The translations under genes and the position numbers were made by a program. A stretch of DNA of 64,000 nt from Mangifera indica (taxonomy: Eukaryota > Streptophyta > Magnoliopsida > Sapindales > Anacardiaceae): NCBI RefSeq assembly GCF_011075055.1, contig NW_025401101.1:186001-250000 (forward strand), given 5' to 3'. Below, piece after piece: positions 1 through 64,000 of this stretch. Position 1 is the stretch's first letter; each line of letters opens with the position of its first letter. Under the pieces are notes generated by a model. It had not been told where the DNA came from. It did no database searches and was given only the letters and a program-made list of their open reading frames with translations.

Positions 1-700
1 CATATGGTGGACTTGAAAACTTATTGTACTTTTTAAGATATATACAAATTGGCTATCAAGGTAGATAAGCAAAAGAAGTCCTTGAAGAGTTCAGCTCCTA
101 AAAACTTCTATAAAGGTATTTCGTACTTTAGGGGTTTTACTTCTTACTTCAAATTTGAATTTATTCACAAAAACAAAGGAAAGAAAAAAAGTTGGAAAGC
201 ACCAAGGAGAAATCCAATTTTGTGAAGCCAAATATGAATGCAAAAGATAAGAAGTGTTTTAAGTGCCATGGTTATGGCCACTTTCAAGCCAATTACCCAA
301 ATAAAATGGTCATGACTATGAAGGAAATAAAGGAGATTGAGGAAACATTACAAGAGTAAGAAAATGAAAATGACAAACTTGAAAGTGAAAAGGAAGTTAT
401 AGAAGAGGCTAATAATGGTAATAGGTTTGTGATAAGGAAAGCTTTGCATACACAAGTTTGCCTAGACAATGAATAAAGGAAAAACTTGTTTCAAACTAGG
501 TGTACCGTAAAAGGAAGAGTATGTATGGTTGTTATTGATAGTTGGAGTTGTACAAATGTTGCCTCCACTATTCTTATGAAGAAGATGAGTTTACCCACCT
601 TTACCCATGCACAACCATATAAACTTCAATGGTTAAGCAATAGGAGTACTTTTAAAGTCATCAAACAGGTTGTTGTTCTTTTTGTAACAACTATAGTTAC
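1..700 (+). pseudogene. Ty3/gypsy gag-protease remnant
   Basis: Decayed piece of a gypsy polyprotein. Near 40-110 the translation resembles the linker after the gag domain. At about 256-300 lies a zinc knuckle with the spacing CX2CX4HX4 and its last Cys changed to Tyr (CFKCHGYGHFQANY). At about 489-690 a stretch resembles the aspartic protease, where the catalytic D-S-G reads D-S-W, so it is probably dead. Over the protease stretch it is clearly but not closely related to the complete gypsy element at 56445-63151. Stops and frameshifts break it, and reverse transcriptase and integrase are absent. The left end lies outside the window. Confidence 0.8.
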
Positions 701-779
701 ATCTCAAGGGCATAATAGTCATTTTATATGCTTATGTGGATGTATTAATTATTTTATTTGAAGTTAATGCTAAATTGTG

Positions 780-2110
780 ATTTTTTTAGTGACACATGAC
801 CATGCATGGAGAGGTTATACCTATATATCGACTGGATAAGGTGATCACCACGTGAAATTTGAATTAAACGATACATGACTGTATGTAATGAAACACACAC
901 CCATGTATGGCATTACGCGAAAATAGTTTTTATAAGGCATGTTTGCTACATTTTAAGGATTTTTCTTAATCTTAATCCAAAATGCACGCACTCATTCCAG
1001 AATGAGAGAAAAGTGAGTTTTGAGTCATTCTCTAATTTGTGGTGGCAAAATTTGACAATGGCAAGATACTTTTAGGTGAGGAAAATTGTGGTAACTCATG
1101 AAGAAAAGGTGTCAAGTCCATCAATAAAAAAAGAGAGGTAAGTAAGATACTTTAGACCCACTGTTAATGCAATGATTGAATATAGATCAAGGATTGATCA
1201 TAAATAAAGAAAGGAAAAGGTTTGGTGCATTATAATATATATTGGATTGTTCATGAGTCGTCAAATGGATAGTGATTAATGTTTGATTAAAAGGTTATCG
1301 TTTGGTGCATGATATGTTAGATTATTCATGCCTATCATTGTTGATGATTACAAGTTCTTTTGAATTGTTTTATGATGTTTTTATTGATGTCTAATTGTGG
1401 ACTACGTTATATGTTGTTTTGTTGAGATTATTATCCTTATTGAATTGACAATGGTATATTATGTATTTGAATAGCTTTGATGCAATTAATGTGCATTTTT
1501 GCATTGTTCTATGGGTATGATTTGTTTGAGATAAATATATATATTGATAGAAATTGTTTTGGATTAGATTAAGTTGCAAAATTAGGTTAACTCTTCTATT
1601 TTCTAGGTTTAACACACGATTGTATGGTATAAGACATACACCCACATGCATGAACCCTATATTTCAGATTAAGTTTTCCTGGTGTTTTGATAACTATTAG
1701 ATATTGCCAACTGTTAAGCGGTTAACTAAAGCACGTAGTTCACTAATGTATGTCTTATGCACGACCGTGTGTAAGGTAAAATAACTAAAATACCCTTAAG
1801 AAGTAGAATGGTTAAAGTAAGGTTGAATTGAAAAATATGCTAAGTATAGAGAAAGGGCACAGACCCAAGGTTTGGAGATATGCATCCCTGTGTATGTTTG
1901 ATTTTAGTTACATAGGGATAGGTTATGAGGAAAGAAGGTCGTGCATGATTTATAAAGTTGACACACCCATGTTTTTGGAGCAACACATCCATATGTCTAA
2001 CATAGTAAAGACACAGCCTTAAAGGGATATTCGTGTCTTATGCATGAGGAAGATATATGCCTGTATATTATAGATAACGTGCCTATGTATGAAGGGAAAA
2101 ATAAACAAAG
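780..2110. repeat. Non-coding block with recurring CACACCCATGTATG-like motif
   Basis: No coding signal. A short motif recurs roughly every 100-250 bp in both orientations, for example near 792 (GACCATGCATGG), 893 (CACACCCATGTATGG), 1640, 1760 (GCACGACCGTGTGT), 1940, 1965 and 2035-2095. Such CACGGCCGTGTG-type half-palindromes are common in non-coding parts of plant gypsy elements. The block follows the gag-protease remnant directly, so it may be a non-coding part of the same or a related element; that is inference. Confidence 0.4.
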
Positions 2111-2264
2111 GAAAAGGGAACTAGGCTAGAAGTTTATAGGTCATTTACTGCATTACAATGACTTTATGACAATGAGTGTTCGCATGGCCAAGGTGTCAAA
2201 TCTTTGTATTTGATCTAGTTTGATCGACCTAGTATAATGTTATGGGACATAACTTTGAGTACGG

Positions 2265-3060
2265 ATTCACAATTTGTCAAAATCATGGTCTCGATACTTC
2301 TCTGAATCGTCGATCAATATATTTGAACTATGATATCATGAACATATTTCATATAACTAGTCAAAGATTTTTGTTTTCAATATTTATCGATGTTCGTGTA
2401 GAAACTCATAATCTAATAGTTCTTGAGTAAACAAATACTTTGAATCCAATAACTCCGAGTCAACAAATCATCTTTTGATCATCATTTGTCTTTTTATACA
2501 AAAAACATATGACCAACTTGGCTTTATCATACATAATATAACTGACTTTGTATTTATACACCATATGAACTACACGCATTCGTATCGGATTCAACCATGA
2601 TATCTTAGGTCAAAAGATTACTCTGTATACTAATACAATCATATGATAAGTTATTGACTACATTGTAGTAGTCATGTGACTTATTGTAATTGGTCATGTT
2701 TGAAAAATAGTTCACTAAGTGTTAGTCCAAGCTAATGCCCCAATGACGTGACCATTAGTGTCACCTGCACTAATATCATCTCATGATATTCAACAAAAAC
2801 ATTAAGTATACCTACTGTATGACATTATTACACAACTAATATCACATCCATATGAAATAATTTGATAATCTTGTTTTACTGATTAAATGAATTCTTTGGA
2901 CAATTCATATACATACTTTATATTTAAACCAATAAAAGAAGTAGTTTATGTATATGAACAAAAACACACTTTCTTTTATTAATAAATCATAATTACATAT
3001 ATACAAGATGAAATGCCCTGAAACCGACAACACGAATGGTTCTTAGGGCATATGCTAACA
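2265..3060 (-). mobile_element. Copia-type LTR fragment, copy 1
   Basis: Read on the minus strand it starts TGTTAGCATATGCCCTAAGA at 3060, a typical plant LTR start, and continues as AT-rich DNA. It is clearly homologous, in the same orientation, to 37830-38628 (copy 2). Shared landmarks on the plus strand include the text around 2430-2460 and 38010-38045 (CTTTGAATCCAATAA), the ATATCTTAGGTCAAA run near 2605 and the ATTGACTAC run near 2655. The distal end is not defined and no internal domain is attached, so it may be a solo or truncated LTR. Confidence 0.6.
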
Positions 3061-3633
3061 TATATAAATGTCATTCTCTCTCTTGTAAAAGCTAGTTTTT
3101 GGGTAGGAAAATTTTGAATGAATTTTCTTGAGAGTTTCCTCTTGAAGTTGCTTTCCTTTATCCAAACTTTTCCAAAAGGTTTGGTGGTGGATTCAAAGTT
3201 GGTGGCCTAGTGTTTACACGTGCAAAATTATTTGACTCTTATTTTGTAAGTTTCATTTATGTGTTTTTGAATTGCAACTTGTTATCTTTAATTGTGGCGG
3301 GATTTTGGAAGTATGGATATATATGGTAGTTTGTTGTTGATTTATTTGTATTGATGATGTTTGGATTGAGGAAAGTTGGAGTTTGTGTTGGAAGTGAAGA
3401 CTTAGGAGATAATTGGTGAATTTCCATGGTTAATGAATGTAATTAATGGTAGATTTTCTTATAATCACTCATGTTTGCATGATTTCACATCAGGTTCACT
3501 AATGATGTGTCATTATGTAATTGGCTACGATTTTATTTTTAATTTAAAATCACTTAATCGTGCAAAAGACACATAATCTATTACTTAATTATGCATTTAA
3601 AAGTGTGTGCACATACTTTTATTGAAATGAAAA

Positions 3634-4831
3634 GGCCAAAAGACTTAATTCCACCCAAGGTTTAGTCCATTAACAAAGTCCCACTTGTTAATTTTGGAAA
3701 ATCCAAATACCCACATGTTATCTAATTATGTTAGTGTCTTCTATTAGTTTAATTATAAATTACTGATTTACCCATTTTATGACAAAAATGCCCTTATAAA
3801 TTGGTGCTTCCTTCTCTCATTTCTCAAACAAAAAATCAAAATAATTTAAAACCTTGACTATCTCTTCACTTTCCAACCCAATAATAAAAAAATATTTTCT
3901 CGATACCTAAACACTAATTCAGTTGAATTTACAAGAGTATGTACTAGTGTTTTCAGGGAAACACTTGCAAATTTGACCCACTACTCTAATTTTGATTATT
4001 ATTATTCTTGGGAGGCCTTAGAAAACTGGGTTGTTGTTGATTATCATTGAAAAGCAAAGGTAATGTTAGAACAAAGGAAGAAAAGGAACTCAAATATGAT
4101 AGTAGCCCAAACAAATAAGACTAAGAAGAAGAAGAAGATAACAATGACGATTGAATTTGAATGGAACTCAATTGTGTATTGGGCTAAAGGAATGGTTGCA
4201 ACAAACTAGGGTTGGTTTTGAAAGATTTGGGAGGGTTGATTTTGCAAGAGTTGAAAGGAATTGTAATAGTCATGATAATTTTGTGACATGAAAAATGATG
4301 ACATTAGTGGTGTAATAGCTAATTGTCATCGTTGAGGGTTGTTTATGGTGAGGTTGATATGATGTTAAAGAAGTTAAAAGGATACTAGAGGTGTTTGGTT
4401 GGAGGGAAATTTTGGTGTCGTTAGGGTTGTTGGGGAGTTGTGAGTTGAACATTTTATACGAAATTAAGTTTGGTGTAGTAGTTGTGAAACCTTAAGGCAA
4501 CTTCATCCTAGGCTCGGGTGGCAGCTTCGACAGTACATGATCTTGTAAGTTCAATTGAATTAGTATTTGGATATTGAGAAAACATTTTCTTGTTGGCCTA
4601 GAAACTTAAGAGAGTTAGGGTTTTGAATTAATTAGATTTTTTATTTGAAAAATGAGGGAGGGAAGTTCCAATTTATGAGGGCATTTTTATCATTATACTG
4701 AAAAGGTGTAAATAAGTATTTTACAATTAAACTAACAAAAGACATTAACAAAATTAGATAAAAGGTGAGTGTTTGAATTTTTTTAAAGTTAAAAATAGAG
4801 TAAACCTTGGATAAGTTTAAGTCTTTTGGCC
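3634..4831. mobile_element. Foldback Mutator-like element (copy a)
   Basis: A 1,198-bp element bounded by inverted termini: GGCCAAAAGACTTAA at 3634 and its reverse complement ending at 4831, with similarity continuing inward to the CCAAGGTTTA stretch. The 9 bp on each side are identical (AAATGAAAA at 3625-3633 and 4832-4840), the target-duplication size of Mutator-like elements. No transposase or other recognisable gene is inside, so it is non-autonomous. Related copies lie at 6246, 40300-40678, 54026 and 54905. Confidence 0.85.
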
Positions 4832-4840
4832 AAATGAAAA

Positions 4841-6245
4841 GGTTGAGAGTCTTGACTCAAGACTTTCCATATTTTGTACGTAGCCTATAAATATGTGATG
4901 TTACCGGTTGCACGCATGAAAAGTTTCTTAAGGAAATTTATGTTGGTTTAAAGTTTCTATGAAAATATTTTCAATGAAGGGAATGACTTGATCTAATTTC
5001 AATGATTTAGGTTATGGTTTAACCGTTTTCAAATTGATTCATATTGTAAATTATATTTTTTTAAATAAATATATAAAAAACTATATTTAATGGCATTTTT
5101 TAATAAATAATCAGCTGCACCAATTGATTTTTATATTTATTTTATTATTTTCTTTACAAGTTTATTATATATGTATTTTATATTTATTTTACTTGTTTAC
5201 TTTATTTCATGTTTTAGAAACTATAATTTAATCATTATTTATTAAATACAATATATTTAAAAATGAATGATTTTTAATAAAATTCAAATTGTTATCCAAA
5301 TAGAATCAAACCTTATTTTTTTAGTTTCGTTTGATTTAGTTTGAAACTTAAAATGATATGATTTGGTTTGGTTTATAAATTTTTTTAAACTACACTTTTT
5401 AGTTTAGTTCGAAAAGATTTTTGAACCGAATCAAATATGACCATGCACACCTTTAGTTAAATATAGAGTTAACAAATTTTGACACGATTTGTTAAGCTAA
5501 TACGATGTAACACAAAAAAAATTGGGTAAAGGTTGAGCCTTTTTACACAAAATTAAATTCAAGTCAGCTCAATATGAGTCAAAATTAAAACTGGTCATGT
5601 TAGAGTTGATATGAAGGTAACCCGAATTATTCGAACTAATTTAAATGTTTAAAAAAATGCTACTTTAACTACATTTGTTAGGGTAAATTAAAAAATTTTA
5701 AAGGAGATAAGTATCTACAACGGTTAAAATCATTATATATTACTTATAGTTATATCTCTATATAGTTGTAATTACTCTGATTATTCTTGATTTTATTTAA
5801 AAGTTTTATTTTATTATTTGATAGTGATAATGAAATTTAGTTTATAAAATTATTGACATGTTTTATAAGTATTGATGTGTAATTTTTTAGACTATTTGTA
5901 AATAAGATAAAATGTTATATTATATGTTTTATTGATAATAGTTTAGGATAATTTAGTGAAGAAATTAAAACGTTAATAAAATTTAAAAAAGTGAAAATAA
6001 TATACAATTTTAGGGCAATTCTAGTTATGTCAAGTCCATTCGAATATCTTGCATGTTGGATTAAACTTCAAAGATCTCAATACGATTTAATTTAGGTTAG
6101 GTTAGAGTTAAAAATCTTTGACTTGAAACTTAAACTGACACGATACAAATATGTTCTAATAATACGAACAACTAAATTTAGTTAAATATAAGGGTGTTTT
6201 ATTTGTGTATCCTCATAAAATATTTAGTATTTTGATATTAAGAAA
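4841..6245. other. AT-rich spacer, nothing recognised
   Basis: Very AT-rich DNA with many stops in every frame. No ORF, RNA gene or repeat boundary could be supported here by reading. Confidence 0.5.
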
Positions 6246-6847
6246 AGTCAAAAGACTATTTCCCCCTAAGTTTTAATGCAAAAGTAAATATATATCTGTG
6301 GACTTTCAAAAACTCAAACATTCACCCATGACTAAATTTCTGTTAAAAATCTCAATTAGAGTTAAGGTTAAAATCGTCATTTACTAAAACAATTTAAAAA
6401 ATTAAAGTTTTATCATTTTTCTTCCATAGGTTTAAAAATCTTACAATTTTTCCCCATTCAAAGTTTCCAAGTTTTGAAAAGTGACCATTTCACCCTCAAA
6501 TTCCTAAGTTTTCTTCCTTCCCTCTTCAGTGGCCATCTCCTACGATGGTGACCATATGAAGATCAGACAAAAAATCGACGACCATTTTCAGTAGATGAAT
6601 CTTCGTCTCCGTCAATGAAAAGACATCATCCCTTCATTAACAAAGATGAAGAGGCATTGTCTTTTTGTCTCTGTCAACGAATATTCATCTACCATAAATG
6701 GTTGTCGACTCTCTGTCTAGTCTTCAGAGTTCGTCGTCGCTAGAGAGGAGAGAAAGAAAATTGAGGGATTTATGGGTGAAATGTTACTTTTTAAAAATTT
6801 AGGGGGGAAATGGATAAATTTTAATTTTTTTAATAAATTATATTTTA
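6246..6847. mobile_element. Foldback element (copy b), left part
   Basis: Starts AGTCAAAAGACTATTTCCCC, matching the terminal sequence of the foldback family (GGCCAAAWGACTATTTCCC). Its interior resembles copies d and e: a pyrimidine-rich stretch, a CGTCGTC-rich core at 6530-6740, then the purine-rich return arm. It breaks off at 6847, exactly where the giant Mutator-like element begins. A plausible right end lies at 27840-27961; the two parts together give about 720 bp, close to the 777 bp of copy d. No target duplication is preserved. Confidence 0.55.
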
Positions 6848-6872
6848 GGGAAATTATAAAAAATAGGCAAAA
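6848..6872 (+). repeat. Left terminal inverted repeat of the giant element
   Basis: Pairs with 27806-27830 at 22 of 25 positions (hand alignment). It is immediately preceded by the 9-bp target duplication TATATTTTA at 6839-6847. Confidence 0.8.
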
Positions 6873-6954
6873 GTAAAGGGGCTTAAGAAAATTACTCAAA
6901 AAATTCAGATTAAAGCAAAAATGCTCAACATTTGTGAAATGTCTAAACTACCCC

Positions 6955-6964
6955 TATATATAAA
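6955..6964 (+). promoter_or_regulatory. Putative TATA box of the Ulp1 gene
   Basis: TATATATAAA lies about 160 bp upstream of the proposed start codon at 7120, just inside the left terminus of the element. It fits a plant core promoter, but the transcription start is not known. Confidence 0.4.
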
Positions 6965-6984
6965 CAAGGCAAAATTTCATATTT

Positions 6985-7545
6985 CCCACTGTGAAACGTC
7001 CACTGTCACTGTGCAAATCCAAAGAAAAAGAGACTTTTTTCCCACTGTCAATCGTCGCCCACTATCGTCCCACTGTCAAGCCGATTTCCGTCGATTTTCT
7101 TGCTTTCCGGCGAGCGAAAATGGTCAAGAAGGTTAGTATATCTTCCGTAATCTTGTTTGAATCAAGTTATTGTTCATATTATTGAGATTTGAGTGAGATT
7201 TTACGGTTTGAAACATTATGGTTTCGATTTTGTACAATGTTTAATATGTTTTGATTCTTGGCTGTTTTCATTGAATTTGTTGAGGGGTTTTGTGTTATAG
7301 CCTATGTAGATTCGATTTATGTTGAAATTGGAGGCCGAAATGACCAAATTTTGGCCGAAAAAAGCCTCCGAAGCCATCGGCAGTCCGACAGTGGGAACAG
7401 TGTTTCCCACTGTCATGAAGAAAACTCCCACTGTGACAGTGGGTTAGGGGGGTTTAGTGGCTTTTTAAAAACATTAGGGATCTGGTGGCATTATTAGTCC
7501 ACTGTGGGCGTTTCTGAAATTTGCCATGTGTGACAGTGGGTTGGG
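6985..7545. repeat. Cluster of CCCACTGTCA / TGACAGTGGG motifs
   Basis: The core CACTGT and its complement ACAGTG recur about ten or more times in 560 bp, in both orientations. Examples lie near 6988, 7001, 7007, 7040, 7070, 7388, 7397, 7407, 7428, 7436, 7500 and 7530. Several are paired head to head, e.g. CCCACTGTGACAGTGGG at 7427-7443, a near-perfect palindrome. The cluster sits in the leader and first intron of the Ulp1 gene. Function unknown. Confidence 0.65.
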
Positions 7546-10500
7546 GTGAAAATTTACTTTTTTGAAATTGTAGGGGCGGTAAGAGATTCGAAAATTATTG
7601 AGGGGCAAGGGATAAATATTAGACATGTTTGTAATAGAAATTTTTTTAGGGGGTAAATTGATATTTTTCACATCTAGGGTTTCTCGATTATAGTTTTCGA
7701 ATTTTATATCCGTTTTTTTTGTTTTAAGATTTTTCAATATGTAGTTTTCGAATTTGAGATTAAGTTTTTCGTTTTTTGTGCCTACGGACATATTTTACGA
7801 TGTAATGACCTCATATTTTTTAGATTTTCAAATAATTTTTCTATTATTGTCATTCTAGGGCATTTCAACATTTAGAATTCGAATTTCAATTCCGTTTTTT
7901 CGAATTTCACCGTTTTACGATATAACGACTAGTATTTTTCAGATTTCTGAAGAATTTTTCGATTGTTACCATTCTAGGGTATTTCAACATTTAGAATTCG
8001 AATTTCAATTCCGTTTTTTCGAATTTCACCGTTTTACGATATATCGACTAGTATTTTTCAGATTTCTGAAGAATTTTTTGATTGTTACCATTCTAGGGTA
8101 TTTCAACTTTTAGAATTCGAATTTTAGTTCTGTTTTTTTGAATTTCACCGTTTTACGATATATCGACTCGTATTTTTCAGATTTCTGAAGAATTTTTTTA
8201 TTGTTACCATTCTAGGGTATTTCAACTTTTAGAATTCAAATTTCAGTTTCGTTTTTTCGAATTTCACCGTTTTACGATATATCGACTCGTATTTTTCAGA
8301 TTTCCAAAAATTTTTTCGATTGTTACCATTCTAGGGTATTTCAACTTTTAGAATTCGAATTTCAGTTTCGTTTTTTCAAATTTCACCGTTTTACGATATA
8401 TCAACTCGTATTTTTCATATTTTCGAAGAATTTTTCGATTATTGCCATTCTAAGGTATTTCAACTTTTAGAATTTGAATTTCAGTTCCGTTTTTTTGAAT
8501 TTCACTATTTTACGATATATCGACTCGTATTTTTCAGATTTTTGAAGAATTTTTCAATTGTTACCATTCTAGGGTATTTCAACTTTTAGAATTTGAATTT
8601 CAGTTCCGTTTTTTTGATTGTTAACATTCTATGGTATTTTATCGTATAAAATTCTAATTTCAGTTTTGTTTTTTCCTTTTATCTGTTTTACAATCCTGAA
8701 ATCTTATTTTTAAAATTTTGCGATCACCTTTTTTATTGTTTTGTATTTTTTATCTTTTTATGATTTTTCCATGAAGACATTTGTTTACATATTTGCTATT
8801 TATGAATGACTAACGAATTTTGTAAATTTTTGCAGGATATTTCTCGCAAAAGAAGTCGTGTTGAAAGTGAGCTGCGAATCCCCGATGAGTCCAGACACTT
8901 CCAAACAAATCTGATATGTCGTGCACAACGCAGGATTTCATCTACACTGACTCCGGAGTAGCTACGACTATTTGAGAGGACATGTTTCGGGTATCTTCTT
9001 TGTTTATCCAAGACCAAATTCTCTGGTATATTAGTTCATTCATTTCTACTCCGGTAGCTACATCGATTCTCTGCCAGAGACGAGTTTTGGTTTCGGATTA
9101 GCGGGGTTAATGTTCGTTTTAGCTTGTTTGAGTTTGCTTTGCTGACGGGTCTTTCGTTTAGCCGGTGCATTGATATCTCTTCATATATTCCTCGCTCCTC
9201 CAGACATAGGATCAGAGATATGTACTTTCGAGGTTGTCCGAAGGTGCAGTATCATGGCCTAGAGCGTGTTTTCTTGTCGAGGCCATGAGGGGGATGACGA
9301 TATTGACGCTGTCAAGATGGCCTTGTTGTCACATGGTTTTGTTAGGAAATGATCGACGAAAGAAGGTGTCTTCAGAGTATTTACAGTTGGTTGATCATCT
9401 GGATGGGTTTAATTCCTACCCCTGGGGTGTCCCCGTGTGGCAGATGACATACGAGTCTATGTCACAAGCGAGTGACAGAGTATGCTCCAGACGGATGCCT
9501 GAGATGCGTAGATATGACCTCTACGGATTTTCTTTCGCATTTCAGGTTAGTTTTAATTTATTGATTTTATATATTAATTGGAAAAAAATATGAATTGATT
9601 TATTTAAATCGTAATTGATTATATTGCAGTATTAGATATATGAGACTTTTGACACGTTATTCGATTGGATTAACCTTGTTGATCTCTATGCGTCCCCACG
9701 AATGTTTAGGTGGCATACGCGAGACGTCCCTAGTTGAACTCATATAGGTCATATTTTCCTTGGTGATATTATATTTTATATGAAATATCATTTACCATTT
9801 TATCCTTTTCATGCATATAGGGAACCGGTATTGATATATTATCGATCGAGGGTTCTCCCCGAACACCTTCCTCGAAAGTTGAGGTTAACTTTTTTTAAAA
9901 AATGTCATTGATCGATTTGTCTTTTCAATTATATTGTTTATTTAATGATGTTTTGACTCTTTTTCAGGACGAGCAATTATGATTACTTACTGATATCCCG
10001 AGCTCAACCAAAAAGATAGTGGATATTGGTTCACAGGAGGAGGACTTCCAGGAGGACATTTTTGAGGGCATCCATATTGAGGTATATCAATTATACTTAG
10101 TATATAAATATTTATATATATTGGTCACTGAGATGTTGAAAATTACAATTTTTCAGTCCGTCGAGGGAGCACGTGTGGTGGACTTGACCATGATTTAGGA
10201 TTCTCCAGCTAAACCTCCTCCCGCATACATGAAGAAGGTAAAATAAATCGATTAATGTTAATTGTTACATAGGATGGAATGATGAATTAATTGATTTTTG
10301 GGATCATGCAGCTGATTCATACAACACGTGGTCGGACTGTCTGGAAGGATCCGCTGGTTCACACCCCGTATACAAATCCACTAAAAGGGAGGGTGAAACG
10401 GTAACTTAGGACCATTCCATCCTCTGCCTCAGAGCGTGAGGAATCTTTCCTCACATGGTACACCAGAGCTGCAGCTTCCGACGCACATGATGTCTACTTC

Positions 10501-11368
10501 ATCGAATCGAAGTCGAAGGATAGTTTTTGACGGCTTGTGGTAGAGTGTCGTCAATGGCTGACCGATGATGTAAGTTGTCTATACTATATAATTTGGTAAA
10601 AATTTTGATATATTTATCAATAACTAACACGTGAATTTGTTTATACCATTTTAGCATGTGGATTCCTTTTTGGCTTTTTTATGTTGGCATCAGGACGATC
10701 ACCGTGCAACTGTCTCACAGCGTTGGATGACTGCCCACACATTCTTTGGAGGCCATATTGAGATGGCTTGGAAGAGTTGACAGACCACATCGATTGATGA
10801 GTTTGAGTTTTCGGGGCTCTTCACGAGGATGGTTGAGGCAGCGTACACCCCGGGATTGTTATACAAACAATAGGGGATGATCAATCAGGTATAGTATATA
10901 TATATATTTCTATTACATTGAATTGGTTGACGAGAACGATAATTAACTAAAATTTGTCATTGTTTATAGGTTTACATCCCTATAAACTTCGACAACACAC
11001 ATTGGGTCACCGAAGTTGTAGATTTTTTAAAGTGCTCGATTATGGTAAACGATTCAGAGGTATCATATTCAGGGAATATGAGGTCTCTTGAGCAGCGTAT
11101 GCGACCGTATACGACATTCATACCCATGTTATTAGAGGCGACGAGTTTTTAGACAACTTATGAGAGGACTCCATGACATGATTCTCTCGTTTTGTATCGA
11201 GCGACGGATGTCCCTTAGCAGGGATTAGGCTTTGGTGACTGTGGCATGTTTATGTTACGTTTTTTTGAGTGTTTGGCATTGTCACGGAGCGTCGATTTTC
11301 CCCGAGAGTCGTCTACCTCTATACGTTGACGTTTAGCATCGCAATTGTATTTTCACCATATCAAGTAG
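7120..11368 (+). pseudogene. Ulp1-like (C48) cysteine protease gene, decayed
   Basis: Exons are inferred from splice sites and reading: 7120-7131, 8836-9545, 9630-9883, 9968-10081, 10157-10237, 10312-10569, 10655-10888 and 10970-11368. Exon 2 encodes a domain like plant DUF1985, ending with DLYGFSFAFQ at about 9520-9545. The last exon has the Ulp1 catalytic layout: His in NTHWV (codon 11000), Asp in VNDS (11051) and Cys in GDCGMF (11240). Ulp1 proteases of this family cleave SUMO-type conjugates; transposon-borne copies have no settled role. The frame is broken by stops (near 8958, 9283, 10198, 10782, 10872 and others) and at least one frameshift near 9350, while splice sites still look good, so decay seems recent. 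The left repeat block lies in its first intron. Confidence 0.8.
7740..8690 (-). repeat. Left block of the 119-bp repeat (about 8 copies)
   Basis: Spacing of the repeated TCTAGGGTATTTCAAC landmark is 119 bp (7858, 7977, 8096, 8215). Each unit is the reverse complement of units in the 11537-27474 block. Outer copies are the most diverged. The block lies in the first intron of the Ulp1 gene. Confidence 0.92.
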
Positions 11369-12575
11369 CTCACAGATGTATATTTAGTTAGCTCATTATT
11401 TATTTATCGTTCTCCATATGTTTGTATGTATATATTTATTGTATGTGCGTATGTGTATGATGTATTTTATCTGTCATTATATATAGATATGTATTTGATT
11501 TCATTTTATATGTGATTTGAGTGATGTTACTATCCAACAATAATTGAAAAATTCTTCAAAAATTTAGATAATACAAGTAGAAATATCGTAAAACGATGAA
11601 ATTCGAAAAAATAAAACTAAAAATCGAATTCTAAAAGTTGAAATACCCTAGAATGACAACAATCGAAAAATTCTTCAAAAATCTAAAAAATAAGAGTCGA
11701 TATATTGTAAAACGATAAAATTTGAAAAAGCTAAACCGAAATTTGAATTCTAAAAGTTGAAATACCTTAGAATGGCAATAATTAAAAAATTGTTTGAAAA
11801 TCTGAAAAATATAAGTTGATATATCGTAAAACAATGGAATTCAAAAAGACAAAACTGAAATTCGAATTCTTAAAGTTGAAATACCCTAGAATGACAACAA
11901 TCAAAAAATTATTCAAAAATCTGAAAAATACAAGTCGATATATCATAAAACGGTGAAATTTAAAAAAACAAAACTGAAATTCTAATTCTAAAAGTTGAAA
12001 TACCCTAGAATGACAATAATCGAAAAATTCTTGAAAAATTTAAAAAATACAAGTCGATATATCATAAAACGATGAAATTCAAAAAAACGAAACTGAAATT
12101 CGAATTCTAAAAGTTGAAATACCTTAGAATGACAATAATTGAAAAATTCTTTGAAAATTTGAAAAATAGAAGTTGATATATCGTAAAACGGTGAAATTTG
12201 AAAAAACGGAACTAAAATTCGAATTCTAAAAGTTTAAATACCCTAGAATGGTAGTAATTGAAAAATTCTTCGAAAATCTGAAAAATACAAGTCGATATAT
12301 CGTAAAACGATGAAATTCAAAAAAACAGAACTGAAATTCGAATTCTAAAAGTTAAAATACCCTAAAATGGCAACAATAAAAAAATTCTTCAAAAATCTAA
12401 AAATACGAGTCGATGTATCGTAAAACGGTGAAATTCAAAAAAATGGAATTGAAATTCGAATTCTAAAAGTTGAAATACCCTAGAATGGCAACAATCGAAA
12501 AATTCTACGAAAATCTAAAAAATACGAGTCGATATATCATAAAACAGTAAAATTTGAAAAGACTGAACTAAAATT

Positions 12576-15150
12576 TGAATTCTAAAAGTTGAAATACTCT
12601 AGAATGACAATAATCAAAAAATTCTTTCGAAAATTTGAAAAATATAAGTCGATATATCTTAAAACGGTTAAATTCGAAAAAACTGAACTGAAATTTGAAT
12701 TTTTAAAGTTGAAATACTTTAGAATGGGAACAATAAAAAAATTATTCAAAAATCTGAAAAATACGAGTCGATATATCGTAAAACGGTAAAATTCAAAAAA
12801 ACAGAATTGAAATTCGAATTCTAAAAGTTGAAATACCCTAGAATGGCAATAATCAAAAAATTCTTCGAAAATCTGAAAAATGCGAGTCGATATATCGTAA
12901 AACGGTGAAATTCGAAAAAACAAAACTAAAATTCGAATTCTAAAAGTTGAAATACCCTAAAATGACAACAATCGAAAAATTCTTCGAAAATCTAAAAAAT
13001 AAGAGTCGATATATCGTAAAACGGTAAAATTTGAAAAAACTGAACTAAAATTTGAATTCTAAGAGTTGAAATACCTTAGAATGGCAACAATCGAAAAATT
13101 ATTCGAAAATCTGAAAAATATAAGTCGATATATCATAAAACGGTGGAATTCGAAAAAACAAAACTGAAATTCGAATTCTAAAAGTTGAAATACCCTAGAA
13201 TGGCAACAATCGAAAAATTCTTCGAAAATCTAAAAAATGCGAGTCAATATATCGTAAAACAGTAAAATTTGAAAAGACTGAATTGAAATTTGAATTCTAA
13301 AAGTTGAAATACCCAGGAATGTCAATAATCGAAAAATTCTTTCGAAAATCTGAAAAATATAAGTTGATATATCGTAAAACGATAAAATTCGAAAAAACTG
13401 AACTGAAATTCAAATTTTTAAAGTGGAAATACCTTAGAATGGGAACAATCGAAAAATTATTCAAAAATCTGAAAAATACAAGTCGATATATCGTAAAACG
13501 GTAAAATTCAAAAAAACAGAAATGAAATTCGAATTCTAAAAGTTGAAATACCCTAGAATGACAATAATCAAAAAATTCTTCGAAAATCTGAAAAATGCGA
13601 GTCGATATATCGTAAAACGGTGAAATTCGAAAAAACAAAACTAAAATTCGAATTCTAAAAGTTGAAATACCCTAGAATGACAACAATCAAAAAATTCTTC
13701 GAAAATCTAAAAAATAAGAGTCGATATATCGTAAAACGGTAAAATTTGAAAAAACTGAACTAAAATTTGAATTCTAAAAGTTGAAATACCTTAGAATGGC
13801 AACAATCGAAAAATTATTCGAAAATCTGAAAAATATAAGTCGATATATTGTAAAACGGTGGAATTCGAAAAAACAAAACTGAAATTCGAATTCTAAAAGT
13901 TGAAATACCCTAGAATGGCAACAATCGAAAAATTCTTCGAAAATCTAAAAAATGCTAGTCAATATATCGTAAAACAGTAAAATTTGAAAAGACTGAATTG
14001 AAATTTGAATTCTAAAAGTTGAAATACCTAGGAATGTCAATAATCGAAAAATTCTTTCGAAAATCTAAAAAATATAAGTCGATATATCGTAAATCGATGA
14101 AATTCGAAAAAACTGAATTGAAATTTGAATTTTTAAAGTGGAAATACCTTAGAATGGGAACAATCGAAAAATTGTTCAAAAATCTGAAAAATACGAGTCG
14201 ATATATTGTAAAACAGTAAAATTCGTAAAAACGGAACTGAAATTCGAATTCTAAAAGTTGAAATACCCTAGAATGACAATAATCGAAAAATTCTTCGAAA
14301 ATCTGAAAAATACGAGTCGATATATCATAAACCGGTGATATTCGAAAAAACAAAACAAAAATTCGAATTATAAAAGTTGAAATACCCTAGAATGACAACA
14401 ATCGAAAAATTCTTCGAAAATCTAAAAAATAAGAGTCGATATATCGTAAAACGGTAAAATTTGAAAAAACTGAACTAAAATTTGAATTCTAAAAGTTGAA
14501 ATACCTTAGAATGGCAACAATCGAAAAATTATTCGAAAACTGAAAAATATAAGTCGATATATCGTAAAACGATGGAATTCGAAAAAACAAAACTGAAATT
14601 CGAATTCTAAAAGTTGAAATACCCTAGAATGGCAACAATCGAAAAATTCTTCGAAAATCTAAAAAATGCGAGTCAATATATCGTAAAACAGTAAAATTTG
14701 AAAAGACTGAATTGAAATTTGAATTCTAAAAGTTGAAATACCCAGGAATGTCAATAATCAAAAAATTCTTTCGAAAATCTGAAAAATATAAGTCGATATA
14801 TCGTAAAACGATGAAATTCAAAAAAACTGAACTGAAATTCGAATTTTTAAAATGGAAATACCTTAGAATGGGAACAATCGAAAAATTATTCAAAAATCTG
14901 AAAAATACGAGTCGATATATTGTAAAACAGTAAAATTCGAAAAAACGGAACTGAAATTCGAATTCTAAAAGTTGAAATACCCTAGAATGACAATAATCGA
15001 AAAATTTTTCGAAAATCTGAAAAATACGAGTCGATATATCATAAACCGGTGATATTCGAAAAAACAAAACAAAAATTCGAATTCTAAAAGTTGAAATACC
15101 CTAGAATGACAACAATCGAAAAATTCTTCGAAAATCTAAAAAATAAGAAT
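12576..15150 (+). repeat. 715-bp higher-order repeat (six monomers)
   Basis: The same variant monomer, containing TTCTTTCGAAAATCTGAAAA-type sequence, recurs at about 12582, 13297, 14012 and 14726, spacings of 715, 715 and 714 bp, i.e. six 119-bp units. Corresponding monomers in successive periods resemble each other more than their neighbours do, which is the definition of a higher-order repeat. Confidence 0.85.
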
Positions 15151-15791
15151 CGATATATCATAAAACGGTGAAATTCGAAAAAACGGAACTGAAATTCAAA
15201 TTCTAAAAGTTGAAATACCCTAGAATGGCAATAATCGAAAAATTCTTCGAAAATTTAAAAAATACGAGTCGATATATCGTAAAACGGTGAAATTTGAAAA
15301 AACGAAACTACAATTCGAATTCTAAAAGTTGAAATACCCTAGAATGGCAATAATTGAAAAATTCTTTGAAAATTTGAAAAATACGAGTCGATATATCATA
15401 AAACGGTGAAATTCGAAAAAACGGAACTAAAATTCGAATTCTAAAAGTTGAAATACTCTAGAATGGTAGTAATCGAAAAATTCTTCGAAAATCTGAAAAA
15501 TGCAAGTCGATATATCGTAAAACGGTGAAATTCGAAAAAACAGAACTAAAATTCGAATTCTAAAAGTACAAATACCCTAGAACAGTAACAATCGAAAATT
15601 TCTTCAGAAATCTGAAAAATACGAGTCGATGTATCGTAAAAGGGTGAAATTCAAAAAAATGGAACTAAAATTCAAATTCTAAAAGTTGTAATACCCTAGA
15701 ATGATAACAATCGAAAAATTCTTCGAAAATCTAAAAAATACGAGTCGATATATCGTAAAACAGTAAAATTTGAAAAGACTGAACTGAAATT

Positions 15792-18700
15792 TGAATTCTA
15801 AAAGTTGAAATACCCTAGAATGGCAATAATCGAAAAATTCTTTCGAAAATTTGAAAAATATAAGTCGATATATTGTAAAACGGTGAAATTCGAAAAAACT
15901 GAACTAAAATTCGAATTTTTAAAGTTGAAATACCTTAGAATGGGAACAATCAAAAAATTGTTCAAAAATTTGAAAAACACGAGCCGATATATCGTAAAAC
16001 GTAAAATTCATAAAAACGAAACTGAAATTCGAATTCTAAAAGTTGAAATACCCTAGAATGGTAATAGTCAAAAAATTCTTCGAAAATCTGAAAAATATGA
16101 GTCGATATATCGTAAAACGGTGAAATTCAAAAAAACGGAACTGAAATTCGAATTCTAAAAGTTGAAATACCCTAGAATGGATGTAATCAAAAAATTCTTC
16201 GAAAATCTGAAAAATATGAGTCGATATATCGTAAAATGGTGAAATGCGAAAAAACGGAACTGAAATTCGAATTCTAAAAGTTGAAATACCCTAGAATGGT
16301 AATAATCGAAAAATTCTTCGAAAATCTGTAAAATACGAGTCGATATATCATAAAATGGTGAAATTCGAAAAAACGAAACTGAAATTCGAATTTTTAAAGT
16401 GGAAATACCTTAGAATGGGAACAATCGAAAAATTGTTCAAAAATCTGAAAAATACGAGTCGATATATCGTAAAACAGTAAAATTCGAAAAAACGGAACTG
16501 AAATTCGAATTCTAAAAGTTGAAATACCCTAGAATGGCAATAATCGAAAAATTCTTCGAAAATCTGAAAAATACGAGTCGATATATCATAAAACGGTGAA
16601 ATTCAAAAAAACAAAGCTAAAATTCGAATTCTAAAAGTTGAAATACTCTAGAATAACAACAATCGAAAAATTCTTCGAAAATCTAAAAAATAAGAGTCGA
16701 TATATCGTAGAACGGTGAAATTCGAATTCTAAAAGTTGAAATACCCTAGAATGACAATAATCAAAAAATTCTTCGAAAATTTGAAAAATACGAGTCGATA
16801 TATCGTAAAACGGTGAAATTCAAAAAAACAGAACTAAAATTCGAATTGTAAAAGTGAAAATACCCTAGAACGGCAACAATCGAAAAATTCTTCAGAAATC
16901 TGAAAAATACGATTCGATGTATCGTAAAAGGGTGAAATTCGAAAAAATGGAACTGAAATTCGAATTCTAAAAGTTGAAATACCCTAGAATGTCAACAATC
17001 AAAAAATTCTTCAAAAATCTGAAAAATACGAGTCAATATATCGTAAAACAGTAAAATTTGAAAAGACTGAACTGAAATTTGAATTCTAAAAGTTGAAATA
17101 CCCTAGAATGGCAATAATCGAAAAATTCTTTCGAAAATTTGAAAAATATAAGTCGATATATTGTAAAACGGTAAAATTCGAAAAAACTGAACTAAAATTC
17201 GAATTTTTAAAGTTGAAATACCTTTGAATGGGAACAATCGAAAAATTGTTCAAAAATTTGAAAAACACGAGCCGATATATCGTAAAACGTAAAACTCATA
17301 AAAACGGAACTGAAATTCGAATTCTAAAAGTTGAAATACCCTAGAATGGTAATAATAAAAAAATTCTTCGAAAATCTGAAAAATATGAGTCGATATATCG
17401 TAAAACGGTGAAATTCAAAAAAACGGAACTGAAATTCGAATTCTAAAAGTTGAAATACCCTAGAATGGATGTAATCAAAAAATTCTTCGAAAATCTGAAA
17501 AATATGGGCCGATATATCGTAAAATGGTGAAATGCGAAAAAACGGAACTGAAATTCGAATTCTAAAAGTTGAAATACCCTAGAATGGTAATAATCGAAAA
17601 ATTCTTCGAAAATCTGAAAAATATGAGTTGATATATCGTAAAATGGTGAAATGCGAAAAAACGGAACTGAAATTCGAATTCTAAAAGTTGAAATACCCTA
17701 GAATGGTAATAATCGAAAAATTCTTCGAAAATCTGAAAAATACGAGTCGATATATCATAAAATGGTGAAATTCGAAAAAACGAAATTGAAATTCGAATTT
17801 TTAAAGTGGAAATACCTTAGAATGGGAACAATCGAAAAATTGTTCAAACATCTGAAGAACACGAGCCGATATATCGTAAAACGTAAAATTCAAAAAAACT
17901 GAACTAAAATTCGAATTTTTAAAGTGGAAATACCTTAGAATGGGAACAATAGAAAAATTGTTCAAAAATCTGAAAAATACGAGTCGATATATCGTAGAAC
18001 AGTAAAATTCGAAAAAACGGAACTGAAATTCGAATTCTAAAAGTTGAAATACCCTAGAATGGCAATAATCGAAAAATTCTTCGAAAATCTGAAAAATACG
18101 AGTCGATATATCATAAAACGGTGAAATTCAAAAAAACAAAGCTAAAATTCGAATTCTAAAAGTTGAAATACCCTACAATAACAACAATCGAAAAATTCTT
18201 CGAAAATATAAAAAATAAGAGTCGATATATCGTAAAACGGTGAAATTCGAATTCTAAAAGTTGAAATACCCTAGAAGGACAATAATCAAAAAATTCTTCG
18301 AAAATTTGAAAAATACGAGTCGATATATCGTAAAACGGTGAAATTCAAAAAAACAGAACTAAATTTCGAATTCTAAAAGTTAAAATACCCTAGAACGGCA
18401 ACAATCGAAAAATTCTTCAGAAATCTGAAAAATACGATTCGATGTATCGTAAAAGGGTGAAATTCGAAAAAATGGAACTGAAATTCGAATTCTAAAAGTT
18501 GAAATACCCTAGATTGTCAACAATCGAAAAATTCTTCAAAAATCTGAAAAATACGAGTCAATATATCGTAAAACAGTAAAATTTGAAAAGACTGAACTGA
18601 AATTTGAATTCTAAAAGTTGAAATACCCTAGAATGGGAACAATAGAAAAATTGTTCAAAAATCTGAAAAATACGAGTCGATATATCGTAAAACAGTAAAA

Positions 18701-20226
18701 TTCGAAAAAACGGAACTGAAATTCGAATTCTAAAAGTTGAAATACCCTAGAATGACAATAATCGAAAAATTCTTCGAAAATCTGAAAAATACGAGTCGAT
18801 ATATCATAAAACGGTGAAATTCAAAAAAAAAAAGCTAAAATTCGAATTCTAAAAGTTGAAATACCCTACAATAACAACAATCGAAAAATTCTTCCAAAAT
18901 CTAAAAAATAAGAGTCGATATATCGTAAAACGGTGAAATTCGAATTCTAAAAGTTGAAATACCCTAGAATGACAATAATCAAAAAATTCTTCGAAAATTT
19001 GAAAAATACGAGTCGATATATCGTAGAACGGTGAAATTCAAAAAAACAGAACTAAAATTCGAATTCTAAAAGTTAAAATACCCTAGAACGGCAACAACCG
19101 AAAAATTTTTCAGAAATCTGAAAAATACGATTCGATGTATCGTAAAAGGGTGAAATTCGAAAAAATGGAACTGAAATTCGAATTCTAAAAGTTGAAATAC
19201 CCTTGAATGGTTATAATCGAAAAATTCTTCGAAAATCTGAAAAATACGAGTCGATATATCATAAAATGGTGTAATTCGAAAAAACGGAACTGAAATCGAA
19301 TTCTAAAAGTTGAAATACCCTAGAATAGTAATAATCGAAAAATTCTTCGAAAATCTGAAAAATACAGTTCGATATATCATAAAATGGTGAAATTCGAAAA
19401 AACGGAACTGAAATTCGAATTTTTAAAATGGAAATACCTTAGAATGGTAACAATCGAAAAATTGTTCAAACATCTGAAGAACACGAGCCGATATATCGTA
19501 AAACGTAAAATTCGAAAAAACTGAACAAAAATTCGAATTTTTAAAGTGGAAATACCTTAGAATGGGAACAATAGAAAAATTGTTCAAAAATCTGAAAAAT
19601 ACGAGTCGATATATCGTAAAACAGTAAAATTCGAAAAAACGGAACTGAAATTCGAATTCTAAAAGTTGAAATACCGTAGATTGGCAATAATCGAAAAATT
19701 CTTCGAAAATCTGAAAAATACGAGTCGATATATCATAAAACGGTGAAATTCAAAAAAACAAAGCTAAAATTCGAATTCTAAAAATTGAAATACCCTACAA
19801 TAACAACAATCGAAAAATTCTTCGAAAATCTAAAAAATAAGAGTCGATATATCGTAAAACGGTGAAATTCGAATTCTAAAAGTTGAAATACCCTAGAATG
19901 ACAATAATAAAAAAATTCTTCGAAAATTTGAAAAATACGAGTCGATATATCGTAGAACGGTGAAATTCAAAAAAACAGAACTAAAATTCGAATTCTAAAA
20001 GTTAAAATACCCTAGAACGGTAACAATCGAAAAATTCTTCAGAAATCTGAAAAATACGATTCGATGTATCGTAAAAGGGTGAAATTCGAAAAAATGGAAC
20101 TGAAATTCGAATTCTAAAAGTTGAAATACCCTAGAATGTCAACAATCGAAAAATTCTTCAAAAATCTGAAAAATACGAGTCAATATATCGTAAAACAGTA
20201 AAATTTGAAAAGACTGAACTGAAATT
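15792..20226 (+). repeat. Mosaic of 1,288-bp periods and rearranged monomers
   Basis: The marker monomer recurs at about 15798 and 17086 (1,288 bp apart) and next at 20233, a gap of 3,147 bp that is not a multiple of the period. Partial blocks within the gap, such as the runs starting near 17880, 18640 and 19560, repeat parts of the eleven-monomer order. This looks like unequal exchange within the array. Confidence 0.7.
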
Positions 20227-23200
20227 TGAATTCTAAAAGTTGAAATACCCTAGAATGGCAATAATCGAAAAATTCTTTCGAAAATTTGAAAAATATAAGT
20301 CCATATATCGTAAAACGGTAAAATTCGAAAAAACTGAACTGAAATTCGAATTTTTAAAGTTGAAATACCTTAGAATGGGAACGATTGAAAAATTGTTCAA
20401 AAATCTGAAAAACACGAGCCGATATATCGTAAAACGTAAAATTCAAAAAAACGGAACTGAAATTCGAATTCTAAAAGTTGAAATACCCTAGAATGGTAAT
20501 AATCGAAAAATTCTTCGAAAATCTGAAAAATATGAGTCGATATATCGTAAAACAGTGAAATTCGAAAAAACGGAACTGAAATCGAATTCTAAAAGTTGAA
20601 ATACCCTAGAATAGTAATAATCGAAAAATTCTTCGAAAATCTGGAAAATACAGTTCGATATATCATAAAATGGTGAAATTCGAAAAAACGGAACTGAAAT
20701 TCGAATTTTTAAAGTGGAAATACCTTAGAATGGTAACAATCAAAAATTGTTCAAACATCTGAAGAACACGAGCCGATATATCGTAAAACGTAAAATTCGA
20801 AAAAACTGAACAAAAATTCGAATGTTTAAAGTGGAAATACCTTAGAATGGGAACAATAGAAAAATTGTTCAAAAATCTGAAAAATACGAGTCGATATATC
20901 GTAAAACAGTAAAATTCGAAAAAACGGAACTGAAATTCGAATTCTAAAAGTTGAAATCCCCCAGAATGGCAATAATCGAAAAATTCTTCGAAAATCTGAA
21001 AAATACGAGTCGATATATCATAAAACGGTGAAATTCAAAAAAACAAAGCTAAAATTCGAATTCTAAAAGTTGAAATACCCTACAATAACAACAATCGAAA
21101 AATTCTTCGAAAATCTAAAAAATAAGAGTCGATATATCGTAAAACGGTGAAATTCGAATTCTAAAAGTTGAAATACCCTAGAATGACAATAATCAAAAAA
21201 TTCTTCGAAAATTTGAAAAATACGAGTCGATATATCGTAGAACGGTGAAATTAAAAAAAACAGAACTAAAATTCGAATTCTAAAAGTTAAAATACCCTAG
21301 AACGGCAACAATCGAAAAATTCTTCAGAAATCTGAAAAATACGATTCGATGTATCGTAAAAGGGTGAAATTCGAAAAAAATGGAACTGAAATTCGAATTC
21401 TAAAAGTTGAAATACCCTAGAATGTCAACAATCGAAAAATTCTTCAAAAATCTGAAAAATACGAGTCAATATATCGTAAAACAGTAAAATTTGAAAAGAC
21501 TGAACTGAAATTTGAATTCTAAAAGTTGAAATACCCTAGAATGGCAATAATCGAAAAATTCTTTCGAAAATTTGAAAAATATAAGTCCATATATCGTAAA
21601 ACGGTAAAATTCGAAAAAACTGAACTGAAATTCGAATTTTTAAAGTTGAAATACCTTAGAATGGGAACGATTGAAAAATTGTTCAAAAATCTGAAAAACA
21701 CGAGCCGATATATCGTAAAACGTAAAATTCAAAAAAACGGAACTGAAATTCGAATTCTAAAAGTTGAAATACCCTAGAATGGTAATAATCGAAAAATTCT
21801 TCGAAAATCTGAAAAATATGAGTCGATATATCATAAAATGGTGTAATTCGAAAAAACGGAACTGAAATCGAATTCTAAAAGTTGAAATACCCTAGAATAG
21901 TAATAATCGAAAAATTCTTCGAAAATCTGAAAAATACAGTTCGATATATCATAAAATGGTGAAATTCGAAAAAACGGAACTGAAATTCGAATTTTTAAAA
22001 TGGAAATACCTTAGAATGGTAACAATCGAAAAATTGTTCAAACATCTGAAGAACACGAGCCGATATATCGTAAAACGTAAAATTCGAAAAAACTGAACAA
22101 AAATTCGAATTTTTAAAGTGGAAATACCTTAGAATGGGAACAATAGAAAAATTGTTCAAAAATCTGAAAAATACGAGTCGATATATCGTAAAACAGTAAA
22201 ATTCGAAAAAACGGAACTGAAATTCGAATTCTAAAAGTTGAAATACCGTAGATTGGCAATAATCGAAAAATTCTTCGAAAATCTGAAAAATACGAGTCGA
22301 TATATCATAAAACGGTGAAATTCAAAAAAACAAAGCTAAAATTCGAATTCTAAAATTGAAATACCCTACAATAACAACAATCGAAAAATTCTTCGAAAAT
22401 CTAAAAAATAAGAGTCGATATATCGTAAAACGGTGAAATTCGAATTCTAAAAGTTGAAATACCCTAGAATGACAATAATAAAAAAATTCTTCGAAAATTT
22501 GAAAAATACGAGTCGATATATCGTAGAACGGTGAAATTCAAAAAAAAGAACTAAAATTCGAATTCTAAAAGTTAAAATACCCTAGAACGGTAACAATCGA
22601 AAAATTCTTCAGAAATCTGAAAAATACGATTCGATGTATCGTAAAAGGGTGAAATTCGAAAAAATGGAACTGAAATTCGAATTCTAAAAGTTGAAATACC
22701 CTAGAATGTCAACAATCGAAAAATTCTTCAAAAATCTGAAAAATACGAGTCAATATATCGTAAAACAGTAAAATTTGAAAAGACTGAACTGAAATTTGAA
22801 TTCTAAAAGTTGAAATACCCTAGAATGGCAATAATCGAAAAATTCTTTCGAAAATCTGAAAAATATAAGTCCATATATCGTAAAACGGTAAAATTCGAAA
22901 AAACTGAACTGAAATTCGAATTTTTAAAGTTGAAATACCTTAGAATGGGAACGATTGAAAAATTGTTCAAAAATCTGAAAAACACGAGCCGATATATCGT
23001 AAAACGTAAAATTCAAAAAAACGGAACTGAAATTCGAATTCTAAAAGTTGAAATACCCTAGAATGGTAATAATCGAAAAATTCTTCGAAAATCTGAAAAA
23101 TATGAGTCGATATATCGTAAAACAGTGAAATTCGAAAAAACGGAACTGAAATCGAATTCTAAAAGTTGAAATACCCTAGAATAGTAATAATCGAAAAATT

Positions 23201-26200
23201 CTTCGAAAATCTGGAAAATACAGTTCGATATATAATAAAATGGTGAAATTCGAAAAAACGGAACTGAAATTCGAATTTTTAAAGTGGAAATACCTTAGAA
23301 TGGTAACAATCAAAAAATTGTTCAAACATCTGAAGAACACGAGCCGATATATCGTAAAACGTAAAATTCGAAAAAACTGAACAAAAATTCGAATGTTTAA
23401 AGTGGAAATACCTTAGAATGGGAACAATAGAAAAATTGTTCAAAAATCTGAAAAATACGAGTCGATATATCGTAAAACAGTAAAATTCGAAAAAACGGAA
23501 CTGAAATTCGAATTCTAAAAGTTGAAATCCCCCAGAATGGCAATAATCGAAAAATTCTTCGAAAATCTGAAAAATACGAGTCGATATATCATAAAACGGT
23601 GAAATTCAAAAAAACAAAGCTAAAATTCGAATTCTAAAAGTTGAAATACCCTACAATAACAACAATCGAAAAATTCTTCGAAAATCTAAAAAATAAGAGT
23701 CGATATATCGTAAAACGGTGAAATTCGAATTCTAAAAGTTGAAATACCCTAGAATGACAATAATAAAAAAATTCTTCGAAAATTTGAAAAATACGAGTCG
23801 ATATATCGTAGAACGGTGAAATTAAAAAAAACAGAACTAAAATTCGAATTCTAAAAGTTAAAATACCCTAGAACGGCAACAATCGAAAAATTCTTCAGAA
23901 ATCTGAAAAATACGATTCGATGTATCGTAAAAGGGTGAAATTCGAAAAAATGGAACTGAAATTCGAATTCTAAAAGTTGAAATACCCTAGAATGTCAACA
24001 ATCGAAAAATTCTTCAAAAATCTGAAAAATACGAGTCAATATATCGTAAAACAGTAAAATTTGAAAAGACTGAACTGAAATTTGAATTCTAAAAGTTGAA
24101 ATACCCTAGAATGGCAATAATCGAAAAATTCTTTCGAAAATTTGAAAAATATAAGTCCATATATCGTAAAACGGTAAAATTCGAAAAAACTGAACTGAAA
24201 TTCGAATTTTTAAAGTTGAAATACCTTAGAATGGGAACGATTGAAAAATTGTTCAAAAATCTGAAAAACACGAGCCGATATATCGTAAAACGTAAAATTC
24301 AAAAAAACGGAACTGAAATTCGAATTCTAAAAGTTGAAATACCCTAGAATGGTAATAATCGAAAAATTCTTCGAAAATCTGAAAAATATGAGTCGATATA
24401 TCGTAAAACAGTGAAATTCGAAAAAACGGAACTGAAATCGAATTCTAAAAGTTGAAATACCCTAGAATAGTAATAATCGAAAAATTCTTCGAAAATCTGG
24501 AAAATACAGTTCGATATATCATAAAATGGTGAAATTCGAAAAAATGGAACTGAAATTCGAATTTTTAAAGTGGAAATACCTTAGAATGGTAACAATCAAA
24601 AAATTGTTCAAACATCTGAAGAACACGAGCCGATATATCGTAAAACGTAAAATTCGAAAAAACTGAACAAAAATTCGAATGTTTAAAGTGGAAATACCTT
24701 AGAATGGGAACAATAGAAAAATTGTTCAAAAATCTGAAAAATACGAGTCGATGTATCGTAAAACAGTAAAATTCGAAAAAACGGAACTGAAATTCGAATT
24801 CTAAAAGTTGAAATACCCTAGAATGGCAATAATCGAAAAATTCTTCGAAAATCTGAAAAATACGAGTCGATATATCATAAAACGGTGAAATTCAAAAAAA
24901 CAAAACTAAAATTCGAATTCTAAAAGTTGAAATACCCTACAATAACAACAATCGAAAAATTCTTCGAAAATCTAAAAAGTAAGAGTCGATATATCGTAAA
25001 ACGGTGAAATTCGAATTCTAAAAGTTGAAATACCCTAGAATGACAATAATCAAAAAATTCTTCGAAAATTTGAAAAATACGAGTCGATATATCGTAGAAC
25101 GGTGAAATTCAAAAAAACTGAACTAAAATTCGAATTCTAAAAGTTAAAATACCCTAGAACGGCAACAATCGAAAAATTCTTCAGAAATCTGAAAAATACG
25201 ATTCGATGTATCGTAAAAGGGTGAAATTCGAAAAAATGGAACTGAAATTCGAATTCTAAAAGTTGAAATACCCTAGAATGTCAACAATCGAAAAATTCTT
25301 CAAAAATCTGAAAAATACGAGTCAATATATCGTAAAACAGTAAAATTTGAAAAGACTGAACTGAAATTTGAATTCTAAAAGTTGAAATACCCTAGAATGG
25401 CAATAATCGAAAAATTCTTTCGAAAATTTGAAAAATATAAGTCCATATATCGTAAAACGGTAAAATTCGAAAAAACTGAACTGAAATTCGAATTTTTAAA
25501 GTTGAAATACCTTAGAATGGGAACGATTGAAAAATTGTTCAAAAATCTGAAAAACACGAGCCCATATATCGTAAAACGTAAAATTCAAAAAAACGGAACT
25601 GAAATTCGAATTCTAAAAGTTGAAATACCCTAGAATGGTAATAATCGAAAAATTCTTCGAAAATCTGAAAAATATGAGTCGATATATCGTAAAACAGTGA
25701 AATTCGAAAAAACGGAACTGAAATCGAATTCTAAAAGTTGAAATACCCTAGAATAGTAATAATCGAAAAATTCTTCGAAAATCTGGAAAATATAGTTCGA
25801 TATATCATAAAATGGTGAAATTCGAAAAAACGGAACTGAAATTCGAATTTTTAAAGTGGAAATACCTTAGAATGGTAACAATCGAAAAATTGTTCAAACA
25901 TCTGAAGAACACGAGCCGATATATCGTAAAACGTAAAATTCGAAAAAACTGAACAAAAATTCGAATGTTTAAAGTGGAAATACCTTAGAATGGAAACAAT
26001 AGAAAAATTGTTCAAAAATCTGAAAAATACGAGTCGATATATCGTAAAACAGTAAAATTCGAAAAAACGGAACTGAAATTCGAATTCTAAAAGTTGAAAT
26101 ACCCTAGAATGGCAATAATCGAAAAATTCTTCGAAAATCTGAAAAATACGAGTCGATATATCATAAAACGGTGAAATTCAAAAAAACAAAGCTAAAATTC

Positions 26201-27010
26201 GAATTCTAAAAGTTGAAATACCCTACAATAACAATAATCGAAAAATTCTTCGAAAATCTAAAAAATAAGAGTCGATATATCGTAAAACGGTGAAATTCGA
26301 ATTCTAAAAGTTGAAATACCCTAGAATGACAATAATCAAAAAATTCTTTGAAAATTTGAAAAATACGAGTCGATATATCGTAGAACGGTGAAATTCAAAA
26401 AAACAGAACTAAAATTCGAATTCTAAAAGTTAAAATACCCTAGAACGGCAACAATCGAAAAATTCTTCAGAAATCTGAAAAATACGATTCGATGTATCGT
26501 AAAAGGGTGAAATTCGAAAAAATGGAACTGAAATTCGAATTCTAAAAGTTGAAATACCCTAGAATGTCAACAATCGAAAAATTCTTCAAAAATCTGAAAA
26601 ATACGAGTCAATATATCGTAAAACAGTAAAATTTGGAAAGACTGAACTGAAATTTGAATTCTAAAAGTTGAAATACCCTAGAATGGCAATAATCGAAAAA
26701 TTCTTTCGAAAATTTGAAAAATATAAGTCCATATATCGTAAAACGGTAAAATTCGAAAAAACTGAACTGAAATTCGAATTTTTAAAGTTGAAATACCTTA
26801 GAATGGGAACGATTGAAAAATTGTTCAAAAATCTGAAAAACACGAGCCCATATATCGTAAAACGTAAAATTCAAAAAAACGGAACTGAAATTCGAATTCT
26901 AAAAGTTGAAATACCCTAGAATGGTAATAATCGAAAAATTCTTCGAAAATCTGAAAAATATGAGTTGATATATCGTAAAACAGTGAAATTCGAAAAAACG
27001 GAACTGAAAT
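20227..27010 (+). repeat. 1,286-bp higher-order repeat (eleven monomers)
   Basis: The marker monomer recurs at about 20233, 21519, 22803, 24089, 25375 and 26661, spacings of 1286, 1284, 1286, 1286 and 1286 bp. Counting from 24089 gives eleven distinguishable monomers per period, including one short unit of about 101 bp that lacks the AAAAACGGAACT segment. Successive periods are almost identical, so this zone was homogenised most recently. Confidence 0.9.
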
Positions 27011-27479
27011 TCTAATTCTAAAAGTTGAAATACCCTTGAATGGTTATAATCGAAAAATTCTTCGAAAATCTGAAAAATACGAGTCGATATATCATAAAAT
27101 GGTGAAATTCGAAAAAACGGAACTGAAATCGAATTCTAAAAGTTGAAATACCCTAGAATAGTAATAATCGAAAAATTCTTCGAAAATCTGAAAAATACGA
27201 TTCGATATATCATAAAATGGTGAAATTCGAAAAAACGGAACTGAAATCGAATTCTAAAAGTTGAAATACCCTAGAATAGTAATAATCGAAAAATTCTTCG
27301 AAAATCTGAAAAATACGATTCGATATATCATAAAATGGTGAAATTCGAAAAAACGGAACTGAAATTCGAATTCTAAAAGTTGAAATATCTTAGAATGACA
27401 ACAATCAAAAAATTCTTCAGAAATCTGAAAAATACGAATCGATATATCGTAAAACGGCAAAATTTGAAAAAACTTAAAA

Positions 27480-27830
27480 TTTCATTTGTAATGCTCCTAC
27501 AATGTTTAATATCAAAATACCCCCCAAATTTTAATAACAGTTCATTTGACCCCTCAATTATCTATTCCTAAATTTCATTAAAAAATTTATAATACTCTTA
27601 TAATGTTTACTATCAAAATACCTCCGTAATTTTAATAAAATTTTATTTAACCCCTCATAATGAGTGAGGAGGGTTTATTAAATGAGGGGAAGAGTAATTT
27701 TGGTATTTTAAAAAAAATCATGGGTATTTTTACTTAGAAATAGTAAATTTGGGTATTTTTGTTTGAAAATAGTGACTTTAAATATTTTTACTTAGTGGGA
27801 GGGTATTTTGACTATTTTTAATAATTTCTC
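27480..27830. repeat. Right subterminal region and terminus of the giant element
   Basis: Between array and terminus are two direct copies of a roughly 100-bp segment (about 27487-27560 and 27588-27660; shared text TATCAAAATACC and TTTAACCCCTC). In reverse complement these resemble the left subterminal stretch near 7595-7670 (ATTGAGGGG, then TTTTTAGGGGGTAAATTGATATT). The last 25 bp are the right terminal repeat, followed by the target duplication at 27831-27839. Confidence 0.65.
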
Positions 27831-27839
27831 TATATTTTA

Positions 27840-27961
27840 TCCCTAAATTTAATTAAAATTTTTAATAAAAATTAAATCATGAATAAATGTTTAAATTTTT
27901 AAAATTTCGTAAATATATATTTTTTTTTATTAAAACTTGAAAGAAAAATAGTTTTTTAACC
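27840..27961. mobile_element. Foldback element (copy b), probable right end
   Basis: The end AAAACTTGAAAGAAAAATAG at about 27932-27951 and the following GTTTTTTAACC match, in reverse complement, the start of copy b at 6246 (AGTCAAAAGACTATTTCCCC) with several substitutions. Position and combined length fit the interrupted remainder of copy b. Confidence 0.4.
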
Positions 27962-28925
27962 CCGAGAGAATTATTTTTTGTCCTTTTCACACGTAGTATC
28001 TACGAAAAAGAAAAGTAAATATTTTATTTTTAGGTTCGATTACACTTAAATATGTTACAGATACTCTTTTCACAAAGACGTTTACAAGTAAGAAATTCAT
28101 TAAAAGAAGACGCAAAAGTCTCTTCCTTGCAAGGCTACAAAGAGCCCAAGCCCAAGTCTTTCACGGAACAAGAAGACGAATCACGTCTCAAGTCAGTCTG
28201 TGGGTCAGATAAACCAATCAATTATTTAGTCAATATTCATATGACCAAAGGAACAAGCCAAGCAGCCTCAATAATTCGACAACGATGCATAATCACTTAT
28301 ACATTCAGGGTTTAATCCGAGTTGCACTAATTAGGTAAGAAAATTATTTCAATTTAATTTAAATTTATTTACTTTGAATATGAATTAAATTCAAATTAAG
28401 AGATTTGAATCATTTTAAAATTAAATTAAATTTGAGCTATAAAATGTTCTCTTCAATTTGACTTATGCTTCAGATAGATGATTTAATTTGGTGCGAATTT
28501 AGTTTGTGATTTGATTCAAATTATATTAAATAATTATTAAATGATATTATTTTATTAATAAGTTAAGAATTCAAATTATGAATTTAAGTCACATATCTGA
28601 ATTATAAATTTGACCCATAAATATGAGTTAAATTCAAATCGAACTTCTTTAATATTAACTCAATGAATTCGAATCAAATTTGAATTAAGTTATTTTTTAT
28701 TTGAATCAAGGAATATTGAAACTTGACTCAATTCGTATCCATCTCTAATACAATACAAAGATTTGATGATTTTAAATTATTTAATATAATTTTTTTTAAT
28801 ATTATTATATATATTTTTAATATATAATTTAAGTATATAGATACCGTATTATTATGCGAGATTGAATATTATTTATATATTTAAATTCAATGTCAATTAT
28901 GTCTAGCGTACTTTAATATTTTTTA
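27962..28925. other. Spacer upstream of SAL1, nothing recognised
   Basis: AT-rich sequence with many short runs such as AATTCAAATT. An 87-codon ORF at 28052-28315 resembles nothing I know. The promoter and 5' UTR of SAL1 should lie here, but I see no motif that I can assign. Confidence 0.4.
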
Positions 28926-31900
28926 ATGCCCACTTCCTCGACGAGGCCACCATCTTTTCTCCTGTACCCGGAGTCCAAACCCAGCAAAACTGAAAAACAT
29001 CTTCTTTCATTTGCACTTTCAGTGAAAATGTCTTATCATAAGGAACTTGTGGTTGCCAAAAAAGCCGCTTCTTTAGCTGCTCAACTTTGCCAGGCACTGA
29101 ACTCTTGCTCTCTCAATCGTTTGTGTGCATTTGAGCTTTAGATAATGTAGTTTTTATTTCCAACTGTTTTTTAATTTGTTATTATTCTTGTTATTGGTTG
29201 CTCAATCGGGGACTGTGAAATTTGATTTTTGAGAATGACCCAGAATCTAGTTTTGGGGTTTGTGCATTACCCATGTTGTGATTTCTGTTAATTGTGTGTA
29301 GTTTTTGCTGGGTGATGTGGTGCTTTGTTTCGAGTGTTGGTGATTTTATTTAGTTGGGTTTAAAGAAATGATTTTATTTATTCAAGGGGTGCGTTTTTGC
29401 TTTTGACAATTGAAGTTTGTGGTTAATCGAAGATAAATTATGGTGTATGAAAATTGTAGGCAATAATTAATTTTTATTTATCTTATACTGTGATTCATGG
29501 TTAAGTGTTAGTCCTATATCTTTTGGTTTAGATTATTTTCAATCAAGTTTTCTATAGCAACATTGTTACAAAATGCTAAGATTTTCTTGTTATATTTGTT
29601 AATTCTTTGTCAATTTAGCTGATTTCAGATATTTTCTTTTTCTTCAGAGAGTGCAAAAAGTACTATTGCAATCTGATGTGCAATCAAAATCAGATAAAAC
29701 TCCTGTAACAGTCGCAGATTATGGTCTACTTTCTAACTTTCTTGTTCTTTGATTATGGGCAGTCTGGTATTTTCTTTGTCTTCTAATAATTATTAACAAT
29801 ACTGTCTCTCTTTATTTAACAATCTGTGAATTACATTCTTTAGTATTTATTATTCTTATAGTGCTGTCAATGTATAGCATGAGACATTGTGATGACGTGT
29901 GTGATTTATGCATTTGTTTTATCTTCATCATTTATTTTGTATCACTACAGGTATGCTTGCTGTATCTGGATGTGGAGGATGTGAAATGTATTTATTACGT
30001 TTGGTGTTTGTTTAATTTTAAGCTTTCCTTCATCAAGTCAAATAGAGGTTTTGTTAAGTTATTATGCTATAAATGAATTTGGTGTGTTGCAATGTTGCCT
30101 GGAGGTTTGAAACAAAGGGAACTGGAACTGACTAATTCTGTATTGTTGTTGCATCAATGTGTTTTTTTGGATTCTTAGGCTCACAAGCATTGGTGAGTTT
30201 TGTACTGGGGATAGAACTTTCTTCTGAACCATTGTCATTAGTAGCTGAGGAGGTACAAAATTTGAACTTCTGTTGAAATTTTCGGAGACAGGCAGGCGGA
30301 TGCTCTGTTTCCTTTTCTTATTTGAATGTGGGTTTTAACTGAAATTACAATATTGTTCAATCTCCTTAGGATTCTACAGATCTTTGTAATGATGGTGCCA
30401 GAGATATGCTAGAACGCATTACAAAACTTGTGAATGAAACTATAACTAGTGATGGATCATATGGTATTCCTACATTATCCACAGTAGATGTGCTCGAGGC
30501 TATTGATAGTGGCAAATCTGAAGGCGGTTCTGTTGGCCGGCATTGGGTTTTAGATCCTATAGATGGCACTAAAGGGTGAGCTTCATACTTTATTTCTTGT
30601 TCAATGATTGTGCTTTAATTATGTACAGTTCCTTGTTTCTTGCAATGTAGTCACATTTGTTGTTGTTATAGCAAGGAGTTATTTTTTCTAATTCAATGTG
30701 CATTTAGTTGAAAGTGATGCATTATATTTTCAGGATGGGTGTCATTGCATAGTGTACTCTACTTATCTATGCTATGTTTATACATTAGTGTTTCTCTTGT
30801 TGAGAAGCTTCCGTTCTTGGCTCTTTGTTGTATGGCATATGTGTGCCGTTGGTACAATTGAATAGGAAAACTAGCCTTTCTGTTGTTCATCGTGAGATCT
30901 ATTAGTTGATGACTATAAATTACTGGGTCAAATGCTACAATGACTTATCTGGTAACACCTTTGCTGCTCTAACAAAGTCATAATTGTTTTTCCCATCTGT
31001 TAAAGCTCAAGCTAACCGCAGTTATTGTTTCTTCATGCAATCTATTTATGTTGTTGTGTCCCTCCCTCCCCTTTCTATTAAAAATTATATTGAAATATCC
31101 CTTTTTTCATAAGAGGACATTTTATGGTAGGAGAAGAGAAAAAATAGTGGAAGATATTTCTTTATTGAATTGGTGTGTATCAAGTGGTAGTGAATTTGTA
31201 TTTTGGACTTTTTTAAAAAATAAATAGCACTACTGAAAATGTGCATTTGTGCATCCTTTTAGAATATATTTTTGTGATTTTAGGATTCAGTAGATTGGTT
31301 TTCATGTGCTGGTTCATCTTTTGTGTTTAAAATCATATGATAAGCTTATATTGAATTTATTCATTGAAGGGGTGTTGTACATCATTAGCCTTTCTTTCTT
31401 TCCATTCTTATCTTCTTACTTTAGGTCATAATCTATCAACTTTAACTTTTGGAATCAATGGTTTACAACCTAGTATTGTGATAGAATACTCAAGATCTCA
31501 AGCAAACTATAGGAAGGAAACACTAGATTTGTGAGAAAGAAAATTCATTTACTGAGAAGAATGAAATTATAGCCAATGATTAGGATATCCAGGTGCTCCG
31601 CCTGTTTATCAATGCCTGCAGAGCTACTCTACTTACAAGAATCTTAATTGCAAGCTAAATGCTATTCTTTTATTCCTAACTTGTTTAAATAGATACCTAC
31701 CCCTTATTATTCAATGTTAAGTTACTAGTTTGAAAATCGCTTCTGCCTTGTCTAACTTTCCTACTGTATCTTCTCTTCTTTTCACTATCTTTGTAATACG
31801 TTGCTACAATCAGAGGCCTAAAATATTGTAATAAGGTTGTCAAAAAGTTAGCGTTTGAATCTCTTCATTTTGTTGGTTAAATTTTAACACAAAATAAGTT

Positions 31901-34900
31901 GAGTCTTCTTGTGTACATGAGGAGCATTGCATAATACTTAATTTCTCATAGGAAATGATAGGTTGCTGATGCGTAGCTAGGTGTTACGCCAATTGGAAAA
32001 CTTCCCTCAGACCTTTTTGTAGTTCACTGTTCCCTCCTATGAATTGAGAATATTATTTTCTTATTATTTCAGAGTACTGAACAGTACAATATATACAGTT
32101 TACAGAGAAGATATAACAGAAAATGAATCAATCAAATCCTTAACTAAATCAAATCAAATCCTTATAAATCAAATTAAATCAAATCAAATCCTAAATATTA
32201 TCTCCTAATATGCTTTGATATCCTTCCTAATATAACAGAATCAAATCAACAATATAACCTTTCTAATATAACACAAATCAACACTCCCCCTCAAGCTGGA
32301 GCATATAAATCATATGCACCAAGCTTGTTACAAATGAAATTAATTCGAGGCCCTCGAAGAGATTTAGTAAGTATATTCGCTAACTGATCGTTTGAACTAA
32401 CATGACTTGAAGAGATACAACCAAACAGAATCTTTTCTCTCACAAAATGACAATCGATTTCTATATGTTTGTTCTTTCATGAAACACAGGATTTAAGGAA
32501 ATATGAAGAGCAGCTTGATTATCACAAAATAATGACATTTGTGATATTTCTGTAAACTTTAATTTTTGGATTAACTGCTTCAACCAGATAAGCTCACAAG
32601 TGACTAAGGCCATAGCATGATATTCTGCTTCTGCGCTAGATCTAGCGACAACATTTTGCTTTTTGCTTTTCCATGATACTAGATTTCCTCCAACTAATAC
32701 ACAATATCCAGAAGTAGATCGTCTGTCAGATGGAGAACCTGCCCAATCAGCATCTGAGTACCCAACGATCTGAGTATGTCCTTTATTCTCTTATAACAAT
32801 CCTTTTCCAGGTGTCCTCTTAATATACCTTAAGATACGAATAACTGCATCCCAATGACTATCACATGGAGACTGAAGGAATTGACTTACCACACTAACAG
32901 CAAAAGAAATATCTGGTCGTGTGATGGTGAGATAATTAAGTTTTCCAACGAGTCTTCGATATCTCCCGGGATCTGTAAGTGGCTCCCCCTGTTCGGGTAA
33001 GAGCTTAGTATTAGGATCCATAGGAGAGTCTATAGGTTTGCAATCTAACATCCCAGTTTTCTACAGAATATCCAATGCATACTTCTTTTGAGAGATGATA
33101 ATTCCAGATTTAGACTGGGCGACTTCTATACCAAGAAAGTATCTGAGTGGGCCCAAATCTTTGGTTTGAAAATTACTAAACAAATGCTTCTTTAATTGTT
33201 CAATACCCTCCTGATCACTTCCTGTAATAACAATATCATCAACATAGACCACTAAATAGATACATTTGTAGTGTGAAATATGTCTATAAAATACTGAATG
33301 ATCAGATTCACTTCGTCGCATACCAAATTTTGAATAACAGTACTAAACCGACCAAACCAAGCACGAGGAGATTGTTTTAAACCATATAGAGACCGACGAA
33401 GTTTACAAACCAATCCAGACTCCCCCTGAGCAACAAAACCAGGAGGTTGCTCCATATAAATTTCTTCTTGTAGTTCACCATGAAGAAGGGCATTCTTGAT
33501 ATCTAACTGATGCAAAGGCCAATGGCGAATGGCAGCCATAGAAAAAAATAGGCGAACAGAAGACATTTTAGCAATCGGAGAGAAAGTCTCATCATAGTCA
33601 AGACCATATGTCTGAGTGTATCCCTTAGCAACCAACCGCGCTTTCAACCTGTCAATCTGACCATCAAGATCAACTTTAATAGTATAGATCCACCGACATC
33701 CAACCGTTGAGTGACCAGGAGGCAAAGGAACTAGTTCCCAAGTATTATTAGCATGTAGAGCAGACATCTCATCCACCATTGCTTGTCGCCATCTGAGATC
33801 AGATAATGCCTCATGAACAGTAGCAGGGGTAGATATAGATGATAAAGTGGACACAAAGGCGTAGTATGGGGAAGATAAACGATGATAACTTAGAAAGTTA
33901 TAGATGGGATGAGGATTACGAGTTGAGCGCATACCTTTGCGAATAGCGATAGGAAATTGATCATCAGGAGGTAAGACCGCAGAGACAAAAGATTCTGGAG
34001 CAAGAAGCGAGTGCACTGGGTCTTGAGAGACTGTCTCACCTGAAGGAGAAGCAAGGCCATCACCTGTAGAATGACTAATGTGTGTAAGATCTGCACTAGT
34101 CGGAGATTGGTTAGTTGAAGAGTGTGAATTTATTAGAGGAACAATATAGGACACAGGAAGAACTTCTGTAATAGGAGACTTGTCTAGTTGAGAAGAAGAC
34201 GAAAAATAAAGAGAAGACTCAAAAAATGTAACATTTGCAGAAAGGTAGTAGCGACGTGTAGTGGGAGAATAACATCGATAACCTTTTTAAAGACTCGAGT
34301 ATCCAAGAAAAACACATTTAATATAACGAGCAAACAATTTATCTCGACCAGGAGATAAGTCATGAACAAAACATGTACACCCAAAGACACGAGGTTGAAG
34401 AGAAAACAATGACTGATCAGGATATAAAATAGAGTGAGGTACCTGATCCTGCAAGACTGAAGAAGGCATTTTATTAATCAAGAAACAAGCAGTAATAACA
34501 GCATCAGCCCAAAAACGAAAAGGTGCATGACTATGTATGAGTAAAGTACGGGTAGTTTCAATAAGATACCTATTTTTACGTTTGACAATCCCATTTTGCT
34601 GAGGAGTATGAGCACAAGAGGATTGATGTAGAATGCCCTTAGATGCCAGAAATTTAGTAAAGGGAGCAGAAAAATATTCACTGGCATTATCACTGCGAAG
34701 TGTACGAATAGTAGTAGAGAATTATGTTTCAACTTCAGCACAAAAGGATTGAAAAATAGAAAATAATTCAGATCTATTCTTCATTAAAAATAACCAAGTG
34801 CAACGTGAATAATCATCAATAAATGTAACAAAATATTGAAAACCTAAAGTAGACACGACTCTACTAGGACCCCATACATCAGAATGGACTAATTCAAAAG

Positions 34901-37900
34901 GTGATGTAGCCTGATTATTCACACTTCTTGGAAAGGATGTACGAGTATGTTTTCCAAGTTGACAAGACTCACAATTAAAGGATGATAAATGCGACAAACC
35001 AGGGACCATCTGTTATAGTTTTGACAAACTAGGGTGACCCAAACGATTGTGAAGAAGTGTTGGAGACTCAGTGATGGCACATGATACAGAATCAGGTGGA
35101 TTTAGTCGGTAGAGGCCCTGTGACTCACATCCTGTGCCAATCATCCGACCCGTACTGCGGTCCTGTATAAGAACAGAGTTATTAGTAAATGTAATTGTAC
35201 AATTTAGGGAACGAGTAAGTTTGCTAACAGAAATAAGGTTAAATGGACAGTCAGGGAGGTAAAAGACAGACTCCAAAGGCAAGAGTGGAAGAGGATGAGC
35301 ACAATCTACCGCTTTGGCAGTAACGATAGATCCATTAGCTAATGTTATAGTAGGTAAGGAAGTACTCTTAGTAAAGTGAGAGAGTAGATGGGGGTTACCA
35401 GAGATGTGATCAGAGGCACCAGAATCAAGGATCCATGACTCGGAAGAAGAAGATTGAGTGAGGCATACAGCTGAATTACCCGAATGAGCAATCGAAGCAA
35501 TAAAAGATAAAGGTTGTTTTGCGCTCTGATATCGAAGATAATCTTCAAGATCAGCACCTGTGAGTGTCAAAGATGGTGGAGACTGCACTCTAATAGGATA
35601 ATCATAAGTTTGAACAGTATTCGCAGTTTGAAGAGGACGACCATAGAGTTTATGACACTTGTCTCTGGTGTGACCCCATTTGTGACAATAATTGCACTTT
35701 GGTCGAGTTTCACGGCCACTACGCTCACCTAGTTTGGAGCTTTTAATGGACATGGTGAATCATGAATCCGAAAATAGAAGAAGCTTTCTGGAACCAAGAA
35801 AAGTGAAGATCCGGAGAAATTGAGGCCTACAAACTGATCAGAAGACTGTTGAATTGAGAAACAAAGCCTTCGGAATGCGTGAAATATTTTGTGACATCAT
35901 CGACGGCGCATGGAGCAACCAGTGGAGATGGGTCTTCAACAGAACTGACCACCGGCGTCTACTGAGTCGATTGGCGATGGCGGTGTAGTTCCACGTGAGC
36001 CGAAACAGTAGATCGAAGCTTATGTTTCAAGCGAAAAAACGGTTGGCGCGTGCAGAAGATTCCGGCGTCGGATGACTGCAAACTCACCACAGATGGACTC
36101 GTCGGCATCGTCTGAGTTCAATGGAAGAGGCGGTGTCGGTGCACTGTTGCCGGAACAGGAGATCGGCGTCAGAAGATACCAAGAGATTGAGCGGCGCGTG
36201 TAGGCGCGTGGAACGACGAATGATGATGTTGTTTTGATTGATGTGTCAGCGAGAGAATCCTGATCACACTGGTATATGTACGATCACCGGAAAAATAACG
36301 GAAGCACAGTGATCGGAGAAGCAGTGGAGAAAAGACTTGGATTTGCCGGAAACTAAGTTGAGAACGCCGGAAAAATTTAAATGCTAGGCTCTGATACCAT
36401 ATGAATTGAGAATATTATTTTCGTATTATTTTAGAGTACTGAACAGTACAACATATACAGTTTACAGAGAAGATATAACAGGAAATGAATCAATCAAATC
36501 CTTAACTAAATCAAATCAAATCCCTATAAATCAAATCAAATCAAATCCTAAATATTATCTCCTAATATGCTTTGATATCCTTCCTAATATAACAGAATTA
36601 AATCAACAATATAACCTTTCTAATTTAACACAAATCAACACCTCCAAGGCAGGATTTTTCCGCGGAACTCAAACACCACACAGTTGCTCCAGCGAAACAA
36701 CCACAACAAGCAATCAAATCCCAATAATAAATTGTATATAGAGATGGAAATATTTCCTGTAAATGTATTTCTTGTATTAAATATCCTGTAGTTCAACACA
36801 AACTCTTTGAATATATATACATATATCTCATGAACTATTCATCATATACATGTCTTAAATGATGTGTTCTTCAACTTAAAATCATTAGAATACAAAAATA
36901 ATTAACCAAGCCCAGCCAAACAAGCATGGCCGAGAGGTACACTACCATAATCAAGCATGAAACTATGATTTTTAAGCAAATCAACAACATGCATGTGTAC
37001 CCATATTAGCTACACATGCTCTAATGCATAAATAACACAAATTTAGCCCAAAATCAAACATACAAGGAGCCTAAAATGGCTCTAATACCATTTGTAATAT
37101 ATATGATGAAGATTAAGATGGAAGATGACATGCATGCGACATTTAGGCAAGAATCAATACGATGGAAGAAAGCATGAGAAAGGTCAGTGTTTATACCTAC
37201 TCCTAGTTTGCTTATTTGATGAAGGTGATGGAGAGAAGCTTCTCAAGTGTTAAGCCTTCAAAGAATTGCACCAAACCAAGCCAAAGTGGCTCTTGGCTGA
37301 GAGGTAGAGAAAGATTTTGGAGAGATATAGCTTTTTAGTGAAAATGAGTTCAAGTGTTTGTAAATGAGCAAACTTCAAGCTTCTATATTGGTGACTTTAA
37401 TTAGCAATTTGTTAATTGTTGCATGACCCCTTGCAAATTCCCATTTTAATCAATAGTCATTCGTGTATATCATATATATACGTTAGCCACTTTAATTTTA
37501 TTTAATAAATATCTTTGCTCTTAAATTGTTACTTTTACACCCATGTTATACTTTATATGATGTTACTTTTATTATTTTTCAGAAGTTGCTAGCCAATCCT
37601 AAGTAATTAACTCTTACTCTTAGAAACGCTTGATTTATTGATGTGACCTTTAGTTTCACCATGGTGTAGCCATGAGCTGTTGATCCGGAAAATATGTCCA
37701 AAAACTCAACAACTATGGTAAACATTTAGCAATGTGTTATAGTCTCTAAACCACGATGAAGAAATACTCTATCGAACCTATTTTTCCGATCATATGGTCT
37801 GTATAGGTAAGATTTTTCTATTGTCAAATCTTGATCAAGTTTGGGTTCGGGTTCGGGTTCATGGTTCGTCAAAATCCTAATCTCAATATTCTATGATTTG

Positions 37901-40900
37901 TAAATCAATATATTCGAAACGTGTCATCACAAACATCCTTCATAAAGATTTTATTTCCAATATTTATTGATATTTGTTCATGAACTCAGAACTAGATTAT
38001 TCCCTAGTCAGCGGATTCTTTGAATCCAATAATTCCAAGTCAACAGATCCTTTCTTTATCACCATTCATCTCCACATATGATCAACTTGGTTTTATCGTA
38101 CGGAACATGACTAGCTCTGTATTTATGCACCATATAAACCACATCATCCATATTGGATTTGACCATGGTATCTTAGGTCAAATGATTATTCCGTACACTA
38201 GTATAATCATGCGATAAGTCATTGACTACGTTGCAATGACCATGTGACTTATCGTAATTGGTCACATTCAAAAAATAGTTTATTAATTGTTAATCCATAT
38301 TAATGCGCTAGTGACATGACTATTATCGTCACCCATACTAATATTATGTTATAATATTCAACGAAGACATTGAGTATGTCTGCTATGTGACATTATTGTT
38401 CAACTAATATCACATTTGTAAGGAACAGTTCGATAATCTAGTTTTGCTTAGTATGTGAATTATCTGGGTAGTTCACATATATATTTTATATTTAAACAAA
38501 TAAAGAAAATAATTTATGTATATGAACAGAATAACACTTTATTTTATTAATAAATTATAATTACATATATAAAAGATGAAATGCTTTGAAATCGACAACC
38601 CGAATGATTCCTATGACACACACTAACAGTTACTATTTTTTAAATTGGCAAAGCTAGAAGATTTGTTTTCCTTAGTTTTTAAAGAGATGTGTGAATTTAT
38701 TTATTTGGGTTCTTTTTTCTCTTTTTGGCCAACCATGATTGAATGGCTTTATACTTGTCAAACTGAACCTTAGTTTTCTTAGAGGAGATCAATATGCTAT
38801 AGCATTAGCATTACTTGATGAAGGCAAAGTAGTGTTGGGTGTCCTGGCTTGTCCAAATCTTCCATTAGCATCCATTTGTTGTGATCATCAGAAATCTTCA
38901 AATAATGAAGTTGGTTGCCTTTTCTACGCGGAAGTTGGAGCAGGAACTTATATGCAGCCATTGAATGGTTCGTCACCTGTGAAGGTTGGTTCTTATATTA
39001 CCACTGTTGAAAGTATTATTAAGCTAAATAAATGTCACTTAACTTTTTTATGTCCTTCAGGTACAAGTTACTACAATTGAAAATTCCGAAGAAGCATCAT
39101 TCTTTGAGTCATATGAAAAAGCACATTCCCAACATGACTTGTCTAGCTCCATTGCCAAAGTATGCTTTCATTGTGTCAATTTCCATATTGCGGCTTTTTA
39201 TATGATTGTTTTTACTTAAAAAGATTGCCTTCATGAACAGAAACTTGGTGTGAAAGCACCACCGGTTAGAATTGATAGCCAAGTAAAATATGGTGCTTTG
39301 TCTAGAGGAGATGGAGCCATATATATGCGTTTTCCCCGCAAAGGGTATTGTGAGAAAATCTGGGATCATGCTGCTGGGTTCATTGTTGTGACTGGTACAA
39401 AATTTTCTTTCCTACATCTATTCCTTTCTCTTAACTAAGGACATAATTTATGGATGACAATTGTTAGTTGGTTGGTTTGTTGGGTTAATCTAACTCACCT
39501 TAGCCCTAACAAAGGAGGAAAAAATATGTTATGTGTTTACCAAATGGTTCCAATTAGGGCTGGCAAAATGGGTTGCTTGTCAAATTTATGTCCAGTTAAA
39601 TGAGAGTTTATGAAATCTGATGCTACTTATTTACTTATTCATCTTAAATGTCTCACCACGGTTATGACATGATTATGAAATGGATGTATACAAATATGAG
39701 TCATGTAGCTTTTTCTTTAGTGGGTAGTTAACTCACTATCATCAATGGTCTTTTGTTTCAATGAATATGGTTGAAGTGAGTTAGCTGATGATAATAATAA
39801 GGGTAATAAAGACATTTAAGTTATAATGTTTCTTATGATTGCGATGTGTATTCTAGTTTCAAATGAAGCCACATATTTACTACAAAAAACAAATATTCTG
39901 CACATCTTCTGATTTAAGATGTGCCCTTAGGTCACATTTAACAACTTGAGTAGATATTGTCACTTTGGTCTAGCTTTTAAGCATTTACTTTCGAGCTTTA
40001 TGAAATTGTCCTTCACCAAAAAACATGTTTGATTTTCTTTTTGACTTTACGAAATGTCCTTCACACAAAACATGCTTGCTTAGTTTCAAAGACTCTAAGC
40101 TCCATTTGATAGCGATATGAGATGTGACAAAGTCCATTCGATAGCGATGTGAGATGTGACAAAGTCCATTCGATAGCGATGTGAGATGTGACAAAGTCCT
40201 TTCCTTATGTAGGTTGGTTGTGTCTTTGTGAGGTTTTCACAGCAACTTGGGTACCATAGGTCATGAGCCTATTGTGATACCAATCATAATAGTTTGGATG
40301 TCTTCCCAGACGACGTTTTTGGATGTCGGAGGGGTTGGGGTAGAGGTGAGGTAGGCCGTCGGAGGAAGTGGAACCGTTGGGACAGAGAGACAGCCGACGA
40401 TGGCGCCGGAGAAGGTGATCGAATTTTGAAACTAAACCCTAGGGGAGAAATGTGATTTTTTTCAAATTTGGTTTAGGGAAGAAAAGTTAGTTTGTTAAAT
40501 TTAGGGGGGAAAATGAAATCATATTTAAATTTATTTTTAATATTAAATATAAAATAACGATTTTGCCCTTAAAATTAATAGATTTAAACGGCCATGGGTA
40601 TGTAGATGAGATTTTCAAAATTAACGGGGGGAACTTTGGGAAATCAGTGTACCTTGGGTGGGAAATAGTCCTTTGGCCTATAAAAAAACATTTGGGTTGT
40701 CATTCTCTTCTTTCCATAATTTTCGTTTCGGTTGACTATAAACACTTTCATTTCACTTCTCGCCTAACAATCTCAAAACTCTACCATCGCTGATGATAGC
40801 ATCCTATCTCTTTCCCTCCAGTCATCCTTGCTTTGGTGATTTCTTATTCTATTGAATTCTAAAGGTACACCTCTCCACTTCATTTCTTTCTCCAAAACAT

Positions 40901-43900
40901 TATTCAAAGATCGATTTGCTGGTAGGATTGTTGAATGTTACAAACAAGTGGTTCATTCAATTACATTATCACAACTTGGCTTTTTCTTTGCTCTAAACAC
41001 CCAATCCTTTGTCAATAAGGTTTTCAACCTTATCTTGAAGTTTATAAACCTTAACCCTATGCTCATTTTCCTTTGAAACGAGGTTTGTTTTTGGCCTGCT
41101 CTATTGTTCTGGCAATGACTTGTATTTTTTCTTTTTATTGGTTTGTGATCCTAGTGGATGTACTTCTTGTGCCCCTAACATTTTCTTCTCTATTGATCAA
41201 CTTTTTAATTTGTACCATTTACACCTTGCTTTTAAGATAGAAATGAAAGCCAAGCCACGTATCTATCAGGGAGTACTCCATGTGGCTGATTAGATGCCAC
41301 TTGTGATTCATGCGACATCGTTGCTTGGAAACATTTGGCTGAAATCATAGATAACAGTTAATAGTTGATTAATCATGGATCTTTCCACACTAAATTTGTT
41401 TATCAAACTCTTCCATCTTTGTAGAATAATTAATGTACTAGTGCTACCATTAGTATTGTTCATATAAAAATGCTTGTTCTTTTTTTAAGAGGTATCTAAC
41501 AAATTGGTGTCAAAGCAATAAGATCTAAGCAAGGAAAGGAGGGAAAGTAGAGTTGATGTGGAGTAGATTTTGGAGATAGTAAAGGAGGTGGAAGCTAAGG
41601 AATCCAGGTTGGATAATCTAGCCAATGGATTTAAGGCAACAAAAAAATGTCTAAAGGAATGGAAGAAGTTGCTTTTACAACCACCATCACTATTGTCTGA
41701 GGAGGTAGTCGTAAAAAGGGAAGAGATTGAGACCAAACCAAAGGTGTTTTCGGAAGTTGACGTGATCGAGTTTGAAGATCTCATGAGGAGGTGATTGAAT
41801 CTATTCCGATGAGGATGTGATCAAGTTCAAAGATACAATGAGGGAAAATCTATTCTGATGTGGAGGTGATTGAATTTGATCCATAAATTTGTCAAGGTGA
41901 CATTGGAATATGAGAGATGATGAGATCAAGATTAAAGATGAATATGGAGTTCTTGGTGTGTTCTTGATAGTTGAGGATGTTGGATTTGGTGAGAGAAAAG
42001 TTGTGAGGTTGGGATTTGAGGCATCTATGATTGAGCTTAAGGGGAACGATATCAAGGCAACATTTTTGTTGATGGCAGACAACATAGGGTTGACTGTTTT
42101 GACCATTGGCGACAATTGGAATAATGACAAAATGGGTAAGAATTTTTCAAATGGGGTAAGAAGTAATATAAAGATGAAAAAAATATGGGTCAAGTTATCA
42201 AAATGGGTGTGTAAAAAAAGATTTTCCAATTTTCCCACTTTGAGGACAAGTTAGTTTTTAAGGGGTGGTAATGTTAGGATTAGATTATAATAGTAATTAT
42301 TAATTAAGAATATATTTCATTAGGATAATATGTTTGATTAGGATAATATATTTGATTAAAACAATATTTGAATTTGAAGGTTAGGATATTCGAAGAATAA
42401 ATGGGGGTAGTTGGATTGAGGAGGGGAGAAATATATAGTCTTTGGTTCACTTCTTATTACTTATGTAAGAGTGTTTGTTCTTTTTTTAAAGAGGAACCAA
42501 ACATAATACTTTACTAATGAAGGTGGTAATGGGATGATCACCTTGTATAATCACAACTCCCAGACCCTTCCTAGATGCTTCAGTCTGTATGAGGAAATCC
42601 TTAGGCAGCCAACACTAACACAAGGGGAGTAATTAGAGACTCCTTGAGCTGCTTGAATGCCTTTTGAGTTGGTTCACTTAATTGGAAGGAGTTCATCTTC
42701 AACATTTAGTTAGGGGCTAGACTATTTGCCCATACCTTCTTATGAACCTCCTAAAGTATATGGATGAGCCAATTACTTGTTTGAGATCAGAGCCGTTGAG
42801 TACCTAGCCATTGGTTCTAATTCTTATTTGGAACTAAAAAGGTTCTGAGTATCCATATAGTGGAATCAACAAGTTCTGGGCCTAGGACCAGTTCTTCTCT
42901 ATAGGGAATCAAAATTAATCCAAATATTCAAATAGGGTGTTAGGTTGGGTACTTGACTTAACTTTTATTTTTTCTAAAGCTTAAAGTCGATCTTTATTTT
43001 ATCCCCCCAAATGACATTCATTCTCTCATTTCCCCCAAATTTTTACTTTTCCCCCAAATTAATCGACCTTCATTGGAAATCTTTTGGAAAATTTGGTTAT
43101 TCCCCAATTCTTCATCAAAGCTCACAAGTATGTATGCTATATATTAGGTTTTCGTTCGAATTTTGGTTTTGTTATTCCTTGGTTCTTCATCAAATCTTCT
43201 AGCAAGTGTTTACGATACTTGAAGACAATAATAAATGTGTGTGGAATGTTTATTTGTTGTAAATTGTTTTTGCTTTTTAGATTCCTTAAATTTGGGTTAG
43301 TAGATTTTAAGTCTAAATGGCAAACACTTTTATTTGGCACATTGATTGATGGTTTGAACTTCACTTGGTGAGATATGCATTCGTGTTTTAAGAAATGGAA
43401 ATTTCATTTTAATTTATTCTCTTCATTGTTTTTCTCCTCAAACTATTGTAGTAAATGACATAGTTTCTAGATAAAGAACAGAAATTTCACTTTGTGTATA
43501 TATATTCCCAGTTTTTTTGTTCTTTTATGAAAGTATTGTGACTTCTGATTTGAGCATCATCAACATTATATCACGTCAAAAAAAGGGGTTAGTAAACTGG
43601 TAGAGTATTAGAACTTCTAGGGAGAAGTCCTGAATTCGAGCTTTTGTCACACTTCTGAAACTCTCTAATTAAGTATATATCAAAAAAAAAAAAAACATTA
43701 TATCATGTCATTGGGTGGATGTATAATCAATTTGGTTTATTTATGTTTACGCAAAAATCGATATCAGTTGCTACATGGTATCCAACCAATGATTTTGGGT
43801 TTCATAATTCTTAGTAAATGGTCATATGTTGCTATCATCATGTCACTGTTTGGTTTCTAATAGCATCTGAATATGATTTTAACCTTTTAAGCAAATTGTT

Positions 43901-46900
43901 CCTTCCTGAAGCTTCAAGTAAATTAGGTTTTGAGTGCGAACCAACTTTAATTGGTTCCGATTCCTAATTATAGAAACTGGTCGATTCCAATTCCTTAATT
44001 TTTCAAAGGGTATTCAAATCTACTCACCCCTGTTGTAGTATTCAAAGAGGCCTAGGAAATCTTTTAAGCTGCTTGGTTGTCTTAGGAATGGGCCATTCCT
44101 TAACTGCTTGAACCTTCGGAGGATTTGTTCTCACTCCCTCCAAGGTGATGACGTACTCAAGATACTCAGTTTGATTGCAGCCAAAAACACACTTCTCTTA
44201 GTAAACAGCTTATTTGCTCTCTAGGTTTCCTACACAATTTTGAAGTGGTGTAGGTGCTCCTCACCAAAATGTCATAAAAGGAAACAAACACAAACTTCTT
44301 TAAATAGAATTTGAAGGTATTGTTCGTGAGGTTTTGGAAGATGAATGGAGCATTGGTAAGGCCAAAAGGCATTACCATGAACTCATAATACCCTTAATGA
44401 GTTTTGGAGGTTGTTTTCTCTATGGATGTGTGGTTCATTCTAATTTGCAAGTAACCTGACCTGAGATCTATCTTGGAAAAGTTCATTGCCCTCCCAAGTT
44501 CACAGTAGCTCTTCTATAAGAGGTATTGGGTACCTGTCCTTGATGATTAGCTGATTGGGTGCCTTATAGTCTTAACCAACACCACAAGGCTAAAGGATGA
44601 GCTAACACTAGTCCTAATAACCCCAACATCTAACATCTTCTTAACCATCCTCTCTGTCACATCCTTTTGCAAACTTCATATCTATAAGGCCTTACACTCA
44701 TTGGTTGAGCTCCTTCTGTAAGAACTATTTGATGATATTGAAGTCTTTACGGTGGACAACCGGTAGGTGCTTGTAAGATATCCTTGAATTGCTCTAGTAG
44801 AGTTTTTGGTTCTGCCCGCTGACTTGTTTCAGACCATCCGTGGCTTGCAATTAATACAATTGAGTATTTCACTGTTCACCTTCTTGCCACAACAATTGTA
44901 TTGAAGCTAAATGTTGGTGCTTGCATAACAGTTTATGAAGTTTCTCTTCTTCAATCACATTTGCCTCTTTACTCTTCTGTACTTGTAGCACATATTGCTG
45001 ATCTTGAATAGTAAATACCATCCTCAAATTTTCGAAGTTCTACAAGATATCCCTCAGGGTTGCTAACCACTGAGCTCCAAGTATTAAATCATAGCAGTCC
45101 AGGGTAGAGTGTAACGTCAACACAAAAGTCTTGCCCTTGCATTCTCTGTTCAAAATTTTTACACAAGAACCTGCATTGTAGGTCTTGACTGTTAGCTACT
45201 GCAACGTTTACCCCCTCAACTGGTTTCAAATAGCCCTCCAGCTTGTGAGCAGTTTGTTCACTTAAGAATTTGTGAGTGCTTTCCAAGTCCACCAATACAC
45301 ACAGCCTTCTCTTTCCATGCATCCCATTCAACCTCATGTTCCTAAAGCCCACTGACCCTTGCAAAGCATGAATAGACAACTACATAAAGTTATACTCATC
45401 TAACTCTTCTAATTTTTTTGCTATCTCTTTTTCTTCTTCTTCCTCAATGTTCAACTGCAGATGCAACACAAATGCTTGCTTCTTTTTGCATTTGTTTTTG
45501 CATTTGTGACCAGGGGAATACTTCTCATTACACCAAAAACAAAGCCCCTTGACCCTCTTTTCATCAAATGTCTTATTGGTCACCACCCTATTATGTTTTT
45601 GGAATGAAGAATGAGGTAATCTAGGCAAGTTGGGTTTAGGGAACAACCCAAGCTGAGTGTTTAGTTTAGTATTTGATGTATTGATGTTAGTGGCTACAGT
45701 AGGACCATAGCTCTTCTAGGGATTGTGTAAGTTAAGAGTTTTTGTTGGGCGGCTACAGTTATCTCTGCAACTTGGCTAGGAAATAAGCTTCCACAAGCGT
45801 TTTTGGTGTAAACATCCTTAAAGACATTTGCAATGCATCTACTAATTTAGAGAGGAAAAAGCTAAGTGTCAGATGCTCACGAATGCTTTCCCTAGGATGC
45901 ATTTCATTTAAAACATCTAAATATTGTTGGAGATTACAAGAGAGAATTTAGGAAGAAGTTTCAAGAATTTTCTAGAACATGCAACTTGCATTTTCATTCC
46001 ATTATATCACACTTTTTATACCATAAGCCAACTCACCAAGCCAGCATATCATTACAATCTCTCTGTCAACTCGCATCATTCTATTTACACAGTTTCACTC
46101 GCATAATACTATTCATATAGCTATTAAAATTTTAAATATTAACTACACTTTATAAATTATAAGCGACATCACATTGCACTAATTTATTTGAACAAAAATG
46201 CAGTGTGTTTTTCCCTATTCTCTTCCATTCTCTTCTACATTGCCTGCTCTGATACCATGAAAGAATATAATTTTCTGTTATTTTTCATGTTCAATAGAAT
46301 TACAATTATATAGGATATTAGGATAGCTAATTTAGGAAGACTATTAACTACTCCTATCTAAGTTTAGGAAGGATATTATAGTATTTCTATTCTATATGAG
46401 TATCTATGATTCACTATCTATACAATATCTCAACAATATCTTAACAATATCTCAACATATCTCAACACTCTCCCTCAAGTTGAAGCATATAAATCATATG
46501 CACCAAGCTTGTTACAAATAGAGACCCTGTGACTCACGTCCTGTACCAATCGTTCGTCTCGTACTGCGGTCCAGAGATGTGGTCAGAAGCATCAGAATTG
46601 AGAACACACGGTCCATAAGAAGAGGACTGAGTAAAGCATATGGCTGAGTGACCTGGATGTGCACTAGAAGCAATGTTGGATGAGGACTGTTTCGATGTCT
46701 GATACTTGAGATATTCTTCGTAATCAGCAACTGTGAGAGTCAATGATGGTTGAGACTGATTATTAGAAGAGTGTGGAACATCCATCTGAGTAGAAACGCT
46801 GAAAAGCTCTCGAAGATGACGCCGGTAGAAGACTCACAGTCTGAAGAGAAGAGAAAGATCTGCAGAAACTGATTTCCGACGATAACAGAAGCGAACGGTG

Positions 46901-49567
46901 ACAGAACGGCGCGTGGATGGTCGGAGGAGGATCACCGGAGCTTTCTGTAACTGACAGTGCCAACGGTGAGGCAGCACGCTCTCCGGAGAAGCAGATCGGA
47001 GATCACAGTCGGAGCACGAACAACGGCCAGCGCGTGCAAGCTATTCCGACGTCGGATGGCCGCGGAGTTTCCACGGATGGAATCGCCGGTATCGTCTGAG
47101 TCCGATTGAGAGGGTGGTGTCATTTCACGTTCGCCGGAACAGGAGATCGGCAACGGAGATGCCGAGGAGACAAGCGGCGCGTGTTGGCGCGTGCAACGGC
47201 GAACGACAACGGGACTTCGACGGGATTGACGGCGAGACTATTCCGATCCCTTCAGTGTGAGCACAATCACCGGAAAATGATGAAATCACGATGATCGGAG
47301 AAACAGCCGGAAAGGGTTGCTTTGACGGATGTGTCGGCGAGAGAATCTTGATCACACTGGTATAGGCACGATCACCGGAAAAATGACGAAAGCACAATGA
47401 TCGGAGAAACAGTGGAGAAAGGGGGTTTGATTCGCCGGAACAGAAATTTTAAAAGCTAGGCTCTGATACCATGAAAGAATATAATTTTCTGTTATTTTTC
47501 ATGTTCAATAGAATTACAATTATATAGGATATTAGGATAGCTAATTTAGAAAGACTATTAACTACTCCTATCTAAGTTTAGGAAGGATATTATAGTATTC
47601 CTATTCTATATGAGTATCTATGATTCACTATCTATACAATATCTCAACAATATCTTAACAATATCTCAACATATCTCAACACTTCCATTCTCTTCTACAT
47701 TGCCTGCACTTCAGTTCATGTCAGAATGATTCAATGTGATACCATTTATTATTTTTTCAAACAAAAATTACCTATATCCATATATAAAGTAAGATCCTTA
47801 ATCTTCTTGTTGTTAAAGTAAAGATTGAGAACTTTTTGTAGGAGGTGTGTGCAAAGGAATTATTATCCTTTATTTTTCTTGATGAGAAATGGCTCATATA
47901 TATAGGTGAGGGTGGGGCTTCCTTATGTGATGCAATAAATTGACCTATCCCATTACAAGTCTTGACCAAAAAAGTATATGTATAGTCAATGTATCATTTA
48001 TTTTAAGGAGTCCAAGCCCTCACCCCATTTATCATCTTGGAAAAATAAGGGTAGGGGTACTTATTCCTTTGTACACACTCCTCAAGAAGCTCTCAAATCT
48101 CAACTCTGCAACTAATGCTGCACCTAAAACAATACAAGGATTCCAATTTGAATCCAGGTGTGAGTTTATATTGTTTTAGACAAATGTTAAGGACAAAATG
48201 TGTTGATCCTAGTTTAATTTTGTTTGGAATTCTAACAAATTGTATATGCATGTACATAGATTCATACTTTTTTTTTCCCCGATTTATTGGTTTTGTTATG
48301 AGAAGTATAGGGATGGGTCTACTTCCCTACTTTGTGCTAGTATTTTTCATTTTTGTTTTTGCTGATCTGAATACATCTTGGTATGACAATATATGGACTA
48401 ACCAATATTGTGTTGCTGAGTAAGTTCACAAGTTGATAATCTCTCAATTCAAACACAACATAATGAATAGACAACTGGAGTTTGTCAAAATGTACAGGAG
48501 TATGTCAAATTCCATTGGTCAGTGTGTTAAAAACTGCCACCCCTAGTTCTAACTCTTTTCAATCATTGTTTTGTGCACCTTTTTAATTCTATACATACTT
48601 TCCCATCAGACAAATGAATTGGATAAGAACTCTGCTAGGCAATGTTGTCTTTTGCACGAGCCGCTGTATTCAAACCAACCAAGCCTTTTTTAAGTTTCAA
48701 ATCACCACATCTTCACTGATGAATGTGATTGACAATTATAAAATACTTTGTTAAATGGCTACTCATTTTCCCTCTTCCAAAAACGTTTTGTCTTGTGACC
48801 AAATATGTTTGTTCATGTAGTCGAAACCCTGCTGAAGTCCTTCTCTTTTCCTTCAAATGTCCGCTGACCCCACATTCAATTTAGAATTCGAAGGTTATTA
48901 CATTTACTAAATACAGCTACTTTCTCTCTCTTCTCTATACATTTTATGAATCAGCTTTCAAAATACTATTATGTCTTTTTCTGTTGTAGCCCTACCTTCA
49001 GCTTAGAACTTGGACGTTTACATGTCAATACAACAAGTACACCTTACGGAGGTTTACTGTTAATATGTTTCTAGTGAAGATATAGCACTTATCTTTTGCA
49101 TTGCATATAAGCTGATTGCAAGTTATAAAACAAGTATATAAGATTGGTTATTGCAACTGATCACTCGTATGTACATTTTCATATTATGAATTATCTGTAA
49201 ATGACAAGGGTAAATGAGCTTGCTGAATTTGTATCCTAACAAATTTGACAAAACTTGCATGTTTTATATTTCTATGCTGCTGTTTTATATCCCCTGTATA
49301 TGTAAAAAATGTAATCAGCCATATTAGTTGCAATAGCTATGGAAATTGCATCGCCACTATCTATTTGTATCATAAAACTGGTTTGTTGATGAACTTTTTG
49401 CAGAAGCGGGGGGTGTTGTCTCAGATGTTGCAGGGAACCCATTGGATTTTTCAAAAGGAAAACATCTAGATCTTTACATAGGTATCATTGCTACAAATCA
49501 GAAGTTGATGCCAAAACTTTTGAAGGCAGTGAAAGAGTCCCTGGAGGAGCAATCTTCAGCCTTGTAA
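28926..49567 (+). CDS. SAL1: 3'(2'),5'-bisphosphate nucleotidase / inositol polyphosphate 1-phosphatase
   Basis: Hydrolyses 3'-phosphoadenosine 5'-phosphate (PAP) to AMP; plant SAL1 acts in organelles and in drought and oxidative-stress signalling. Exons: 28926-29093, 29648-29723, 30179-30252, 30370-30575, 38774-38984, 39061-39159, 39241-39394 and 49404-49567; they join in frame to about 383 residues ending LEEQSSAL. Metal-site motifs of the inositol-phosphatase superfamily are present: VAEED across the exon 3/4 junction, [11 protein letters not shown] at the exon 4/5 junction and KIWDHAAG in exon 7. The ATG at 28926 has an in-frame stop 12 bp upstream and adds 34 Ser/Pro/Lys-rich residues, a likely transit peptide; the ATG at 29028 gives the 349-residue core form. 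Intron 1 starts with GC; the others start with GT. Introns 4 (8.2 kb) and 7 (10 kb) are filled with transposons. No coding lesion seen. Confidence 0.95.
29094..29647 (+). other. SAL1: SAL1 intron 1 with non-canonical GC donor
   Basis: The exon ends TTGCCAG and the intron starts GCACTG; the acceptor is TTCTTCAG at 29640-29647. The join restores the family sequence LCQ followed by [12 protein letters not shown]. No nearby GT donor keeps the frame. GC-AG introns are a known minor class, but this donor lacks the usual strong GCAAGT match. Confidence 0.7.
30576..32032 (+). other. SAL1: SAL1 intron 4, part upstream of the copia insertion
   Basis: Intronic T-rich sequence beginning GTGAGC. No mobile element, RNA gene or coding segment was recognised. 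Confidence 0.6.
32038..32283 (-). repeat. 3' LTR of the copia element
   Basis: Direct repeat of 36400-36641. On the minus strand it starts TGTTGATTTG. The polypurine tract lies immediately outside at 32284-32292. Confidence 0.9.
32540..35753 (-). pseudogene. Copia pol: zinc knuckle, protease, integrase, RT, RNase H
   Basis: Domains in copia order on the minus strand. A CCHC knuckle ([14 protein letters not shown]) lies near 35650-35700, then an aspartic protease ([10 protein letters not shown]) near 35400-35440. The integrase HHCC zinc motif ([12 protein letters not shown], then CESCQLGKH) spans about 34950-35050, with the catalytic core start (DVWGP, FIDDYSR) near 34800-34890. Reverse transcriptase covers about 33060-33830 with YVDD near 33240, and RNase H about 32550-32760 ([21 protein letters not shown]). 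Integrase is split over several frames near 34180-34740, and stops or frameshifts also fall near 35011, 33320 and 33055, so no full protein can be made. Integrase before RT identifies copia. Confidence 0.88.
36400..36641 (-). repeat. 5' LTR of the copia element
   Basis: Direct repeat of 32038-32283. Bordered by the primer-binding site at 36388-36399 and the target duplication CCTCC at 36642-36646. About 640 bp of GCCGGAA-rich leader separate the primer-binding site from pol. Confidence 0.9.
36647..37078 (+). other. SAL1: SAL1 intron 4 sequence between two insertions
   Basis: Contains no coding signal. Part of it could be internal leader of the LTR element that follows, because a degenerate primer-binding site lies at its right edge. 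Confidence 0.4.
37079..38628 (-). mobile_element. Copia-type LTR with degenerate primer-binding site, copy 2
   Basis: On the minus strand the LTR runs from TGTTAGTGTGTGTCATAGGA at 38628 to about 37093 (1.5 kb), with TG and CA ends. It is followed by TGGTATTAGAGC (37079-37090), one mismatch from the initiator-Met primer site. The 38628-37830 part is homologous to copy 1 at 2265-3060. The rest of the element is absent or unrecognisable. It lies within SAL1 intron 4, about 145 bp upstream of exon 5. Confidence 0.65.
39395..40100 (+). other. SAL1: SAL1 intron 7, first part
   Basis: Intronic sequence beginning GTACAAAAT. A CACTA-like string near 39880 (TTACTACAAAAAAC) is too weak to call. Nothing else recognised. 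Confidence 0.5.
40101..40198 (+). repeat. 32-bp minisatellite, three copies
   Basis: Units start at 40101, 40133 and 40165 and read TCCATTYGATAGCGATRTGA and onward; the second and third copies are identical. It lies within SAL1 intron 7. Confidence 0.9.
40300..40678. mobile_element. Foldback element (copy c), right part
   Basis: Ends with GGGTGGGAAATAGTCCTTTGGCC at 40656-40678; the last 13 bases are the family terminus in reverse complement. The GGCGCCGG/GTCGG-rich core and the purine-rich arm (TTTAGGGGGGAAAATGAAATC) match copies b, d and e. The left arm was not found, so it is truncated, probably near 40300. Confidence 0.6.
40679..41470 (+). other. SAL1: SAL1 intron 7, nothing recognised
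   Basis: Intronic sequence without coding or repeat signal. Its right part must include the degraded 5' LTR of the next element, but I cannot place that boundary. Confidence 0.4.
41471..42503 (+). mobile_element. Internally deleted LTR element
   Basis: A primer-binding-like site (TGGTGTCAAAGC, 41505-41516) follows an LTR-like end (GTTCTTTTTTTAAGAGGTAT, ending ..CTAACA at 41501). A polypurine tract (AAGGGGTGGTAA, 42260-42271) precedes a 3' LTR at 42272-42503 that starts TGTTAGG and ends ..CCAAACA with a matching tail (GTTCTTTTTTTAAAGAGG). Only about 770 bp lie between. They encode gag-like, charged, coiled-coil-looking peptide at 41570-41794 and the usual gypsy C-terminal text just before the tract. 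Most of pol is gone, and the 5' LTR is largely unrecognisable. Confidence 0.6.
42780..44030. mobile_element. Unclassified insertion in the gypsy remnant
   Basis: Interrupts collinear RT and RNase H sequence. Both ends carry related GGTTCC-rich text (TTGGTTCTAATTCTTATTTG near 42811 and, at the other end, AATTGGTTCCGATTCC near 43950). No transposase, target duplication or clean terminal repeat could be defined. It hosts the SINE at 43579-43693. Confidence 0.4.
43579..43693 (+). mobile_element. tRNA-derived SINE
   Basis: A body of about 115 bp. It starts with tRNA-like sequence holding a pol III A box (TTAGTAAACTGGTAGAG, 43589-43605) and a B box (TGAATTCGAGC, 43631-43641), and ends in a run of about 13 A. 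It is flanked by 17-bp direct repeats that differ at one base (AACATTATATCACGTCA at 43562-43578 and AACATTATATCATGTCA at 43694-43710). Boxes, A tail and target duplications together identify a SINE. Confidence 0.85.
46222..46247. repeat. 26-bp flanking duplication, left copy
   Basis: CTTCCATTCTCTTCTACATT followed by GCCTGC, identical to 47682-47707. The two copies bracket the small copia element. A normal copia duplication is 5 bp. Confidence 0.9.
46246..46257 (-). other. Extra primer-binding-site copy outside the 3' LTR
   Basis: On the minus strand TGGTATCAGAGC directly follows the 3' LTR and leads straight into host sequence. It equals the internal site at 47460-47471 for exactly 12 bases; the following bases differ. 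Confidence 0.85.
46258..47681 (-). mobile_element. Short internally deleted copia element in SAL1 intron 7
   Basis: 1,424 bp. LTRs of 210 bp are at 46258-46467 and 47472-47681, TG...CA, differing at about two positions. The primer-binding site is at 47460-47471 and the polypurine tract CTTGAGGGAGAG at 46468-46479 (minus). Only fragments of coding sequence remain, at about 46515-46785: a stretch like the region before the copia protease ([16 protein letters not shown]) and SDHISG, fused directly to the RESQGLYL motif that normally lies downstream. A GCCGGAA-rich leader of about 670 bp resembles that of the 32038-36641 element. It is related to, but not derived from, that copy (different LTRs). 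Confidence 0.88.
47708..49403 (+). other. SAL1: SAL1 intron 7, last part
   Basis: Intronic sequence ending with the acceptor TTTTTGCAG at 49395-49403. No coding, RNA or mobile-element feature supported. Confidence 0.55.
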
Positions 49568-50291
49568 TCTTATGTAGAAACCTGATTGATTTCCGTGTCC
49601 CTACTCAAAATTGCTTTTACCTCTCTGTAAGTGAAAATAAGTCCTTGTATGAATTGTATTTTTTACAACTCAACTTTGATAAAGGCTTATGGCGATCAAT
49701 AAATTTGTTAAGGATTTCAAAGGTCAAGGCCTGGTCCTTTTCCATGGATTTTGCATTATGAAGCCAACGACTAGTTTCATTTCAACTTGTATGTAATTTC
49801 ATCTGCTTGAGCGCACCATTGAAAATTTATCTTTGAAAAGAATGATAAATACTAAAAACTGACACAGATGACTCTGTTTTAGGAGTCACTGCAATAGACA
49901 ACCCACCGACTTTCAAACTGATATTTATAATTAACTACTCTGCCTAAAGGAGACTAATCACTATCAGTATGTATGGAGCTTGGATGACAACAGATTTTTC
50001 ACTAAATCTTCTCTCTAAATCTGTATGACAGTCGGCCCAACAAGTTCAGTTGCTCGTTGAAATAGAGCTGAGAAAATTGGCCTCACTGTGATTTTATCAT
50101 CTATCAATGGAATGTGAACCCATGTACATTAGATGGAGCACAGCACATGTAAACTTTGGAGAGCCTTTAAGCATTGTGTTGGCTTTTATCTAATGCACTA
50201 GTTTTATTAAAACCAAGGAGATCAATAATTTGAGCTTTGAATTCCGACACATTTGCCACATATAAAATTATGTATGCATCATCGGATTTAC
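49568..50291. other. Convergent 3' region between SAL1 and BCKDHA
   Basis: About 724 bp separate the two stop codons and should hold both 3' UTRs. AT-rich; possible poly(A) signals cannot be ranked by eye. Confidence 0.6.
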
Positions 50292-53200
50292 CTAAACAGG
50301 AACATCTGGTGGATAGTCTTCTGGGTGTCGTTTGATGATCTCTCTGAGCCAATCCTCTTGTTCACAAAGGTTAGAAGGAGGAACGTTATATACATCTGAG
50401 AACAGTTCTGTAATAGGAGGTTTATCATCTCTTTCCGCTGCTTGAATTGCATGTAACAGCTGTTAAACAAATGTAATAAGAAAAATTTTCAAACCATTAC
50501 TCTACAGAAACATCTACCAGAATTCTAATGGGTTATCAAAACCAGTACCGCCATTTAATGTACTGATTATTGTGTTGTGTCTGGCTTCTTTGTCGCACCT
50601 AAACATTAGAAGTTCTAGTATTGAAATTTCAAAACTACTTCTAAACACGCTAATTATACCTGCTTCCTCACATTGCTTCTAAGCTCCAACTCATTCTCAT
50701 CACTCCACCAACCATTGCTTTGTATCCAATTTCGAAATCTAGTTACTGGGTCTTGTGCAGTTCTCCACCATTCGATCTCATCAAGTGGGCGATACTTGGT
50801 GGAGTCATCTGAAGTGGAATGGTGCCCAGCTCGATATGTTAAGGCCTGCCAGTACAAGGGATTGAATAAAAAATCAAGACACCAGTGACCTGGATTTCAA
50901 TATCATGCCTCTTGTAAGGCTTGAAAAGTTTACAATGTACAGACATGTATGTTACCTCAATGAGGATTGGTCTGTGTTCATGAATTGCCATTTCACGTGC
51001 AGCACGAACTGTGCTATACAGTGCAAGAGCATCATTACCATCTACACGTATGCTTCGCACTCCATACGCCCGGCCTCTTACAACAGCACCATCACCTGTC
51101 ATTACCAAATAACAGTTAAATAACAAATTAAGAAACTTCATGTAATTAAAATTGTTGTGAGAATGCAAGAAGAGGCATACTTCGAAATTGGTCAGAAATC
51201 GGGGTGCTGATAGCCCATCCATTGTTACGACAGATAAAAATGACTGGAGCCTCCAGAACAGCAGCAAAATTTAAAGCAGCATGGAAGTCTCCCTAATTTA
51301 TGTTGGTTTGTCAGAGAATAAACAACTGAAAGCTACATTAATTGAAACGTCTAAATGGATATCACTAATTGTATTTACCTCACTCGTACCACCATCACCG
51401 AAGTAAGTGACTACACATGCATCTTTTCTATCCATCTTCAAAGAATATGCAGCACCAACAGCATGGGGAATTTGTGTTCTGGAAGAACATAAAAACTATT
51501 ACTGGCTATGATTTTCAAGTCTGAGAGTAACAAACTAGTTCTATTGATAAAGTTAAAATCTTACGCGATAGTTGATGATACAGTGAAGTAATTGTGCTTG
51601 TTAGATCCGTAATGGATAGGCATCTGCCTTCCTTTTCCGTAATCATCTTTATTTCCAAAACATTGGTTTGCAAATTCTTGCAAAGAGAAACCACGCCATA
51701 ACAGAACTCCAGGCTCCCTGTACTGCAAGCAGATGCAAAAGTTATATAGCACAACAATCTCATTCTGCAATTAATTATGCATAGTTTGGTCTGGATTTTA
51801 TATAGATGCTTAAATATGCGTTTTTGTGCATATTTATGACATGTGCATCAACATGTAGCCATGGCTGTGCAATTGCAAGCATATTAGTAGTTGTATGTGC
51901 TTAATACCTGAGGGAAGACAAAGTCGTCAAAAGATAATGCTGCTGCTGATGCAACATTGATGGCCTCTTCTCCAATTGTTGTGAGATAGAATGAAATTCT
52001 TCCTTGCCTTTGTGCTTCATAGAAGATAGTGTCCATTGTTTGAAGAGTGACCATATAACTGTACATTTTCAAGGCAACTTCCTCACTGACCTGATTGAAT
52101 TAGCAGAAAGCATATAAGAGTCTTGTCTGAATCAAATTCATAATCAGGGAAAAAGAAAAAGAAGCTGCTGCACCACCCTTGTTTTGTGTTCTGTGAATAG
52201 AGAAGGATTGTAGGAAGAAGAAGACATACCTGTACATAGCTGCTCTCTGTAAAAGGCTGACCATTATCATCGAGCACCCGGTAACAGGGTACTCGCTCCT
52301 CAAAGCGTTCAGATATGAACCTCATTTCAGGAATGAATGCAACTTTTCCTCCTGGAAAATCAAGACCCTAGCAAAGAAAGCAAAAATCAGTAAGTTTTAA
52401 TCAATATTCAGCGACACACGCAGAACAATTGCAATTCATGCCTTGTCTACACATTCTAAAGTTCATCTTGGAAGCAACACCAAACAATGATAGTTTCTAT
52501 AAGCCTGTCAAATGCCTATAACTAATCAATGCAACATAAAGCTGAACCTTAAACCATCAGCGCAACATATATCGGCATTCAAAGGATCTTGCATTGATCA
52601 ACACAGAGAAATTAACATAGCTCTCTTTACAATGATAACCTAAGAAAGAATGGATGATAAACTCTCTTTATGAATCACTTCCACAATGATAGCCTCAGAT
52701 CATTCATTATGTAGCCATAAAGTAAAGAGAAGGCTACATTCTAAAGAACAAACCTAAATATCAAAAAAATTTGATAATGACTCATCAACTCAGGAGGTTG
52801 CTACTAAAACAATAAACTGAAAAGTGCAACATTATCTGGTCTTTTTGACATCTGATGCATCATTGACGAAGTGAGAGGCACCTAGCAACGTTCAAAACAG
52901 ATGAATGATATTAATTCAAGTATCAGTAACCTCTTAATCCTTTCCCAACAATACCATGTGATCGCAATAACTGCAACAGATTGTATAGCCATGGTATCAA
53001 TCACCCTACACTACAAGAAATATGGGTTCTTCTGACACAAGAGATGCAAAAACTTTCCAGTAAATTTCAAAACTTTGTCAATTTGTTCCCCAAATTACAC
53101 TATAAATTTGCCCCTCTCATGATCATCAATCACACTTTAAAAAAATCAACTGCAGGATCCTCCATTGTTGATGATAAAAAACTCCATTTTAGCATCACAA

Positions 53201-53719
53201 CATTCACGTTGCCCTCCCTACTTTACATACATTATATAACCACTCATCATGCTAATTTTTTTTGCAAAAGTTATGCCTATATGTAATTTAAACACAAATT
53301 TTCGCAATTCATTAACTAACATGCATCACAATTTGTGAATCTCATGCTAAATGAAGATCAAAGTACCTGAAGGAATCATATAATTCATAAATAGTAAGTA
53401 AAATCTTCCACAATTTAAGGACAGCAACTCTGAAAAAAACAACAGTATGAAGGTTCCAAATCAATGACTAAAGAGAAAAAAGTACCTGATTTTGATCAAG
53501 TTTCAAGGATTTTTGAGGTCCGGTGGACTCAAACCGGCGAGGACAAAGAAGGCTTTGCGGAGAAGAAAGAAATTGTTGTGTATCTGAAAATGGTGATGGA
53601 GAGTAGTTGTAGTTGCGATGATGTACAGAAGAAGAAGAAGAAAGAGAAAAAGAAGCCAACTTTGATGATTTGAATCGGTTAAGGATGTTTCTGGAAAGCT
53701 TAAGCGTGATGAGAGCCAT
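50292..53719 (-). CDS. BCKDHA: 2-oxoisovalerate dehydrogenase E1 alpha subunit, mitochondrial
   Basis: Thiamine-diphosphate subunit of the branched-chain alpha-keto acid dehydrogenase complex, which decarboxylates the keto acids of Leu, Ile and Val in the mitochondrial matrix. Nine exons on the minus strand: 53486-53719, 52230-52367, 51908-52090, 51565-51722, 51379-51478, 51181-51292, 50956-51095, 50660-50845 and 50292-50459. They sum to 1,419 bp (472 residues), with all GT-AG introns in frame. The N-terminus is Ser/Arg-rich with few acidic residues, as expected for a mitochondrial transit peptide. Exons 5-6 hold the ThDP motif GDGGTSEG...NN (ending [10 protein letters not shown]). Exon 8 has the phosphorylation loop [15 protein letters not shown]. 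The product ends [11 protein letters not shown]. No lesion seen. Confidence 0.96.
53009..53038 (+). other. CACTA-like terminus in BCKDHA intron 1
   Basis: CACTACAAGAAATATGGGTT matches the usual start of plant CACTA (En/Spm) elements. No opposite terminus or transposase was found nearby, so it is a remnant or a chance match. Confidence 0.35.
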
Positions 53720-53789
53720 GAAAACAGATGAGTAATGGAAATGGAAATGGCAGTGGAAGTGAAACTGACGAAGACGAGATGGATAAGCT

Positions 53790-53816
53790 TTTGTTTGTTT
53801 GTTTGTTTGTTTGTTG
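53790..53816 (+). repeat. (TTTG)n microsatellite in BCKDHA leader
   Basis: About six TTTG units some 70-95 bp upstream of the BCKDHA start codon, so probably in its 5' UTR or core promoter. Confidence 0.8.
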
Positions 53817-54025
53817 GTTTAGATTCCACGGTAATGGTACTTGACATTTACACACTCAACTAAGAGGAAAATAAATATTAACAATAATTATTAATTTGTG
53901 TATTAATTGGAAAATATTCTTAATACAGATGAGTACCTATGGTAATACACATAACATTACTGATTCAAAAATAGAACAAACTTAGGGATTTAATATTAAA
54001 TAAAAGTAAAATATAATAAAATCAA

Positions 54026-54802
54026 GGCCAAATGACTATTTCCACCCAAGATTTGGTGTAAACTCATTTCTTACTCATTAAGTATCAAAAATCCAAATAT
54101 CTATTATTCTGTTAAATTTTACTGTTACTATTAAAAATAAAATCGTTATTTAATAAAAAATTTAAAAAAATTATAAACTCATCACATTTTCATCCAGGTT
54201 TAAAAACTAGCAATCCCCCCCCCCCCAACCTTCCCCTTATCGAAAGTTTGACAAATGACTATTTCCCCCCTAGGGTTTACATTTTCTCCCTTGCCGCTTC
54301 TCTAGCAATTAGAGCTAGTCAACCTCCTCTCTTTTATCACTTGGACAAGGATGAATTGTTGGTTGATGATTCGTCGACGAGGATCTGTGATGCATGTTAG
54401 TTAATGAATTGCAAAAATTTGTCCTCGTTTGGAAGATGGGAGGATTTGTGGTGCATGTTAGTTAATGAATTGCGAGGATCCTCGTCAATGAATCGTTGGC
54501 CAATGATTCGTCCTCATTTGAGAGATGGGAGAGTAGAGGTTGGTGGACTCCAGTCAATGGAGAAGCGGCAAAGGAAAATTACAAACCTTAAGGAAGAAAT
54601 ATTTATTTTTCAAATTTTGGAAAAAGAGAAATTGTTAGTTTTTAAAGCTAGGAAGAAAATGTGATAAATTTATAATTTTTTAAGTATTTTTATTAAATAA
54701 TGATTTTACTCTTGATAATAACAATATAATTTAATAGAATAGTAGATATTTAGATTTTCGATAGTTAATGTCCGACTTTGAGTGTGAAATAGTCATTTGG
54801 CC
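54026..54802. mobile_element. Foldback element (copy d)
   Basis: 777 bp with termini GGCCAAATGACTATTTCCAC and its inverted match ending at 54802. Complementary arms extend inward over roughly 230-260 bp, e.g. TTTAATAAAAAATTTAAAAA near 54150 against the stretch near 54680. The flanks TAAAATCAA and TAAATCAAT look like a 9-bp duplication that has lost a base. No gene inside. A C homopolymer lies at about 54215. Confidence 0.8.
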
Positions 54803-54904
54803 TAAATCAATAAAAATAATGTAGTAACAAGAAGTCAATAAATAAGTGAGAGTTTGAGATGATATGATGTGGTCACTACTGTTTATAAATAAATAAATAA
54901 TTGA

Positions 54905-55638
54905 ATAAAAAAGACTTATTCCCCCCTTTCCAAAGTATACTATTTTCCTAAGTTTTCTTTGTTAACTTTGTAAATCTTATTTACCCATCTATGAGAAGTT
55001 AAAATTAACTGAGTTAGTTAATTATATTATTTTCTCTCTCTTAAACCCTCAAAACTAAACAAATTCCCTCAACCCAAGTTTTAAAAAACAACCTTTTCCC
55101 CTTAAGGTTTCCATACTTTTAGATTCAATTTTTCTGATGATAAAGAGATGTTTCCAACGATCTCCAGACAATGTCTATTCCTCTCCAGTGTGTCCTCTTT
55201 CCAGTCATCCTCCTTCCAATGCGATGCGACGTCATCTTCGTCAGAGGATGAAGAGTCTTAGTTATTAACAAAGACCTCGTCTTCGTTTCTAAATAAAGAT
55301 GATGTTGTACTGCATCAGAAAGAAGAAGAGATATTGCTTGAAGATCACTAGAGAAATCTCTTTGTCATCGAAAAAATTGAATCTTAAAGTTTGAAAACCC
55401 TATGGGGAAATGTTATTTTTGAAAACTTAGGTTAGGAGAAAATTGTTAGTTTTTAGAGTTTAAAAGAGAAAAATAAAATAAAATTTAAGTTTATTTTTAA
55501 TATTAAAAATAAAATGATGATTTTACCTTTAAAACTAATAGTCTTAATTGTTTATTAGTAGATAAATAAGATTTTTAAAATTGATAAGAAAAAACTTAGG
55601 AAAACAATATACTTCCTGTAGAAATAAGTCATTTGGTC
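54905..55638. mobile_element. Foldback element (copy e)
   Basis: About 734 bp. The right end AAATAAGTCATTTGGTC matches the family terminus; the left end (AAAAAAGACTTATTCCCCCC) has lost the GGCC. Long complementary arms surround a CGTCATCTTCGTC-type core at 55200-55300. No preserved target duplication. Confidence 0.7.
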
Positions 55639-56304
55639 TTATAAAAATGTTAAAACATAAATTGACTTGTATTTTACCAAAGGAAAGTTGAGTTGAGTGA
55701 GTGATGATGACGAGGATACACCAAATCTGTCCAATCCAAACCAATAAAAAAGGTTAGCAGTGGACAATTACATTTTAATACAAAAATGTTTTCTATAAAG
55801 TCGACATTCCTATTTTTATTTAATAAAGGAAGGAAGATGATTATATTCTCCTATCATTTCATCTATTATATGCATATTTCTTACCTAACTCTAAGTTTCA
55901 TTTTCACTTATTATCAAAATTATCTACTTATTTTCAATTAATAAAAGACAATATTTACCTATTTAATTCTTATATGTTTTGCATGATTCAACACCTATAC
56001 ACATTAAAGCAAGAAGATAGGGATAGCCATTTATAAGCGTGAGGCTTAAGTAATTAATTAGTGATCAAAATCATATGTTATTATATTAATAAACAACTTT
56101 ATTTAACAATAAATTATCATTTAATTACATAATAATATATAATTTTAATATCTAATTAAATATTAAAAAATAGATAGAAGGTTGTTCTGTACTTATATGA
56201 ACAGAAAGAAAGGAATCAAATTAAACCAGGCCTAATTAAAACTCAATATCTAAATAATTTTTTTTTGAAATCTATAATATTCTTTTTTATTTAAATTAAA
56301 ATTG

Positions 56305-56306
<2 letters not shown>
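55639..56306. other. AT-rich spacer
   Basis: No coding, RNA or element feature supported. Confidence 0.5.

Positions 56307-56359
<53 letters not shown>
56307..56359. repeat. (AT)n microsatellite
   Basis: About 26 uninterrupted AT units. Confidence 0.97.
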
Positions 56360-56365
<6 letters not shown>

Positions 56366-56444
56366 TCATTATAATTCAAAATCTCAATTTTGACCATTTG
56401 AATGTAACTTCCTTTTGAAAGTTCTATGAGTATAGCAAGGAAGG

Positions 56445-57419
56445 TGATGTGGTTTTAATTCAAGTTCAACTAATAGGTGAGTTATATTAGGATGACCAAG
56501 CAAGTTCAATCCCAAACACAACTTCTAAACTACCAAACTCAATAGAAAAAGAACAATTTCCAGCCAAATAGAATTCAGGAGAGATTTCAGCCAAGGAAGA
56601 AAATGATAATAAATGAGATTAAGAACAAACAAACAACAATCTAACCAATAAACCAAGGCCTAAAGGGAAACCCACCAGCCTTGAATCACCACCAACCCCT
56701 TGGTCAAGAGTTGGATAAAGAGAAATTGCAAACAATTGCAAGAAAGACTTTCTTTAATATTCAAGCTAAGTAAAAAACGTACATAAGCCAAGGATAGTTT
56801 AAATAGGCTTCAAACTACAATTAAATGAAACCTAAATGAAGTTACATTACATTTCAAGCTCATTTCAAAGGCATTTGGCTCTAATCTTCATGTTAATCCC
56901 AAAGGAGAATGCAAGGCAAGGGAAGGCCAAATTGTCATGAATTGTCTTGCCAAAAGAGGTAATTCCTAGAGCCATGTGATATGTCAACTCTTGTCTCTTT
57001 CTTTGAGCTTCTTTGACTTGCTTAGCTTCACCTAAGTCAACTAACAAACTGAATTAAGCATAAACTAGCACAAACAACAAGTAAAATGCATAATTAGACA
57101 ATAAAATATCTAGAGCTAATTAAACACTCTATTGGGCTTGTTGGACTTCTAATGGATCCAAGTGATAAAAGAGTAACCAAAGGAGGGCTTAGGACCCCAA
57201 AATGAAAGAAGGGACGAAATGGGCTTGAACATAGGTAGGTTTTGTGCTTGACTCTCTTCAAGGCAAGGTTTTGGGCTCCACACTTCATGTAGGGCCGAAT
57301 TTAACAAGTGATGAGGTTGGACTTGGTATTCTTCTATTGGTCTTGATTGGATTGCACTTGATGGAGTCTTGGATGGACTATGGATTGAGCATGGATCATC
57401 CATTTTCAGTTTTGGATCA
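56445..57419 (-). repeat. 3' LTR of the gypsy element
   Basis: 975 bp, minus-strand start TGATCCAAAACTG and end CCACATCA. Near-identical to 62177-63151. Confidence 0.95.
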
Positions 57420-57721
57420 TCCTCCCGCACGTGAAAAGGATTTGCCCTCAAATCCTCTAATGCCATGTCTTCAAGATATGGGGATAAATCTCCCACATTG
57501 AATGTAGCCGACACAGCCCCAAATTCATCCGGTAGTGCAATTTTGTAGGCATTGTCATTCACCTTTGCAATCACCTCAAAAGGACCATCGGCTCTTGGTG
57601 CAAGCTTACTCTTCCGCTTTGATGGAAACCTCTCTTTCCTCAAATGCAGCCATACTAAGTCACCCGGTTGGAAAAAGTGTTGGCCTCCTATGCTTGTTGG
57701 CTTTCTTTTTGTAGGCTTCAT
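57149..57721 (-). CDS. Integrase C-terminal segment, shifted frame
   Basis: 190-codon ORF overlapping the end of the main polyprotein ORF in another frame. From about 57690 it encodes the integrase tail typical of gypsy elements (FFQPGDLVWLHLRKERFPS, then GPFEVIAKVNDNAYKI and LSPYLED). This should be the continuation of the main ORF, so a one-base frameshift near 57670-57700, mutational or programmed, separates them. The ORF runs on into the LTR and stops at 57149; its last part is probably not real protein. Confidence 0.75.
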   Translation of the reverse strand: MKPTKRKPTSIGGQHFFQPGDLVWLHLRKERFPSKRKSKLAPRADGPFEVIAKVNDNAYKIALPDEFGAVSATFNVGDLSPYLEDMALEDLRANPFHVREDDPKLKMDDPCSIHSPSKTPSSAIQSRPIEEYQVQPHHLLNSALHEVWSPKPCLEESQAQNLPMFKPISSLLSFWGPKPSFGYSFITWIH

Positions 57722-60700
57722 TTGCTTTCTCTATTTGCACCTTTATGTTTTCATGGAACTTCTTCATAACCTTCACCTTTTCTTGTGCATCCTTATGAAC
57801 TTGCAAATCAATAGGTAATGATGTTAGCTCAATAGGAGTAAGAGGGTTAAGACCATATACCACTTCAAATGGAGAATGCCCGGTTGTTACGCTTGGCGCC
57901 CTATTATAAGCAAATTCAGCATGAGGGAGCTTCAAATCCCAATCTCTTAGATGTCGGTTCACCATTGTTCTTAAGAGAGTCCCCAAAGTACGGTTGGTCA
58001 CTTCCGTTTGCCCATCGGTTTGAGGGTGATGGGAGGTGCTAAACATTAGTTTTGTTCCTAGCTTTCCCCAAAGTGTCTTCCAAAAGTAGCTAAGGAACTT
58101 GGTGTCCCTATCCGAAACAATGGTTCTTGGAACTCCATGAAGCCAAACCACCTCTTTGAAGAAAAGATCTGCTACTTTGCTTGCATCATCGGTTTTGTTG
58201 CATGGAATGAAATGTGCCATTTTGGAGAACCTATCAACAACCACCATGATGGAGTCTCTCCCTCTTTGTGTCCTTGGCAATGCCATAATAAAGTCCAAGC
58301 TCAAGTCTTCCCATGGCTGATCCGGAATAGGAAGAGGGGTGTAAGGCCCCGGTTTGAAGCGAGACTTTGCTCTTTGACATGCTCCACATCGAGAAACGAT
58401 GGCTTGAACATCTCCTAACATCCATGGCCAATAAAAGTGATCTTTGAGTACCTCCAACGTCTTGTGGATGCCAAAGTGCCCAGCCAAGCCGCCACTATAA
58501 GCTTCCCTAATTAAGAGCTCCCTAAAGTTGCCTTGTGGAATACATAGCTTACTCCCCTTGAAAAGAAAACCATCTTGTAAAACATAGTCACCATGAGTTC
58601 CTCTTGCGCATTCATTGATAATGCTGGACATTTCTTCATCTCCATCATAGTGCTCCTTCATTAATTGGAATCCAAGTACTCTAGCATCAAGGATGGAAAG
58701 TAACAAATGCCTTCTTGACAAAGCATCAGCAACCACATTAGTAACCCCTTGTTTGTAAGAAGAAACAAATGAAAAAGATTGAAGAAATTCTACCCATTTA
58801 GCATGTCTTGGATTGATTTTATGCTGCCCATTTAGAAACTTCAAGGCTTGATGGTCTGAATGCAATACAAATTGCTTGGGCCTTAAATAATGGCTCCAAT
58901 GGTCAAGGGCCCTCACAATAGCATAGAATTCCTTATCATAGGTGGAATACCTCCTCCTTGTTTCATTAAGCTTCTCACTGAAATAGGCAATTGGTTTCTT
59001 GGATTGAGTCAATACAGCACCTATCCCAACCCCACTTGCATCACATTCAACCTCAAACAATTGATCAAAATTCGGTAAGACCAAAATGGGTGCTTCACAA
59101 AGTCTTTGCTTGATCTTTTCAAATGCATCATTGGCTGCCTTTGTCCACTCAAAATTCCCTTTCTTCATGCACTCGGTGATGGGTGCCATAATTGAGCTGA
59201 AGTTTGGAACAAAACGCCTATAAAAGGAGGCAAGACCATGGAAGCTCCTAACTTCGGTGATTGTCTTTGGTTGCGGCCAGGTCTTGATGGCTTCAACCTT
59301 GGTTTGGTCCACCATGACTCCCTCACTTGATATTACATAGCCAAGGAATACCACACTCTCTTTGAAGAACTCACACTTCTCAAGCTTAGCAAAGAGCTGC
59401 TGTTTTCTCAACACTTTAAAAACTGCTCTCAAGTGCTCCAAATGATCTTCATGATTTTTGCTATACACAAGGATGTCATCAAAATAAACAACCACAAATT
59501 TACCAAGAAAGGATTTGAGTACCTCATTCATTAGCCTCATAAAAGTGCTTGGTGCATTGGAGAGTCCAAAAGGCATGACCATCCATTCATAGAGTCCATT
59601 CTTGGTTTTAAATGCTGTCTTCCATTCATCTCCTTCCCTCATCCGAATTTGGTGATAACCACTTCGGAGATCAATCTTTGAAAAGGTTGTGGCACCATGG
59701 AGTTCATCAAGCATGTCATCTAATCTTGGGATGGGGTACCTATATTTGATGGTGATGTTGTTGATTGCCCTACTATCAACACACATTCTATATGTCCCAT
59801 CTTTTTTTGGTACTAATAAGGCTGGAACAGAACATGGACTCATACTCTCCCTTACAAACCCTCTAGCAATTAGTTCCTCCACTTGCCTTTGAAGTTCTTT
59901 GGTCTCCATTGGGTTACACCTATAGGCAGCTCTATTAGGAAGTGGTGCCCCCGGAATAAGGTCAATATGGTGTTCAATACCCCTAAGTGGTGGCAAACCA
60001 AGTGGAAGATCACTAGGGAAGACATCCTCAAATTCGGCTAATAAGGGTTTCACCTTAGGACTTGGTTCACTCACCCCTTTTTCTTCTCTCCTCTCAACCA
60101 TCAATAAGGCTAGCACTGGTTTTTGAATGGATAAGGCTCTCTCAATTCTATTTCTATTCAAAAACAAGTTATCTTTCTTCTTCTCATGTTCAAGTGGTAT
60201 GGAAGCTAGTTGACTAGGCTTAAGAGGTGTCAAGGTAATGAGTTTATTCTGAAATTTAAAAGAATAGGTATTCTTCCTACCATCATGTCTAACACTTCTA
60301 TCATATTGCCATGGCCTCCCCAAAAGTAAATGACATGCATCCATAGGAATAACATCACAAAGCACCTCATCAATATAATGGTTGCCAATTGAAAAGGAAA
60401 TAAGTACTTGCCTAGTAACTTGAAGGCTGGTTCCATTTCTCAACCATTGCAACTTGTAAGGTTGAGGATGTGGTGTGGAAGATAACTTGAGTTTGTCCAC
60501 CAATGTAGTTGAGGCAACATTGGCACAACTCCCACTATCAATTATCAAAGAACATACTCTCCCACTAATGGTACACCTTGTTTGGAAAATGTTGAGTCTT
60601 TGATCTTCATAGGGCAGATTCTTGGCATGTAGAGTTCTCCTAATGACCAGCAAGTTCCCCTCATCGGCATCTTGAATGATCTCTTCATCTTCGGCCTCAT

Positions 60701-61856
60701 CATCTCCATGGCAAAGAACCTCATCTTGTTCCTCCTCTTCTTGATCTTGAATAGCTTCTTCAATGGCTTGGATCTCCTTGATAGTCATAACCCTCCTATT
60801 GGGGCAATTTGCTTGGAAGTGACCATAACCATGACACTTGAAACATTTCTTCTCCATTGGTGCATTCTTTCCCGGCATTGGTCTTTCCTTAGGAAGTTCG
60901 TTCACTTTTTCCTTGCCCTTATCCTTGTAAGTAGGCATGGTTTTGGTGAAAGAAGGAGAACCTTTGGTGAAAGAGGTTCCCTTGTTGAATGGCTTGGTGG
61001 ATGGGGGTTTCATGTTCTTTCCTTGCCGTTCCACCTTGATGGCCAATTTACAAACATCTTCAAATGAGCAATATGGCTGGAGATCAACCATATTAGCTAT
61101 ATCTTGTCTTAGGCCCCCAAGGAACCTAGCAATAGTTTGCTCCTTAAGTTCTGGAAGTTCACTCCTCATCATGAGTTTCTCAAACTCTCTAATGTATACT
61201 TCCACATTATTGTCTCCTTGTTTGAGTGTATGAAGTTTGAGGTAGAGATCTTGCTTGTGGTTCTCCGGCAAAAATCTCTTTTTGAGGAGTTTCTTTAATT
61301 TCTCCCATGTCCTCACTCTACTCTTACCCTCCCGATCTCTTTGTTTTCTCAAATTTTCCCACCAAAGAGATGCATAATCCTTAAACTTCAAAATAGCTAC
61401 CTTGCACTTCTTCTCTTCAGAATACCCTTTATAATCAAATACCCTCTCAATAGCATGTAACCAATCCATGAAGTCATCCGGACTAAGGCTGCCTTCAAAC
61501 TCCGGTATGTCTATTTTAAGTCCATGGTCATCATCAAAGTTTCTTCTATGGGCTGTAAATCGCTCCCCTTCACTAGAATCACTATCAATTATCAATTCTT
61601 CTCCATGGTGTACAAGTGGAGGGGGTTGTCTTAAGTGTCTTCGTGGTGGGGGTTGTGGGATGGTTGGAGGTGTGGTAGTTCGGTTTTGGTGTGGATGTTG
61701 GTTTTGGGTGACAGCAAAGTTGCTAAGTATTTGCGTTAATTGGGTCATTTGATCTTTAAGCTCTTGGATCTCCCCTTCAAGTTTTTGGTGCCCAAATACC
61801 CATGGGTGAGGTGGTGAGGATGAGCCACTTTCTCTAGACATGACGAAATGGTGCAA
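57660..61856 (-). CDS. Gypsy Gag-Pol polyprotein
   Basis: 1,398 codons. In order: a retrotransposon gag domain (about residues 110-290; WENLRKQ, KKRFLPENHKQDLY), a CCHC zinc knuckle CFKCHGYGHFQANC (about 340), an aspartic protease with IIDSGSCANVAS (about 437), and reverse transcriptase with MPFGLSNAP and VYFDDILVYSK (about 790). Then RNase H (ECDASGVGIGAVL, about 937), the integrase zinc motif (CGACQRAK, about 1155) and the integrase core with Asp in SLDFIM, Asp in VSDRDTKF and Glu in DGQTEVTNRT (about 1190-1285). Translation may begin at the second Met (MSRESGSS). The ORF ends prematurely at the frameshift that puts the integrase tail in another frame. Catalytic motifs look intact. Confidence 0.95.
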   Translation of the reverse strand: MHHFVMSRESGSSSPPHPWVFGHQKLEGEIQELKDQMTQLTQILSNFAVTQNQHPHQNRTTTPPTIPQPPPRRHLRQPPPLVHHGEELIIDSDSSEGERFTAHRRNFDDDHGLKIDIPEFEGSLSPDDFMDWLHAIERVFDYKGYSEEKKCKVAILKFKDYASLWWENLRKQRDREGKSRVRTWEKLKKLLKKRFLPENHKQDLYLKLHTLKQGDNNVEVYIREFEKLMMRSELPELKEQTIARFLGGLRQDIANMVDLQPYCSFEDVCKLAIKVERQGKNMKPPSTKPFNKGTSFTKGSPSFTKTMPTYKDKGKEKVNELPKERPMPGKNAPMEKKCFKCHGYGHFQANCPNRRVMTIKEIQAIEEAIQDQEEEEQDEVLCHGDDEAEDEEIIQDADEGNLLVIRRTLHAKNLPYEDQRLNIFQTRCTISGRVCSLIIDSGSCANVASTTLVDKLKLSSTPHPQPYKLQWLRNGTSLQVTRQVLISFSIGNHYIDEVLCDVIPMDACHLLLGRPWQYDRSVRHDGRKNTYSFKFQNKLITLTPLKPSQLASIPLEHEKKKDNLFLNRNRIERALSIQKPVLALLMVERREEKGVSEPSPKVKPLLAEFEDVFPSDLPLGLPPLRGIEHHIDLIPGAPLPNRAAYRCNPMETKELQRQVEELIARGFVRESMSPCSVPALLVPKKDGTYRMCVDSRAINNITIKYRYPIPRLDDMLDELHGATTFSKIDLRSGYHQIRMREGDEWKTAFKTKNGLYEWMVMPFGLSNAPSTFMRLMNEVLKSFLGKFVVVYFDDILVYSKNHEDHLEHLRAVFKVLRKQQLFAKLEKCEFFKESVVFLGYVISSEGVMVDQTKVEAIKTWPQPKTITEVRSFHGLASFYRRFVPNFSSIMAPITECMKKGNFEWTKAANDAFEKIKQRLCEAPILVLPNFDQLFEVECDASGVGIGAVLTQSKKPIAYFSEKLNETRRRYSTYDKEFYAIVRALDHWSHYLRPKQFVLHSDHQALKFLNGQHKINPRHAKWVEFLQSFSFVSSYKQGVTNVVADALSRRHLLLSILDARVLGFQLMKEHYDGDEEMSSIINECARGTHGDYVLQDGFLFKGSKLCIPQGNFRELLIREAYSGGLAGHFGIHKTLEVLKDHFYWPWMLGDVQAIVSRCGACQRAKSRFKPGPYTPLPIPDQPWEDLSLDFIMALPRTQRGRDSIMVVVDRFSKMAHFIPCNKTDDASKVADLFFKEVVWLHGVPRTIVSDRDTKFLSYFWKTLWGKLGTKLMFSTSHHPQTDGQTEVTNRTLGTLLRTMVNRHLRDWDLKLPHAEFAYNRAPSVTTGHSPFEVVYGLNPLTPIELTSLPIDLQVHKDAQEKVKVMKKFHENIKVQIEKANEAYKKKANKHRRPTLFPTG

Positions 61857-61883
61857 TGAGTGATAGGTATTTAGTGTGCGGTG

Positions 61884-62069
61884 TTTGGATTTTGGAGTAG
61901 TGTTTAAGGTGTAAACTAAGTGTGAGGTTTTGTTTTGGGTGCTGGAAGTTTATAAAGGTAAGAAATGTAGGAGAAGTTTGGATTTTGGAGTAGTGTTTAA
62001 GGTGTAAACTAAGTTTAAGGCTCTGTTTTGGGTGCTGGAAGTTTGTAAAGGTAAGAAATGTAGGAGAAG
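61884..62069 (-). repeat. 93-bp tandem duplication in the gypsy leader
   Basis: Two direct copies starting at 61884 and 61977 (TTTGGATTTTGGAGTAGTGT), with a few differences between them. They lie between the primer-binding site and the polyprotein start. Confidence 0.85.
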
Positions 62070-62162
62070 AACCTTACTCACACAAAGAGTTCAACAACAA
62101 CCACCGGCCTTTGCATCCGGGAACAACCAAGTAAAAGAAAACTCACCTTGCTCCAACCTAGT

Positions 62163-62174
62163 GCTCTGATACCA
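62163..62174 (-). other. Primer-binding site of the gypsy element
   Basis: TGGTATCAGAGC on the minus strand, 2 bp from the 5' LTR, complementary to the 3' end of initiator-Met tRNA. Confidence 0.9.
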
Positions 62175-62176
62175 AA

Positions 62177-63151
62177 TGATGTGGTTTTAATTCAAGTTCA
62201 ACTAATAGGTGAGTTATATTAGGATGACCAAGCAAGTTCAATCCCAAACACAACTTCTAAACTACCAAACTCAATAGAAAAAGAACAATTTCCAGCCAAA
62301 TAGAATTCAGGAGAGATTTCAGCCAAGGAAGAAAATGATAATAAATGAGATTAAGAACAAACAAACAACAATCTAACCAATAAACCAAGGCCTAAAGGGA
62401 AACCCACCAGCCTTGAATCACCACCAACCCCTTGGTCAAGAGTTGGATAAAGAGAAATTGCAAACAATTGCAAGAAAGACTTTCTTTAATATTCAAGCTA
62501 AGTAAAAAACGTACATAAGCCAAGGATAGTTTAAATAGGCTTCAAACTACAATTAAATGAAACCTAAATGAAGTTACATTACATTTCAAGCTCATTTCAA
62601 AGGCATTTGGCTCTAATCTTCATGTTAATCCCAAAGGAGAATGCAAGGCAAGAGAAGGCCAAATTGTCATGAATTGTCTTGCCAAAAGAGGTAATTCCTA
62701 GAGCCATGTGATATGTCAACTCTTGTCTCTTTCTTTGAGCTTCTTTGACTTGCTTAGCTTCACCTAAGGCAACTAACAAACTGAATTAAGCATAAACTAG
62801 CACAAACAACAAGTAAAATGCATAATTAGACAATAAAATATCTAGAGCTAATTAAACACTCTATTGGGCTTGTTGGACTTCTAATGGATCCAAGTGATAA
62901 AAGAGTAACCAAAGGAGGGCTTAGGACCCCAAAATGAAAGAAGGGACGAAATGGGCTTGAACATAGGTAGGTTTTGTGCTTGACTCTCTTCAAGGCAAGG
63001 TTTTGGGCTCCACACTTCATGTAGGGCCGAATTTAACAAGTGATGAGGTTGGACTTGGTATTCTTCTATTGGTCTTGATTGGATTGCACTTGATGGAGTC
63101 TTGGATGGACTATGGATTGAGCATGGATCATCCATTTTCAGTTTTGGATCA
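62177..63151 (-). repeat. 5' LTR of the gypsy element
   Basis: 975 bp, near-identical to 56445-57419, followed by the target duplication GAAGG. Confidence 0.95.
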
Positions 63152-63156
63152 GAAGG

Positions 63157-63655
63157 AAATGATAAAAAAGAAGAAAAAAATTCATACTAGAGATTCCATA
63201 CAAGCTACTACATTATCTTAGTCATTTTTTGTAATACACACATCAATGCACTAGGGACGTAGGCATTCTGTCCATCAAATCAAATCATATTAAAAATATT
63301 GTATTTTATTTTTGTTATCTCTATTTTTCATTTAATTATCAATACTCATTAATAAACACATCAAAATTACTTTAGTTTATCTTATACAAAACTTAAAATT
63401 GCATATATCAATTGATGATAAAAATTGCATCAATGATAGTTATGTAATGATAACAACTCATTGATGATGTTGTGTTTTATTAATTTCTTTTTTTTTTTTA
63501 ACTTATTGTCATCTTGCTTTAACTCTTTTTTAACTACCCAATTTATTCCCACCTGGTTTGTTTAAGACTTCACAATTGGGTTTATAAATGAACACCCTTA
63601 ATAAGTTGATTTTTAATCTGAGTTATACTTAATATGTAGATAATGTTATAAACAG
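63157..63655. other. AT-rich spacer
   Basis: No coding, RNA or element feature supported. Confidence 0.5.
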
Positions 63656-63659
63656 CCCA

Positions 63660-63900
63660 ACAGATATTGTCCGTTTTGGGCTTCAGACCCTCACGACTTT
63701 AAAACGCGTCTAGCGGGGTAGGGCTTCAGGCCTGTACCCAGGTCCGAGACCTACATGGGCCACTAGATATTGTCCTCTTTGGATCTTCAGGATCCTCAAG
63801 GTTTTCATACATGTTTATTGAGTTAAGGGCTTCTGGCCCCTGCTTATATACAAGCTCAGTAGACAGAACGGGAGCGATGTGGGACTTCAGATCATAACAG
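63660..63900 (+). repeat. Two-part dispersed plant repeat (ACGCGTC / GATGTGGGA type)
   Basis: Two diverged copies of a segment starting AGATATTGTCC (63663 and 63765) lie in tandem. The first has TTTAAAACGCGTCTAG and the second ends GATGTGGGACTTCA. These strings are landmarks of an abundant dispersed repeat I recognise from many eudicot genomes; I cannot assign its class from this copy. Confidence 0.5.
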
Positions 63901-64000
63901 ATAACACTTTTTCTTTAATTCTTATCTTTGCTTCAACTATTGTATAATATTATTGAAAAGTAGGGGTAATATTGATTTTTTTATGGTCAAAGAAAGCATA

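Follow-up and report, generated by a model that had tools for sequence, protein, structure and literature searches.

A Mutator-like element of 20,983 bp lies at positions 6848-27830 of the window, which is the whole 64,000-nucleotide stretch of Mangifera indica DNA that was analysed (contig NW_025401101.1, here C29). A single array of 119-bp repeats makes up 75.9% of this element. The insertion also exists in a second version, on C16, and as read from the monomers of the two versions, most of the array's length arose after insertion and separately in each version. The explanation as a whole, which combines the structure of the family, independent growth in place, a proposed mechanism and a proposed binding role for the arrays, is one in which we place high confidence. 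The features of the window copy are as follows.

6839..6847, no strand: left copy of the target duplication, TATATTTTA; the identical 9 bp flank the C16 version
6848..7792, plus strand: left terminal and subterminal region, with the end GGGAAATTAT...; the left-end pattern has 494 matches genome-wide and 0 in the control
7793..8617, minus strand: 119-bp array on the left, with 6.9 monomers, located 5' of the DUF1985-Ulp1 gene
8676..11537, plus strand: relic of a DUF1985-Ulp1 (VANC/KAONASHI-like) gene, Pfam PF09331 and PF02902, in two frames with stops
11537..11538, no strand: junction where the gene end abuts the right array; by comparison with the relative L039, a transposase segment (about 4.2 kb there) is absent
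11538..27473, plus strand: right 119-bp array, 133.9 monomers by best-chain measurement
19745..26172, plus strand: five successive copies of an 11-monomer higher-order unit (about 1,286 bp), pairwise 0.23-1.40% apart
27480..27830, plus strand: right terminal region, ending ...AATTTCTC, identified by end matches and the target duplication
27831..27839, no strand: right copy of the target duplication, matching the left copy

Both ends of the element recur elsewhere in the genome. The left 353 bp gave 40 scored matches (of 1,562 candidates), 39 of which start at base 1 and one at base 2, and the right 351 bp gave 40 (of 1,569 candidates), 39 of which stop at bases 347-351 and one at base 326. The termini proposed in the preliminary description are borne out, and the perfect 9-bp duplication that it reported is also confirmed. 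Among 17 copies with the window included, 12 have perfect 9-bp duplications, three have one mismatch and in two none was found; these 17 include two pairs that are versions of one insertion, and a one-base shift was needed at the left end in three of the 12 perfect copies and at the right end in one of the three mismatched ones. Long terminal inverted repeats containing the arrays, as in Foldback and Tetris elements, are absent: leaving the arrays aside, inverted similarity is confined to some 23-25 bp at the tips. When the outer 400 bp of the two ends are aligned locally, the best stretch is 23 bp long with 21 matches, and left and right ends match over at most 25 bp among the family stretches compared (the comparison of element copies covered 19 stretches). 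The window contains zero N, and a search of the whole window against Rfam at gathering thresholds found nothing.

The family to which this copy belongs is large, with the 494 left-end matches found at up to 3 mismatches, and a 33-bp monomer pattern has 1,875 genomic matches at up to 2 mismatches (control 0). A full-length member on C2 is 11,727 bp long with a perfect 9-bp target duplication, and carries two convergent genes, one DUF1985-Ulp1 and one mudrA-type transposase, with an array 5' of each. C2 and L039 (with its flanks) are the two relatives that show both genes and the arrays 5' of them. The L039 transposase has DBD_Tnp_Mut and SWIM pieces over the cut-off and a MULE piece that falls short of its own (26.1 against 27.6 bits), and the genomic transposase match at this place reaches 78.1 bits and contains one TAG. 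L040 and L041 carry a segment homologous to that of L039, and in all three the Ulp1 gene is opposite in orientation to mudrA. Transposase matches were paired with monomer places for 103 of 150 matches and 86 of 100 places, and with left ends for all 150 matches and the 100 listed of the 494 left ends. Most of the short copies fetched keep the DUF1985-Ulp1 gene at least partly and have no transposase.

The window copy, which lacks the transposase segment, is a non-autonomous member of this family. The Ulp1-type gene noticed in the preliminary description is present in a decayed state: it is about 1.1 kb shorter than in longer relatives (e.g. C13, C12a, C3a, C11 and C12b), its Peptidase_C48 (PF02902) piece at 10970-11140 scores 34.8 bits against a cut-off of 20.7 and is followed shortly downstream by in-frame stops, and its two DUF1985 (PF09331) pieces, in two frames, score 34.1 and 24.3 bits, both below the cut-off of 35.1. 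Both domains are above their cut-offs in other family copies.

A mirror pair of arrays is usual in the family, and its occurrence would be explained by an array sitting 5' of each of two convergent genes. An inversion in the window copy was considered as the origin of the mirror order and dropped, because other copies with both arrays show them likewise. The window copy departs from the family in how long its right array is. The right array was sized at 27 other loci, 26 of which have 2.1-17.5 monomers and one 38.7; the number of loci is an upper bound, as some small contigs, C33 and C182 among them, may represent second versions of insertions elsewhere, and at some loci the size is a distance divided by 119, with the letters not inspected. 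With 15.9 kb of uninterrupted monomers, the window's right array has the contiguity of a satellite, and both arrays together make up about 80% of the element. The inverted 119-bp repeat described on both sides of the gene was found as such, and the estimates of about 8 and 135 monomers and 76% satellite are close to the measured values. Array lengths are those of the assembly for both the window and C16, and the measurement by best single chain per arm can miss broken ends (for C15 it gives 4.9 left monomers, where the comparison of copies shows more).

The second version on C16 has the same target duplication as the window insertion and flanks that are 99% alike, with a divergence of 0.91% over 5,380 bp and 1.17% over 4,973 bp, up to the limits fetched. 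C16 looked at first like an independently transposed sibling, and the shared duplication and flanks speak against that. In near-full monomers, the right arrays number 135 in the window and 81 on C16, a difference of 54, while both left arrays have 7. The two right arrays have monomer types in common: at 5% clustering, 32 common monomer types cover 130 of the 135 window monomers and 80 of the 81 on C16; at 4%, 23 types cover 93 and 48; and at 6%, 27 types cover 130 and 81. Distinct monomers number 101 of 135 in the window and 46 of 81 on C16, and no exact repeat exceeds 667 bp in the former or 1,130 bp in the latter. Exact repeats of these lengths are short enough for long reads to place the copies.

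The two versions differ in what has been amplified. The higher-order lag is 11 monomers in the window and 16, 20 and 4 on C16. The window's 11-monomer copies are on average 0.88% apart (ten pairs), and the amplified C16 copies are 0.14-0.21% apart for stretches of 12 to 20 monomers and 0.72% for a stretch of 6, whereas matched monomers between the versions, in hand-picked pairs, differ by 2.9% (4 pairs) and 3.2% (5 pairs). Because different blocks were amplified in each version, and their copies are closer (0.1-1.4%) than are monomers paired across the two versions (3%), most of the growth was independent and in place. Within the window's right array, 129.9 of 135 monomers have their nearest relative in the same array, with 47.9 expected (second versions left out). 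In the left array only 0.5 of 7 do, giving no sign of local growth there. Of two further insertions present in two versions, one has arrays of unchanged length and the other arrays that differ by about one monomer, so that large growth is not the rule. The mechanism may have been replication slippage or unequal exchange, the latter involving sister chromatids or homologues; single monomers would have been added at first, and blocks of several once the array was long.

That C16 and C29 are recent segmental duplicates rather than two haplotypes is rather improbable. The divergence of about 1% and the lack of a match to window positions 61001-64000 at the expected place on C16 (among 40 scored of 1,001 candidates, for a stretch that is mostly retroelement) would fit duplication. 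However, C29 is small (621 kb), the flanks match as far as they were fetched, both contigs carry a retroelement fragment upstream, 137 kb away on C29 and 141 kb away on C16, and the small contigs C23 and C118 likewise pair with large ones. Growth in place follows whether the two are duplicates or alleles. The small size of C29 could also raise the suspicion that the 134-monomer array, or its difference from C16, is an error from mis-joined repeats. This is very improbable given the many distinct monomers and the lengths of the longest exact repeats in both arrays, and each higher-order copy has its own differences.

If the donor's array had been long beforehand and had simply moved with the element, this would account for the 23-32 monomer types, depending on threshold, that are common to both versions. 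The array probably did number a few dozen monomers before the versions parted, judging from these shared types; it then exceeded the right arrays of 26 of the 27 other loci measured, and a first phase of growth may predate the insertion. Yet the later growth, which is most of the length, differs between versions of one insertion, and the other loci have the short right arrays given above, so a long donor array is unlikely as the main source of the length. Growth after insertion remains the preferred reading, and in-place amplification of a subterminal repeat, as the preliminary description suggested, is supported by the differently grown C16 array. The same description saw here a possible route by which transposons seed satellites. 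What is shown is growth inside an element rather than seeding elsewhere: among the 100 exact monomer matches listed of 1,875 (C1-C19), places outside the C16 version have at most 3 each.

Within the monomer, conservation at non-CpG C/G positions is higher in a 27-bp block than in the rest (0.912 vs 0.776, permutation p 0.0012; left arms alone p 0.0074, right arms alone p 0.0016), in a test that counts the arms of related copies as independent observations and uses a block length chosen by the analyst. The arrays may be binding sites for a protein of the element, most likely the DUF1985-Ulp1 product acting as an anti-silencing factor, or else the transposase; such putative sites would explain the mirror order in the copies. 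The VANC21 motif YAGTATTAY (PMC5735166) occurs on neither strand of the window element, and the idea that it marks the arrays was dropped for that reason, but other VANCs have motifs of their own. VANC acts as an anti-silencing factor in Arabidopsis VANDALs, and a VANC-like role for the mango arrays is suggested by analogy. It is quite possible that the arrays are instead putative subterminal transposase-binding sites, whose growth either helped transposition or had no effect on fitness. Whether or not a copy has the transposase gene, its arrays sit near the ends in mirror order, and the Tetris paper (PMC4079207) discusses binding sites in repeats within transposon ends. On the other hand, each of the two genes has an array 5' of it, and it is DUF1985-Ulp1, not the transposase, of which most fetched short copies retain at least a part.

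The family resembles several known systems. The 9-bp target duplication, perfect in 12 of 17 copies and in C2, is as in MULEs (PMC2528002), and a mudrA-type transposase is found in the family (L039). The DUF1985 gene with its Ulp1 domain, the Ulp1 gene opposite mudrA, the absence of long terminal inverted repeats, and fast-changing non-coding tandem repeats, including upstream of the transposase gene, are like the non-TIR VANDAL and KAONASHI (KI-MULE) elements (PMC5735166, PMC10398659, PMC2528002, PMC13317346), a likeness in described features. The passages on VANDAL and KAONASHI in these sources mention no array as large as the window's, and a review (PMC13317346) gives three genes whereas two are recognised in the full-length C2 copy. 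Tetris of Drosophila virilis (PMC4079207) has an 8-10-bp target duplication, a suggested place in the Mutator superfamily and tandem repeats in both inverted ends. Two of its allelic copies differ in repeat number, and arrays of up to 66 copies are ascribed there to growth within the element. In contrast to the mango family, with its terminal inverted match of about 23 bp and two-gene relatives, Tetris has long TIRs and no coding capacity, and its alleles have 3 and 4 repeats where the versions of the window insertion have 134 and 81 with different higher-order units. The 3'UTR repeats of Ogre in Lathyrus sativus (PMC7004042) likewise form short arrays in a dispersed transposon with occasional long expansions; Ogre is an LTR retrotransposon, however, and as described there its long arrays lie mainly in primary constrictions with single loci not resolved.

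It is already known from Tetris and Ogre that transposon repeats can grow into satellites; the novelty here is that the element is a plant Mutator-like one, and that a single insertion is available in two versions that have grown differently. A transposon-to-satellite origin is usually inferred from end products, and here it is caught in mid-process. The two versions have common array ends and two to three dozen common monomer types with different amplified blocks, which makes the units and order of growth readable directly, and related plants would allow the rate of growth to be measured. In this family, moreover, array position goes with the 5' ends of genes, linking the birth of a satellite with VANDAL-type anti-silencing biology. 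A bolder reading, doubtful for now, is that the arrays are putative sites recognised by an anti-silencing protein that the element itself encodes, and that an arms race with silencing selects for more of them. If so, satellites would be a by-product of transposon counter-defence, here with two independent expansions of different units.

In the genome searched (391 Mb, 241 contigs), 39 of 40 scored matches to the left 353 bp of the window's Mutator-like element begin at base 1, and 39 of 40 scored matches to its right 351 bp reach base 347-351, so the matching termini proposed in the preliminary description agree with the ends of other copies. A 34-bp left-end pattern allowing up to three mismatches occurs 494 times genome-wide, against 0 for the control, and the terminal inverted match of the element is 21/23 bp. 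The perfect 9-bp target-site duplication (TSD) also stood: TATATTTTA is at both borders, and among 17 copies checked the TSD was perfect in 12, had one mismatch in three and was not found in two. The two arrays of a 119-bp monomer were measured as opposite-facing and very unequal, as had been described, and the Ulp1-type gene between them was found with DUF1985 pieces too, but decayed. The right terminus contains a 73-bp direct duplication (window 27484-27657; 83.6% identity, spacing 101 bp).

Features of the window element and its second version
Window: C29:186001-250000
Window 6848-27830: the element, 20,983 bp
Window 7793-8617, minus strand: left array, 6.9 monomers
Window 11538-27473, plus strand: right array, 133.9 monomers
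C16:8077675-8092319: second version of the insertion, on contig C16, with a TSD identical to the window's

Parts of the element were compared by blast with the window itself, with its counterpart on C16 and with 17 further stretches, 19 in all. Copies with both arrays have a constant order of left end, minus-strand array, gene, plus-strand array and right end; the gene is partly or wholly absent in some, and the C10b copy lacks the left array. At one locus (L029/L030, on contigs C118 and C3b), each of the two versions carries two family elements arranged head to head with about 125 bp between them. Arrays were measured in 17 elements representing 15 loci, two of which were each measured in two versions. 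Left arrays hold 3.5-14.3 monomers, C10b excepted, and right arrays 2.1-15.1, except for C12a (38.7), C16 (80.6) and the window (133.9). Pairing gene-end with right-end matches by coordinate gave 16 right arrays, 10 at new loci, with 3.7-17.5 monomers apart from the window and C16, and three transposase-bearing copies have about 4.6, 4.6 and 10.6 as counted from blast matches. Comparison with other genomic copies thus covered about 28 loci, among which the window's right array is by far the longest and C12a, whose array has a different lag (3), is the only other locus above 20 monomers.

The flanks of the two versions, on C16 and the window's contig C29, diverge by 0.91% over 5,380 bp and 1.17% over 4,973 bp, up to the limits of the compared sequence, and both contigs carry a retroelement fragment upstream of the insertion, at 137 kb (C29) and 141 kb (C16). 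On the other side of the insertion, window 61001-64000 had no counterpart at the expected C16 place among the best 40 of 1,001 candidates. Most likely, C29 represents a haplotig of C16. Each left array contains seven monomers, and the right arrays contain 135 (window) and 81 (C16) near-full monomers. Clustering monomers at 4, 5 and 6% gave 43, 37 and 32 types in the window and 36, 33 and 27 in C16, with 23, 32 and 27 in common. Window monomers match those of C16 best with a mean of 0.970, versus 0.906 for C12a at another locus.

The right arrays agree at both outer ends and differ in their interiors. The window's has a repeated 11-mer (about 1,286 bp) toward its right side and a 6-mer on its left, which is older; that of C16 has repeated 16-mer, 20-mer and 4-mer units made of left-part types. 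Copies of the 11-mer are 0.23-1.40% apart (mean 0.88%), and the long units of C16 0.14-0.21%, with 0.72% in a 6-monomer stretch, versus 2.9-3.2% for nine pairs of matched monomers between versions. Both late expansions therefore postdate the split of the versions. An assembly error in array length would be a rival explanation, but the longest exact repeats are 667 bp in the window and 1,130 bp in C16, and distinct monomers number 101 out of 135 and 46 out of 81, respectively. The same TSD and flanks around a differently built right array thus bear out the proposal that a subterminal repeat was amplified in place, and by sequence comparison the right array appears to have grown there. The common types suggest that the array held a few dozen monomers before the versions parted.

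Monomers were also assigned their nearest relatives, leaving out the second versions C16 and C23. In the window's right array, 129.9 of 135 have it in the same array (random expectation 47.9), as do 39.2 of 138 right monomers (6.1) and 20.6 of 99 left monomers (2.0) pooled from other copies, so arrays tend toward local homogenisation; in the window's left array only 0.5 of 7 do. Unequal exchange or slippage would homogenise arrays in this way. At non-CpG C/G positions, conservation is higher in a 27-bp block than in the remainder of the monomer, the arms of related copies not being independent, and the block is a candidate binding site.

Divergence between C29 and C16 is higher inside the element than outside it: 4.9% in the left array, 4.3% at the right end, 2.3% in the gene and 1.3% at the left end, mostly as transitions. 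Decay of methylated cytosines is likely behind this. The 4-5% in the left array (7793-8617) and right end (27480-27830), versus about 1% in the flanks, is suggestive of rapid decay driven by methylation, or of exchange with other copies. In two other version pairs, the C10a/C23 arrays are unchanged, and C118 and C3b are about one monomer apart (left region-to-gene distance 1,232 vs 1,109 bp; gaps of 18-104 bp).

A search for the MULE transposase domain scored 150 of 1,545 candidate matches. Comparing 103 of the 150 with family parts gave six pairings within 9 kb, and at least six of the 150 lie downstream of and opposite to a left end, among the 100 left ends listed. In stretch L039 with its flanks, the left array is followed by a DUF1985-Ulp1 gene (+), then by a mudrA-type gene (-), and lastly by the right array with the right end. 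This copy has a rearranged left end, and its transposase match has one stop. The partial stretch L040 has the gene end, transposase, right array and right end. A copy on C2 (L044 and L041; 9923891-9935617, 11,727 bp) has both arrays, both genes and a perfect 9-bp TSD, TAATACAAA. No copy was found intact. Transposase-bearing copies (L041 6519-7351, L040 3649-4095) repeat a portion of the right terminal region at about 388 bp spacing, with no such recurrence seen in short copies among the 19 blasted stretches.

Because the two genes are convergent, each array lies 5' of one gene and is identically directed relative to it, which would explain the "inverted" satellite with no inversion needed. In the window the gene end directly abuts the right array. 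By eye, among 17 elements, this junction is shared by the window, C16, C15 and C10b; a second type occurs in C12a, C3a, C16b, C11, C12b, C9b, C37, C9a and C1; and C10a, C23, C2 and C13 have neither. The family has probably lost the transposase on more than one occasion.

Elsewhere in the window, a retroelement occupies 57149-61949 (-); its 1,429-aa frame carries motifs that by eye are those of gag, protease, reverse transcriptase and integrase. Near-identical copies of 61001-63151 occur on other contigs, with none at the matching C16 place among the best 40 of 1,001 candidates. Pieces at 33252-35759 (-), which we take by eye to be copia-like polyprotein, are flanked by similar short AAATC-rich tandem repeats (32121-32190 and 36483-36548). 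A 32-bp tandem repeat (3.2 copies, 95% match) lies outside the element at 40101-40203.

In Arabidopsis, the VANC proteins of VANDALs, which are Mutator-like elements, are reported to contain DUF1985, to bind motifs in tandem repeats, including some upstream of VANA, and to remove silencing (PMC5735166, PMC10398659); one review calls Ulp1-bearing VANC genes KIU (PMC13317346). The mango family's gene content and array position fit the VANC system, and by this analogy an anti-silencing role for the arrays would be compatible with both.

It is already known that repeats within transposons can grow into satellite arrays: Tetris of Drosophila virilis is described with two allelic copies of 3 and 4 repeats and arrays of up to 66 (PMC4079207), and Ogre elements with internal repeats grown into satellite arrays (PMC7004042). 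No plant Mutator-like case appeared in the titles and abstract openings of the literature searched, which is no proof of absence, and by term counts "Mutator", "MULE" and "VANDAL" are absent from the main text of a 2025 review of transposon-derived satellites (PMC12628747). New here are the setting, a plant Mutator-like family with full-length members; the association of the two arrays with gene 5' ends; and a single insertion in two versions whose arrays have grown independently and are differently structured.
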